From positions 4,897,580 to 4,961,579 of the forward strand of contig OZ026562.1 in NCBI GenBank assembly GCA_964020155.1: 64,000 nucleotides of DNA. Reading direction: 5' to 3'. Shown here piece by piece: positions 1-64,000 of the stretch. Position 1 is the first letter of the stretch, and each line of letters starts with the position of its first letter. The notes beneath the pieces were generated by a model, which was not told the origin of the DNA, searched no databases, and saw nothing but the letters and a program-made list of their open reading frames with translations. The DNA comes from Chondrilla cf. caribensis (lineage: Eukaryota; Porifera; Demospongiae; Chondrillida; Chondrillidae). A program made the translations under genes and the position numbers.

Positions 1-8
1 CTATATTC

Positions 9-440
9 ATGAGCGATACGATAAGCAGCAGAAGAATGTTTCGTTCGGTTAGAATAGCTCCCAGTGAGTCTAGGGAGGAGAATCCGTGTCCTTTGAACGC
101 TTCTGAAGGCTACTTAAATCCTTCGACGAAGGAAAGCGTTCTTATCCAAGCCGGTTACCAATTGGCTTCTACTGGCTACAATCATCAACAACAAGTGACT
201 AGATGCATCGAGTGGTTTAGAGCCACATTCGCTAGGGTCACCAGATACCACGGTAAAGTGACTCTTCGAGATTTCAAGCAAGTAGCGAGAGAAAGAGAGG
301 TGGGTGCTGGGGTATCGGTACACCGCAGCTGTGGTAGGGGCGTGCAGCGATCCTGGGGGCGTGAGGCACCGCGAACGGTAGCAGCACCATAAAATAGCCT
401 GCGTTAGCAGCGGATTTGCAGGATTCACTCCATGTAGACC

Positions 441-488
<48 letters not shown>

Positions 489-2012
489 GTGTTGTAGTTT
501 TAGTTGGAATAGTAAATAAACAGCAGTTACTACAATATAATATTTTATAGTTAGGGTTAACTAAAACAACATCAGTGTGAGTGTGTGTGTGTGTCATAAA
601 CCCACCCACTCAGGTGGCGAGGAGTACCTGTCCATGTGGACCACTCTCCATGTAGACCTGTAAGCACACAGCTAATGTTGCTTCTGTCATTCTCCCGTCA
701 TCAGGTATTTGCAGACAACCTTTTCCTTCTGTTTGACACGGATCACAACGGATCAGTCAGTTTTCAGGAACTTGTTGGAGGTCTCAGCAAATTATCCAAG
801 TGAGTGCCAGTGGGCGGGACCAGGGCAGTGAGACTGGGTAGATGGGATTGGAGGGTGGGACAGTGGGTGTGGCATGCACTCAACAGTGGATGGAGTGAAT
901 GAACGATTGCCTTCACCTGCATACCGTCCTCCAGGCACCAGAACACTAAGAAATTACTGCACTATTTTGAGCAGTGCTTTGTGCAAGTTGCTGGAGACGA
1001 TAGTCTGTTGCAATTGGATGAGTTTAAGGAAGCTCTTGGGAGACATCTTGTATGTTGCATGCTGCTGCTGGGGGGGGGGGGGGGGAGGTGTTATGACTTG
1101 ATGGCATCTGTTGTTGTTCAGTTTGTAGAGAACTTGTTTCGCTTGATCGACCCCAACAACACAGGGAAGGTCTCCCTCAACGATTTGATGGATTCCTTTG
1201 AGAAACTGACAGTGTATGTTGCACCATAGGGGAAGGGTGTATGGCTAAGTGTATGTTGCACCATAGGGGGAGGGGTGTATGGCTAAGTGTATGTCGCACC
1301 ATAGGGGAGGGGTGCATGGCTAAGTGTATGTTGCACCATAGGGGGAAGGGTGTATGGCTAAGTGTATGTCGCACCATAGGGGAGGGGTGCATGGCTAAGT
1401 GTATGTTGCACCATAGGGGGAGGGGTGTATGGCTAAGTGTATGTTGCACCATAGGGGGAGGGGTGTATGGCTAAGTGTATGTTGCACCATAGGGGAGGAG
1501 TGCATGGCTAAGTGTATGTTGCACCATAGGGGGGGGGTGCATGGTGAAGAATGTGTATTCTAAGAGAGTGTGTCTCTGTATGTAGGGCATTTCGCTTGTG
1601 TACATAGGTCTGGTTCCTATTTGGGTGTGGGAATTGGGTGTTTCTCCTCTTATTTGGGTGTGTCTCATACAGGCTGGACAGGGATGCCAAATGGTTGGCC
1701 TGGTTTGAGCAGCAGTTCTCCATCGTTGCTGGGGACGACAGACAGATTGACAGAGATGAATTCAGGCAGGCCCTCAGGGTCAAACAGGTCACTGCCTTCC
1801 CACAACATTGCTTCTATGAATATCATTTACATCTCAACTCCTTACAAACATAGTCGTTTTTTGCTGATCGGTTTTTTGAGCTCTTTGATCAAGATGGCAA
1901 TGGTACTATCAGTCTGAAGGAGCTGATGGACGGACTATCTATACTCACAAATGGATCTGAAGTGGACAAGTTGAAATTTCTATTTCAAGTCTATGACGTT
2001 GATGGTGTGTGT

Positions 2013-2109
<97 letters not shown>

Positions 2110-5100
2110 GTGTATTTGGTTCCATGTGTCATTGCCTGTACTACTGCTGTGTTAGGTAATGGAGTGATAGACTTTGAAGAGCTGCGAACTGTCCTCAAGT
2201 CTTGTATGAACGAAAGTGCTCTGTCGTTCAGTGATGATCGGTTGGACGAGCTGACAACAGCATTGTTTGAGGATGCAGACACTGACAAAAGTGGAGCAAT
2301 TAGTTTTGAAGAGTTGCAGGCGGAACTGGACAAGCACCCCGGGGTTGTGGAGAACCTGACCATCAGGTGAGGACATGCTGCACTCACTGGGTGGGGGAGA
2401 ACCTGACCATCAGGTGAGGACATGCTGCACTCACTGGGTGGGGGAGAGCCTGACCATCAGGTGAGGACATGCTGCACTCACTGGGTGGGGAGAGCCTGAC
2501 CATCAGGTGAGGACATGCTGCATTCACTGGGTGGGGGAGAGCCTGACCATCAGGTGAGGACATGCTGCACTCACTGGCTTGTCTGCTACCAACAGCAAGC
2601 GCAATGAGGATGACCCTGTTATTATCTTTCTTCAGTGCAGCTAACTGGTTAAAGCCTCCAAAGTCATTTCAAAAACGTGTTTTATCCTCCTACGTTCCAC
2701 ATTGGTTGTCATGGCGATATCTCAGAAACAACCTTCGTTCAGTCGTTTATCTGTTACTCTTCATAGCTGTCAACATCGGGTTGTTTCTGGTTGGCTCCAT
2801 TTACTACCGAGAAAAAGGAGTACCTGTTGCCATAGCAAGGGGGTGTGGTCAGTGCCTGAATTTTAATCCTGTTCTGGTCATAATCCTCATGATGCGACGA
2901 GGATTGACTTGGTTGAGGTCCACCAGGATTGCCAACCTCCTTCCACTCGACCAGCACATTGAGCTGCACAAGCTGGCAGGCTACACCATCATGCTCTTTG
3001 CCCTCATTCACACAGCTGCACACCTTGTGAATTTGTGTGAGTTACATCCCATAGCCTACCCCTACTGCCTACCTTTACTGTCTACCTGTACTGCCTACCT
3101 GTACTGCCTACCTGTACTACCCCTACTGCCTACCTGTACTGTCTACCTGTACTACCTGTACTGCCTACCTGTACTGCCTACCTGTACTACCCCTACTGCC
3201 TACCTGTACTGTCTACCTGTACTACCTGTACTGCCTGTACTGCCTACCTGTACTACATGTACTGCCTGTACTGTCTACCCCTACTGCCTACCTGTACTGT
3301 CTACCTGTACTGCCTACCTGTACTGTCTACCTGTACTGCCTGTACTGTCTACCTGTACTACCTGTACTGTCTACCTGTACTGCCTACCTGTACTACCTGT
3401 ACTGCCTACCTGTACTGCCTACCTGTACTGTCTACCTGTACTGCCTACCTGTACTGCCTACCTGTACTGCCTACCCCTACTGCCTACCTGTACTGTCTAC
3501 CTGTACTGCCTACCTGTACTACCTGTACTGTCTACCTGTACTGTCTACCTGTACTGCCTACCTGTACTGCCTACCTGTACTGCCTACCCCTACTGCCTAC
3601 CTGTACTGTCTACCTGTACTGTCTACCTGTACTACCTGTACTGTCTACCTGTACTACCTGTACTGCTTACCTTTACTGTCTACCTGTACTGTCTACCTGT
3701 ACTACCTGTACTGTCTACCTGTACTGTCTACCTGTACTACCTGTACTGCTTACCTTTACTGTCTACCTGTACTGTCTACCTGTACTGTCTACCTGTACTG
3801 TCTACCTGTACTGTCTACCTGTACTGTCTACCTGTACTGTCTACCTGTACTGTCTACCTGTACTACCTGTACTGTCTACCTGTACTGTCTACCTGTACTG
3901 TCTATTCTTACTATTGTGGAAGTGTGCTTGTGTGTTTGAATTGCCTTGTCTGTGCTATGTATCCTGCAGTACTGAACGAGTTAGTGGACCACCCCCCTCC
4001 AATGTACGGCAGTGAAGAGTTTAACATTACCCTCTTCAGCTGCAACCAAATCAGTGAGTATGCTAGAGCTGTCTGGATATGGCTGAGCATATGTATTTGA
4101 TCACACCCCCTTCTCATTTGATCACACCCCCTTCTCATTTGATCACACCCCCTTCTCATTTGATCACGCCCACTTTTCGTTTGGTCACACCCTTTTCTCA
4201 TTTGGTCACACCCACTTCTTACATGACACACCCACTCCTGAATTGACACACCCTCCATCTCCAACAGTGGACACCAACAGGACCACTGGAGGACTACCCT
4301 ATCCGCTTTGGCAGTACTTTTTCTTTATTGGGACAGACCTGGGTTGGGTCTGTGGGTCGGCTGGCCTCACTGGAGTCCTGCTGCTCCTCATCTTGACTGT
4401 GATGGTTCTTTGTTCACTGCCTTGTGTGCGCAGGAGAGGACATTTTGAGGTTAGCCATTTTGATATAATGTATGTCCCACTAGCCCGTGTGAATGCCTAT
4501 GATGATGCAGGTGTTCTACTGGACACACATGATGTACTACATCTGGTACGTCCTGCTGATCCTCCATGCCACTGACTTCTGGAAGTGGTTCATTGTCCCC
4601 GGGCTGCTCTACATCGTGGAACGTGTCCTGAGATCAAAGATATTCAAGTACTGGCAGCACGGACGCATGTACATCAAAGAGGGGTCCCTCCTCCCCTCAC
4701 GAGTCACCCACCTGGTGGTCACACACCCGGAGAGCTTCAAGTTCCAACCTGGGGACTACATTTATATTCAAATACCCCAAATTGCCAAGTACGAGTGGCA
4801 TCCCTTCACCATTAGCTCAGCTCCTGAGCAAGAAGGCTTCCTCTGGCTGCACATCAGGAGTGTAGGGACGTGGACTAACAAACTCTACAAATTTTTTGAA
4901 GAACGCAATAAAAAACGGAAGAAAAGTGTGATCAAGATGCAACTTCCAAGGGACCAGCAGCAGTTCCAGCACACCGAGGAGCTGGAGAGTGCGGCGAGAG
5001 CCCTGGACGATGAAGACACAGACATCACTTTACTCTCACCTGTGGACATTCACCCACTGGCCCCTCAGTTTGGTTACCAAGACTACAACCCCGGAACCAA

Positions 5101-5241
5101 CCCGGGAACCAACCAGGGTGTTGTTAGTCTGGCTCAGGATTTCTCCCACCTCCACTCTCCACCTGTCATCGTTGACATCACTCAGGAGGAGGAGGAAGAA
5201 GCACTCAAGGTACACCTCACCACTTCAGTGGGTGGGGTTAT

Positions 5242-5284
<43 letters not shown>

Positions 5285-7613
5285 ACACACACACACGCAC
5301 ACACACACACACGCACACACACACACGCACACACCATCCATCCATCCATAAGCTGCATTCACTTCTTTTCAGAAGTGGTACAGGCCAAGTTCACATATCA
5401 GGTCAGTCTGATCACGGTTTCATGCTGCAGAACTTCATGTGGTTGTGCAGGCCCTGGTGGCGGAAAGTCTGGTTGCAATGGGGGCATTGTCCCAGCCGGG
5501 GTTGGGTATGTTTTTGGCGTTTGTGGTTAGCCATACCAGCCTCACTGAGTGCCACAAAGTCACACCCAGAGTGGTCACATGACAGTGCTGTGGTGGAAGT
5601 TATCTGGCGGTCCTCACGTCGCCTCTTTTGTTCATCTTTACTACGCTTCTCCTCCTCTTCAGCCAGTCTATTGCAATCCTCAATCCTAGATTTAACAACA
5701 CTACGCCAACCATTGCGATTTCGTGCTGCAACTCTCCAGCCATCCTCCAGACCACATTTTCGCAGGTCCCTCTGCACAAGGTCATTCCAGCGTGACTTCT
5801 GGCCACCCACTGCCCGGCTGCCACCATGAGGGGCAGACACCAGAAGCTGCTTTGGCAGCCGGTGATCATCCATGCGTACAATGTGACCAAGGAGACGTAG
5901 TCGCCGTTGTGACAACATTGATGACACTCGTTGTTGTTGGGCCATCTTACGGATGGATGTGTTGCGCTTCTTGTCAAGGATGGAAACCCTAAGTATAATG
6001 CGAAGGCAACGCATTACGAAGCTCTGGAGGCGATGAGTGTGTGGCTCTAGCAGTACCACACTCTCCAGGCCATACAGCAGGGTGGGAACAATGACGGAGT
6101 TGAATATACGCAACTTGGTGGTGGTCTTAATGCGTTTCTGGTACCACAAAAGGCGACTGAGGGAACGGAAGGCCTGGGAGGCCTTTGCAATGCGGGACTC
6201 CACCTCAGCAGTTGGGCTGCAGTCGCTGGAGACAACACTGCCCAGGTACTGGAAGTTGGAGACAACTTCAACAGGCACCTCCCCAGGTCTAAGAGAGATA
6301 GGTTCAGGTTGTTTTGATGTGCCATCTGGAAGGACAGCCATTATCTTGGTTTTACTGCAGTTGATGGTGAGGCCCACATCTCGAAAGCATCCCTCCAGAG
6401 CTCTCAGCATTACAGTCATGTCATCCCAAGAGTTGCACAGCAGTGCCATGTCGTCAGCGTACTCAAGGTCTGTTATGAGTGTCTCTAGTGTCATCTTCCT
6501 CCTGTTACCCACAAGGCTACCATCTAACAGGTAGAGCATACGGATACCTCTGCCTTCCTGCTGGTGGATGTCCAGGGCCTTACGGATCACTATGTCAAAG
6601 AACAGGTTGAACAGTGTTGGTGCCAATACACAACCCTGACGGACTCCGGTGGTCACTGCAAATTCTTGTGATGTTTTTCCATATGCACGGACAGCGGCAG
6701 TGGAGTCCTCATGTAAGGCTTGAATGATGGATATGAGCTTTGTAGGGAGGTGGTAGCATCTCTTCAAGACCGGCCAGAGAGCAGCACGGTTGACGGAATC
6801 GTAAGCTTTGCGCAGATCGATGAAGCAGGCATACAAGGGGCGGCGGAACTCACGTGCTTTCTCCATTAGTACCCGGAGCGAGAACAACTGATCAGCACAC
6901 CCTCTTCCGCGACGGAATCCACATTGATTTTCTTGAAGCAAGGTCTCAACTCGTGGCTTAAGGCGGTTTAAGATGGCTTTAGAGAAGACCTTGCTAGGAG
7001 TGCTTAGAAGAGCAATGCCCCTGTAGTTGTCACATAAGGATCGACAGCCTTTCTTGTGTAATGGGATAATGATCTGCCTTCTCCAATCACTGGGAATGGA
7101 CTCTGTGGACCATATAAGGTCAAACAGAAACTTCAACCAACATGTGGAAATACCACCTCCCAACTTCAACATTTCAGCAGAGATGTTGTCTTGGCCTGGA
7201 GCTCTACCATTCTTCAGTTGAGACACAGCAACAGAAATCTCCTCCTCAGACAATGGTGAACACAGCTCAGCATCCTCAAAGGACATGTCACTATCACCCA
7301 ATTGGGGAACCTCCACCACTGGCAGTGCCTCAAGCACCACCTCACTGACTACAGACTCACAGTTTACAACACTGTTGAAGTGCTCGGCCCAACGTTGTAG
7401 TTTCTCTTCATCACTAATAAGAGTGGAGCCATCTCTACACGTGAAACCGACTTTCGCGTTACATTGGTTTTGCAGGCTTTCGTTTTCAGAGATACCGAGG
7501 TATCACTCGGAACAGCACGGGACGCCAGTCCGTCTGACCCATGGCGTGCTATTGGCATGACCGTAGTCAAGGTCCCAGGGATCACCACTTGGAGGTTGCA
7601 CAACAAGATCCCC

Positions 7614-7652
<39 letters not shown>

Positions 7653-8766
7653 ACAACCCTCTTCTTCCTCATCCATTGCCACCATTCCCTTGCTTGCAGG
7701 TCTATGTCGATGGTCCCTATGGGACCCCTAGTGCACACATATTCCAAGCGGACCACGCTGTTCTGATAGGAGCAGGTATTGGAGTCACCCCTTTTGCCTC
7801 TATCCTACAGAGCATCATGTATAGGTAAGCACTGGGGTCTTATGTGGAAGCAAACACCACACCCACTAGCCACACCCACTCATTCATCTGCAGATACCAA
7901 GCTGCTCAACAGGTCTGTCCCAAGTGCAGCCACAGCTGGGTGAAGGACATCGCCTCATCCGGGATGAAGCTGAGGAAGGTAGGGTCCTGGTCACATGGCT
8001 GTCACATGATTTTGAATGCACTCATACAATTTGCATGATTAGGTTGACTTCTTTTGGATAAATCGAGACCAAAAATCATTTGAATGGTTCATCAGTTTAC
8101 TGAGTAAACTGGAGATCCAGCAGAGTGAGCACGGAGGGTTCGATCGGTTCCTGGAGATGCACATGTACATGACGTCAGCTCTGAGCAAGACAGACATGAA
8201 GGCCATCGGTCTGCAGATGGCTCTAGACTTGATTCACAAGAAAGAGAAGAGGGATTTGATCACCGGATTGAAGACCAGGACACAGGCCGGCCGACCTGAC
8301 TGGGATAAGGTATAGGGGTGTGGGTATGTGGGGGGAGGGGTGTGGGTGTGGGGTGTGGGTATGTGGGGGAGGGGTGTGGGTGTGGGTATGTGGGGCAGGA
8401 GTGTGGGGTGTGGGTATGAGTGTGGGGGAGGAGTGTGGAGTGTGGGTAGTGGGTGTGAGTATGTGGGTGTATGTGGGGGAGGAGTGTGAGTGTGAGTATG
8501 TAGGGGAGGAGTGTGGAGTGTGGGTATGTGGGGGAGGGGTGTGGGTGTGGGTTCTCATGGTGGGTATGTTAGGGGTGGATTCTCCTTGCCAGGTACCTGA
8601 GTGGTGCATTGAACATATTCCTGCTGGTCATCAGGTCTTCGAGAAGCTGAGACAAGAAGCCCGAGGAAAAGTGACTGTCTTCTTTTGTGGGTCACCTGCT
8701 CTGAGCCAAGTCCTCAGAAATAAGTGTGCTCAATTTGGATTCTCATTCAGAAAAGAAAATTTTTAA
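9..8766 (+). CDS. NOX5: NADPH oxidase 5-type (calcium-regulated NOX) with expanded EF-hand region
   Basis: Transmembrane flavocytochrome that passes electrons from NADPH through FAD and two haems to oxygen, making superoxide; calcium acts through the N-terminal EF-hands. Exons read as 9-299, 705-799, 935-1049, 1122-1213, 1673-1787, 1854-2004, 2156-2366, 2636-3036, 3970-4053, 4268-4449, 4511-5209, 5373-5401, 7490-7571, 7700-7824, 7894-7978, 8043-8309, 8635-8766. They sum to 3156 nt in one frame (1051 aa). Residues 1-356 hold about eight EF-hand units; clear loops include DTDHNGSVSFQE, DQDGNGTISLKE and DVDGNGVIDFEE. Then come six membrane helices with haem histidines (HKLAGYTIMLFALIHTAAH; a further pair in FYWTHMMYYIWYVLLILHA), the FAD motif HPFTISSAPE, the NADPH motifs DGPYGTP and GAGIGVTPFAS, and the C-terminal FFCGSPAL...ENF. 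It is longer than the usual ~740-770 aa because of the extra EF-hands. The start is the first ATG; exons upstream of the window cannot be excluded. The short exons 5373-5401 and 7490-7571 are the least certain. Confidence 0.93.
435..488 (+). repeat. (TG)n microsatellite
   Basis: Uninterrupted TG dinucleotide run in NOX5 intron 1. Confidence 0.95.
1214..1545 (+). repeat. intronic minisatellite, ~37-38 bp unit
   Basis: About nine head-to-tail copies of a G-rich unit (gtatgttgcaccatagggg...tggctaagt) fill the intron between NOX5 exons 4 and 5. The array starts exactly at the 5' splice site, so every unit repeats the donor sequence AGT|gtatgt. Confidence 0.9.
2018..2108 (+). repeat. (TG)n microsatellite
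   Basis: Nearly pure TG run in the NOX5 intron that splits an EF-hand loop (DVDG|NGVID). Confidence 0.95.
2367..2570 (+). repeat. 47-bp minisatellite that includes exon end and 5' splice site
   Basis: Four to five copies of a 47-bp unit. Each carries the last ~15 coding bases of NOX5 exon 7 (GAACCTGACCATCAG) followed by gtgaggacatg. The authentic donor at 2366/2367 is therefore copied several times downstream. Confidence 0.9.
3045..3905 (+). repeat. ~13-bp minisatellite array, 860 bp
   Basis: Long array of ctgtctacctgta / ctgcctacctgta units with shortened variants, filling the NOX5 intron that follows the third membrane helix (exon 2636-3036). It is open in several frames and produces a spurious long ORF. 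Confidence 0.95.
4098..4212 (+). repeat. 21-bp minisatellite
   Basis: Five to six decaying copies of a unit close to tttgatcacacccccttctca in a NOX5 intron. Confidence 0.85.
5241..5333 (+). repeat. (CA)n microsatellite
   Basis: CA run with CG interruptions in the NOX5 intron before the small exon 5373-5401. Confidence 0.95.
5403..7488 (-). mobile_element. non-LTR retrotransposon (LINE) fragment, reverse transcriptase ORF
   Basis: An open frame on the minus strand runs from about 7488 to a stop at 5412. It encodes the C-terminal part of a LINE ORF2: reverse transcriptase with NGRAPGQDNISAEMLK, IALLSTPSKVFSKAI, the GVRQGCVLAPTLFN box and the catalytic LEYADDMALL, then a thumb region (RRLRLLGHIVRMDDHRLP) and two C-terminal C2H2-like zinc fingers (CDHSGCDF...H...H; CPHCNQTF...H...C). 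The endonuclease domain is missing, so the copy is 5'-truncated. No stop or frameshift is seen across more than 640 codons, so it is young. It lies antisense in NOX5 and almost completely fills one intron: only about 10 bases separate its stop codon from the splice donor. Confidence 0.9.
7616..7650 (+). repeat. (CA)n microsatellite
   Basis: Short pure CA run in a NOX5 intron just upstream of the NADPH-binding exon. Confidence 0.9.
8310..8565 (+). repeat. G-rich degenerate minisatellite
   Basis: Irregular gtgtgggtatgtgggggagg units start at the splice donor of NOX5 exon 16 and occupy most of the last intron. Confidence 0.8.
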
Positions 8767-8989
8767 ATAATTGAAAATTCATCATTTTTTGCCTCATTTC
8801 ATTATTTGTATCCTGTGTGTTCACGGCATTGCTGACTGCTCTGGATTGTTTGTTGTTTACTTGTATTTCGACTGTACATTACATCATCGGAGACGTACAC
8901 AGCTCGGGACGGGCGATTATCCATGGACACGCCCCCTACTGGTAGTTGGGAGTGGAGTCGTTGGTAAACACTTGAGTGGACTGCAGTCG

Positions 8990-10391
8990 ATGGACGGAGA
9001 AGACAAGTCGTTATCGACGCGTCGTTTGACGATATGTGTCGTAGGGAGTGGCGGAGTGGGTAAGAGCTCCTTGACGGTCAGGTTTCTCAAAGGAATATTC
9101 CCGGAAGTGAGTTGTGTTCTGCAACTGGGCTCTGTCAGTGATCCGGTGTTGTGTCGAGTCAGACCACAGATACTCTATACTACGTAATATAGAGTATCTG
9201 TGGTCGAACTAGCGATTAGCTGCAGGTCTGGAGACAGACTACCTTAACGTTACATTTTCTTGTTATTTATCTCTCTTAACGCGAAATACCGTGGACAGTT
9301 TTACGACCCCACTGTTGGTGAGTTGAGATGTGACGATTAGTGCATACCGTGTGATGCATGACTCTCTTTTATTTCACTGCTCTCGCTCGCGCATCTACCT
9401 TCCATAGAGGAATGCTACTTAACACAGGTGGGTGCAGCCAGTGTACAGCTCTCCACTGTACATGAAGGGTTGTGCTATACAGTACACTGTCTGGTGTGGT
9501 GCACTCGTAGACTAGCCAGTGTCTGGTGTGGTGTACTCGTAGACTAGCCAGTGTCTGGTGTGGTGCACTCGTAGACTAGCCAGTGTCTGGTGTGGTGCAC
9601 TCGTAGACTAGCCAGTGTCTGGTGTGGTGCACTCGTAGACTAGCCAGTGTCTGGTGTGGTGCACTCGTAGACTAGCCAGTGTCTGGTGTGGTGCACTCGT
9701 AGACTAGTCAGTGTCTGGTGTGGTGCACTCGTAGACTAGCCAGTGTCTGGTGACAGTGTCACTGCTTTCTATACTGTCGTAGTATGAATACGGTTTTGAC
9801 CAGTTGGACCTGGAAATCATTGATACAGCTGGGGAAGAAGAGTTCATGATGTTCAGGGACTGCTCCATGGCCAAAGCAGATGCATTCTTGGCGCTCTTTG
9901 CTATCAACTCCTTGGCAAGCTTCTTGGAACTGAAGGACGTCATAGCCAAGATAATCAGAGAGCATGATGATGATGAAGCCATACCAACTGTTGTTATAGC
10001 TAACAAAAAAGTAATTCTATTGAGAGTTTAGTGGGGTTAGTGAGGGAATTCCTGGAATTAGTCAGTGTGGTACCTCCCTCCCTCAGGACTTGGATGAAAC
10101 AGAGGTTGACTTTGAAGACGTTTTAAAGTTCTGTAACAAACTGAATATTCCGATGCTGGAGACCTCTGCAAAGGTACATGTCACTGGTTTGTCACATGAT
10201 TGATAACTGATTGTCATATCATTGTCACATGCACATCACTGTAGACTGGGCTCAATGTCAAAGAAAGTATTCGACTGTTGATTGATAGAACTTTGCTACT
10301 GAAGCCCCATCTGGTGGAGTTGTGCAAGATAAAAGAGCCGCAAACATCATCGGAAAATAAACAAACAAATCGAACTTGCTCAATTTCATGA
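8990..10391 (+). CDS. Ras-family small GTPase with CaaX box
   Basis: Membrane-anchored GTP/GDP switch. Exons 8990-9106, 9299-9317, 9408-9427, 9783-10010, 10087-10173 and 10245-10391 sum to 618 nt (205 aa). Two of them are only 19 and 20 nt; together they restore the switch I sequence FYDPTVEECY, which supports the model. Visible motifs: P-loop GSGGVGKS (residues ~19-26), effector threonine in YDPT, switch II DTAGEEEF, NKKD guanine-specificity motif split by an intron after NKK, ETSAK, and the C-terminal CSIS CaaX box predicting prenylation. The catalytic glutamine of switch II (DTAGQE in most Ras proteins) is Glu here. Nearest group is Ras/Rap/Di-Ras-like; the subfamily cannot be fixed by eye. 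It starts about 220 bp after the NOX5 stop on the same strand. Confidence 0.9.
9162..9205. repeat. perfect 18-bp inverted repeat (hairpin)
   Basis: Arms 9162-9179 and 9188-9205 are perfect reverse complements (GACCACAGATACTCTATA and its complement) around an 8-base loop. It lies in intron 1 of the GTPase gene. Confidence 0.95.
9485..9755 (+). repeat. 32-bp minisatellite
   Basis: About eight near-identical copies of a unit beginning gtgtctggtgtggtgcactc, in the GTPase intron before exon 9783-10010. Confidence 0.95.
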
Positions 10392-10614
10392 TTGTCACAA
10401 TTCTCTGCAATATTCTTGTATATTGTAACATAATTTATATTACCATCTCATGTATGAGTACATGTGTGTTGTGTTCAGATAATACGTTAATGGACACACA
10501 AGCCCACAGCAGTGGAGATACATAGACACATACTTGTGTGTTGTAACAGTCGAGCTACAGAAGATTACAGTTGATGGCATATTACAGAATGTTCGATTTA
10601 GAGGGAATCATATG

Positions 10615-13600
10615 TTATTCTTTTTGCTGATCACTGATCCACTGCACGAGGCATTGGTAGATGCTCAAGTAGTGGTCCTGTAGGAGAGTTACCATGGAAA
10701 CAGATCACAGATACTTCCACCAGACACCCCCCACACCTGCACACAGCACACACACCTTGCTAACAAGGGCAGACGGGCGCTGCCTGCGAATTTCCCTTAC
10801 TGTGTGGAAGACATCCACCCACCCTTCCTGTTGAAGTTGTGCAACACTGATGGATATTGCACAATACATGCCACATGCATTGTCTTGAGTTAAGCTACAT
10901 GCAATTGAAAGAAATTGTGAATTGAACACACACACACACGCACTCCCTCACACACAACATGTACGTACATACGTACGTATCTATGTATCATACCTTGATG
11001 AGGAGTGGACACATACAACACATACGTATCTACATATCATACCTTGGTGAGGAGTGGATGATTATTGGACCATCGGACTCACTCTCCACAGTCTCAATGA
11101 ACTTCAGCCAATCTGTTACCATGGTTGCCATATTGACATTATTCCAATTGTAAAAATGGAACACTTTCACATAACGAGGAGAATAGTCTCTCTGGAAGAG
11201 AAAGTGCTGCTTTAATAATGGTGACAAGCTACAATCCCCGCCAACATCTCACCTGTGGAGAAGACACAGTAAAGGCTAATTCCTTGAAACCATTGATGAC
11301 TTGACTTGTTTCCATGGTAACTGTAATGCTGCCATTTTCTTGCTCTAGTTCCCAATAGGAGTCCTAAAATTGATCAACGAGACTACACACAGGTGAACGA
11401 GACTACACACAGGTGAACGAGACTACACACAGGTGAACGAGACTACACACAGGTGAACGAGACTACACACAGGTGAACGAGACTACACACAGGTAAACGA
11501 GACTACACACAGGTGAACGAGACTACACACAGGTGAACGAGACTACACACAGGTAAACGAGACTACACACAGGTGAACGAGACTACACACAGGTGAACGA
11601 GACTACACACAGGTAAACGAGACTACACACAGGTGAACGAGACTACACACAGGTGAACGAGACTACACACAAGTAACATGTCACACACAAGTGGACTAGA
11701 ATAAAGCAACGAGTATTGACCATTTACTGTCCCTTCATAACGTGGGTGGATCACTAGCTCCACCCAATACGTCTCTTAGGGTTTGGACTTCATTCAAATA
11801 CATTCAAGTGGGTGTTATTCACCACAGACACACCTTCATTTAAGTGGGTGTGACTCAACACAGACACACCTCCAGACAAACCCACCTCCTCCTTCTCCAG
11901 TGTCCCAATCATGACGATTGAATTAGCATTTGTTGAGAGAACCATTTCCCAAAAGTCCTCTCTAGTTGTGGCCAAGGGATGCTGGGTGATGATGTAAGCT
12001 GTCTCCCTTGTGTATCCCTGGTGAGGGGGAGGAGCAGGTGATCCAGACACACCCACATTCACTCCCATCCAGTCTCACTTACCTGAATAGGACTGGCATT
12101 GATGTAACCATCACTGTTGTGTCCGCAGCACACTCTGTTACAGTCCACTGAGCATGGGAGGAGTGAGCATGGGAGGAGTGAGCATGGGAGGAGTGAGCGT
12201 GGGAGGAGTGAGTGTGGGAGGAGTGAGCATGGGAGGAGTGAGCGTGGGAGGAGTGAGCATGGGAGGAGTGAGCATGGGAGGAGTGAGCATGGGAGGAGTG
12301 AGCATGGGAGGAGTGAGCATGGGAGGAGTGAGCATGGGAGGAGTGAGCGTGGGAGGAGTGAGCATGGGAGGAGTGAGCATGGGAGGAGTGAGCATGGGAG
12401 GAGTGAGCATGGGAGGAGTGAGCATGGGAGGAGTGAGCGTGGGAGGAGTGAGCATGGGAGGAGTGAGCGTGGGAGGAGTGAGCATGGGAGGAGTGAGCAT
12501 GGGAGGAGTGAGCGTGGGAGGAGTGAGCATGGGAGGAGTGAGCGTGGGAGGAGTGAGCATGGGAGGAGTGAGCGTGGGAGGAGTGAGCATGGGAGGAGTG
12601 AGCGTGGGAGGAGTGAGTGGTGATCTGCTGCAGTTGACTAATGGGTGTGTCTACTTGTGGGCGGGGCTACTGGTGTTGTATTCAATTGGTCAATACAAAA
12701 GTACACACTCACTCACACCCCTTATGATAGTCACACTCACCCCTCACTCCATGATAGCAACGTACGTACGTACTTCCCCAGCTATGGAGATAGTCACCCT
12801 CCCCCTCCAGAGATAGTCACATGCATACTCACCCCCTCACCCTAGGATAGTCATACTCACCCCCTCACCCTAGGACAGCCATACTCACCTCCTCACCCTA
12901 GGACAGCCATACTCACCCCCTCACCCTAGGATAGTCATACTCACCCCCTGACCCTAGGATAGTCATACTCACCCCCTCACCCTAGGATAGTCATACTCAC
13001 CCCCTCACCCTAGGATAGTCATACTCACCCCCTCACCCTAGGATAGTCATACTCACCCCCTCACCCTAGGATAGTCATACTCACCCCCTCACCCTAGGAT
13101 AGGCAAAATACACTTAACACGGACAATGTTACTGGTACACACTTACACGGGAGTCGGTGATAATCTCTGTTCTTTGTTTTGTTCTGTTCAGTGAGAGCAA
13201 TCGAATATTGCTCACTTGGGTCATCATGAGGGAGACGCTGAAGAAGGTGACATTTCAGTTCCAAATCATTACATCATTAAATGACAAGACCATAGCTGAC
13301 ATCAGCTCACCAGAAACTCGTTAGTGAGCTCAGCTCCACCCTCTGTGGTGAGACCATTTAAATAATCCTCTAAATTGTCGCTCTGGACTAGGGTGTCTTT
13401 GTAGGAATAACTTTCAGCTATGGCTCTGTAAATGAACTCGTATTGCTCCTGTGGTGGGTGTGGCAAGAGCATAGGGGGTGGAGTAAATATATGAGATGTG
13501 ATCCTCGAGCTAAGTGGTCACCGACCTCAGACTGGACCATTTTCATTCTCTGTCCCCTCAGCTCGTGGAGGACACTCTGTATGCTGACAGCTGGGTGGTC

Positions 13601-15459
13601 TCTCATGTGCTGAAGCACTATATCGATAGCAATGTAGGTCCCTGTGCGACCAACCCCGGCACTAGCAGGAGGAGGGCAAGTACGTACCTCGGAGTAAAGA
13701 CACACCCACTTGCACACAGGTCCCACTCACCTGCAGTGGATCACAAGTGGTCCATGCTCCTCTCTCATTTCCGAGCGAACCACCTTTATAAAGTGCAGCA
13801 TGTCATAAGGCATAGCAGGCACCCCAAAGTCAGGCCAATAGGTGAAGTGGTACTGGTCCACCTGGCGTATGACTCCCGTGGAGACCTGCAGGGGAATCCA
13901 CATCAGCACAATACAAACACAAGGGAGTTGACTTCACTGACGTTGGATAGAGTGAACTGGCGGAGAGTGTAGGTCGGGAGGATGGAGACTTCTCTGGCCT
14001 CGACCACCAGATCCCCAAACTGCAGGGGGTCCACTTCCGGCCAGTACTGAGCACACTTTTGCTGGAGAGGGAGGAGTAGTGACACACCCACTTCATATCC
14101 AAATACGTATGTGATGCAACCTACGTACCCTTCCCATTTCATAGAGATTGGTTACCATGACAATGATAACTGTCTCCTCCCCCCACACCATTCTCCAGAA
14201 GTCCTCCACAGTTGTCGTTAGGGGTCCTTGACTGGCTATGTACTCAGCAGTCTTGTTGTAGCCCTAAGCATAGGCCAGCACATCTCATGAAGAACCTTGA
14301 CATGGGGAACTGCGGTGAATCCTCGTTAATCCACCACAATTTGCTTGGGGAAAAATGGTGGATTAACTGGATATTGCATCCTGTCTGCATACTTCATTTA
14401 CATAGGGAAATAGCAGTGGATGAAAAGGCTTGGTGTGTGAGGTGGTGGATTATCAAGAATTCACTGTGTGCTATGTACGAAATACCATTGAGACACCACA
14501 CACACACGTGTGTGCATAGCTAACATTGATGTAGTTGGCATTGATGTAGTCAGTTTGTGGAGAAGTTCCACCTGGAGTTGGCTTGAGGATAACACGGGTG
14601 TGGTCATCTACAGAGAGTGGGTGGGTCAAAAAGAAAGCAGCTTTGTGATGGATGAATAACGATAAACAATGAATAAAATATAAACACAACAACACCACCG
14701 AACACAACAAAAAATGCAATATTCACAACATCAAACATGCACATACACCACAGATAGGGCTCCATCAGTATACGTCAGGTTCACTCTACTCACAAGCACT
14801 GATGTTACGATATCTGTTCTTTGGTATATTTTCTGTTGCCTTGGCAACTGTCATAGGATGACCAGAACTGGTGTCTTCCAAAAGCTGTATCAGTCACATG
14901 ACACTCATGTGATGTGCAAGTGATATCAACATTTATTCCTTCAGAACGTACCCTGTATTCCTGAGGGAAACCCCCTGACTCCTTCAACTCTTGAATGTGA
15001 TCAACAAATATTTCCAAAGGAACACTCGGATACCGAGGTAGTAGAGCTACAGACGCAGCATGCAGGAGCATACATAGAATCACAAGAACAGACATGTGTC
15101 TAGACTAACAGGACAGTCAGGGGTCTAGACTAACAGGACAGTCAGGGGTCTAGACTAACAGGACAAAACTTTGGCTAGATCATGTCTAAAAGAAGTTGAT
15201 GGTAAGTTTCAACTAACAAGAAAGAGTGTTTTGGATCCCCGAGGAAACCTGCTTATTGTCTCCATCTGTAAAGAGAGCAGTTCTGTCATCAGAAACACCA
15301 GTTCGCCTTGTCTTTCTGCTACAGAATGAGACAGCACACATATCGATGCCAAATTTAATAACGGACCCTTAGAGGATATACAGATGTGCATACTAATCCA
15401 CCAGCACCCACCATATTATATTAGAACATAAAAATGCATACACACACACAAACACACAC

Positions 15460-15510
<51 letters not shown>

Positions 15511-15731
15511 CACACACACACACACACACACAATACACACGGTCAAATGCAACTTGTGGTACAACTTGCGACTGCATACGAACGCACGCACATTTTCAGG
15601 TAGTACCAAAGACATATTCCACAGCAGAAGAGCGTGATGACAATGCCAGTGAGAAATAAAAAGGATAGAGGGATAGCTATATAGAAGGGGAGGCAACCAC
15701 TCCCTTGACAAACGTTGTCGCCATTCACCAT
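10615..15731 (-). CDS. PTP-C: transmembrane tandem-domain tyrosine phosphatase with almost no ectodomain
   Basis: Predicted membrane phosphatase for phosphotyrosine. The ATG at 15731 has a good context (aaaaccATGG) and gives only about 15 residues before one hydrophobic helix ([20 protein letters not shown]). No signal peptide or Ig/FN3 exon is seen in the 370 bp before PTP-D. D1 contains [31 protein letters not shown] and an intact [10 protein letters not shown] signature, split by an intron at 13680-13730. D2 keeps the fold ([24 protein letters not shown]) but the active-site segment reads IIIHSSPS: Cys to Ser with the signature arginine lost, so D2 should be inactive. The last exon ends DQQKE at 10615 (+/-1). 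The juxtamembrane exons between about 15600 and 15065 could not be joined in one phase and are unresolved. An unseen upstream ectodomain exon is the main alternative. Confidence 0.82.
11375..11672 (-). repeat. 20-bp minisatellite
   Basis: About 15 near-perfect copies of gagactacacacaggtgaac in a PTP-C intron. Confidence 0.95.
12148..12620 (-). repeat. 15-bp minisatellite
   Basis: About 31 copies of GAGCATGGGAGGAGT (with GCAT/GCGT variants) in a PTP-C intron. The period is a multiple of three, so both strands are open and give spurious ORFs. Confidence 0.95.
12836..13102 (-). repeat. 28-bp minisatellite
   Basis: About nine copies of a unit near cctaggatagtcatactcac plus ccctcac, in the same PTP-C intron as the 15-bp array. 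Confidence 0.92.
14313..14466. mobile_element. MITE-like element with terminal inverted repeats
   Basis: About 154 bp in a PTP-C intron. The left end (cggtgaatcctcgttaatcc) and the reverse complement of the right end (cagtgaattcttgataatcc) match at most positions and share the following accac. The termini resemble those of the clearer element at 48859-49035, so it is probably a diverged member of the same Tc1/pogo-like family. A clean TA duplication is not visible. Confidence 0.55.
15449..15533. repeat. (CA)n microsatellite
   Basis: CA run with one AA interruption in the first PTP-C intron. Confidence 0.95.
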
Positions 15732-16099
15732 GGTTTTCCGAGTCTCCTCAGTTATTACGAAGGCTAAGTCGTTCACGGTTCACTTGCGATAAGTGGGCGT
15801 TGGTCGCCAGACGCCATTTTGATGAGAAATGATAATTATATTCATGATATACATGTATAATGATAATATTAATAGAGCTACAACACACTTTATTAATTCA
15901 CTCCAGAGAGTAAACTTGTAAATACTGTGTACAAACACGCTGGCACACTTATTGATGATAGTGCAACCTCAAGTTGTTCTAATGATTATGGGTATAGCAC
16001 ACGATCAATGCAATTAATCGATATGCTAATTAATATTATGAGTCTTATCTGAATAATGATGCTTTTACAAACTGTGCTTGATGAAGATGAAGTGACTGA
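15732..16099. other. intergenic spacer between PTP-C and PTP-D
   Basis: AT-rich spacer between the start of PTP-C and the stop codon of PTP-D. It must hold the PTP-C promoter and PTP-D 3' UTR. No ectodomain exon, repeat or recognisable motif was seen. Confidence 0.6.
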
Positions 16100-19000
16100 T
16101 TATGCAAAATTGGAGTATCCCTCAAAAGTGGTCAAATACTGGAGGATTCCATCGTGGATGAACTTATACTGTTCCTGTTGAGTGAGAAAATGATGCAGGT
16201 TACCATGGCAACATGAGAATCACTACACTTGTCAACACCAGTCAGCCGCAGTTCCGAACACAACAACCAATAGTGTAGCAGGAATCCTTACAACTCACCA
16301 CAAGATTTCGCAATTCTCAAGAGACACACCCACACAGATCACAATTCTCAAGAGACACACCCACACAGATCACAATTCTCAAGAGACACACCCACACAAA
16401 GCACAATCACTTACCACGGACTCTACAATCCCTGGTCTCTGTATTCTGAGGGACTTGACTGCTCTGAACACGTCAACGATCTGTTCAGTCTTGACTCTCT
16501 CCAGAGCTGTCATCAACGCACACAGAGCTCCACTGCGGCTCACTCCGTTGGTGCACTGAATGGTAATTGGATGGTTACCAGACTTCCTTTGGACTCTCTG
16601 GACATCGTTGATCAGCTCAATCAGGCTACCGGCATTACCGGGGCAACCACCCTCAGGCCAATCAGTGTAGTGAAACTGTGTGATATTGCGGCACTCCTCC
16701 TCCTTGTTCTCCCTCCAAATCTTCAACTTCCTCACAACATAGTCTGAGTTGACAGGATCCTCACTGACCAGCTCAGCAGTGACTGATCCGTACTGCTTGG
16801 TCTCCCCCACCACACTGGGCCAGTACTGGACACTCATCTCCTGCAAGGACCACCAAACAACATCATTCAATACCCCATTCACCGACTAGACTCTGTACTT
16901 AATTCAAGTAAATTTATTTTCATTCCAATGAGTGCACTTATATGGCTAGCTCACATGGCAGCAATGTCAGCCGCACATGTGTAACTACACACACCTCACA
17001 TACAGCACAAACACAAACACACACACACCACACACACACACACACCACACACACCACACACACACACCACACACACACACACACACACCACACACACCGC
17101 ACACACACACACACACACACACACACCACACCACACACACACACACCACACACACACACACACACACCACACACACACACACACACACCACACACCACAC
17201 ACACCACACACACCACACACACACCACACACACACCACACACACACACACACACACACCACACACACACACCACACACACACCACACACACACCGCACAC
17301 ACACACACACACACACACCACACACACACCACCACACACACACCTTTTCATTGTCGATGACCTCTTCCAGGCTGATAATGGCATGACACATCTGTCCCCA
17401 GATCATCTGCCAAAAGTCCTTGAGTGTGTCAGCAAGTGGAGTTTGAGTGGTTATGAATGCCTTCAACTGGCGATATCCCTGAATAGGTGGATACAGTTGA
17501 CAGCCTCACTAGATGCTATGTGGACACTTTCCAATAGTGGTTCAGTTTCAATTTTCAATAAAATGAATTTCAATTTCACATAAGCAGACCCCCATAAACA
17601 AATACACATACTCGTCATTTTTCAAAAACACTGAGTGTGACATGTGCATGAAGACCAGTGGGTGTGACATGTGCATGGAGACCAGTGGGTGTGACATGTG
17701 CATGAAGACCAGTGGGTGTGACATGTGCATGGAGACCAGTGGGTGTGACATGTACATGAAGACCAGTGGGTGTGACATGTGCATGGAGACCAGTGGGTGT
17801 GACATGTGCATGAAGACCAGTGGGTGTGACATGTGCATGGAGACCAGTGGGTGTGACATGTACATGAAGACCAGTGGGTGTGACATGTGCATGAAGACCA
17901 GTGGGTGTGACATGTACATGAAGACCAGTGGATGTGACATGTACATGAAGACCAGTGGGTGTGACATGTGCATGAAGACCAGTGGGTGTGACATGTACAT
18001 GAAGACCAGTGGGTGTGACATGTGCATGAAGACCACTGGACATGTGACAAGGGAACTAACGTACATCCAAGTATGTGGCATTGATATAGCCTTGCTTTGA
18101 GGAGCTTGGATTGAGGGGAACCAGAATATCATCCGCTGTAGAAAGACAGTAGAGGGGTGTGTCAGCGTGGAGTGGAGGGGTGTGTCAGTGGAGGGTATGA
18201 AGTAGATGCCTGTGTCAGTAGCAGTAGAAGAAAGGTGTGTGTGACTCACGCGGCAGCAAATTCTTAGACCTGTTCTTGCCGACATTGGAAGACATTAGAG
18301 CAACAGTAAAATCAAACGTGTCTTCTTTGGGACAAACAGAAGACAATTTCTAACAAAATAAATTGATAAGCGAATCAATAAAAGTATCAAAGCCAATTTG
18401 AGACTATCACTGATAAGCAATACCTGATATTGCTCCTCATAGCCTGTCAGCCCTGTTTTCTCATTCTTCTCTTGGAGAGCATTGAGCTGCTTCTTGAGGT
18501 TAGTGGCCACCACAGAGGTATCACCACAGTTGTGGTATTCAGCAAGTGCATCGTAGATGAAGACATATTGGGGCTGTGGGTACAATACAAGTGCGTTGTG
18601 TGCAACCCAATAGAGTGGGAAGACCATCACTGCTCCACTTACCTCCGTCTGAACCATGTAGTTCCTTTTCCAGCGAAGACCACGGACGAAATTGAACACA
18701 TCCACTTTTCCCTCAGCTTCAATCATCTCAATGTTGGTATCTATGGTAACAAACGTCCCTGTGCGTCCCACACCAGCACTGCAGTGAACAACCATTGGTC
18801 CGGAGTTGTTCCTGTCATGATACTGGCGGACTCTTTGTCGGAAGGACAAGATGGCAGTGGCATACTCAGGCACTCCGTGGTCTGGCCAGGCCAGGAAGTG
18901 GAACTGGCGGACTTCTCTGGTAGACTCCTCGTTGCCGTACTGGAAATATGTGGAATGAACCTCGTGTCAATACTTGCAATGAAATACAGACACACCCATG

Positions 19001-20928
19001 AACACAATTGCCCCACCCACAATCACACACCAACCTCTTGCACTGAGAATGTTCTAACACAATAAAGAGCAAGCTCCTCCTCTTCTGTCATGGTAACCTT
19101 GATATTGCCATAGAGACGAGGAATGGACACTGCTTCTGGCCAATACTGGTTGCACTTTACAACCAACTGTACCAGATGATGCAATACAGAGTGAACATTG
19201 CGCAAGAAGTAATGCAGGGTGTACACTGTCACTGTAACTAACTCTTTCTCTGCCTTCTTCTAGTTTGGTCACCATGACAATGGTGGGGACATTGTTCTGC
19301 CAGATCATCCTCCAGAAGTCGTCGATAGAAGAAGCAGTTGGTCCCTGGGAAGCAATGTAGTTTTTGGTCTTCTTGTAACCCTAAATACAACAGGGCTTGA
19401 AGAGTGAACTTGTCACAACTACTTCCAACCAGTCATCAACTCACATCAAGGAATGAGGCATTGATGTAGTCACTACCCGGCTCTGCACTGTCACTGCTCA
19501 AAACAACACGTGAGTGGTCATCTGAAGGAAGGGTTATCACACCATTTCAACATGCACACACACATAGAGGGAGAGAGAGAGAGAGAGAGACCCTAACCCT
19601 AAGCACACACAAGCCTACACAAATATACACATGCAACATGAGACTCACAAGGTGATATGTTGATGAACCTATTCTTCCCGGCATTACAAGGAGCTCTAGC
19701 GTGCTGAGTCGTCACCTCCCACTCCAAATCTAACGACTACAAAATTGAAAGGAAATTGTAAACTGTCATCATCACTGAGTTCCATCCAATAGACTGCACC
19801 TGGAACTCGTCAGTGAAGCCCTCTCCATCCTCTCTCCTCAGCAAAGCAACGGTCTCCATCAGGTCCTCCACCTTTATCACTGGGTGCTTGGGATCAGCTG
19901 TGAAAGTTGCAATGGACATTAAACCCAACCCAGCAGTAGCGTCACCAGGTGTGGATGATGAGTGGCCCACTTACGTTCTGGAGGTGCCAAATCCAGCACC
20001 TGAAGGTTGATAGCACCTTCTTTGGCACCATGTCCATTGGTGGCAATGACCGTGTAGGACCCTGCATCTTCCAGGTAGGTCTTGGTGATGTACAAGGACC
20101 CTCCTCTCAACACTTTAAACCGGTCATCCTTCAGCTCCTCACCCTCTTTCACCCACTTAACTGTGGCATCGTCTGTCATCACTTCCACATAGAGCAGTGT
20201 TGGCATGCTGGCAGACCCCATCACCAGAGGCTCCTCAATGGTGAGGTACGGGTCTAAGGGACAGCAGTTGACAGAGATATCTGAGGTTAAAGAGCCCTCC
20301 AGGGCACATGGTCTAGTATACTGAGGTATGTGTGCACTAGTATACTGAGGTATGCGTGCTCCAGTATACTGAGGTATGCGTGCTCTAGTATACTGAGGTA
20401 TGTGTGCTCTAGTATACTGAGGTATGTGTGCACTTACGTTTTGTCTTCTTGAAAGATGGCATATGCACGAAGTTGCTGTGATGGTTGGCATGGTGATAGG
20501 GGGAGGGTTGCCGGCGGAAACAGCTTTGGAGAAAATATCAAAAGAGTAACATACATGTACCGTCATAGCAACACTCCACCTAGCAATACTCCACCTAGTT
20601 ACACTACCTAACAACACTCCACTTGGCGACACTACCTAGCAACACTCCACCTAGCAACACTACCTAGCAACACTCCACCTAGCAACACTACCTAGCCACA
20701 CCCCACCTAGTTACACACAGAACTCACTAGAGAAGTACAGCGATCAAAATAAGCACTGCTATTATCAGAATTACTAGAACCACTATGACAGCAATGATCA
20801 CGGCAGTGTAGTCAGGTTCTTCTTGTATTATGATCACTACAGGAAGGGCGAGATGGAATATGGGATGGCACATGCGATGATGAATACTCTACACACTCAA
20901 TACTCAAATACAGCAGAGTATTCCACAA

Positions 20929-20995
<67 letters not shown>

Positions 20996-21923
20996 AACAC
21001 ATATACACATACGTACCTGGAGAAAGACCTGTCTCGAAATGCTGTAAATAATACAATTGAATACATACAAGTTACAGTCAATTGACATTGCACACACACA
21101 CACCACATGTCACAGCTAGCCTCACTTCAGTTGGTTCCAGCTCAGAATGATACCTCACAAAGACTCTGTAGCTGTTCCCCCGCTCCAGAGGGGCATTGTA
21201 AAACAGCATATTTCCAGAGCCTCTAGACCTCCCATCACCAAGATTGAAATCGAAAGGAGGTGGTCTGATGTACCTAGCTGCCACGTATGAATCTGTTGAA
21301 TCAGAGTAAGTACGAACTTGTGCTCTGTGAAGAGCATCTTTGCTGCGATCACCTTCGCCCTTCACCACAAAAATGTATAGTTGACTAAATGTAAAAGAAT
21401 AAAAGTAAACACATCAAGGATGCATACAAGCAGACAGCCACAGCCCTCCCGTGAGGCTGCCCCACCTGACTGCGTCCCCGTACGTCTCCACTCCTGGTAT
21501 AGTGATTGTCACCGTTTGCTGAGGATGTTCTCCTCCACCGTTGGTGAAGTTTTGAGGAACGACTGGAAGCAAATAATAAACAAATAACAACAACAACAGT
21601 GCACATTTAGTGCAGTACAATGTGGTGCTATTTCTTTATCCACAGAATTATTCACGGACTCACATAATATCCTAGTGTTGGTGTTGGTGGTTGCTACTTT
21701 GCCTGGTCCAGCACTGGTCCTTGCCCTCACAGACACTCCATATCTCGTCGAGGGCTGGAGTTCAGTGATCTCAAATGTTGTTCCAGTAGTATTGGTAGTA
21801 TTAATCCGTGAATTTCCATACTTTCGATACTAGTAATAAAAACAAGAGGATTGATCCCAGTGGCATATTCAGCAATTTGCATAAATATAGAAACTACATA
21901 CATGCATGTACACACGCACCACA

Positions 21924-21973
<50 letters not shown>

Positions 21974-22021
21974 CACACCACACCACACACACACACACAC
22001 ACATACACACACACACACACA

Positions 22022-22083
<62 letters not shown>

Positions 22084-22093
22084 CACATACACA

Positions 22094-22134
<41 letters not shown>

Positions 22135-22712
22135 ACCATTATTGTGTAGACTGTGATCATACCATTGGGGTTTGTAGGCTCCTTCCAAGTCAAGCGTAGG
22201 AAACGGAGTTCCTTGGTGGCTACTTCAAGTCCTACAGGCTCCCCGGGTGCTGTGAGGAGAGGACAAGGTCCATTCATTACCACACCTATCACACAGAACA
22301 TGCAACACACACACCTCCTTCTCCAGTCTTGAAGCTACCAGACTCTCCTGGAACTAGTATCATTCTACCATTAACACGGTACACACTAGATACATCATAT
22401 TTATAGTCTGTGAAGTAGCTGAGGTTCTTCAGCAGAACAAACGTCTCATTTCTCATAACATAAATTGGTTCTTTATCAGAGGATGCTTGCCTCTTTCTTC
22501 TCCCACCGCTCTTCACTGGAGAGTAGGTGACTCTATACATGCTCAGCAACCGATCGGAGACTGAGCCTTCCATTGGGTCAATAGTTGTCCATGATACATT
22601 GTAACTCCGATTATCACCTTCCACTGCAGTACTGTCAACACCACCAACAGTGTTGTTGAGGTCTGAGGCAACTGTGAAGGGATAGAAATGGTGTGTAATC
22701 ACACCACTACAT

Positions 22713-22757
<45 letters not shown>

Positions 22758-22759
22758 CT

Positions 22760-22790
<31 letters not shown>

Positions 22791-24716
22791 TAACATAATA
22801 TTCCAGATTTTATCCTGTCAGTGGTGTTGTCACTGGTAAAATTCCCTTCATATACAGCCTGTACACTTATGTTTACTGTTATGTTTGGCTGTACATTCAG
22901 TGTTACTGACGTGTTGCTAGTCATCAGAACACGTGGGTCTTGATCAGAGAACACAGTAAAGGTAGCATCGACCCCCTCCAGACCTGATGGCACCACCCAG
23001 GACACAGTGAGGGTTAGAGGATCAACGATGGTCCCTTCAATCATTGTCACTGCCGTGTTTGCTGTCGTTTGGGCAGATCAAGCAGTAAATAACAATAACA
23101 ATATTACCAAACAAACATTCTCTCACCTGGAGAAGCAGTGGGAAATCGATATGTGGCAACTGGTCCACTACCATTGTTATTGGTGGCCGAAATGTTGACA
23201 ATACAGGTAGTGTTGTTCGGCAACCCATCAACTGTCACACTTCGGCTGGCTGTTCCATTTGAGAAGTGGAAGGATTTACCCCTACAGGTCACCTCCACAG
23301 AGTAACTAATGATATTCATGATTTCCCCTTTAGGAGGCTGCCAGGAGACCTTGACAGCAGTGAGGCCAGCTAACATGGATGTTATGTCAGAAACAGGACC
23401 AGGGGGACCTGGTGAGGACCAGATGAGGACCAGATGAGGACCAGATGAGGACCAGATGAGGACCAGATGTGACAGTGGTTGTGATGCAATGACATGACAT
23501 GATGACATGACGTAATGACATGACGTATGACATGACGTAATGACATGACATAATGACACAAAGAGTGAGTGATGAATCTCGTTACTAACCAATGACACGA
23601 GCTGTGTAGGTTGAAGTGAAGTTATCATTGATTTCATGAACTCTAGCTGTACATGTGAACACGTGCTCAACATTGGTCTCACTCAGGACTCGTACTAGAC
23701 TATCATTGTTTGATACAATATTGCTACCAAGAGACCAGGAGTAGCTGATGGTCCTGTTAGCTAGAACACCCGTAAGCTCAAGAGAACAGGTCTGATTGAC
23801 CTTAAAGGGGGCTGTAACATCTTCAATTGCATTGTTAGGACTTGAAAAGATGACATATCCTACATGGGAGGAAAAACAGGATCCAACACAATAGATCTAC
23901 AATTAAAGGCAATTAATTGCGAATTGATGATTTCAGATCAACTCACTCGATACATTAGCACTAGCATTAACAATGCGAGGAGATCCACTCAGTGTGGCTG
24001 TACACACAACACTAGCAGAACTGACTCCACTGGTGACAATCTGGATGGATGTGGCATTTTGCCTGACGAGGCTGGCACCCTCACTGACACTGAACAACAC
24101 TTCTGTGTTACTTGGGGCTGTGGGGCTTAATACGGCAGTACAACTCAAAGTCACATTTTCTCCAATTCGTGCTTGAATTACGGGAGGGAGGATTGTAAGG
24201 CTTTCGATTTCTGAATAGACACACCATACAACCAGCATATGGCTTCAGAGCCATTTTCAGCAACACAATAATACACTACATTGCACTTACGATAAGGCCG
24301 TAATTCAATCTGATTGGAGGCCACATTGCTAATGTCGTTGCTGGCATTACAAGAGTAACTCCCTCCTTCCGTGTTCAGGTTAGCAACGGTGAAGGTCATG
24401 TCGGTCTCAGTAGCTAGCACGGTGTTGTTTACGGACCAGGTGTACTGAACTGGGGACATCCCAGGTTTATCCACTGTACAGTTGAATGTGACGCTACCTC
24501 CCACTGGAGCCTCTGGTCCTGGATCCACGGTGACTGTCACGCTTGATATTGGAGCTGAAGTTGAAGGTAAAACATGGAAACATTAGTTGAAAGATTCTCT
24601 CTTGAGATGAACTGAAAGCAAAGGATTGTGTTCATATATGATAGTCAAAGTATCCATGGATTGATACATTGTGCAAGTGAGTAGACAATAACACTACCTA
24701 CACCCACACCCACCCA

Positions 24717-24762
<46 letters not shown>

Positions 24763-24804
24763 CTAACCCTAAGCACACACAAACCTACACAAATATACAC
24801 ATGC

Positions 24805-24861
<57 letters not shown>

Positions 24862-25252
24862 GGCATTACAGTCAAATTAAGTAGAGCAGTGTCGTTAACA
24901 ATACACATGTATTCGCCCGACGAAGACAGTTCTAAGTTCAACGAAAGATTCCCATTACTCTCCATTGCGGTACCACTGTTCACTGTGTTGATCATCCACG
25001 TCCCGTAGGATAGGGTAGCATTGCTGTCGCGACAGGCGCACGTCAGGTTCAACTGTGTCCCTTCGAATACTTCAAGAGGAGAGGCTACCTGAGTACCGTT
25101 TGAGTATTCGATCGCCGGACAGCCTACACACGTGGCAATAGTGAACATGTAACATTGAAGAGATAGACGAGGTTAACCCTACCATCACTCCCGTGGCAGG
25201 CGGGAAGGCCGTAGGCAAGAAACGCACACAGAACAATAGCTCTAGTCAACAT
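16100..25252 (-). CDS. PTP-D: receptor tyrosine phosphatase, Ig + FN3 ectodomain, cytoplasmic Ig-like domain, tandem PTP domains
   Basis: Cell-surface receptor phosphatase. The ATG at 25252 begins a signal peptide ([21 protein letters not shown]). Ectodomain in order: Ig-like exons at ~25135-24858, 24555-24287, 24215-23940 and 23860-23590; FN3-like at 23410-23125, 23060-22800, 22675-22310 (with a furin-type site GRRKRQ) and 22250-21670; then a membrane-proximal domain (SYVAARYI...FNLGDG...[12 protein letters not shown]). The TM helix is at 20825-20725. A Cys-less I-set Ig-like exon follows on the cytoplasmic side (20253-19975). D1 has [23 protein letters not shown] and [12 protein letters not shown], so it should be active. 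D2 has WPEGG in place of WPD and CTNGVSRSG, keeping Cys and Arg. The last exon ends at 16100 (EGYSNFA). Lies head to head with PTP-E, its closest relative here. Confidence 0.9.
16425..16833 (-). other. 409-bp tract identical to PTP-E (36047-36455)
   Basis: Compared base by base: the reverse complement of 16425-16833 equals 36047-36455 without a mismatch. It lies inside one coding exon of the second phosphatase domain. The first bases and last bases of that exon, and all flanking exons, differ between the two genes. Confidence 0.97.
16995..17343. repeat. (CA)n / CACACC low-complexity tract
   Basis: 350 bp of CA repeats interrupted by ACC in a PTP-D intron. Confidence 0.95.
17640..18040 (-). 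repeat. 27-bp minisatellite
   Basis: About 15 copies of gaccagtgggtgtgacatgt plus gcatgaa, with g/a variants, in a PTP-D intron. Open in several frames because the period is a multiple of three. Confidence 0.95.
19975..20253 (-). other. cytoplasmic Ig-like (I-set) exon of PTP-D
   Basis: A 279-nt exon in phase 1-1 encoding about 93 residues with an I-set pattern: [39 protein letters not shown]. The positions normally held by the disulfide cysteines are Tyr (LLYVEV) and Val (SYTVIA). It follows the TM exon (20825-20725) and a basic juxtamembrane exon (CFRRQPSPY...FKKTK) and precedes D1, so it should face the cytosol. Confidence 0.85.
20304..20440 (-). repeat. 24-bp minisatellite
   Basis: Five to six copies of agtatactgaggtatgtgtg plus ctct in the intron upstream of the PTP-D cytoplasmic Ig exon. 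Confidence 0.88.
20560..20712 (-). repeat. ~15-bp degenerate repeat (caacactccacctag)
   Basis: Irregular head-to-tail copies with insertions in the PTP-D intron next to the transmembrane exon. Confidence 0.8.
20932..20993. repeat. (CA)n microsatellite
   Basis: Pure CA run in the PTP-D intron between the TM exon and the membrane-proximal domain. Confidence 0.95.
21919..22133. repeat. (CA)n microsatellite cluster
   Basis: CA runs with CCA, TA and GA interruptions splitting one FN3 domain of PTP-D. Confidence 0.95.
22712..22783. repeat. (CA)n microsatellite
   Basis: CA run in a PTP-D intron. Confidence 0.93.
23404..23560 (-). repeat. short tandem repeats (gaggaccagat; atgacatgacgta)
   Basis: Five copies of an 11-bp unit abut the acceptor of a PTP-D FN3 exon, followed by irregular atgacatgacgta repeats. 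Confidence 0.85.
24719..24859. repeat. (GA)n, telomere-like block and (CA)n
   Basis: (GA)n, then ccctaaccctaagcacacac and ~35 further bases, then (CA)n, in PTP-D intron. The middle block recurs at 19588-19640. Confidence 0.9.
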
Positions 25253-25739
25253 TCGAGCGAGCTCTTCTTTCTCTGTGACTAGAATGATATCGTGCGGTTG
25301 ATTAATTGTGAAAGGAAGTGATGCACGAAGCCATTCTCTCGCACCCAGCATATCCTGTATTCGAGAGAGATTCAGGAAGCCTTTATTAAGGGCTGACCAA
25401 ATTTGCCCACTGAAAATACGTTACTTTATGGCTTCCAATTAGAATATTGCGCAATACCTGTCACCCTGGGCACTACGCTTGGATTCGTTTTGCACAATAC
25501 CGGTAATTGACGATCGCGCACCAACCCCCCCAACCCGACATCTACTGTACTGCTACAGCAGCTGCTTGTACACTGTATAAGTGGACAAATGCGGATGCAT
25601 GCTCCAAAAAGCATTTCTGGATAAGGCAAAATGATTATGAAGTACATTTTGAATATCATGTGAATACTAGTATATCTAGTGCATATGTATACTATATAGT
25701 TTATATAGTGTTTATATATCTAGTGCAGCCATAAGAAGC

Positions 25740-26240
25740 AAGAGAACAAAAAGGATGCTAGTTAAGTTGAGAGGAGGAACAGCACCGTTCCAGATTGAGA
25801 TGGGAAGGTGGCAAGGAGTGGAGGGGGAAAGAAGAATATGCAAAGAATGTGAGAGTGAGGAAATAGAAGATGTCTGCCACTGGCTGCTGCAGTGCCCTAC
25901 CTGGGAACACTTAAGGATACCATTGATTGATAAAGTCGCTGAGAAGGATGGTTTTAGAGGAAAGAGTAACAGAGAGAAGACAGCGTTCATATTATCACAA
26001 GCCTGTTCAAAGAACAATATTTTAACCCATATTAGTGTAATGTGGTCAGTCAGATTTGGTGTGTAACTCATTATTAATTTTCATCATTGTGATGGACCAG
26101 TGTACTAGATACTCCAGAGTTATATAGCTCCGATGATGTGTATTGATGTTACAGTGCTACATAACACCACTGTTATGTCCTAGCACCTTCTGGTGTGGTG
26201 CACTCAAATAATTATTGATTGATTGATTGATATATATAGT
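25740..26240 (+). mobile_element. LINE 3' end fragment between PTP-D and PTP-E
   Basis: An open frame at 25755-26066 encodes the C-terminal tail of a non-LTR retrotransposon: GRWQGVEGERRICKEC, then ...EDVCHWLLQCPTWEHLR, a CCHC-like knuckle (C-x2-C, H, C) typical of LINE ORF2 ends. The region ends in a ttgattgattgattgat tail near 26212-26232, as many LINEs end in short tandem tails. No reverse transcriptase is left, so it is a 5'-truncated relic. It is a different family from the element in NOX5. Confidence 0.75.
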
Positions 26241-27450
26241 TAGTCTAGCGTAGCCGACACATCATCCGACGCCATGTTATTACCTATGGTTGTCTACAAC
26301 AGTCTATATACACGTGAAGTATCATCAGTATGCTCAGATCAGATCGTCATGGAGACCTTGGGATATTATTGGTTATGGCTTGGGTTGTGGATATTATTTC
26401 CATAGTAAACTGGGAGTGTCACCCAATTAGGCATTTGGATGACTTTTTATAACTGTTATTATCTGTTGTTCTTATTAACTGTCTATTATGTATTATATTT
26501 ATCAGAGGAGCACACTTGATAGGAGCACCATTTGTGTAACCCTATCCATATACCTATACATAATATGTATGTATGTATGTATATGTATGTGGATGAAATT
26601 ATACTTCAGTTTTAATTCAATTCAATTCAACTAGCTCTTCAAGGTAACAAGGAAATAATCCAGGAAACAAGGGTATATGCATAAAGGGTGGTAAGCAACA
26701 GGTGTAATTATGCAAGAATTATAAAGGTATTACGTGAAATTGATGAGTGTCATATTATGTATAATTCTGTGACCATAATGTAATAAATTATTTCAAATGC
26801 ATAAATTATAAATATAGACAAACCACAAAGAATGTTACAAAACATGACTACTAAGGGAAAATGAGTAAATCCATACCTTCATGACAGGAGCAATGCAGCC
26901 TTCATAGCAGAAACTAATTGTACAACATTATTCCTTGGTACCCATTACCTCGTTCTGTGTTAGTCCTTGATCCAACTCTTTCCCCGATCCATCCCGTTTC
27001 TTGGCCCTTGGTCGAATTTGCTCCTTGAACCCTTTGTTCCTCGTTCCTTGTTCCTTGACCCCTTTGTTCCTCATTCCTTGATCATCCTTATTCTTCCATC
27101 ACAAATGTACGTGAGAAATTAAATTACCTATGTGTGGATGCATGTTAACATTACTGTGCCCTGGGATTCCAGCCTCATGAAGTGCTACACTGAAACCTAA
27201 TTATTTGGTCACTTGGAAAATGTGTTGGATAAGCCAGGTGATGGACACATTAGGGTGCAGTGAAGGTACATCACAAAGGAGTGTCTGGTGGATGAGACGC
27301 TCGGAAAGACTGCATACCTAAAACTGGTGTTCAATTAATTCAGTCCTGTTGCTTCTAAATACAGTAGATGACGTCATCAATTTGTTATCGGTATGGGGTG
27401 AATGCGTGAAACGACCACACACTCATACGTAGTGCACTGTTCAGTGTAAG
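26241..27450. other. intergenic region upstream of PTP-E
   Basis: AT-rich, with a short atgtatgtatgt run near 26560 and degenerate tccttgttcc-type repeats at about 26960-27090. It contains the PTP-E promoter and, with the LINE relic, the shared 2.2-kb space between the divergent PTP-D and PTP-E. No gene was recognised. Confidence 0.6.
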
Positions 27451-28521
27451 ATGGCTCGCGTCGAGATGAAGGAACGCCACGTTTTGTCCTTCTTTATTTT
27501 ATGCTTCGCTGTGCTTGGTAAGCTGACGAACCTTCAATCAATACTTGATTGTCTACAAATATTACCCCGTATTTCTTTCCAATACAGCAATCACCGGACA
27601 GAAGTGTAATATAGAATTTGAGATCGTAAATAGATCTTCCAACACTGCAAACTTCACACAGCTGTCTCCAATAAACGGTTCTGTTGCTATTGGAAGTGGT
27701 ACCAAAATGACCTGTAGCTGTAAGATGAATAAGAGACTGTCCCGGAAATGGATTTATCCCGATGGGCAGGATGTGCCTAAAAACGACCTAGCCACTGATC
27801 CAGCGTACCGAAAAAACGGTTTCAAAGACAACCTTAATTCTGCTACACTGGTAATCAAAGGCTCCTTCAACTGCAGCCATGCTGGTGTGTACAAGTGTGC
27901 TCTTGGTACGAACTATGGTGAAGCTTTGGTAACTCCAGTTGGTGAGTTAGCCTATACCTGTGCACCCTCCACCACACAGCACCCACCTGTACACCCTCCA
28001 CCACACAGCACCCACCTGTACACCCCCCACCACACAGCACCTACCTGTACACCCTCCACCACACAGCACCCACCTGTACACCCACCACAAAATACCCACC
28101 TGTACACCCTCCACCACACAGCACCCACCTGTACACCCTCCACCATACAGCACCCACCTGTGCACCCCCACCACAAACTACCCACCCATGTACACACTTG
28201 TACCTCTACATCGCACACAGGTGAGGACTGTTCTCCTAAGAATGTGAGCATAACAGCTGTGCCTTCTGGATCCGTTGCCAAGGGAACTGAAATAACATTC
28301 ACCTGTTCAGCTGCCAATCCAACAAGTACATCATTGAGATACAGTTGGTCTGCTAATGGCGAGGAGTTGCTGGGAGAGAATGGGACCTCTGTTGTTGTGC
28401 CAGTCAAAGAGGACACCTCGATTACCTGCACTGTCAGTAACAATGTTGGCAACTCGTCAGCCACCGCAAGCATCACTGTAGCAGGTATGGCCAACATGGC
28501 ACACACCAGCACAGCGACAGG

Positions 28522-28584
<63 letters not shown>

Positions 28585-29108
28585 CACAGCAACAGGTCAC
28601 ACACACCAGCACAGCGACAGGTCACACACACACACCATCACAGCTACACCAGCACATACCAGCACAGCGACAGGTCACCTACACACATCATTACAGCTAC
28701 ACCAGCACACACCAGCACAGTGACAGGTCACATACACACCACTGCAGCTACACCAGCACACACCAGCACAGCGACAGGTCACCCACACACCATTGCAGCT
28801 ACACCAGCACAGTGACAGGTCATACAGACATGTTGTATAGTATTTTCATTTTTGTTGTAACCATTTAGCCTATTGTGTCCACTCAGCTGTGTACATAACC
28901 TGGGGTCTTAGCTAGCTCTGTAGAGTGTGGGAGTTTGGCTGATGATGTCACTGGTGTTGACCACAGTGTGTATTGGGTTGTTGACACTATGGGTTATCTT
29001 GTTACTATGACTACCTGAACTAGTGGTGCTTTGTGTGAGTGTATTAGCACTCTGTGATTGAGTTAATGGGTCTACCTACACAAACTGTACATCCAAGCAC
29101 AATGCTGA

Positions 29109-29166
<58 letters not shown>

Positions 29167-32100
29167 TTACCCAATACTTTATCCTTGAAAATGATTATGG
29201 ATGTGTTCGCACATGGTCTGCCTTCTTTAGATGTGGCGATCTCTACAACTGACACCACACCCTCAGTGGGTGTGTCCTCATTGGATGGCCATACCAGCAC
29301 AACAGCTGTTTCTTCGGTTCTTTCAACATCAAATACACAGGAGTCTCTTACCAAATCAGAAGTTCCACCCACATCAACACCTGAAGCTCCACCCACATCA
29401 ACACCTGAATCTCCGCCCACATCAACACCTGAAGCTCCACCCATATCGACACCTGAATCTCCACCCACATCAACACCTGAAGCTCCACCCACATCAACAC
29501 CTGAAGCTCCACCCACATCAACACCTGAAGCTCCACCCACATCAACACCTGAAGCTCCGCCCCTGTCAACAGGATCCCGGTCCGTGGAAATGACAAGTAT
29601 TGTACACACTTCTACCAGTGTAGCTGATCATGTAGCAACAGCTGATATAGTGACTAATTCATCCACGATTGATCAACCTTTATCCACTGTACCAGTTGTA
29701 GTCATGACAACAGTTTCCATGGAGACTTCATCTAACACATATAGTTCCACAAAAGCAGTCTCAACTGTAGCAATCATGAAAACTGTGGAGCCTAGCGTTG
29801 CCCTGACAACAGTCCCTGGAGATCATTCCACCACAGTCAAACCAACGGTTGTCATGGATACCTCCAGCAAGGTCACACGTATACCTACGGCAACATCATC
29901 TGTTTTAATTGAGACTAGCACTGTATCCATGACAACTGCTATCCCCACCAGCTTAATATCACCCTCTACTTCCTCAGTATCAATCTCCAGCTCATCAACA
30001 TCAGTAACCGACACTTCACCCTCAGTCTTCACCCCCTCACCATCGGTCCCCACCCCCTCACCATCGGTCCCCACCCCCTCGCCATCATCTTCACCTCCAC
30101 CAGTTGTTCAAAAGCCAGACTCATCATTAGTTGGTGACAAAGTGTCCATTAAAGTGACCTGGTCTGTTGTTGAGGGAGCAGAGAACATTGTAGTACAGTA
30201 TACCTGGACCAGCCGGTGGACTGACAGGTCAAGGAGGCAAGAACCCAACTACGAGGAAGTGACCCTCGGCCCCCGGAACACCAGCTACACTGTAGAAGAT
30301 GCAGAGGGATACTCAAGGTACTGCTTCACCATCACTGCCAACTACGCCAATGGTGTCTCCAGCCCAGCTGGGGAGCAGTGTGTGGAAACACCTACCACAA
30401 GTGAGTTGAGCTGGGCTGTGAATGAGTTCAAAGTGATCCCAGTCGGACCTCATTAACACAAATTATCATTTATGATGGGACTTCTGTCAAGCCTTACATT
30501 TCCTACTGCTGTACATACGCTAGATAAGTTGACATGAGAAGTTGGGGGTTGTCCCAGAGGTTGTGTTAGCTGTATTGTGTTCCTCTGTATGTTCTCAGAG
30601 CCTTCAGCTCCAGTCAATGTGGAGTTCACGGACATTGAGTTGACCTCACTTGTTGTGAAGTGGGCGGTGCCAGAGAGGCCAAATGGAGTGATCATGGCGT
30701 TTAAGGTGAGGGTAGTCATGGCAACAGGATGTGCAGTGGAATTATTCACTGCCCCTATTTTCAGGTTTATTACGATTCAAAGGACATTTCAGTGCAGTAT
30801 GATGAGTATGTATTGCTGCGAGGTTTCCCTCTGAGTGGACTGACTGCTGGTACTACTTATATGATCCAAGTCTCTGCTGAGACCTCCCTAGGGGAAGGAG
30901 ATAGGAGCAAGCCCCTCTCTGTCACAACAAGTGAAGAGCCAACTTGTAGGTTAACTTGATTATGATATCACAGTTGCTATGGTAACATTAATTCCTCTTA
31001 ATTACTTAGCTGTGCCCTTTACTTTGATTATCATGGTGGTGGTTGTTGTGGTGATACTAATCCTCATACCACTCATCATCATATCCATCGTAGTGCTGTG
31101 GTGAGTTAGTGTTGAGTGCGTTTATTGCACTGTTTGTGATTGTAGTGGATCCGCTTGGTTGTAGTGTATTGCGTAATCGCAGTAAGCAGTACCAAAGGGA
31201 GGAGACTGTGTTCGGAGTGGATGTGGAAATGAAGGAAATGGAGAAGGACGATAATCATTTTATGAGGAAAACTCCAGAAGGGTTGGATGGTATGTGTGTG
31301 GATGTGGCTGTTCTTCTTGTGCCCTGTGTGTGGGACTGTATTGCGTGATGCTACAGTAGCAGAGTGTGAAGACGCTTCCTGTCCCTTTAGCGCCTGTGAT
31401 TGAGCTGAGCGAGGATGTCATTGAGACATCGGCCGGTGCTGCCACCGTCATCTACGTCAACATCGAAGGGACGCCCACACCTCAGGTTGTGTGGAGCAAG
31501 GATGGAGAGTACATTGATGAGAAGGACTTCAAGATCCTGTCAGAAGGCTCCCTGTACATCCCCATCACCCGCCCTCAGGACAGTGGGACGTTCACTGTTA
31601 CTGCAGCAAACTGCAACGGTCAATCAAGTGTGGAAGTTCAAGTTGAGGTGGCTGTGCAGACAGCTCCATCTCGTGAGTTATGTTTGTACCAACCCCACCA
31701 TACCCAGTGGTACTGTGTGTACTGCATGTACTGTGTGTGGTACATACATGGTGTACATGTAGACTCTCTTCTTCCTGACAGCTGACCCTCGACATCCTCC
31801 AATTAAAGAGGAGAAATTCCCTGAAAGTGTGGCATTGCTTAGAGCCAATGACGAAAGCGGCTTCAATGAGGAATATGATGTAAGCTCCGCCTTCAAAATG
31901 TCTACCTCAAATGGGCATGTTTATATTATAGCATCTTGATTCCTGCTTACTCAGAATGTTGACATGGATGAGTGGAGGCTGACCGCACATGCCTCCAAGG
32001 CCATCATTAACTACTCGAAGAATAGATACATCAACATAGTCCCCTGTGAGTGTGTGTGGGGAGTGGAGGAGTTGGGGAGTGGAGGAGTAGTTGGGGAGTG

Positions 32101-35100
32101 GAGGAGTTGGGGAGTGGAGGAGTTGGGGAGTTGAGGAGTTGGGGGAGTGGAGGAGTTGGGAAGTAGAGGAGTTGGGAGTGGAGGAGTTGGGGAGTAGAGG
32201 AGTTGGGGGAGTGGAGGAGTTGGGGAGTGGAGGAGTTAGGGAGTGGCGGAGTAGTTGGGGAGTGGATGAGTTGGGGAGTGGACGAGTTAGGAGTAGAGGA
32301 GTGGAGGAGTTGGGGGAGTGGAGGAGTTGGGGGAGTGGAGGAGTTGGGGAGTGGCGGAGGAGTTGGGGAGTGGCGGAGTAGTTGGGGAGTGGCGGAGTAG
32401 TTGGGGAGTGGAGGAGTGGAGGAGTTAGGAGTTGGAGAGTGGCGGAGTAGTTGGGGAGTGGAGGAGTTAGGAGTTGGAGAGTGGCGGAGTAGTTGGGGAG
32501 TGGAGGAGTTAGGAGTTGGGGAGTGGTGGAATTACACTGTTCATATCTTTCTTTAGACGACCACTCAAGAGTTGTTTTGGAGCTGCAGGGGGATCTCCCT
32601 GGTACCGACTACATCAATGCTTCTTGGATTGATGTGAGTGGATTGGAGTTATGAGGAATGTTGTACGGGGACCGCTGTGTGCATGTTGTACGAGGACCGC
32701 TGTGTGCATGTTGTACGAGGACCGCTGTGTGCATGTTGTACGGGGACCGCTGTGTGCATGTTGTACAGGGATCGCTGTGTGCATGTTGTACGAGGACCGC
32801 TGTGTGCATGTTGTACGGGGACCGCTGTGTGCATGTTGTACGAGGACCGCTGTGTGCATGTTGTACGAGGACCGCTGTGTGCATGTTGTACGAGGACCGC
32901 TGTGTGCATGTTGTACGAGGACCGCTGTGTGCATGTTGTACGAGGACCGCTGTGTGCATGTTGTACAGGGATCGCTGTGTGCATGTTGTACGAGGACCGC
33001 TGTGTGCATGTTGTACGGGGATCGCTGTGTGCATGTTGTACGGGGACCGCTGTGTGCATGTTGTACGGGGATCGCTGTGTGCATGTTGTACAGACTGCTG
33101 TGTGCATGTTGTACGGGGATCTCTGTGTGCATGTTGTACGGGGACCGCTGTGTGCATGTTGTACAGACTGCTGTGTGCATGTTGTACGGGGATCTCTGTG
33201 TGCATGTTGTACGGGGATCGCTGTATGCATGTTGTACAGGGAGTGCTGTGGTATAATCAGGCCCTCCTCCACTCTCAACCTCTCTCTTGGTTGGGCAACA
33301 AACCGCTCACTTGGCTGGTCTTCCACTGTTGCAGGGCTACAAGCAGAAACGCGCATACATTGCTTGTCAGGGGCCACTGCCTAGTTACATCGAGGACTTC
33401 TGGAGAATGATATGGCAGTATCAGATACAGACTGTTGTCATGGTAACCAATTTAATGGAAGGCCAGAAGGTGAACATTGCATTTTTTACTCGTGTACTAA
33501 TGTGTGTTGTTATTTACTATGTCTGTATTAATATGTATTATTGCATGTAGTACGTGCCCAGCACTAACATGTACTAATGTGTGTAATGTTTATATCCAGA
33601 TCAAGTGCCACAGATACTGGCCCGAAAGTGGCACGATGACCTTTGGAATCTTCACTGTCACCCTGAAGAAAGAGGAGAAGTTAGCAGAGTACACTGTGCG
33701 GGAGCTCATGGTGGATGTCCCTCGCTCCAAGGAATCTCTCATGGTCAAGCAGTTCCACTTCACAGCTTGGCCGGACCATGGGGTCCCTTTATATGGCACT
33801 GGACTCCTCTCCTTCCGTAACCGTGTCAACCAGCACCAAGAGAACAACCCTCATCTGCCAATTGTCGTTCACTGCAGTGCGGGGGTGGGTAGGACGGGGA
33901 CCTATATCTCCATAGATATGATGCTGAAGAAGAAGGAGCAAGAAGGCATTCTCGATGTGTTTGATACTGTTCGCAGACTACGCTGGCAAAGGAGATATAT
34001 GGTGCAGACTGTGGTAAGGAACTATAGCCTCGTGACTCTTGTGTTGGAGTCTATTTGTTGTGATTTCACCAATTGTGTTGTAGTTGTAGTCAGTTGTGTT
34101 GTAGTTGTTGTCAATTGTGTTGTAGTTGTTGTCAATTGTGTTGTAATGGTCCTCAAAAGTGTTATAATGGTTGTCACTGCTGCCATCCCCTATAGTCCCA
34201 GTATGTATTTGTGTACAATTCACTCTTGGAAGCTGTGATGTGTGGAGAAACGTGTGTTTCTGTGCAAAACTTCCGACAAAGGTTAGAAGATTTGTCCCAA
34301 CGAACTGACAATGGCAATCAATCGAGATGTGAAGAGGAGTTTGATAAACTCGGAGTGACAAGTCCATTGGCCAAAGACTTTGAATGCCAAGAAGCTGTCA
34401 AGAATGAATCCAAGAACAGAGACAATGCTTATCTCCCTCGTGAGTGGTCGCAAAATGGAGTCTTGTTCTTGTGAACTCATTCACTCTTTTTCTTTTAGCT
34501 GATGAGAGTCGTGTTGTGCTCATAGAACCAGAGGAGGAAGGACGGTCCGACTACATCAACGCCTCATATCTGGATGTGAGTACTTGGTCATAGCGTGTCT
34601 GTACCAGAAGTGGTGATGGCTGGTCTGTACCAGAAGTGGTGATGGCTGGTCTGTACCAGAAGTGGTGATGGCTGGTCTGTACCAGAAGTGGTGATGGCTG
34701 GTCTGTACCAGAAGTGGTGATGGCTGGTCTGTACCAGAAGTGGTGATGAGTGGTCTGTACTAGACGTAGTGATGGCTGGTCTGTATTAGAAGTGGTGATG
34801 GCTGGTCTGTACTAGAAGTGGTGATGGCTGGTCTGTACTAGAAGTGGTGATGGCTGGTCTGTACCAGAAGTGGTGATGGCTGGTCTGTACTAGAAGTGGT
34901 GATGGCTGGTCTGTACTAGACGTGGTGATGGCTGGTCTGTACCAGAAGTAGTGATGGCTGGTCTGTACTAGAAGTGGTGATGTCTGGTCTGTACTAGAAG
35001 TGGTGATGGCTGGTCTGTACTAGAAATAGTGATGTCTGGTCTGTACTAGACGTGGTGATGGCTGGTCTGTACCAGAAGTGGTGATGGCTGGTCTGTACTA

Positions 35101-36605
35101 GAAGTGGTGATGGCTGGTCTGTACTAGACGTGGTGATGGCTGGTCTGTACCAGAAGTAGTGATGGCTGGTCTGTACTAGAAGTGGTGATGTCTGGTCTGT
35201 ACTAGAAGTGGTGATGGCTGGTCTGTACTAGAAATAGTGATGTCTGGTCTGTACTAGAAGTGGTGATGTCTGGTCTGTACTAGACGTGGTGATGGCTGGT
35301 CTGTACTAGAAGTGGTGATGGCTGGTCTGTACTAGAAGTGGTGATGTCTGGTCTGTACTAGAAGTGGTGATGGCTGGTCTGTACTAGACGTGGTGATGGC
35401 TGGTCTGTACCAGAAGTGGTGATGGCTGGTCTGTACTAGAAGTGGTGATGGCTGGTCTGTACTAGACGTGGTGATGGCTGGTCTGTACCAGAAGTAGTGA
35501 TGGCTGGTCTGTACTAGAAGTGGTGATGTCTGGTCTGTACTAGAAGTGGTGATGTCTGGTCTGTACTAGACGTAGTGATGGCTGGTCTGTACTAGAAGTG
35601 GTGATGGCTGGTCTGTACTAGAAGTGGTGATGGCTGGTCTGTACTAAGTGTGGACTGTGTGTTGCTAATGTTTGTTGTCGACTGTTGCTTCTTGGACCTC
35701 TCATTGCAGGGCTACTCTCAGCAAAGAGCATTCATAGTTACTCAGACTCCATTGGAACAGACCCAATCTGATTTCTGGACCATGATTTGGGAACAGAAAT
35801 CTGCTGTGATAGCCTTGTTGACTCAGCCTGTAGAGAATATCGCAGTCAGTAATTGATATGATGTCATTTCTGATGTCATGTTTGGTTGCTATGTAGTTGC
35901 TAGGGCAATGTAGTGTTGCATGGTTTTTGGTACTAAGGCATTTTGTAACCTGTGTAACTTGTGAGGTAATGGTGATTTGTGTGGTCCTGATGAGTGGCTG
36001 GGAACAGGTGTAGTGTCTGGAATTAGTGGACTTTGTACTATGTAGGGTGTCCAGTACTGGCCCAGTGTGGTGGGGGAGACCAAGCAGTACGGATCAGTCA
36101 CTGCTGAGCTGGTCAGTGAGGATCCTGTCAACTCAGACTATGTTGTGAGGAAGTTGAAGATTTGGAGGGAGAACAAGGAGGAGGAGTGCCGCAATATCAC
36201 ACAGTTTCACTACACTGATTGGCCTGAGGGTGGTTGCCCCGGTAATGCCGGTAGCCTGATTGAGCTGATCAACGATGTCCAGAGAGTCCAAAGGAAGTCT
36301 GGTAACCATCCAATTACCATTCAGTGCACCAACGGAGTGAGCCGCAGTGGAGCTCTGTGTGCGTTGATGACAGCTCTGGAGAGAGTCAAGACTGAACAGA
36401 TCGTTGACGTGTTCAGAGCAGTCAAGTCCCTCAGAATACAGAGACCAGGGATTGTGGCCAATTTTGTAAGTTATAAGACTGACTTAACTCTTTCTCTGTG
36501 TATTTATCGAATCTTCTCCTGTTCTCACAGAGCCAGTATGACTTCTTGTACAAAGGTGTTCTTAAGTACTTGACGTCTTTTGACAACTATTCCAACTTTA
36601 AGTGA
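27451..36605 (+). CDS. PTP-E: receptor tyrosine phosphatase with mucin-like stalk, cytoplasmic Ig-like domain and tandem PTP domains
   Basis: Cell-surface receptor phosphatase. The ATG at 27451 starts a signal peptide (ERHVLSFFILCFAVL). Ectodomain: Ig-like at 27587-27940 (C..W..C visible), Ig-like at ~28221-28484, a long Ser/Thr/Pro-rich exon from 29231 containing STPEAPPT repeats, an FN3-like segment with RSRRQ near 30230, and FN3 at 30599-30950. TM helix at 31012-31100 (FTLIIMVVVVVVILILIPLI). A cytoplasmic Ig-like exon follows at 31391-31672. D1: [35 protein letters not shown] (intact). D2: [23 protein letters not shown] (Cys and Arg kept, Asp to Glu), ending NYSNFK at 36605. Its closest relative here is PTP-D, but the ectodomain is shorter and mucin-like. 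Lies convergent with the sulfotransferase (167 bp between stop codons). Confidence 0.9.
27955..28175 (+). repeat. 29-bp minisatellite
   Basis: About seven copies of caccacacagcacccacctg plus tacaccctc, starting about 15 bases after the donor of the first PTP-E Ig exon. Confidence 0.92.
28500..28815 (+). repeat. (CA)n and ~48-bp tandem repeats
   Basis: CA run (28527-28581) followed by four to five copies of a unit with caccagcacagcgacaggtc, in a PTP-E intron. Confidence 0.88.
29109..29163. repeat. (CA)n microsatellite
   Basis: Pure CA run just upstream of the mucin-like exon of PTP-E. Confidence 0.95.
29365..29570 (+). repeat. coding 24-bp minisatellite (mucin-like repeat)
   Basis: About eight to nine in-frame copies of a 24-bp unit encoding PPTSTPEA in the extracellular stalk of PTP-E. 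The repeat is rich in Thr, Ser and Pro and likely O-glycosylated; copy number may vary. Confidence 0.92.
31391..31672 (+). other. cytoplasmic Ig-like (I-set) exon of PTP-E
   Basis: A 282-nt exon in phase 1-1 encoding about 94 residues: PQVVWSKDGEYI, DFKILSEGSLYIP, DSGTFTVTAANCNG. The two canonical cysteines are Tyr (TVIYVN) and Val (TFTVTA), as in PTP-D. It lies after the TM exon (31012-31100) and a charged juxtamembrane exon (NRSKQYQREE) and directly before D1. Confidence 0.87.
32050..32530 (+). repeat. ~16-bp G-rich minisatellite
   Basis: gtggaggagttgggga units with many variants, beginning within ten bases of a PTP-E donor (cccctGTGAGTG). Confidence 0.92.
32655..33245 (+). repeat. 25-bp minisatellite
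   Basis: About 23 copies of gttgtacgaggaccgctgtg plus tgcat in a PTP-E D1 intron. All six frames are nearly open, giving spurious ORFs. Confidence 0.95.
34580..35648 (+). repeat. 26-bp minisatellite, ~40 copies
   Basis: The longest array in the window: ggctggtctgtactagaagt plus ggtgat with C/T, A/C and g/t variant positions, filling a PTP-E D2 intron. Copies are directly adjacent with no spacers. Confidence 0.95.
36047..36455 (+). other. 409-bp tract identical to PTP-D (16425-16833, inverted)
   Basis: Partner of the tract in PTP-D. It begins one base inside the exon that starts at 36046 and stops before the exon end; the sequence after 36455 differs (GGCCAATTTT against AGAGTCCGTG). Confidence 0.97.
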
Positions 36606-36772
36606 TTGCAGCCGATTTGCCTCCACTGTGCGGGAATCATTGACAGCATATTATTCAAATACATTAGTAGTTTTGACACATTGCATGGATTATTACTATT
36701 CATTTCTGTTAGTACACACTTCACATGATTAGACACACAATATTGTATTATTCTATGACTTGTATCGATGGT

Positions 36773-37904
36773 TCACACTCTAGCTGAATATCCAAATAAC
36801 ATGACATCATTTCTGTACTGTTTGACAAGCTCTGCCAGCAGGGATGGTGGCACTGTTGAGTACAGTGACTTGATGTAATCAGCGGATGGCATCTCCCACC
36901 TGTCAGGGACGGGTGGTTTAGTGAGGGTTTCATTCAAACCAAGTTCTTTGAACATGGCCATGGCGTCTACATCCATTGTCTCCATGTGAACAGCTGTAGT
37001 GTAGTGGAGGGCACACGGTTGACAGAGGTGCTCTAGTGGCTGCCAGTGTTCATTCATCCCATCTTTGTCCCTGGTGTTAGTGATGTACTGAAGGAACTCA
37101 CTGAACTTGACGTCGTTACCTACTGGGTCCGGAGGAGCACCATGTCGATAATGCTGTACAATGTAGCGTCCGTATGCCTTGGTGAAAATTAGATTGCGAC
37201 TTGCAAATTTCTGTTGATAGACTGTAGCCAGTCTTGACAGCGGGTGACGCACGACCACAAACTTCCTGTACTTCTCAACAATTTGATCCTGTTCCAAAGG
37301 GGGATACTCACTGAGGAAGTGATGGTTGCTTTTGTTGCTGGCTACACTAGCTGGGATCTTGTCGTGTGAAATGTAGACACTCTGCTGCTCTTGGTGTGTT
37401 AGATGGTACATAACCTTCATCCAGTTAGCAGTGGCGTGGTAGGGCACATAGCAAAACAGGAGTCTGTGGCTACTGCTCACGATCAATCGCTTGGAGACTG
37501 ATTTCTTGAGAATTGGATCCAAAGTCTTCCAGTTGTGGGCGTGGTCTTTACATGCACTAGCAATTAAAGGGGGAAATGTTGTAGTCACTTTAGTTGTCAT
37601 AGAAACTGGAGTAGAACTAGCAGAAACTGATGTCTTGGCTATTTCAGCTGATGCCGTCGTTCTCCCAACGGTCACCTGTGGTACTGTTGAAGCTGTAGTC
37701 TTCCCCGGCGATTGAATCCCTACAGTGGTGGTGGAACGGAGTAATTAAGACATATTGAAAATTGATTTTTACTATTTCCGATGGTCCAAATAGAATACAC
37801 AACTGACTATTTTCTTGTTTATGTCTGTGGTATTCGAACAATGCAAGAGGGAAGATGAAACAGCAAAGGATACCGAAGACTTTCGTCTTCCTTCGTCTAA
37901 ACAT
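36773..37904 (-). CDS. carbohydrate sulfotransferase (CHST8-14-like, type II Golgi membrane protein)
   Basis: Predicted to transfer sulfate from PAPS to a glycan in the Golgi lumen. Two exons, 37904-37808 and 37719-36773, join in frame (1044 nt, 347 aa). The N-terminus is a short basic tail and one signal-anchor helix (VFGILCCFIFPLALFEY), then a Ser/Thr-rich stem (residues ~35-75). The catalytic domain begins near LIVSSSHRLLFCYVP. The 3'-phosphate-binding motif is clear (VVRHPLSRLATVYQQKF). The 5'-phosphosulfate loop reads VPYHATANWMK where the family usually has VPKxxCTNWK, so the usual lysine and cysteine are absent. Later family features (HWQPLEHLCQPCALHY, FKELG) are present. The C-terminus is GYSARV. 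The start lies 133 bp from the divergent PTP-F start. Confidence 0.87.
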
Positions 37905-38037
37905 AGCTGAAACTCAGTTGTGAGGGTCCTGTATGTGTTATGAATATCATTATCGTCCTCTTAGACACGCCCACTGCGGTTTACTGTTATCGAAGAGAAC
38001 GTAGCTGGTAGCACCGCTACCGTTCGGACCAGAAGGA
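37905..38037. promoter_or_regulatory. probable bidirectional promoter, sulfotransferase / PTP-F
   Basis: Only 133 bp separate two divergent start codons, so both 5' UTRs and core promoters must fit here or overlap. A CACGCCCAC box (KLF/Sp1-type) lies near 37966-37974. No TATA box in a convincing position. Inferred from position, not from expression. Confidence 0.5.
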
Positions 38038-41000
38038 ATGAGGTCTCTAATCGGATTATTTGTCCCTTTTCTTCTCTTTTGGGCCACTAGCGCCGCAGAA
38101 GGTACTGTTGTGATGTGTTCGTGTCGAATAGCACATGATGGACCGTTGTCTCTGTCTCGTTTTTCATCACAGACTGCGAGTTCGTTGACGTGTCCCTACG
38201 CCCAACCGAGTTTGTAGCATATGTGGGAGAAAGGATCACGTTCGTCTGCTCAACCAATGCTTCAGAACCTTTCAACGTGACCTGGCTGAAGAACGACCGC
38301 CTCCCGACCACTTCCCGATGGGTGCCCGAAGGGAATATGTTGACTTTTCGCAATCAAAAATTGCTTAATCACAACTCGAGTATCGAGTGTTTGGTCACCA
38401 CTTCTCAGTGCAGTGTGAAAGCAAGTTCAAGACTCTACGTCGTACCGAAGCCATCGATCGCCACTCATCCAGGATCTGTTACAGCAGAAGAAGGCGACAG
38501 TGTGTTCTTGCAGTGCGAGGTGGAGAGAGGTCCACCAACCTCCTTCACCTGGTGGAAGGATGGTAGCCCGTTGCAGGAGAACGAACGCTTCACCATCATT
38601 CCTTTGGAGGGCCTGAACATCAGTGATGTGAGCATGGCCGACCATGGAATGTACGAGTGTAGAATTGGCCTGACCTCTGGAGTGGTTGACTCCAGCCGGA
38701 CCAATGTCTCTGTTCTCTGTGAGTCATGTTGTGTTCCTGACAAGGTCCAGTTGTTGTACTGATTACTGTGTGTGTACGTACATGCATGTACGTGTATGCG
38801 TGGGTGTGTAGTGTGTTCAGTGCATTGTGATCTTAAGCACGCCTCTGTATTGTACATGTATCACCAACCATGTGTGTGTGGGTGTGTGCGTGTTGATGTA
38901 GTTGTTGTTGATAGTACATTTGTGTACATATGGTCTTCATGGATGAGTTGATGACCTGTGCTGACCTGTTATGTGTCCATCCAGATCCTCCAACGATTGT
39001 GGTTTTCCCCAAGAACATTTCAGTGTCTCTGTCAGAAGGGAATGCTGTTGTCCTGGACTGCTTGTCACAGGGGAATCCCCCGCCCACCGTAACCTGGTTC
39101 AAGGATGGCAAGATGATGAACATTGCAGCTCTCCAAAACGGGTCACTGTACATCTCCTCAGCTGACTTTTTAGATTCAGGGGAGTACTCGTGTAGCGTTA
39201 CAAACAGTTTGGGGACAGCTGTTTCCCCTACAGTGACTCTCCAGGTCAACAGTAAGTTGTGGTAGATAGTGAATACCCTTCTGTTTACTCTATTGTCTTT
39301 TTCCAGTTCCTCCCTTTGAACTTGCTTTGGCGGTTGTCAACATAACAGCTAACCATGTGACCGTCACATGGAAGTCTCCAGGCAGCAGTGTTCGTAATTA
39401 CAATTTGACAGCTACCGAACTAGGAGGTTCAGCTGTCTCTGTACAACTGAGCCCTTCTAGCAGTAACTACTCAATCACAGAGTTGAAGCCCTTCACAACT
39501 TACATGATAGAGTTGACTGCTTTCACAGATTTTACTCCTGTAGTTGACAAGAAGACTGTGACGACTCTCCCCGGTGGTTAGTTGAGGTGCTCTCCCATAT
39601 GTCTTGCTTTGGGTCATGTATTCTGTTGTTCTGTGTAGCTCCAGCAGATGGTCCAAGAAACATATCTATTGTCAGTGTCAGTAATTCCACGGCCATTTTA
39701 AAGTGGGAGGAGCCTGGCACACCCAATGGGGAAATTATTGGATACCATCTCAGCTATGCACCAGGAGAGGTCATCCTTACTGTGGGGAAAGTCCCTTATG
39801 TTGAGCTAGAAGATTTAACTCCTTTCACTGAATATACTCTGCTCATAAGCGCATCCACCAAAGGAGGAGTGGGGCCTGCCAGTGCTTCCGTGTTCCGGAC
39901 ACTGGAAGGAGGTCAGAATTTGTCCTTTCTCTAGTTGTTCTCTGTCGCTTCAGTGACACTGTTATTATTGCTTGTCATCTGCCCTGTATGGTGCCACCAG
40001 TCCCCTCAACTGGACCCAGCGAAATCTCCATTGATGTCATCAACTCAACATCTGCTACTGTCTCTTGGAAGGAACTATCTGCAAGGGATCTCCGTGGCAA
40101 CCTACATCGTTACATTGTGGTAGTGGAGCACAGCGGGAAGGAGCTGCACAGAGTGGAAACCAACAAGACCAGTGTACAGTTGACACGTTTGAACAAGTTC
40201 TCTGAACACCACATCAAGCTGTCTGCTGCCACCCTGGCTGGAGTGGGACCCTTTGCCACCATACTCATGATGACCCTACCATCGGGTAAGTTATTGCATG
40301 TGTCTGTGCTCCATTCCAGTTTGGATGTTACAAGTTTCATTTCAATTTCTTTTAGCCCCAGAAAATGGGTCTGCAGTAGTCAACCTGACAGCCACACCCC
40401 TCAACCACACCCACATTCGTATTTCCTGGTATGAGCCAGACAATGGTATCAACAGCAATATTACGGGATATCTTCTCACGTGGGAGAGCTCCAGGGGTGA
40501 TGGCCGGCGTAACCTGACTTCTGATGAGCTGAGTGAGGTATGTCACTGCTTATTATCATCACATTTGACCGTGTTTTGGCTGACTATTTCCACAACCACA
40601 CACTGATACTGTGCTCAAACTCCCTCAGTCACTGCAGTCTCTGCTAAGCTATGACCTTGGAGGTCTGAACCCCTTCACCAACTACACCATCTCTGTCCGT
40701 GCGATCACCACTCATGGGATGGGAGATGAAGGACATCCCGTCACTGTGACAACAGAGGAATCCAGTAAGTGAATTGTTGTGCTAATAACACTTCAAGGTC
40801 ATCCCATGTTTACTTTTGATTTGATTTGTTGTCATAGCACCAGGCAAACCTGAAAATGTCACAGTGGAAAATATTATTATTGATGGGGGGGCTGGTGCAA
40901 TGTTGTCATGGCAACCACCTCCAAACCCCAACGGTGTGATCACCATGTACCAATATGTTATCAATTCGTCTGCAGTCAACGTATCTGCAGAGGAGACCTC

Positions 41001-44000
41001 CGACATTATCAGGAATCTTGGTGAGTGTATGTTGAGTGTCCTATTGCTGTGGGTTATCTTGCCCAATATCCGTACCAATAATGAATTGGAATTGCAGTGT
41101 GCTGTGTTGCACAATGCTGAAATAGTACATTAAACCAGATGAGAATGATTGACGTTCAAGGCTATCTATTGATTTCTTTGCCTATTCCATTGTTGTCCTT
41201 TCCCCTCATCCGACTATGAGGGATGAGACTAGGGTGTATAGGGATGAGACTAGGGTGTATAGGGATGAGACTAGGGTATATTATGCTCTAGACCTTCCGA
41301 TTATGCTATTCTCTTATGCTCTAGATCTGCACTGTGTTGTGTTATGCCCACTGGATCCCCAATATCCCCACATTACCCTACACTCTTTAATTGCAATGGA
41401 TTTTGGAATCAATATCAGAGACACTGCTACCTTTTTAGTAGCTGTTCTGCTCCAAGCACACTTAGCACTCCTAGCACTCCTAGCACCCCTAGCACCCCTA
41501 GCACACCTAGCACTCCTAGCACTCCTAGCACTCCTAGCACCCCTAGGACTATTAACAATATTCTTGGTGGTGCTCCTAACACTGTTATTTAATGTAAACC
41601 TTTATTTACTGAACTCTAAAGATATAGAGATTTGAACGACAACTTCACTGGTGGTTAATGCCTTGTTATCATCTCTGCAATAGTGTGCACTCAATGTGTG
41701 CATGTTCTTTCCATGTAGCCTACTACACCAATTACACTGTGAGTGTGAGAGCCTTCACCTCAGCAGGACCTGGAAATGAGACTACTGTTGTGTTTACATC
41801 CGGCGAAGGTCCACCCTCTGCCCCGCCCACTATTATAGATATTAATTCAGATGAACCAAGGAAACTGATATTCAAATGGACTCCTCCCCCTAAGGACCGA
41901 TTGCATGGGAAACTCACTGGATATCGAGTGGATTTCGATGGCAATTTAACTAATGTGTCTGTTGCCGAATATCATCACGCTATGTTGATATCGTACACGA
42001 ATTATACTTTTCGAGTTGCCGCAGTAACTAACCAAGTGGGAGTGTTTAGTAAATATGTCACAGCATCCACCAAGCCCACAGGTATGTCTGTTGTGTGTGT
42101 GTGTGTGCGCGCGCGCTTGCGTGGTGTGTGTGTGTTGGATTGTGCATAAATTTTGTGTGGGAAGCCCCCTTCAAGTGCAACAATTGATCCTTGTTCAGAT
42201 GACGGTGGTCCTCCACGTAATCTCACAGCATTTCCTGTTGGTAATACTAGCTTGAATGTATCTTGGCAGTCTCCATTGTTCCCCAATGGTCCCATTGATG
42301 AATATGTGTTGAACATCCATGATTACACTGGTGTGGCGGTAAACCGACTAAGTGGAGACACTCGGTCCGAGAGAGTTGATAACTTGAAGGAGCTCACAGA
42401 ATATTTAGTGACTGTTCAAGCAAGCAGTGAGAAGTATGGTGCTTGGAGCTCAAACAGCTCAATCTATGTTTTCACCACTAGACAATCAGGTAAGGTGTGT
42501 GCTTCAGGTTGTTGTGTCTGTCTCAGATCTAGGTCGATGTGTCTGTCTCAGATCTAGGTCGATGTGTCTGTCTCAGATCTAGGTCGATGTGTCTGTCTCA
42601 GATCTAGGTCGATGTGTCTGTCTCAGATCTAGGTCGATGTGTCTGTCTCAGATCTAGGTCGATGTGTCTGTCTCAGATCTAGGTCGATGTGTCTGTCTCA
42701 GATCTAGGTTGATGTGTCTGTCTCAGATCTAGGTTGATGTGTCTGTCTCAGATCTAGGTCGATGTGTCTGTCTCAGATCTAGGTCGATGTGTCTGTCTCA
42801 GATCTAGGTCGATGTGTCTGTCTCAGATCTAGGTTGATGTGTCTGTCTCAGATCTAGGTTGATGTGTCTGTCTCAGATCTAGGTCGATGTGTCTGTCTCA
42901 GATCTAGGTCGATGTGTCTGTCTCAGATCTAGGTCGATGTGTCTGTCTCAGATCTAGGTCGATGTGTCTGTCTCAGATCTAGGTCGATGTGTCTGTCTCA
43001 GATCTAGGTCGATGTGTCTGTCTCAGATCTAGGTCGATGTGTCTGTCTCAGATCTAGGTCGATGTGTCTGTCTCAGATCTAGGTCGATGTGTCTGTCTCA
43101 GATCTAGGTTGATGTGTCTGTCTCAGATCTAGGTCGATGTGTCTGTCTCAGATCTAGGTTGATGTGTCTGTCTCAGATCTTGGTTGATGTGTCTATCTCA
43201 GATCTAGGTTGACGTGTGTTCAGCAGAAGTCAGTGTGTGTGTACTCTTTGACCTCCAGAACCTGGACCTGTTGGTGAATTGGAGACAGAAGTGTTTCAAG
43301 ATGAGGTTGTAGTGAGATGGATCGCCCCTACCACTCCACGGGGGAGAGTCTTCTACTACATCGTGGACTGCCCAATATCTGCTCCGATCAACACCACAAG
43401 GAACGACCGCATCTGTCCAGGGCTAAAACCTAACACAACATACTCAGTTCAAGTACAAGCCGTTAACAGCGTAGGGATTGGAAATTCTACTGTAGTACAT
43501 TTTACCACAGCTTGTACTTGTAAGTATTCCTTGGTGCCTCACCCATGCTGTTGAGCTGCAGTATTCCAATTCGCTTTATCTTGTATTTACAGACGCACCT
43601 CCTACAATAAATGTCGATGGAGATTCACGACCCACCATCCAACTCCAGCACTGCTCCTCGCGCCCAACGTGAGTGGAAGCCAGGAGTAGTGGTCTGCCCT
43701 CACTTCTATGTTACTATGGTTACTTCAATGTATATCCACCCATTTCCAGGTTTGGCTACATCTTGGTTGTTGTACGTAAATTCCTGAACTCCTCAAGTCC
43801 GCCAACCCCGCTGAATAACTACACTATAGAGCAGTTGGTTGATCTGACCTCCAATGCCTCTTCCGGGAGGAGGCGGAGACAAGCCTCTGGAAGTACACAG
43901 CCATACATTTCGGCTAATTTATCTTCTGTTGATGATCTCAGCAGTTTTGCCCTTGGAGATGGCGAGATGTATGGTGGCTATCAAAACAGGGAACTTGAAG

Positions 44001-46530
44001 AGGGAGTGACGTACGAGTCCACTTTGTACGGGAAGAATCCCACCACCGGGAGAGTGGTGGCTTACCCACCAAGTACTTTTGGTGAGTGAAACCCTCTAAT
44101 TACTTATATGCCAGTGTAGTGTGTTATAGTGAGAAATACGTATATTGTCACCTGCAGAATTTCCCCGTGCTGAAGTGAGCGAAGAGCCAGTTTCAAATGT
44201 AGTGCTTTATGTCATCATTGCCGTAGCAGCCTTCATTGCTGTGGTCATTCTGGTCATTGTGATCATTATCCTCGTTGTCTGTGTGTCTTTGTGTCGGTCG
44301 TCTGCAACAGACGATGTATCTGGAGGATTCTCTAGACAGTCCTCTTTTAGAATGTCTCTTAAGAAAGTTAAAGTATTTGATCCACTGGAAGCGTTCAGAG
44401 GATCGCGATCTTGGACAAGTGAGAGAGAGTTGGTTTGTGAGGAGATTCTTTTTGACGTTAAGTGTACCCTCATTTAGGTTTGGAAAGTCACCCACCAGTC
44501 CCATTGTCTGGATTCCATTCCAGAATGACTATTCTGCAGGCAGATTCCAATTTCCATTTTCTCCAAGAATACGAGTCTATTGAGGTTCCAGATGAGCCCA
44601 GTTACACTACAGAGGCAGCTGCCATGATGATTAACGCTTCTAAAAATAGATACACTAATATTGTTCCATGTGAGATGCTGATGTGTAAAATTGCTAATTG
44701 CTATTCCTTATTGCTGTTTCCGTACGTCTATTTTCTGTTTTCAGTTGACCACAGCCGAGTGAAGCTATCCACAATTAAGGGAGTGGAAGGATCAGACTAT
44801 ATAAATGCCAACTTTTGTGATGTGAGTGTGAGCGATCCGGTCAGTAGTGGAGGGTGTTGCATGACTATCATGTGCCTTGTTTCCAGGGTTACATGAAGCC
44901 AAAAGGCTACATAGCTACACAAGGTCCATTGCGCAATACAGTGGAAGACTTTTGGCGTATGGTGTGGGAGCAGCAGTCCTATATAATCGTCATGTTGACC
45001 AATGTACAGGAGAGAGGGAAGGTGGGCTGGACTAGGTGTGGGTGGGTCTACTTGTGAGTTGAACTACAACTCTGTTTGATTGCAGGAAAAATGTTGTGAA
45101 TACTGGCCTTCAGGAGAGATGGAGTGCTTCGGAAGCATTAATGTTACATTTGAATCAGTAGTTACCTTGGCGGACTTCACCATTCGCACTTTCAGTGTTT
45201 CCAGAACCACAAATCCTCGCGATGTGAGGACAGTTCGCCAGTTCCAATTCACTGCTTGGCCAGACCATGGTGTTCCGATGTATGCTACATCTATGCTAGC
45301 CTTCATCAGACGTGTTCAAGCAGCTGTACAGGAGGTACCGGAGGGAGCTGGTCCCATTATCGTGCACTGCAGTGCAGGTGTGGGCCGTACAGGGACCTTC
45401 ATCGTCATTGACAGCATGACTCAAAAAATCAAGGCCGGAGGAGACTCAGTGGATGTGTTTGGTCATGTGACCCTTCTTCGCACAATGAGGAACTTCATGG
45501 TACAAACTGAGGATCAGTACTTCTTCATATATGAAGCAATAGCTGAGTACATCACTTGTGGCTATACTGAGTGTGTTATGGAGGAGCTCCCCACCCATGT
45601 GGACCATCTCATTAGTATCGGAGATGGTGAGGAATTTGCCTTCATTGAGCTGGAGTTCAAGGTGCGTGGGAAAAGCCATGTTTTTCAACCAGTTGAATTC
45701 AAAGTAGTACCTTTTTTTGTTCTAGCATTTGGCCTTGGAGAAAAATGACCCAAATCGCTTCATATGTGCAAACGAGTCTTTCAATAAACAGAAGAATAGA
45801 TTCGTCAACATACTTCCTTGTAAGGCTTCCTTGTAGTCCCTTTCTCACATACATCACTGTTTGTTCCTGTTGCCTACCACCACTAATGTTCTTCCTGTTG
45901 CCTACCACCACTAATGTTCTTCCTTTTGCCTACCACCACTAATGTTCTTCCTGTTGCCTACCACCACTGATGTTTTCCCTGTTGCCTACCACCACTAATG
46001 TTCTTCCTGTTGCCTACCACCACTGATGTTTTCCCTGTTGCCTACCACCACTAATGTTCTTCCTGTTGCCTACCACCACTCATGTTCTTCCTGTTGCCTA
46101 CCACCACTCATGTTCTTCCTGTTGCCTACCACCACCTCTCGTCAAATCATCACACATCCTGTCTGATGGAGTGGTGGTATTAAACTACCGTAATTAGTGC
46201 AACAATTCTTGATTTTGCAATGTTTTTTTCAGTTGACAGTAATCGAGTTACTTTGGAAGGAATTAGGGGAGTCCAAGGCTCTGACTACATCAATGGCAGT
46301 TTTATTGATGTGAGTGGGTGTGGTCTGCATCACAGGAAGGGGTACACAAAAGTACATACTTGAAATCCCATAGAGCTATCAAGTGAGGAAAGCCTTCATT
46401 GCCTGTCAAGCTCCTCTAGAGAACACTCAAGAAGACTTCTGGAGAATGATTTGGATGCACCGTTCACCCATCATTGTGGTACTGACACAGCTCATGGAGC
46501 AAGGAGTGGTGTGTTCCTGCTTGTTATTGG

Positions 46531-46594
<64 letters not shown>

Positions 46595-47347
46595 ATGTGC
46601 AAGCATGTATAGCATTTCTATTGTCTTCAGGAACAATGTGTGCGGTACTGGCCCACAGACCAGCCTATACAATTTGGTGACATCACAGTGGAGCCCCTGG
46701 TGGGGAGACACACCACTACGTATTCATATCGCGAATTTAGACTAGTCCACGAAAAGGTATCTCTTTCTGTCAATGTAGTTGAGCTTGTTGTCATGGTGAT
46801 GTGTTACTTTCCCTTCCAGTCCACCCATACTGTCCGCCATTTCCACTTCCACTGTTGGCCGGAGATGGGCGTACCTAGTACGGGTATTCCCCTTGTTGAA
46901 CTGATCAAGGAAGTGACCAAGATGTACAGTGTCCTGAATTGTACAGATCCCATCACTGTCCACTGTAGCAGTGGAGTGGGGCGTACAGGAGTATTTATCG
47001 CTCTTAGCATCATCATGGAAAGGATGAAACTGGAGTGTGTTGTGGATGTGTTCCAGACCGTCAAAATGCTGCGGATCCAGCGTCCTGCCATGGTCCAGAC
47101 TCTGGTGAGGACCAGGTCCCACACAACACACATTTCGTTATTGTTCACAACTTGACATGTTCTTCTACAGGAGCAGTACCAGTTCTGCTATGACACCACA
47201 GTGGAGGTCCTCTCGAGGTTTGACTCCTTCAAATCACTGCTGAGAAACAGCTCGGGAACAGCTCGTCTTCTAAGGGGAAATTCCAGCGAGGCCACCACAT
47301 TTTTGCCGAAATCACCGACCCCGGGGGCCAGTTATCCAGAATCATAA
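38038..47347 (+). CDS. PTP-F: LAR-like receptor tyrosine phosphatase, 3 Ig + ~8 FN3, tandem PTP domains
   Basis: Cell-surface receptor phosphatase with the domain plan of the LAR (type IIa) class. Signal peptide [20 protein letters not shown]. Ig-like: ~38175-38445, 38446-38719, 38985-39251. FN3: 39307-39576, 39640-39911, 39990-40287, 40357-40765 (split), 40840-41805 (split), 41806-42080, 42198-42490, 43258-43520. The membrane-proximal domain (43593-44082) has a furin-type site GRRRRQ and FALGDG...[14 protein letters not shown] ~44190-44290. Juxtamembrane RSSATDD...[13 protein letters not shown], with no cytoplasmic Ig. D1: [38 protein letters not shown]2: [38 protein letters not shown]1 should be active; D2 has Glu for the WPD Asp. 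Ends SYPES at 47347. KDM4 starts 140 bp later. Confidence 0.92.
41445..41550 (+). repeat. 9-bp tandem repeat (cctagcact)
   Basis: About eleven copies of a 9-bp unit inside the PTP-F intron that splits the fifth FN3 domain. A 21-bp repeat (agggatgagactagggtgta) lies nearby at 41218-41280. Confidence 0.88.
42515..43215 (+). repeat. 25-bp minisatellite, ~28 copies
   Basis: gatgtgtctgtctcagatct plus aggtc, with c/t variation at the last base, filling the PTP-F intron before the last FN3 exon. Very homogeneous, so recently amplified. Confidence 0.96.
45880..46135 (+). repeat. 28-bp minisatellite
   Basis: About nine copies of ttcctgttgcctaccaccac plus taatg, in the PTP-F intron at the D1/D2 junction. 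Confidence 0.93.
46535..46592. repeat. (TG)n microsatellite
   Basis: Pure TG run in a PTP-F D2 intron. Confidence 0.95.
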
Positions 47348-47485
47348 CTTTTTAAAACCTCTACGTACCATAGAATACATGCCATCTCATAGATCAAGAA
47401 CAGTGTAATTTTTTTTGCATGCTCACATATTAATGACATTCATAGATCCCAAGGTCGTAGGTCGATCGTTTCAATGTTGCAAAAA

Positions 47486-51580
<4,095 letters not shown>

Positions 51581-51678
51581 AATTAAGTTGTGACAAAGTA
51601 GCTTTCAAAAAGCAACACCAATGACATTGCAATTATTAACAGAATAAACAAGCATTGTAAATAATAAAGTGACAGTTC

Positions 51679-54162
51679 TTAACAAAGAAAATCTTTTAAT
51701 AATCGTGACATTGTTGAATTCCATTCTTCGCTACCATAAAAACAGGAACTCCAAATGTTCACTAAATTGCAAAAGAACATAACAGTATTGCAGTTGTGAA
51801 AATATAAGGTCACATGACACTCACATGACTGTTTATCAACCACAATCTGAATGAAGAATGAGCACTGCCTTCCATGGCAGTAGGCAGTGAGTGTCCTCGG
51901 GGAGACATACTGACGGATACCGTAGCTTGTCAACAACATGGACACTTTGACGAACTCGTATGAAGCCGTGTAACGGTGTTTGCTTTTGCTGGGAAAATTC
52001 GTAAGTTCCTTCAAAATAGGCTGTGGAAAGCAACAATTTGTGTCAATGTCTGTAACAAGACTCCAACCATTGCATCACCACCTTTGATTCTGTTAGCTTT
52101 AGTCTGTGCAAGGACAGTGGGGAGTAAATAATTGCACACAATCAAACAAGTGAATAAAGATCACATCTTACTTATCTATCATAATATGATCTGGTACAGT
52201 CACATGACCAGAATCCATCTTCATTGGTACGTCCCTGGGGAAGGGCTTCAATCCTGTTGGTGTAGCAGGTGTATCCGATGGTGTTGGTGTGGGAACTGAC
52301 AAGAATAAACAAACCAAATGTTGGCAGTAAAGGGACTGTGGGGTCAAGGTGAGGGGGTGGGGATGGCAATAAGAGGTGAGGGGGTGGGGATGGCAATAAG
52401 AGGTGAGGGGGTGGGATGGCAATAAGAGGTGAGGGGTGGGATGGCAATAAGAGGTGAGGGGTGGGGATGGCAATACGAGGTGAGGGGGCGGGAACAGTAT
52501 AACTAACATACCATCATCATCATCAATATCCATTGTAGAATCGTCATAGCAACCAGTGGAAAATACAATCACACCAGAAGTAAGTGCTCCTTCGAGATCT
52601 TTGAGAACACGGGAAGCCTTGCTAATGAGCTTTTGATCACATGGTCTGCAAGTGGAGAAGTATAACAATAGCAGAGGTGGAGGGTACATGGACTCTAGTA
52701 TCCCAGTGAGTGGAGGATATACAGAACTCCAATGTAACAACCAGTGAAGGGTAAATAGATAATACTGAAATGAACTGGTTCACTGGTTATTATTTACTGT
52801 ACTAACTTCAGATCAGCAACTCCATTAGCATCAATTTCAATGTCCAGCGCTTGTAAAAAGACACCAACAGCATCTCTACTTCTTTCATTTAGCTAGCAAA
52901 ACAAAGATACAAACATTCAAGCTTGCAAATTAAAGAAGATAATTCCTCAAGTACACCTACACTCAATCTTGTGATGCAACTCACATTTTTAAAAGCAAAG
53001 ATGGAACAACTCACTGTTATGATGCCGTAGGTCTTCTCTGAAATTCGTTTTAATATGTTCTGGCATAGGCCAATGACAGAAAGAGAGTATTGGATGTCAG
53101 GCGCCACCATGGCTGTACGACTATTCATCAGTTGTACCACACCCACTTCCGATAATAACCACACCTCTTCATCAGGTGGGTACCTACAAAATATTAAAGA
53201 TTTAAGTCCTCCAAGAGAACACTAGGCTGCAAATGAGTTTGAACATACTGCACATCATAACCACTTTCAAGGCTTCTTCGAAGTGTGGCTTGATCCCAAC
53301 CTCCAGTAATTGGGTAGGGTAGACACGAAGGATTAGGGTTGGGGTGGCATTCAACACTGGAAGGCTTTCTTGTGAGCATCTCCAGAGAGATCTGCAGTGG
53401 AATCAGCAGAACAGTCAACAATGCACACAAATCACATGACATCAAAGAGACAACAAAGTCACATGATCTCACTTGAGTCTTAGAGATAGAGGTACTTTTC
53501 ATCCATGAGTGGTTCAACATGTCGCTGAGTGTGATACGAAGTTGCTGTGGTGAAATGCCATACAGTTCAATAGATTAGAACAACCCATAGAGCATTCACC
53601 TATTGCTACTTACTGGAGGAAGAAGAAATATCCTATTGAATAAGTCAATCAAGTCTTTGGAAAGAATGGCCTGTAACTCTGTCCACTCAGACCAGAAAAG
53701 TTTATTTTTAAAAGCTTTAGACCTCATGGATCCATCATATTCTGCACAAGAGACAAAGTACAGTTAGGACAGCAATAAGCACGAATGACTTGACTATCGT
53801 GAAATCACCAACTAACCAAATTTAGAAGCAACTTGCTTTTCATTACCAAAGTAAGAATCCAGCTTAGAACAATGCACTGGGAATGGGAAGTAAATCCCCA
53901 AGGGAGCTATCATCCTACACATGGCAGGAATACATATACGGTATACTATTGGCACTTGTACACACAAACACATGCACATCACATCACATCACAACACACT
54001 GACAGTGTAACACACTTGTAACAATCTCCTCTATAACAAATATTTTGATATAACAAAGCAATGATCTCAACCATGTGCTACAGTATCTCATGGGAAATTG
54101 TCCTGATACAGCAAACTCCTGCTTACAACAAACCACTTCTGGTTTGTTGCATGAGGGTTCAA

Positions 54163-54220
<58 letters not shown>

Positions 54221-54245
54221 CACACATACACACCTCACACACACA

Positions 54246-54321
<76 letters not shown>

Positions 54322-55363
54322 CTCCTCATGTAAGGGTCCAAAGACTTGCACTTCTTGACCATGACTTCAATACCGACCTATTATAAATACTTATAACATG
54401 AACACGCTGAGAGCTGTAACAAACATATTGCAATGACTAACAAAGAAAAATAAGGTGACTCCAAGGGACCAGACATCGGCAAACCCCGGGTCATACGATC
54501 TACCCCTTTCGCACAACTCTGGTGATCGATAGCAATTCTGAAAAGAGCAGTAGGAAATCTGATGATACAAATCATAACTTAATATCAACAGAGATTATAC
54601 CAACAGTGCCAATGTTGTGTGTGCTTGTACGCAACACTTCCGACATGTCTTGTTTATGGATGATCTGTTGAGAAATGTAATTAGTGTAATAATGACATTA
54701 AAATTATATAATATTTTATGCATTACAATAAATCCACTTCAACCTGTAACAGATAGTAACCTACTTTATTTGTCCCGAAATCGGTGAGTTTCAGGTTGAA
54801 GTGGCTGTCCAACACACAGTTCTCCGGTTTAATGTCCCGGTGGTAGACCCCCCGAGCGTGTAGGTACATCACGGCGAGTAGCACTTGAGTGAAGTAGTGA
54901 TGAGCTAGCGGTTCGGAGAATGGGTTAGACTGCCCTTCCTTTTCATACGGTCCTGTTACTAAAAAGTTGAACAAATCCGTACCGCTACAAAACTCAAAGG
55001 ACACAAAATTCACGCTGGTCAAAAGGCTTCCTGATTCTGCGGAAGAAACAAAGCGCTTTCAGCAACTCAAAGAATAAAATATACCACAAACTAACTCGTA
55101 TACACTGGCGTCTTGTCCAATGACACCTTAAGTACTTCACAAAGGTTTTCATGGTGGAAGTGCCCTTCCACAAATTCGGCCAAGATAGCCAATTCCTTAG
55201 TCTGGTCTTTGTTATCTGAGAAGAATGTCTTGATGCAAACGTCCCTCTTTGATTCTTCGTCGATAGCCTTCCAACAGGTGCCATAAAAACCACTGAAGAG
55301 CTTCCGAGTAATGCGGTAACGATTTCCAACGCAAGTATTCTGTAAGTCTTGGCCTTCGGCCAT
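51679..55363 (-). CDS. protein kinase of unassigned subfamily with long C-terminal region
   Basis: Predicted Ser/Thr protein kinase. Start at 55363 (gccATGGCCGAAGG... read on the minus strand as MAEGQDL). Kinase features: glycine loop FSGFYGTCWKA, lysine in VCIKTFF, HRDIKPENC catalytic loop, DFGTNK, SPE in place of APE, and WSLGVTLFF in subdomain IX. Gene-end features include DMLNHSWM (end of kinase fold) followed by about 350 residues with no domain I recognise, including an acidic MDIDDDD stretch and a Cys-containing C-terminus (HGRQCSFFIQ...KDFLC). At least a dozen exons; small exons between about 53920 and 54400 are tentative. The C-terminal part could be a novel regulatory domain. Confidence 0.78.
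52340..52492 (-). repeat. ~25-bp G-rich minisatellite
   Basis: Five to six copies of ggtgagggggtggggatggc plus aataaga in a kinase-gene intron. Confidence 0.88.
54162..54318. repeat. (CA)n microsatellite
   Basis: CA run with TCACATA interruptions in a kinase-gene intron. Confidence 0.95.
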
Positions 55364-55925
55364 CTTTGTTATGATCAGGTCAGAGTGTACGAGGACGATT
55401 ATAATAGTCGACACTTAATTAGTCTGATATGACGTAGTCGACTGTACGTACTTCCGCTTGCCGTCGATCAGGTTCAGATATTGCAAAATAAATAGACATT
55501 TTTGCACGGCTGCAATGTGGATGAATCTTTAATGGTGGATCTCACAAATTATTGACTCTTATACAGCAATCTTAAATGACTCTGTATCATGTTCTTCTAT
55601 TTCAGAACAACAGAGAAGAAAGAGGTTAGTTTGTAAGATAGACTGATGTGTGTTAACCCATTAACCCCACCCCTTATACACACATTAATTTCACTTCTTT
55701 TCTGTATCTATAGAAGCCGCAGCTTATACCCACTCGGGATACACAAAGACGTTTACTGATCCAAGTTCACTGAGAAAGCATGTTAGGATACACACACAGC
55801 CAAGGAAAAAAGGCATGTAGGGCAATGCATATCGTTTGTTAACCTCTTTCCCAATACTATATTTATTGTTTGTCTATACTCTGGATTAAAATGGATGAAA
55901 ATGTGTTGAACAACATTTTAACAGT
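55364..55925. other. intergenic region upstream of the kinase gene
   Basis: AT-rich; presumably holds the kinase promoter. A short zinc-finger-like stretch (tcactgagaaagcatgttag near 55770, reading SLRKHVR on +) may be a decayed C2H2 finger fragment, but no ORF supports it. Confidence 0.4.
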
Positions 55926-55929
55926 TCAA

Positions 55930-56650
55930 CCTCTTCAGAAAACAGAGTCCTGAGTGCGCAATGAGCCTCGTGGTGACAATCAAAAAATTCAATTTTTTGG
56001 CTTGTCACCACAGCCTCTCCTGTGTGCACGTGATGCATCATAGCTCAAATCCGAATTTACAGACACACTCCTGGACCTAGTACCTACCTTCTGATAGCAA
56101 AAAGATGCATTTTGATGTGGACCAAAATTTCCCCCCAGTGCCACATATAATAGAATGTATATACTTTGTATGTACATTCATATATGCGTGTAATACGCCT
56201 TGTGGTGATCACTTAAGCAATTTGAGATTTCTTTGCTGGTCACCAAGGGCTACCCAGTGTCCATGCCAAACTCACCAACAAAATTTCGTAAGAATTGAGA
56301 TTGTCCTGAGTGCGCTATAAGCCTCGTGGTGACAAGCCAAAAAATTTTTTGAGTTGTCACCACGGCTTCTCCTGTGTGCACGTGATGCATCATAGCTCAA
56401 ATCCGAATGCACAGACACACTCCTGGACCTAGTACGGTCCTTCTGATAACAAAAAATGCATTTTGATGTCGACCGTAAATTCTCCCCAGTGCCCATATGG
56501 TACACATAATGAAATGTATGTACTTTTGTATGTATATAAGTGTAATATGCCTTGTGGTGATCACCTGAGCAATTGGACATTTCTTTGCTGGTCACCAAGG
56601 GCTAGCCAGTATCCATGCTAAACTCACCAACACAATTTCGGACAGGTCAG
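55930..56650. repeat. ~360-bp dispersed repeat, two tandem copies
   Basis: Copies at about 55950-56300 and 56308-56650. Each has cctcgtggtgaca...tgtcaccac inverted repeats, then a block with acacactcctggacctagta and gatgcattttgatg, then tggtgatcac and gctggtcaccaagggcta. Related copies lie at 62860-63320. The family is unknown; the many short inverted repeats suggest a non-autonomous DNA element. Confidence 0.85.
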
Positions 56651-56769
56651 CAGTGTCCACTGAAGTAGTCGCATTGTTGTGAACATATTTTTAACTCTCC
56701 AGAGGTACTTCTCCGAACTGTTTAGTAGGACAGTATTGAAGGACCGAGGTGAGAGGGTCACTAGGTGCA

Positions 56770-56862
56770 TACCTGTAGCTGGTATGTAAAATGTGAATGC
56801 TCTGCTCTTGCCTTCCTGCAGGTCTTCTCCAAACACTTCCAGAGAAATATCACAGTTCTTTG
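56770..56862 (-). pseudogene. possible orphan exon or exon remnant
   Basis: On the minus strand an acceptor (actgtcag) at about 56862 opens SAKNCDISLEVFGEDLQEG and continues to FTFYIPAT before a donor (gtatgc). The sequence looks protein-like but no neighbouring exons or family were recognised. It may be a gene fragment, or an exon of a gene not otherwise visible. Confidence 0.3.
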
Positions 56863-57441
56863 CACTGACAGTAACAAGAATTGAGAACTTTTGAATTTAC
56901 CATTCTACTTATTAATAAAATGTAAAAAGTTGATTCAGTCATATTATTCCTCAGTTGAAATTGTTGCAAACATACGTAAGTGTTCCAAACTGATAAAGGT
57001 GACTGACATACTTTCATTTTGAAACCTTTTGGCTTTATAAAACGTCAAATTTAACTACATGTGGGACAATCAGCATCTTGATTTTAATGCCTTAACATCA
57101 ATACAGGACCCACCCCTTTTACACATTCACAGGAAATACCCATTCCCTCTGTTCTAATTAACTGTCACTTAGGTTAAGTTGGGTATACTTATTTAGGCCA
57201 TAGATACTCGTTATTGACAATTAAAATAAACACATAATTACATAATAAATATTAGTTAAAACGGTAATACGTGGGTGCAGCAATAGCTTTCACTCTTTCC
57301 AACCTTATGTTGTCCATAATTTGTTCAAGTATCAAAATACTGTATCATAATGATCACATTAATGAAATGAAGAAATTGTCGGATTTGTAATTAATAAAAA
57401 AGTCACCCACTCAGGGTCAAAGACACCTATATATGGAGAGC
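56863..57441. other. intergenic, no gene seen
   Basis: AT-rich DNA between the orphan exon and the retroelement target site. No ORF, RNA gene or clear repeat was recognised. Confidence 0.6.
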
Positions 57442-57504
57442 TTTACAGGGACTTTCCACAGAGACTGTGTACTTGCGTCATTCCACGAATGCAGAAGACA
57501 CTAT
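57442..57504. repeat. target-site duplication, left copy (63 bp)
   Basis: Identical over 63 bases to 61568-61630 (starts tttacagggactttcc, ends agaagacactat). The two copies bracket the retroelement. Confidence 0.95.
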
Positions 57505-57603
57505 AGATATGATGTGCGGAACCTCGAAAAAAAATGGCGGGACGCATATATAGCGCAAAATTTCTCTAGATTGTGGAACAGCTTGATTTGCATCTCCTCA
57601 ACT

Positions 57604-60600
57604 ATGCCTGTATGCTGTCGTTGTAACAGAGACGGTAGATGCAAGCATTGTTCGTGTGCCAAATCGGGAAATCGCTGTATTGATTGTCTTCCGTCAAAAT
57701 ACGGTAGATGCCTGAATCTATGTTCTTCTTCTCGCTCTCAGTCTGATCCGAAGCCTAATCCGCGTTCATTAATAGTAAGTGCAAAGGAAAAATATCCATC
57801 TGCATCATCTTCACTGAGAATTCGTACACCTTCAGTTACATCTTCATCCACTTTATCACCATTGAGTGCTTGTAACATTTCAGTCCAATCTTTACCCACC
57901 TCTTCAACATTAAGTGCTTGTACCATCTCAGTTCAAACCAACTCATCACCATTAAGTGCTTGTACTACCTCAGTTCAACCCTCATCCACTTCGTCACCCG
58001 TAAGTGCTTGTACCATCTCAGTTCAATCCCCATCCACCTTATCAACATTAAGTGCTTGTACCACCTCAGTTCAACCCACATCCACTTCATCACCTTTAAG
58101 TGCTTGTACCACCTCAGTTCAACCCTCATCCACTTCATCAACATTAAGTGCTTGTACCATCTCAGGTCAACCCTCGTCCACTTCATCACCTTTAAGTGTT
58201 TGTACCACCTCATTCACTTCATCAACACTAAGTGCTTGTACCATCTCAGTTCAACCCTCATTCACCTCATCAACACTAAGTGCTTGTACCACCTTAGTTC
58301 AACCCCCATCCACCTTATCAACATTAAGTGCTTGTACCACCTCAGTTCAACCCACATCCACCTTATCAACATTAAGTATTTGTACCACCTCAGTTCAACC
58401 CACATCCACTTCATCACCTTTAAGTGCCTGTACCACCTCAGTTCAACCCTCATCCACTTCATCAACATTAAGTGCTTGTACCACCTCAGTTCAACCCTCG
58501 TCCACTTCATCACCTTTAAGTACTTGTAACACCTCAGTTCAACCCTCATCCACTTCACCAACGTTAAGTGCTTGTACCACCTCAGCTCAATCTACCTCAT
58601 CTGTTCCAGATTTACCACATTATCAGTCACCACAATCTGCCTCCTTTATGTGGAATGAGATTGATGGAACGGACTTCACCCAAATTATCAACTCAAGTTA
58701 TGCTGAAATTGTACACTGGAGGAGGAACTTATTTAAGGTACCATCTGGTAAACCTGGGAAAGCATTCGTAAAGGAGTTAGCCAGACTTTTTGCCTCTTAT
58801 GGAGAGGAATCTGCATTAGAAGCCATTGCTTTAAAGGCAGCATTTACTCTACCAGTTTTGATGTTGCAAAAACCCCATCCTCGATCCAAAACAAAGGAAC
58901 ATTCCGTACATTTGCAGAGGAGGCTTGACCTATGGAATAAAGGAGACTTGAACTCTTTACTCCTGGAGGGTCGAACCATCCAACAACAACTCCACAGGTC
59001 ACAGAAAGGCACCACTGGAAATTATGATAAATCAAGACGGTTTGCCACACTGATAAAAGAAGGAAAGCTTAAGGCTGCAATAAGATTGCTACATGATAAC
59101 AAAGTTGGCTCACCACTATCTCCTAATGATGAAGTTATAGAGAGTTTGTTAAGCAAACATCCACCCAGACAACCACCATCAAATGAAGCTATTATTGAGA
59201 GTTCTGGCTCAATTGACCCCGTTCACCCCATCCTATTTGAGCAAATTGATGGTAAACTTATCCTTGATTCAGCACTCAAATCTGATGGTGCAGCTGGTCC
59301 ATCAGGCGTAGATGCAGCCGGATGGAAACGTCTTTGCTCCTCCTTCGGTCAGTGTTCCGTGGACTTATGTAATGCTATTGCAATTGTCACGAAGAGAATT
59401 TGTACATCATACGTTGACCCACATGGAATCTCAGCTTTAGTTGCCTGTCGATTGATTGCACTGGACAAATGCCCTGGGGTGCGACCTATTGCAATTGGAG
59501 AAGCAGTGAGAAGGATAATAGGACGTGCTATACTCTCTATCATCAAGGCTTCTATAATGGAAGCAGCCGGGCCAAAACAACTATGCGCAGGCCAAGAAGC
59601 AGGCTGTGAAGCTGCCATACATGCTATGCGGGATATTTTTGAAAGCAAGAACTCTGATGCTGTCCTTTTAGTCGACGCCTCCAACGCCTTTAATTCCCTT
59701 AACAGGGAAAATGCCTTGAGAAACATCCAGAAGTTATGTCCATCACTTGCCACTGTACTGATTAACACATACAGAGAGGATGTGCCTCTTTACATCAATG
59801 ATAAGACAATTTTCTCTCAAGAAGGTACGACGCAAGGCGATCCTCTGGCGATGGCCATGTATGCGATCGCGGTGATACCACTCATCAATAAGTTACAAGA
59901 CCCAAATGTAAAGCAAATATGGTTTGCAGATGATGCCACTGCTTCTGCCCACCTGCATTCACTTCGTAACTGGTGGGATGCACTGCTGAAACATGGACCG
60001 GCTTTTGGGTATTTCCCAAACGCTGAGAAATCATGGATTGTAGTAAAAGACGGAAGTCTTGAAGAAGCTAAAGAAGTTTTTCAGAACACTGCAATAAACA
60101 TCACAACTGAAGGCAGAAGACACCTAGGAAGTGCTCTTGGAAGTACCTCATTTGTGGAGAACTTTGTGCAGATGAAAATCGAGTCATGGGTAGGAGAAAT
60201 TCAATCTTTAGCTGAGATTGCTGCAACACAACCCCATGCTGCCTATGCAGCATACACCCACCATACTATGAACAAGTGGAACTTCCTCATGCGCACAATA
60301 CCTGGAATTACTGACCTATTACAGCCTCTAGAAGATGCCATTACAACAAAACTACTACCTGCTCTCACTGGCCGCTCTGCGATTAGCTCTTTGGAAAGGG
60401 AGCTCATATCTCTCCCAGCACGCCTCGGAGGCCTTGGAATTCCCAATCCAACTCAACAAGCTGACATTCAATACCAAAACTCCCGGAAAATTACTGCCCC
60501 CATGGCTGCTCTAATTATCCAACAGCATCAAGAGGTCTCTGAACAATCAGATAACTATCAAGCCAACACCAAATATGAAATATACAAACAGAAGAAACAA

Positions 60601-61449
60601 CGAGAAAGGGGAAAGCTAGATGATCTGATGAACAAACTCTCTCCCCACATGAAGAGAGCAACACAGATGGCATGTGAGAAAGGAGCTTCGATATGGCTAA
60701 CTGCACTACCCCTGGATGAACATGGATTCTTTCTCCATAAGGGAGATTTCAGAGATGCATTAGCCCTGAGATATGGATGGCAACCTACAAGATTACCTAA
60801 GAATTGTGTTTGTGGACAACCCTTTACTGTTGATCACTCACTAATATGCTCATGTGGCGGTTTTCCGACCATACGACACAACGAAGTCAGAGATATTACA
60901 GCAGATCTTCTGTCTGAAGTGTGTCACAATGTTGGCATAGAACCAACACTGCAATCTTTATCTGGTGAAACACTCAGACATGCCACAGCCAATCGAGAGG
61001 ATGGAGCCCGCCTTGATGTGGTGGCAGACAACTTCTGGGGTCGAAAGCAACGTGCATTCTTTGACGTAAGGGTCTTTTACCCATTAGCACCAAGCTATCG
61101 TCGCACCCCGCTGGAGTCTTGCTACAGAGCTAAAGAAAATGAGAAGAAACGCTCTTATGATGAGAGAATAAGAGAAGTAGAAGGAGGAACATTCTCTCCA
61201 CTTGTATTTTCAACATCAGGAGGAGTTGGGCCGTCAGCTGCTGTAATGTACAAACGACTGGCCTCCCTAATAGCCGAGAAGCGGGACCAATCATACAGCA
61301 CAACAATCAAGTGGATTCGATGCCGCATTACATTCGCCTTGATTCGATCAGCTATACTCTGTCTCAGAGGACATCGATCGCGGCAAAGATGCCCACGTAG
61401 GAGCGAGGCAACCGACATGATTCTGGCCAGTGCAGAAAGCCACATCTAA
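57604..61449 (+). CDS. retroelement polyprotein: Cys-rich N-terminus, Ser/Thr repeat linker, reverse transcriptase, CCHC knuckle, PD-(D/E)XK-like C-terminus
   Basis: 1281 aa from the element's own ATG; the frame is open further upstream, but that part lies in the target duplication. Residues ~2-38: nine-cysteine cluster (CCRCNRDGRCKHCSCAKSG...CIDCLP...GRCLN), a likely zinc/nucleic-acid module. Residues ~80-330: about 14 copies of a 16-aa repeat (LSACTTSVQPSSTSSP). Reverse transcriptase follows: AAGPSGVDAAGWK, RPIAIGEAVRRI, LLVDASNAFNSLNR, GTTQGDPLAMAMY, and catalytic FADD (in WFADDATA) rather than the usual YADD. Later RLGGLGIPNP, then CVCGQPFTVDHSLICSCGG (CCHC-like), then ARLDVVADNF...AFFDVRVF, which fits the D...DVx pattern of restriction-like endonucleases of R2/CRE-type LINEs. 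No apurinic endonuclease or LTR seen. Family assignment is tentative. Confidence 0.88.
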   Translation: MPVCCRCNRDGRCKHCSCAKSGNRCIDCLPSKYGRCLNLCSSSRSQSDPKPNPRSLIVSAKEKYPSASSSLRIRTPSVTSSSTLSPLSACNISVQSLPTSSTLSACTISVQTNSSPLSACTTSVQPSSTSSPVSACTISVQSPSTLSTLSACTTSVQPTSTSSPLSACTTSVQPSSTSSTLSACTISGQPSSTSSPLSVCTTSFTSSTLSACTISVQPSFTSSTLSACTTLVQPPSTLSTLSACTTSVQPTSTLSTLSICTTSVQPTSTSSPLSACTTSVQPSSTSSTLSACTTSVQPSSTSSPLSTCNTSVQPSSTSPTLSACTTSAQSTSSVPDLPHYQSPQSASFMWNEIDGTDFTQIINSSYAEIVHWRRNLFKVPSGKPGKAFVKELARLFASYGEESALEAIALKAAFTLPVLMLQKPHPRSKTKEHSVHLQRRLDLWNKGDLNSLLLEGRTIQQQLHRSQKGTTGNYDKSRRFATLIKEGKLKAAIRLLHDNKVGSPLSPNDEVIESLLSKHPPRQPPSNEAIIESSGSIDPVHPILFEQIDGKLILDSALKSDGAAGPSGVDAAGWKRLCSSFGQCSVDLCNAIAIVTKRICTSYVDPHGISALVACRLIALDKCPGVRPIAIGEAVRRIIGRAILSIIKASIMEAAGPKQLCAGQEAGCEAAIHAMRDIFESKNSDAVLLVDASNAFNSLNRENALRNIQKLCPSLATVLINTYREDVPLYINDKTIFSQEGTTQGDPLAMAMYAIAVIPLINKLQDPNVKQIWFADDATASAHLHSLRNWWDALLKHGPAFGYFPNAEKSWIVVKDGSLEEAKEVFQNTAINITTEGRRHLGSALGSTSFVENFVQMKIESWVGEIQSLAEIAATQPHAAYAAYTHHTMNKWNFLMRTIPGITDLLQPLEDAITTKLLPALTGRSAISSLERELISLPARLGGLGIPNPTQQADIQYQNSRKITAPMAALIIQQHQEVSEQSDNYQANTKYEIYKQKKQRERGKLDDLMNKLSPHMKRATQMACEKGASIWLTALPLDEHGFFLHKGDFRDALALRYGWQPTRLPKNCVCGQPFTVDHSLICSCGGFPTIRHNEVRDITADLLSEVCHNVGIEPTLQSLSGETLRHATANREDGARLDVVADNFWGRKQRAFFDVRVFYPLAPSYRRTPLESCYRAKENEKKRSYDERIREVEGGTFSPLVFSTSGGVGPSAAVMYKRLASLIAEKRDQSYSTTIKWIRCRITFALIRSAILCLRGHRSRQRCPRRSEATDMILASAESHI
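57838..58600 (+). repeat. coding 48-bp minisatellite in the retroelement
   Basis: About 14-15 in-frame copies encoding the Ser/Thr-rich 16-aa unit. Because 48 is a multiple of three, other frames are also open. Confidence 0.92.
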
Positions 61450-61523
61450 TTGCTATCAATGAACTCTGTAACTGTATTGTATGAGCTCTGTAACTGTATT
61501 GTATGGTATTGATTGAATAGTTT

Positions 61524-61567
<44 letters not shown>

Positions 61568-61569
<2 letters not shown>

Positions 61570-61630
61570 TACAGGGACTTTCCACAGAGACTGTGTACTT
61601 GCGTCATTCCACGAATGCAGAAGACACTAT
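61568..61630. repeat. target-site duplication, right copy (63 bp)
   Basis: Perfect copy of 57442-57504 directly after the poly(A) tail. Confidence 0.95.
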
Positions 61631-61815
61631 TCTAGCTGGGAGGTCAGCCGCGAGTCCCAAAGCTCCCCCCTACGGTTCTTTGTAGAGAGTATTGCGACTG
61701 ACCACCAGGAAGTGAGCTATTTTTTTTCAGAGAAAAAAACCGTCCTTTTGAGGATTCGAACCCGCGACCTGGAGCCTAGAGTCGTGTCACCTGACCACCC
61801 CGCCACCGTGACTTA
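61631..61815 (-). mobile_element. tRNA-derived SINE-like sequence
   Basis: On the minus strand from about 61812: a tRNA-like head with A-box-like tggcggggtggtcaggtgac and a B box GGTTCGAATCC (61752-61762), followed by ~110 bp of unrelated body (aagaaccgtagggggg...). The head does not fold into a clean functional tRNA by eye. The retroelement's target site lies at its end, so the element may have inserted into or next to this SINE. Confidence 0.55.
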
Positions 61816-61879
61816 TCTATTTTATTATTATTATCTGCGCTATTTAAAGTTGCCCTCAACGTTCAATTCGGAGAATAGG

Positions 61880-62090
61880 CCACCCACAGGCACTCGAATC
61901 ACTTGATCGTCTCTAATAGGTTTAGAAGAACCTTCGGTGAAGATTTAAAGCTCGTTGAAGTCTTTGCGCTCAAATTCTAGCCCAAATCCTAATTGTCGGC
62001 GTTTTGAAATCGGCCATTTTGTTCGCACAATAGAAATAATATAAATTCACTGTAGTAGTTACGCGTAGGAATGCATATTATATGATGTTG
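61880..62090 (+). repeat. dispersed repeat, copy 1
   Basis: Contains gtttagaagaaccttcg, aaatcggccat, ataaattca and gttacgcgtaggaa in the same order and spacing as 63750-63960; about 75-80% alike by eye. Confidence 0.8.
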
Positions 62091-62855
62091 CAGTATTTCC
62101 TCATAAATTCGAATATACTCGAAGATGGTGGAGCTACGTAGCTCGTAGCTACGGCAAAGGAGCTTTACAAAGTCTTCTGTTTTTAATACTATAAAACCCG
62201 AGGGTATGTAAAGTTTTCCTACATTCCAGACTGTATGTGTATTATTGCTTTCCTGTGATAGAAACTTCGTCGGAGAATGCGCGAACACTGTAAGGGACAT
62301 AGCAGTATTCCTCTGCAAAGAGAAGATATTACCAAATTGCATCTTCGAGGTGTGTTTGTGTAGGGTATGGGTTGAGGTATACTAACTGATAGAATATGTT
62401 CACTTGCTTTGTGTTCAGTTTTGAAGTAGTGAAGATCATTCATGACAAGATACTGGACATGACCGGTAGTAACCAGTGAGTGCATCATTATGTGGTCCAC
62501 TGTGATTATCATACTCAAGTATTACATCTGCTCTCAGAGTACCACTTGTTCTGGTGGGAAACAAGACAGACCTCCACATGCAAAATTAATAGTTCTGTGT
62601 AGCACTACAAACACACACATCAAAATAGAACTATTGCCAGTACCTGTTTTACAATAATCTATTATCACAATGTCAACACAATAAGTTATATTATGTATAC
62701 CAAATCTAGCACACCGCATTATGCTACGATGGGTCAGGTATTTAGGTACGTATCTCGTCGACCGGCACATGCCATTTTGTATTTCCCACTGGTGTCATAG
62801 GTGTCAGTGAACCCCCTTTCCTTCTGACACCAGCAGGGCCATCTTCTCAGGAAGT
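62091..62855. other. intergenic, no gene seen
   Basis: AT-rich. Only short unrelated open frames with no recognisable motif; no RNA gene seen. Confidence 0.55.
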
Positions 62856-62859
62856 TTGA

Positions 62860-63320
62860 GAAATACGAATGCACAGACACACTCCTTGACCTAGTACAGT
62901 CATTCTGATAACAAAAAAGATGCATTTTGATGTGGACCAAAAATTCCCCCCAGTGCCCATATGCCACATGTGGTGATCACCTAAGCAATTTGAGATTTCT
63001 TGGCTGGTCACCAAGGGCTACCCAGTGTCCATGCCAAACTCACCAACACAATTTCGGAAACATTCTGATTGTCCTGAGTGCGCTATACGCCTCATGGTGA
63101 CAAGCCAAAAAATGTCAATTTTTTGAGTTGTCACCACGGCCTCTCCTGTGTGCACATGATGCATCTAAGCTCAAATCCGATTGCACAGACACACTCCTGG
63201 ACCTAATAGCTACCTTCTGATAGCAAAGAAGATGCATTTTGATGTGGACCAAAATTTCCCCCCAATGCCACATATAATAGAATGTATATACTTTGTATGT
63301 ACATTCATATATGCGTGTAT
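62860..63320. repeat. dispersed ~360-bp repeat family, further copies
   Basis: A partial copy (~62860-63060) and a second copy (~63075-63318) of the family at 55930-56650, sharing gatgcattttgatgtggacc and the ggtgacaa...ttgtcacc inverted repeat. Confidence 0.85.
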
Positions 63321-63710
63321 GGGAGAGTATAGGAGATATAACGCTGAGCACCTTTTTGCATAGCTCATGGGGGAGGAGGCGTGTCAACTTGATATTTTAG
63401 ACAGACCTAGCTGGGGACGTGAGCTAACTTCTGAAACATTTCCCATCTCAATAGGTGACCCTTAACCCCAGCTACATTGGAAGGTGCTTAATATTTTTTC
63501 AATGTATGGGAGAGTATAGGAGAGAAAACGTTAAGCACCTTTTTGCATAGCTCATGGGGGAGGAGGTGTGTCAACTTGAAATTTCAGACAGACCTAGATG
63601 GGGATGTGAGCTAACTTCTGAAACAATTCCCATCTCAATAGGTGACCCTTAACCCCAGCTACATTGGAAGGTGCTTAATATTTTTTCAATGTATGGGAGA
63701 GTATAGGAGA
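63317..63710 (+). repeat. 187-bp tandem repeat, two copies plus start of a third
   Basis: Units starting gtatgggagagtatagg at about 63317, 63504 and 63691. Each carries gcacctttttgcatagctca and ggtgacccttaaccccagct. Confidence 0.92.
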
Positions 63711-63712
63711 AA

Positions 63713-63770
63713 CAAGTAATTCGAGTTTAAAAACTCGTGGGGCTGCCGCCCCCCGCACTCGAATTACTTG
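63713..63770. repeat. 14-bp perfect inverted repeat with GC-rich loop
   Basis: Arms caagtaattcgagt (63713-63726) and actcgaattacttg (63757-63770) flank a loop with ggggctgccgcccc, itself self-complementary. A strong stem-loop next to repeat copy 2. Confidence 0.9.
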
Positions 63771-63960
63771 GCGTCTTTGTTACGTTTAGAAGAACCTTCG
63801 CTGAAGTTATTATGTTCGGCGGAGCTTCAGTGCACGAATTCTAGCCAAATTTCAAATTGTCAGCGTTCGAAATCGGCCATCTTTATTTCGCGCAATATAA
63901 ATTCTAATATAAATTCATTGTTGCGGTTACGCGTAGGAACACATATTATATATATATATA
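63750..63960 (+). repeat. dispersed repeat, copy 2
   Basis: Second copy of the repeat at 61880-62090, same orientation, followed by (TA)n at 63947-63975. Confidence 0.8.
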
Positions 63961-64000
63961 TCTATATATCTATCTATATATCGGACGAGCGTTACATACC

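What the first reader, a model, noticed from the sequence alone, without database searches (positions are those of the whole stretch)
19975..31672. Two receptor phosphatases carry a cysteine-less Ig-like domain on the cytoplasmic side
In PTP-D (19975-20253) and PTP-E (31391-31672) an I-set Ig-like exon sits after the transmembrane helix and before phosphatase domain D1. Seen directly: exon order; exon sizes of 279 and 282 nt; phase 1-1 borders in both genes; I-set pattern ([14 protein letters not shown] / LSEGSLYI, DAGSYTV / DSGTFTV); both canonical Cys positions replaced by Tyr and Val in both genes. Established: known receptor PTPs keep Ig domains outside the cell; Cys-poor I-set domains occur in cytosolic proteins such as titin. 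Inference: a symmetric Ig exon was shuffled or shifted into the cytoplasmic half of an ancestral receptor and lost its disulfide in the reducing cytosol. PTP-C and PTP-F in the same cluster lack it. I know of no described RPTP with this plan.
Basis: partly seen in the sequence, partly recalled or inferred. Interest (0 to 1): 0.9.

Follow-up and report, generated by a model that had tools for sequence, protein, structure and literature searches.

The report
Sponge phosphatase receptors with inside-facing Ig
Two neighbouring genes of a likely sponge genome encode receptor tyrosine phosphatases that carry an immunoglobulin-like domain, predicted to sit inside the cell between the membrane segment and the first enzyme domain, and named demosponges encode the same plan, so this likely is an old sponge design in which an outside-type module was put to use inside.

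Summary
PTP-D (minus strand) and PTP-E (plus strand) place a 279/282-nt, phase 1-1 I-set exon after their predicted transmembrane helix and before phosphatase domain D1. Pfam I-set scores 1.4e-10 and 2.5e-14; AlphaFold2 folds the PTP-D exon as an Ig (pLDDT 93.3). The plan is not private to this genome: 7 of 127 scored database receptor phosphatases have it, four of them from named demosponges of two subclasses; 120 lack it. In 9 of 9 members the F-strand Cys is Val/Ile; 11 of 11 extracellular Ig stretches aligned there in the same proteins keep it. D1 alone and Ig alone each group the nine (98/97, 96/94). Ig-less PTP-F has one phase-1 intron at the site where D and E hold intron-Ig-intron: likely exon insertion. 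Correction: the aligned B-strand residue is Val, Tyr its neighbour. Function is inferred: a disulfide-free docking module held 12 residues from D1's leading segment (9 of 9). Listings of ten literature searches showed no description.

The parts
19975..20253 (-). PTP-D cytoplasmic-side I-set Ig exon (279 nt, phase 1-1)
31391..31672 (+). PTP-E cytoplasmic-side I-set Ig exon (282 nt, phase 1-1)
20728..20836 (-). PTP-D predicted transmembrane exon
20438..20523 (-). PTP-D juxtamembrane exon
19800..19897 (-). PTP-D pre-D1 ('HPVIKVEDL') exon, starts phase 1
18643..19736 (-). PTP-D phosphatase domain D1, five exons, with [10 protein letters not shown]
16415..18135 (-). PTP-D D2 exons, including the 426-nt exon 16415-16840
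21017..25252 (-). PTP-D ectodomain exons: hydrophobic N-terminus, four Ig exons with Cys pairs, FN3-like exons
31010..31100 (+). PTP-E predicted transmembrane exon
31165..31289 (+). PTP-E juxtamembrane exon
31782..31879 (+). PTP-E pre-D1 ('HPPIKEEKF') exon, starts phase 1
31955..34013 (+). PTP-E phosphatase domain D1, four exons, with [10 protein letters not shown]
34499..36465 (+). PTP-E D2 exons
44419..44477 (+). PTP-F phase-1 intron (59 nt) at the site where PTP-D and PTP-E hold intron-Ig-intron

Best explanation
PTP-D and PTP-E are receptor tyrosine phosphatases that encode an I-set immunoglobulin domain, lacking the F-strand cysteine, between the predicted transmembrane segment and the first phosphatase domain; it is predicted to lie in the cytosol and likely works as a docking module that brings an intracellular partner to that phosphatase. 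Shown: exon order, phases, I-set match, the same order in seven further proteins, absence of the disulfide pair in all nine, a shared intron site in an Ig-less paralogue. Inferred: a single Ig exon entered a phase-1 intron in front of D1 in an ancestor of at least the demosponges and lost its disulfide stepwise, the F-strand Cys first. Predicted: the Ig folds without a disulfide, is tied to D1's leading segment by a linker of constant length (12 residues from the last-strand Val to the conserved His) and hangs from the membrane on a variable 26-41-residue juxtamembrane stretch, so that it would act together with D1 rather than with the membrane. Because the exon is symmetric, skipping it would keep the frame and give an ordinary receptor; whether cells do so is untested. 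The docking role itself is by analogy with cytosolic I-set domains of titin and obscurin-like proteins (recalled).
For: Gene models with the predicted TM before the Ig. I-set in 9 of 9 members. AF2 pLDDT 93.3 for the PTP-D exon from a 9-row alignment; Foldseek and VIA return Ig domains. P0001 (80% identical, 958 aa, longest contig 4325 nt) and P0013 (80%, 1634 aa, contig 6677 nt) run TM-Ig-D1-D2 in one frame where the window has introns. F-strand Cys 0 of 9 inside, 11 of 11 outside where aligned. TM end to KNRY is 170-198 residues in the 7 database members and 59-104 in the 120 receptor phosphatases without the Ig. Between window and JGI orthologues the Ig is 77% and 76% identical, nearer to D1 (89%, 85%) than to the aligned ectodomain (43%; 49% for the part that P0001 covers). 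Linker constant in 9 of 9. Trees 98/97 and 96/94. PTP-F intron.
Against: No transcript of this genome, no topology assay and no partner is known. Invariant residues among the nine Ig rows are few and mostly at core I-set positions (position roles recalled), so no shared docking surface is visible. The full-length model of P0001 is poor (pLDDT 60.7, pTM 0.37) and shows nothing about how Ig and D1 sit together. P0001, P0002, P0009 and P0010 are short of a full ectodomain, and P0002, P0009, P0015 and P0016 are database gene models. Members were found by similarity to this region, so the clades are not an independent sample.
Confidence: 0.55

Rival explanations
1. The Ig is a regulatory clamp: it sits in front of the helix-turn-helix segment and D1 and controls dimerisation or access to the active site, rather than docking a partner.
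For: Constant 12-residue link to the pre-D1 segment in 9 of 9, variable link to the TM; no obvious conserved binding surface.
Against: No confident Ig-D1 arrangement; nothing measured.
Confidence: 0.27
2. The Ig is a passive spacer or elastic element that holds D1 off the membrane.
For: Cytosolic I-set domains are known as mechanical elements (recalled); modest identity between PTP-D and PTP-E Ig (33%).
Against: 76-77% identity between orthologues, nearer to the enzyme domain than to the ectodomain, is more than a bare spacer would need.
Confidence: 0.13
3. Modelling artefact: the exon is not in mature mRNA, or the TM call is wrong and the Ig is extracellular.
For: No RNA of this genome was available; the symmetric exon can be skipped; TM is called by hydropathy only.
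Against: One strong TM stretch ahead of the Ig in 9 of 9, besides N-terminal ones and one marginal stretch in P0010; continuous frames in P0001 and P0013; the same order in database models of four named sponges; constraint on the exon. Weak support: no N-glycosylation sequon in either window Ig although the PTP-D ectodomain has 35; D1 and D2 have some.
Confidence: 0.03
4. The Ig was gained twice, once in the PTP-D and once in the PTP-E lineage.
For: D and E Ig are only 33-35% identical.
Against: Mutual best matches in the genome, same intron site and phases, one clade for Ig alone and for D1 alone, same linker.
Confidence: 0.02

Closest known systems
LAR/R2A-type receptor tyrosine phosphatases (PTPRF, PTPRS, PTPRD)
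   Same: Ectodomain with Ig and FN3 modules, one TM, pre-D1 segment with HPPI, tandem D1-D2, [10 protein letters not shown] in D1; several relatives are named 'RPTP F-like', 'F' or 'S-like' in the databases.
   Different: In described LAR-type receptors the Ig domains are extracellular and disulfide-bonded (recalled; solved Ig1-2 modules of PTP sigma appear); here an extra disulfide-free Ig follows the TM. The 120 listed receptor phosphatases without it include PTPRF of many mammals.
Halichondria panicea 'RPTP F-like' (P0002), Geodia barretti 'RPTP F' (P0009), Ephydatia muelleri EMCRGX_G018961 (P0016), Dysidea avara 'RPTP S-like X2' (P0015)
   Same: TM, juxtamembrane stretch, I-set Ig, HP[PS][IV] segment, D1 in this order; no F-strand Cys.
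   Different: B-strand Cys kept in three of these four (not in Dysidea); Ephydatia has an insertion in the Ig; ectodomains differ.
Cytosolic I-set domains of titin, obscurin-like 1, twitchin, MLCK, palladin
   Same: I-set fold in the cytosol without a required disulfide (recalled); chains of these are among the structural matches.
   Different: Those proteins are not receptor phosphatases. By sequence profile both titin-type and adhesion-type Ig proteins rank high (whole-chain scores that add up many Ig domains), so closeness to either kind is undecided.

Membership tests
Receptor-type protein tyrosine phosphatase with tandem domains | Single transmembrane helix between ectodomain and phosphatase domains | tested here: met
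   (hydropathy; one strong stretch before the phosphatase domains in 9 of 9; P0010 has a marginal stretch beside it)
Receptor-type protein tyrosine phosphatase with tandem domains | D1 with HCxxGxxRS/T loop, WPD and Q loops; D2 behind it | tested here: met
   Pfam Y_phosphatase matches in the window; motifs read in the models (motif names recalled). PTP-D has KNRF where PTP-E has KNRY. D2 has [10 protein letters not shown] and WPE, so it is likely inactive
LAR/R2A subgroup | D1 groups with LAR-type D1 to the exclusion of R5 (PTPRG/PTPRZ) D1 | tested here: inconclusive
   the nine join Hydra RPTP with 87/90; LAR-type rows, PTP-F and this group share a fork of 94/92, below the starred limit; PTP-C, Hydra, PTP-F and Dysidea rows are long branches
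LAR/R2A subgroup | Ig domains only in the ectodomain | tested here: not met
I-set immunoglobulin domain | Pfam I-set above its curated cut-off | tested here: met
   window exons 53.5 and 41.5 bits against 23.7; 9 of 9 members match at E 0.001 or better
I-set immunoglobulin domain | Ig beta-sandwich fold | tested here: met
   (prediction, PTP-D exon only)
I-set immunoglobulin domain | B-F strand disulfide of secreted members | tested here: not met
   cytosolic I-set domains do not need it (recalled)
Exon-shuffled symmetric module | Same phase on both sides, and an Ig-less paralogue with an intron of that phase at the insertion site | tested here: met
Cytosolic docking module | A bound intracellular partner | not testable with these tools
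   needs a binding experiment

The most novel reading that the evidence does not exclude
Demosponges, perhaps all sponges, have an undescribed class of receptor tyrosine phosphatase in which one ancient insertion of an Ig exon behind the membrane created an Ig-D1 unit that is read from inside the cell: the same fold that senses neighbours outside recruits or gates substrates inside, and in-frame skipping of the symmetric exon can switch the receptor back to the ordinary plan.
Probability: 0.4. Interest if true: 0.78.

Novelty: new variant of a known kind. Interest (0 to 1): 0.64.

Why it matters
Receptor phosphatases are taught as Ig and FN3 outside, enzyme inside. A conserved class that breaks this rule in an early-branching animal group would show that an adhesion-type module crossed the membrane by one kind of event, exon insertion, and lost its disulfide afterwards. 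It gives a natural test of how an Ig fold adapts to the cytosol, because outside and inside copies sit in one protein, and a handle on phosphatase control in sponges.

Tried and rejected
Considered and rejected: PTP-D and PTP-E as private oddities (seven relatives found); double gain (trees, intron site); Ig extracellular through a second TM (none found in the window models). Titin-like against ectodomain origin could not be decided: the PDB profile search lists both kinds by whole-chain scores, and the Ig tree leaves the donor unresolved, with long branches and an unsettled bootstrap; its outside rows were only those profile hits of 25 bits and 70 residues or more from eight fetched loci, two PTP-F Ig and four hand-cut extracellular Ig. 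The best non-family match in the window is an extracellular Ig of PTP-F (51.0 bits), only slightly above other genomic I-set exons (up to 46.9 bits), so I do not name it the donor. Full-length AF2 of P0001 was too poor for the Ig-D1 arrangement and was not searched. Homologue searches: one search gave 8 hits (2 with the plan, 2 obscurin-like, 4 RPTPs with 36-42% of the query stretch covered); one search gave 5 (the query, 2 with the plan, 2 other Ig proteins, of which I read one); one search gave 1326, of which 120 were listed; the unlisted rows were not seen. Control over all 132 proteins held: 7 have an Ig of this kind between TM and D1, 120 do not, 5 could not be scored (4 without HCSAG, and P0014, whose 'no Ig' label in the tree is therefore unchecked). 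The 120 are mostly mammalian PTPRF isoforms and not independent. Other RPTP genes of this genome: I compared by eye the listed phosphatase places (150 of 290 candidates scored, list cut) with the 150 I-set places (150 of 771 candidates scored) and saw no third I-set exon within about 3 kb before a D1; both lists are lower bounds, and the PTP-D Ig itself is not on the I-set list. Literature: ten searches; five returned no paper or one off-topic paper, searches were cut to 15 and 12 rows of 25,339 and 82. I read passages of PMC5336234, PMC6208332 and PMC12723187, none of which describes this plan in the passages shown; of the other listed papers I saw titles and abstract starts. Ono et al. 1999 on sponge PTPs, cited in PMC5336234, I did not read.
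Full report
What is there. The window (G000:C17:4897580-4961579, a 137-Mb genome without a name here) holds a cluster of receptor tyrosine phosphatase genes. I built exon models of two by splice sites and frame. PTP-D runs on the minus strand from 25252 to 16100 in 28 exons (1652 aa). PTP-E runs on the plus strand from 27451 to 36465 in 18 modelled exons (1441 aa), with a last exon near 36530 that I saw but did not join. Both start with a hydrophobic stretch, have an ectodomain (four Ig exons with Cys pairs and FN3-like exons in D; Ig exons, a 1170-nt Ser/Thr/Pro-rich exon and FN3-like exons in E), one predicted transmembrane stretch, a juxtamembrane exon, the Ig exon of the finding, a pre-D1 exon and two phosphatase domains. 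The nearest named relatives of this plan are demosponge proteins, so I call the genome a likely sponge; this is inference.

Relatives. Three protein searches and reading of the sequences give seven further proteins with TM, Ig, pre-D1 segment and D1 in this order: P0001 (80% identical to E over the searched stretch), P0013 (80% to D), P0002 Halichondria panicea, P0009 Geodia barretti, P0010 (no organism given, close to Ephydatia), P0016 Ephydatia muelleri, P0015 Dysidea avara. Taxonomy places the four named species in Heteroscleromorpha (three orders) and Keratosa. As a control I scored all 132 proteins held: the family profile finds an Ig between TM and D1 in these 7, not in 120 others (mostly mammalian PTPRF isoforms, plus Hydra, gar and others), and 5 could not be scored. 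The TM-to-KNRY distance is 170-198 residues with the Ig and 59-104 without. P0001 and P0013 come from contigs of 4325 and 6677 nt that hold 958 and 1634 codons in one frame, where the window's genes have introns; I infer spliced transcripts. That is the nearest thing to cDNA evidence here, and it is for orthologues, not for this genome. In this genome only D and E were found: they are each other's best match (35%), and a Geodia Ig finds them at 6e-15 and 1.7e-14 before generic I-set exons at 2e-7.

Disulfide. In the nine-member alignment the F-strand Cys column is Val in eight and Ile in one; the B-strand column is Cys in four, Val in four and Ile in one. In the same proteins the profile finds 12 extracellular stretches; 11 of them reach the F column, and all 11 have Cys there; 5 reach the B column, 4 with Cys and one, a 29-residue partial match, with Ile. 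PTP-D's own four extracellular Ig exons are not found by this profile, but their Cys pairs are plain in the model. So no member can form the B-F disulfide, and the F-strand Cys is the shared loss.

Origin. A D1-only tree of 18 rows puts the nine Ig-bearing proteins on one side of a branch (98/97, one change); one of the nine other rows, P0014, could not be checked for the Ig. An Ig-only tree of 30 rows does the same (96/94), though it does not resolve the donor and its bootstrap had not settled. The members were found by similarity of this very region, so the clades are not an independent sample. PTP-F, which lacks the Ig, has a 59-nt phase-1 intron between its TM/juxtamembrane exon and its pre-D1 exon; the split codon lies three codons before the conserved His, exactly as at the 3' border of the Ig in D and E. 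In PTP-C the likely acceptor, read by eye, is also in phase 1 but one codon away, and its donor was not settled. The simplest account is insertion of a symmetric Ig exon into that intron before the demosponge subclasses parted; clean loss in PTP-F is the alternative.

Constraint and mechanism. Between the window and the JGI orthologues the Ig is 77% (D) and 76% (E) identical, D1 with its leading segment 89% and 85%, the aligned ectodomain 43% (D) and 49% (E, only the part that P0001 covers). The link from the last Ig strand's Val to the His of the pre-D1 segment is 12 residues in 9 of 9, while the TM-Ig stretch varies from 26 to 41 residues. I read this as an Ig-D1 unit on a flexible tether. 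Docking of an intracellular partner is my preferred role (by analogy with cytosolic I-set domains, recalled), a dimer or active-site clamp the main rival, a spacer the third. None is tested. D1 keeps the P-loop, WPD and Q-loop motifs in both genes (PTP-D has KNRF for KNRY); D2 has WPE and [10 protein letters not shown] and is likely inactive (motif knowledge recalled).

Literature. Ten searches of open-licence PMC papers listed no title or abstract start that describes a receptor phosphatase with a cytoplasmic Ig; two of the lists were cut. Passages of three papers were read (PMC5336234; PMC6208332; PMC12723187): R3 receptor evolution with one Amphimedon receptor, and two sponge immune-receptor surveys; none mentions such a domain in the passages shown. 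Subscription papers are not covered.

Verdict. The domain order is a new variant of a known kind, shared by demosponges of two subclasses and present in public databases under ordinary names.

Noticed in passing
16425-16833 (minus) and 36047-36455 (plus): The main D2 exon of PTP-D and PTP-E is identical over 409 nt in inverted orientation, while the rest of the two genes is far apart (D1 55%, linker 34%). P0013 and P0001 also share a 99% identical D2 with each other that differs from the window's (87-89% identical to it), which suggests concerted evolution by gene conversion in both lineages.
   Followed up: partly
16100-16174 (minus) and about 36530-36590 (plus): The last exon seems swapped between species: P0013 (D orthologue) ends like window PTP-E and P0001 (E orthologue) ends like window PTP-D (read). 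An inversion between the inverted D2 exons or a chimeric transcript assembly would explain it.
   Followed up: partly
29231-30400: A 1170-nt exon of PTP-E codes for a Ser/Thr/Pro-rich, mucin-like stretch with PPTSTPEA-type repeats; Dysidea P0015 has a long repeat stretch of similar character.
   Followed up: no
32640-33240, 34590-35000, 17640-18030: Long tandem repeats fill introns of PTP-E and PTP-D (read).
   Followed up: no
57391-61449: A 1352-aa open frame on the plus strand, unusual among the short exons of this region.
   Followed up: no
G000 contigs C6, C17, C18 and others: 167 phosphatase-domain matches, exon by exon and a lower bound, in a 137-Mb genome, many in clusters on C6 and C18.
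   Followed up: no
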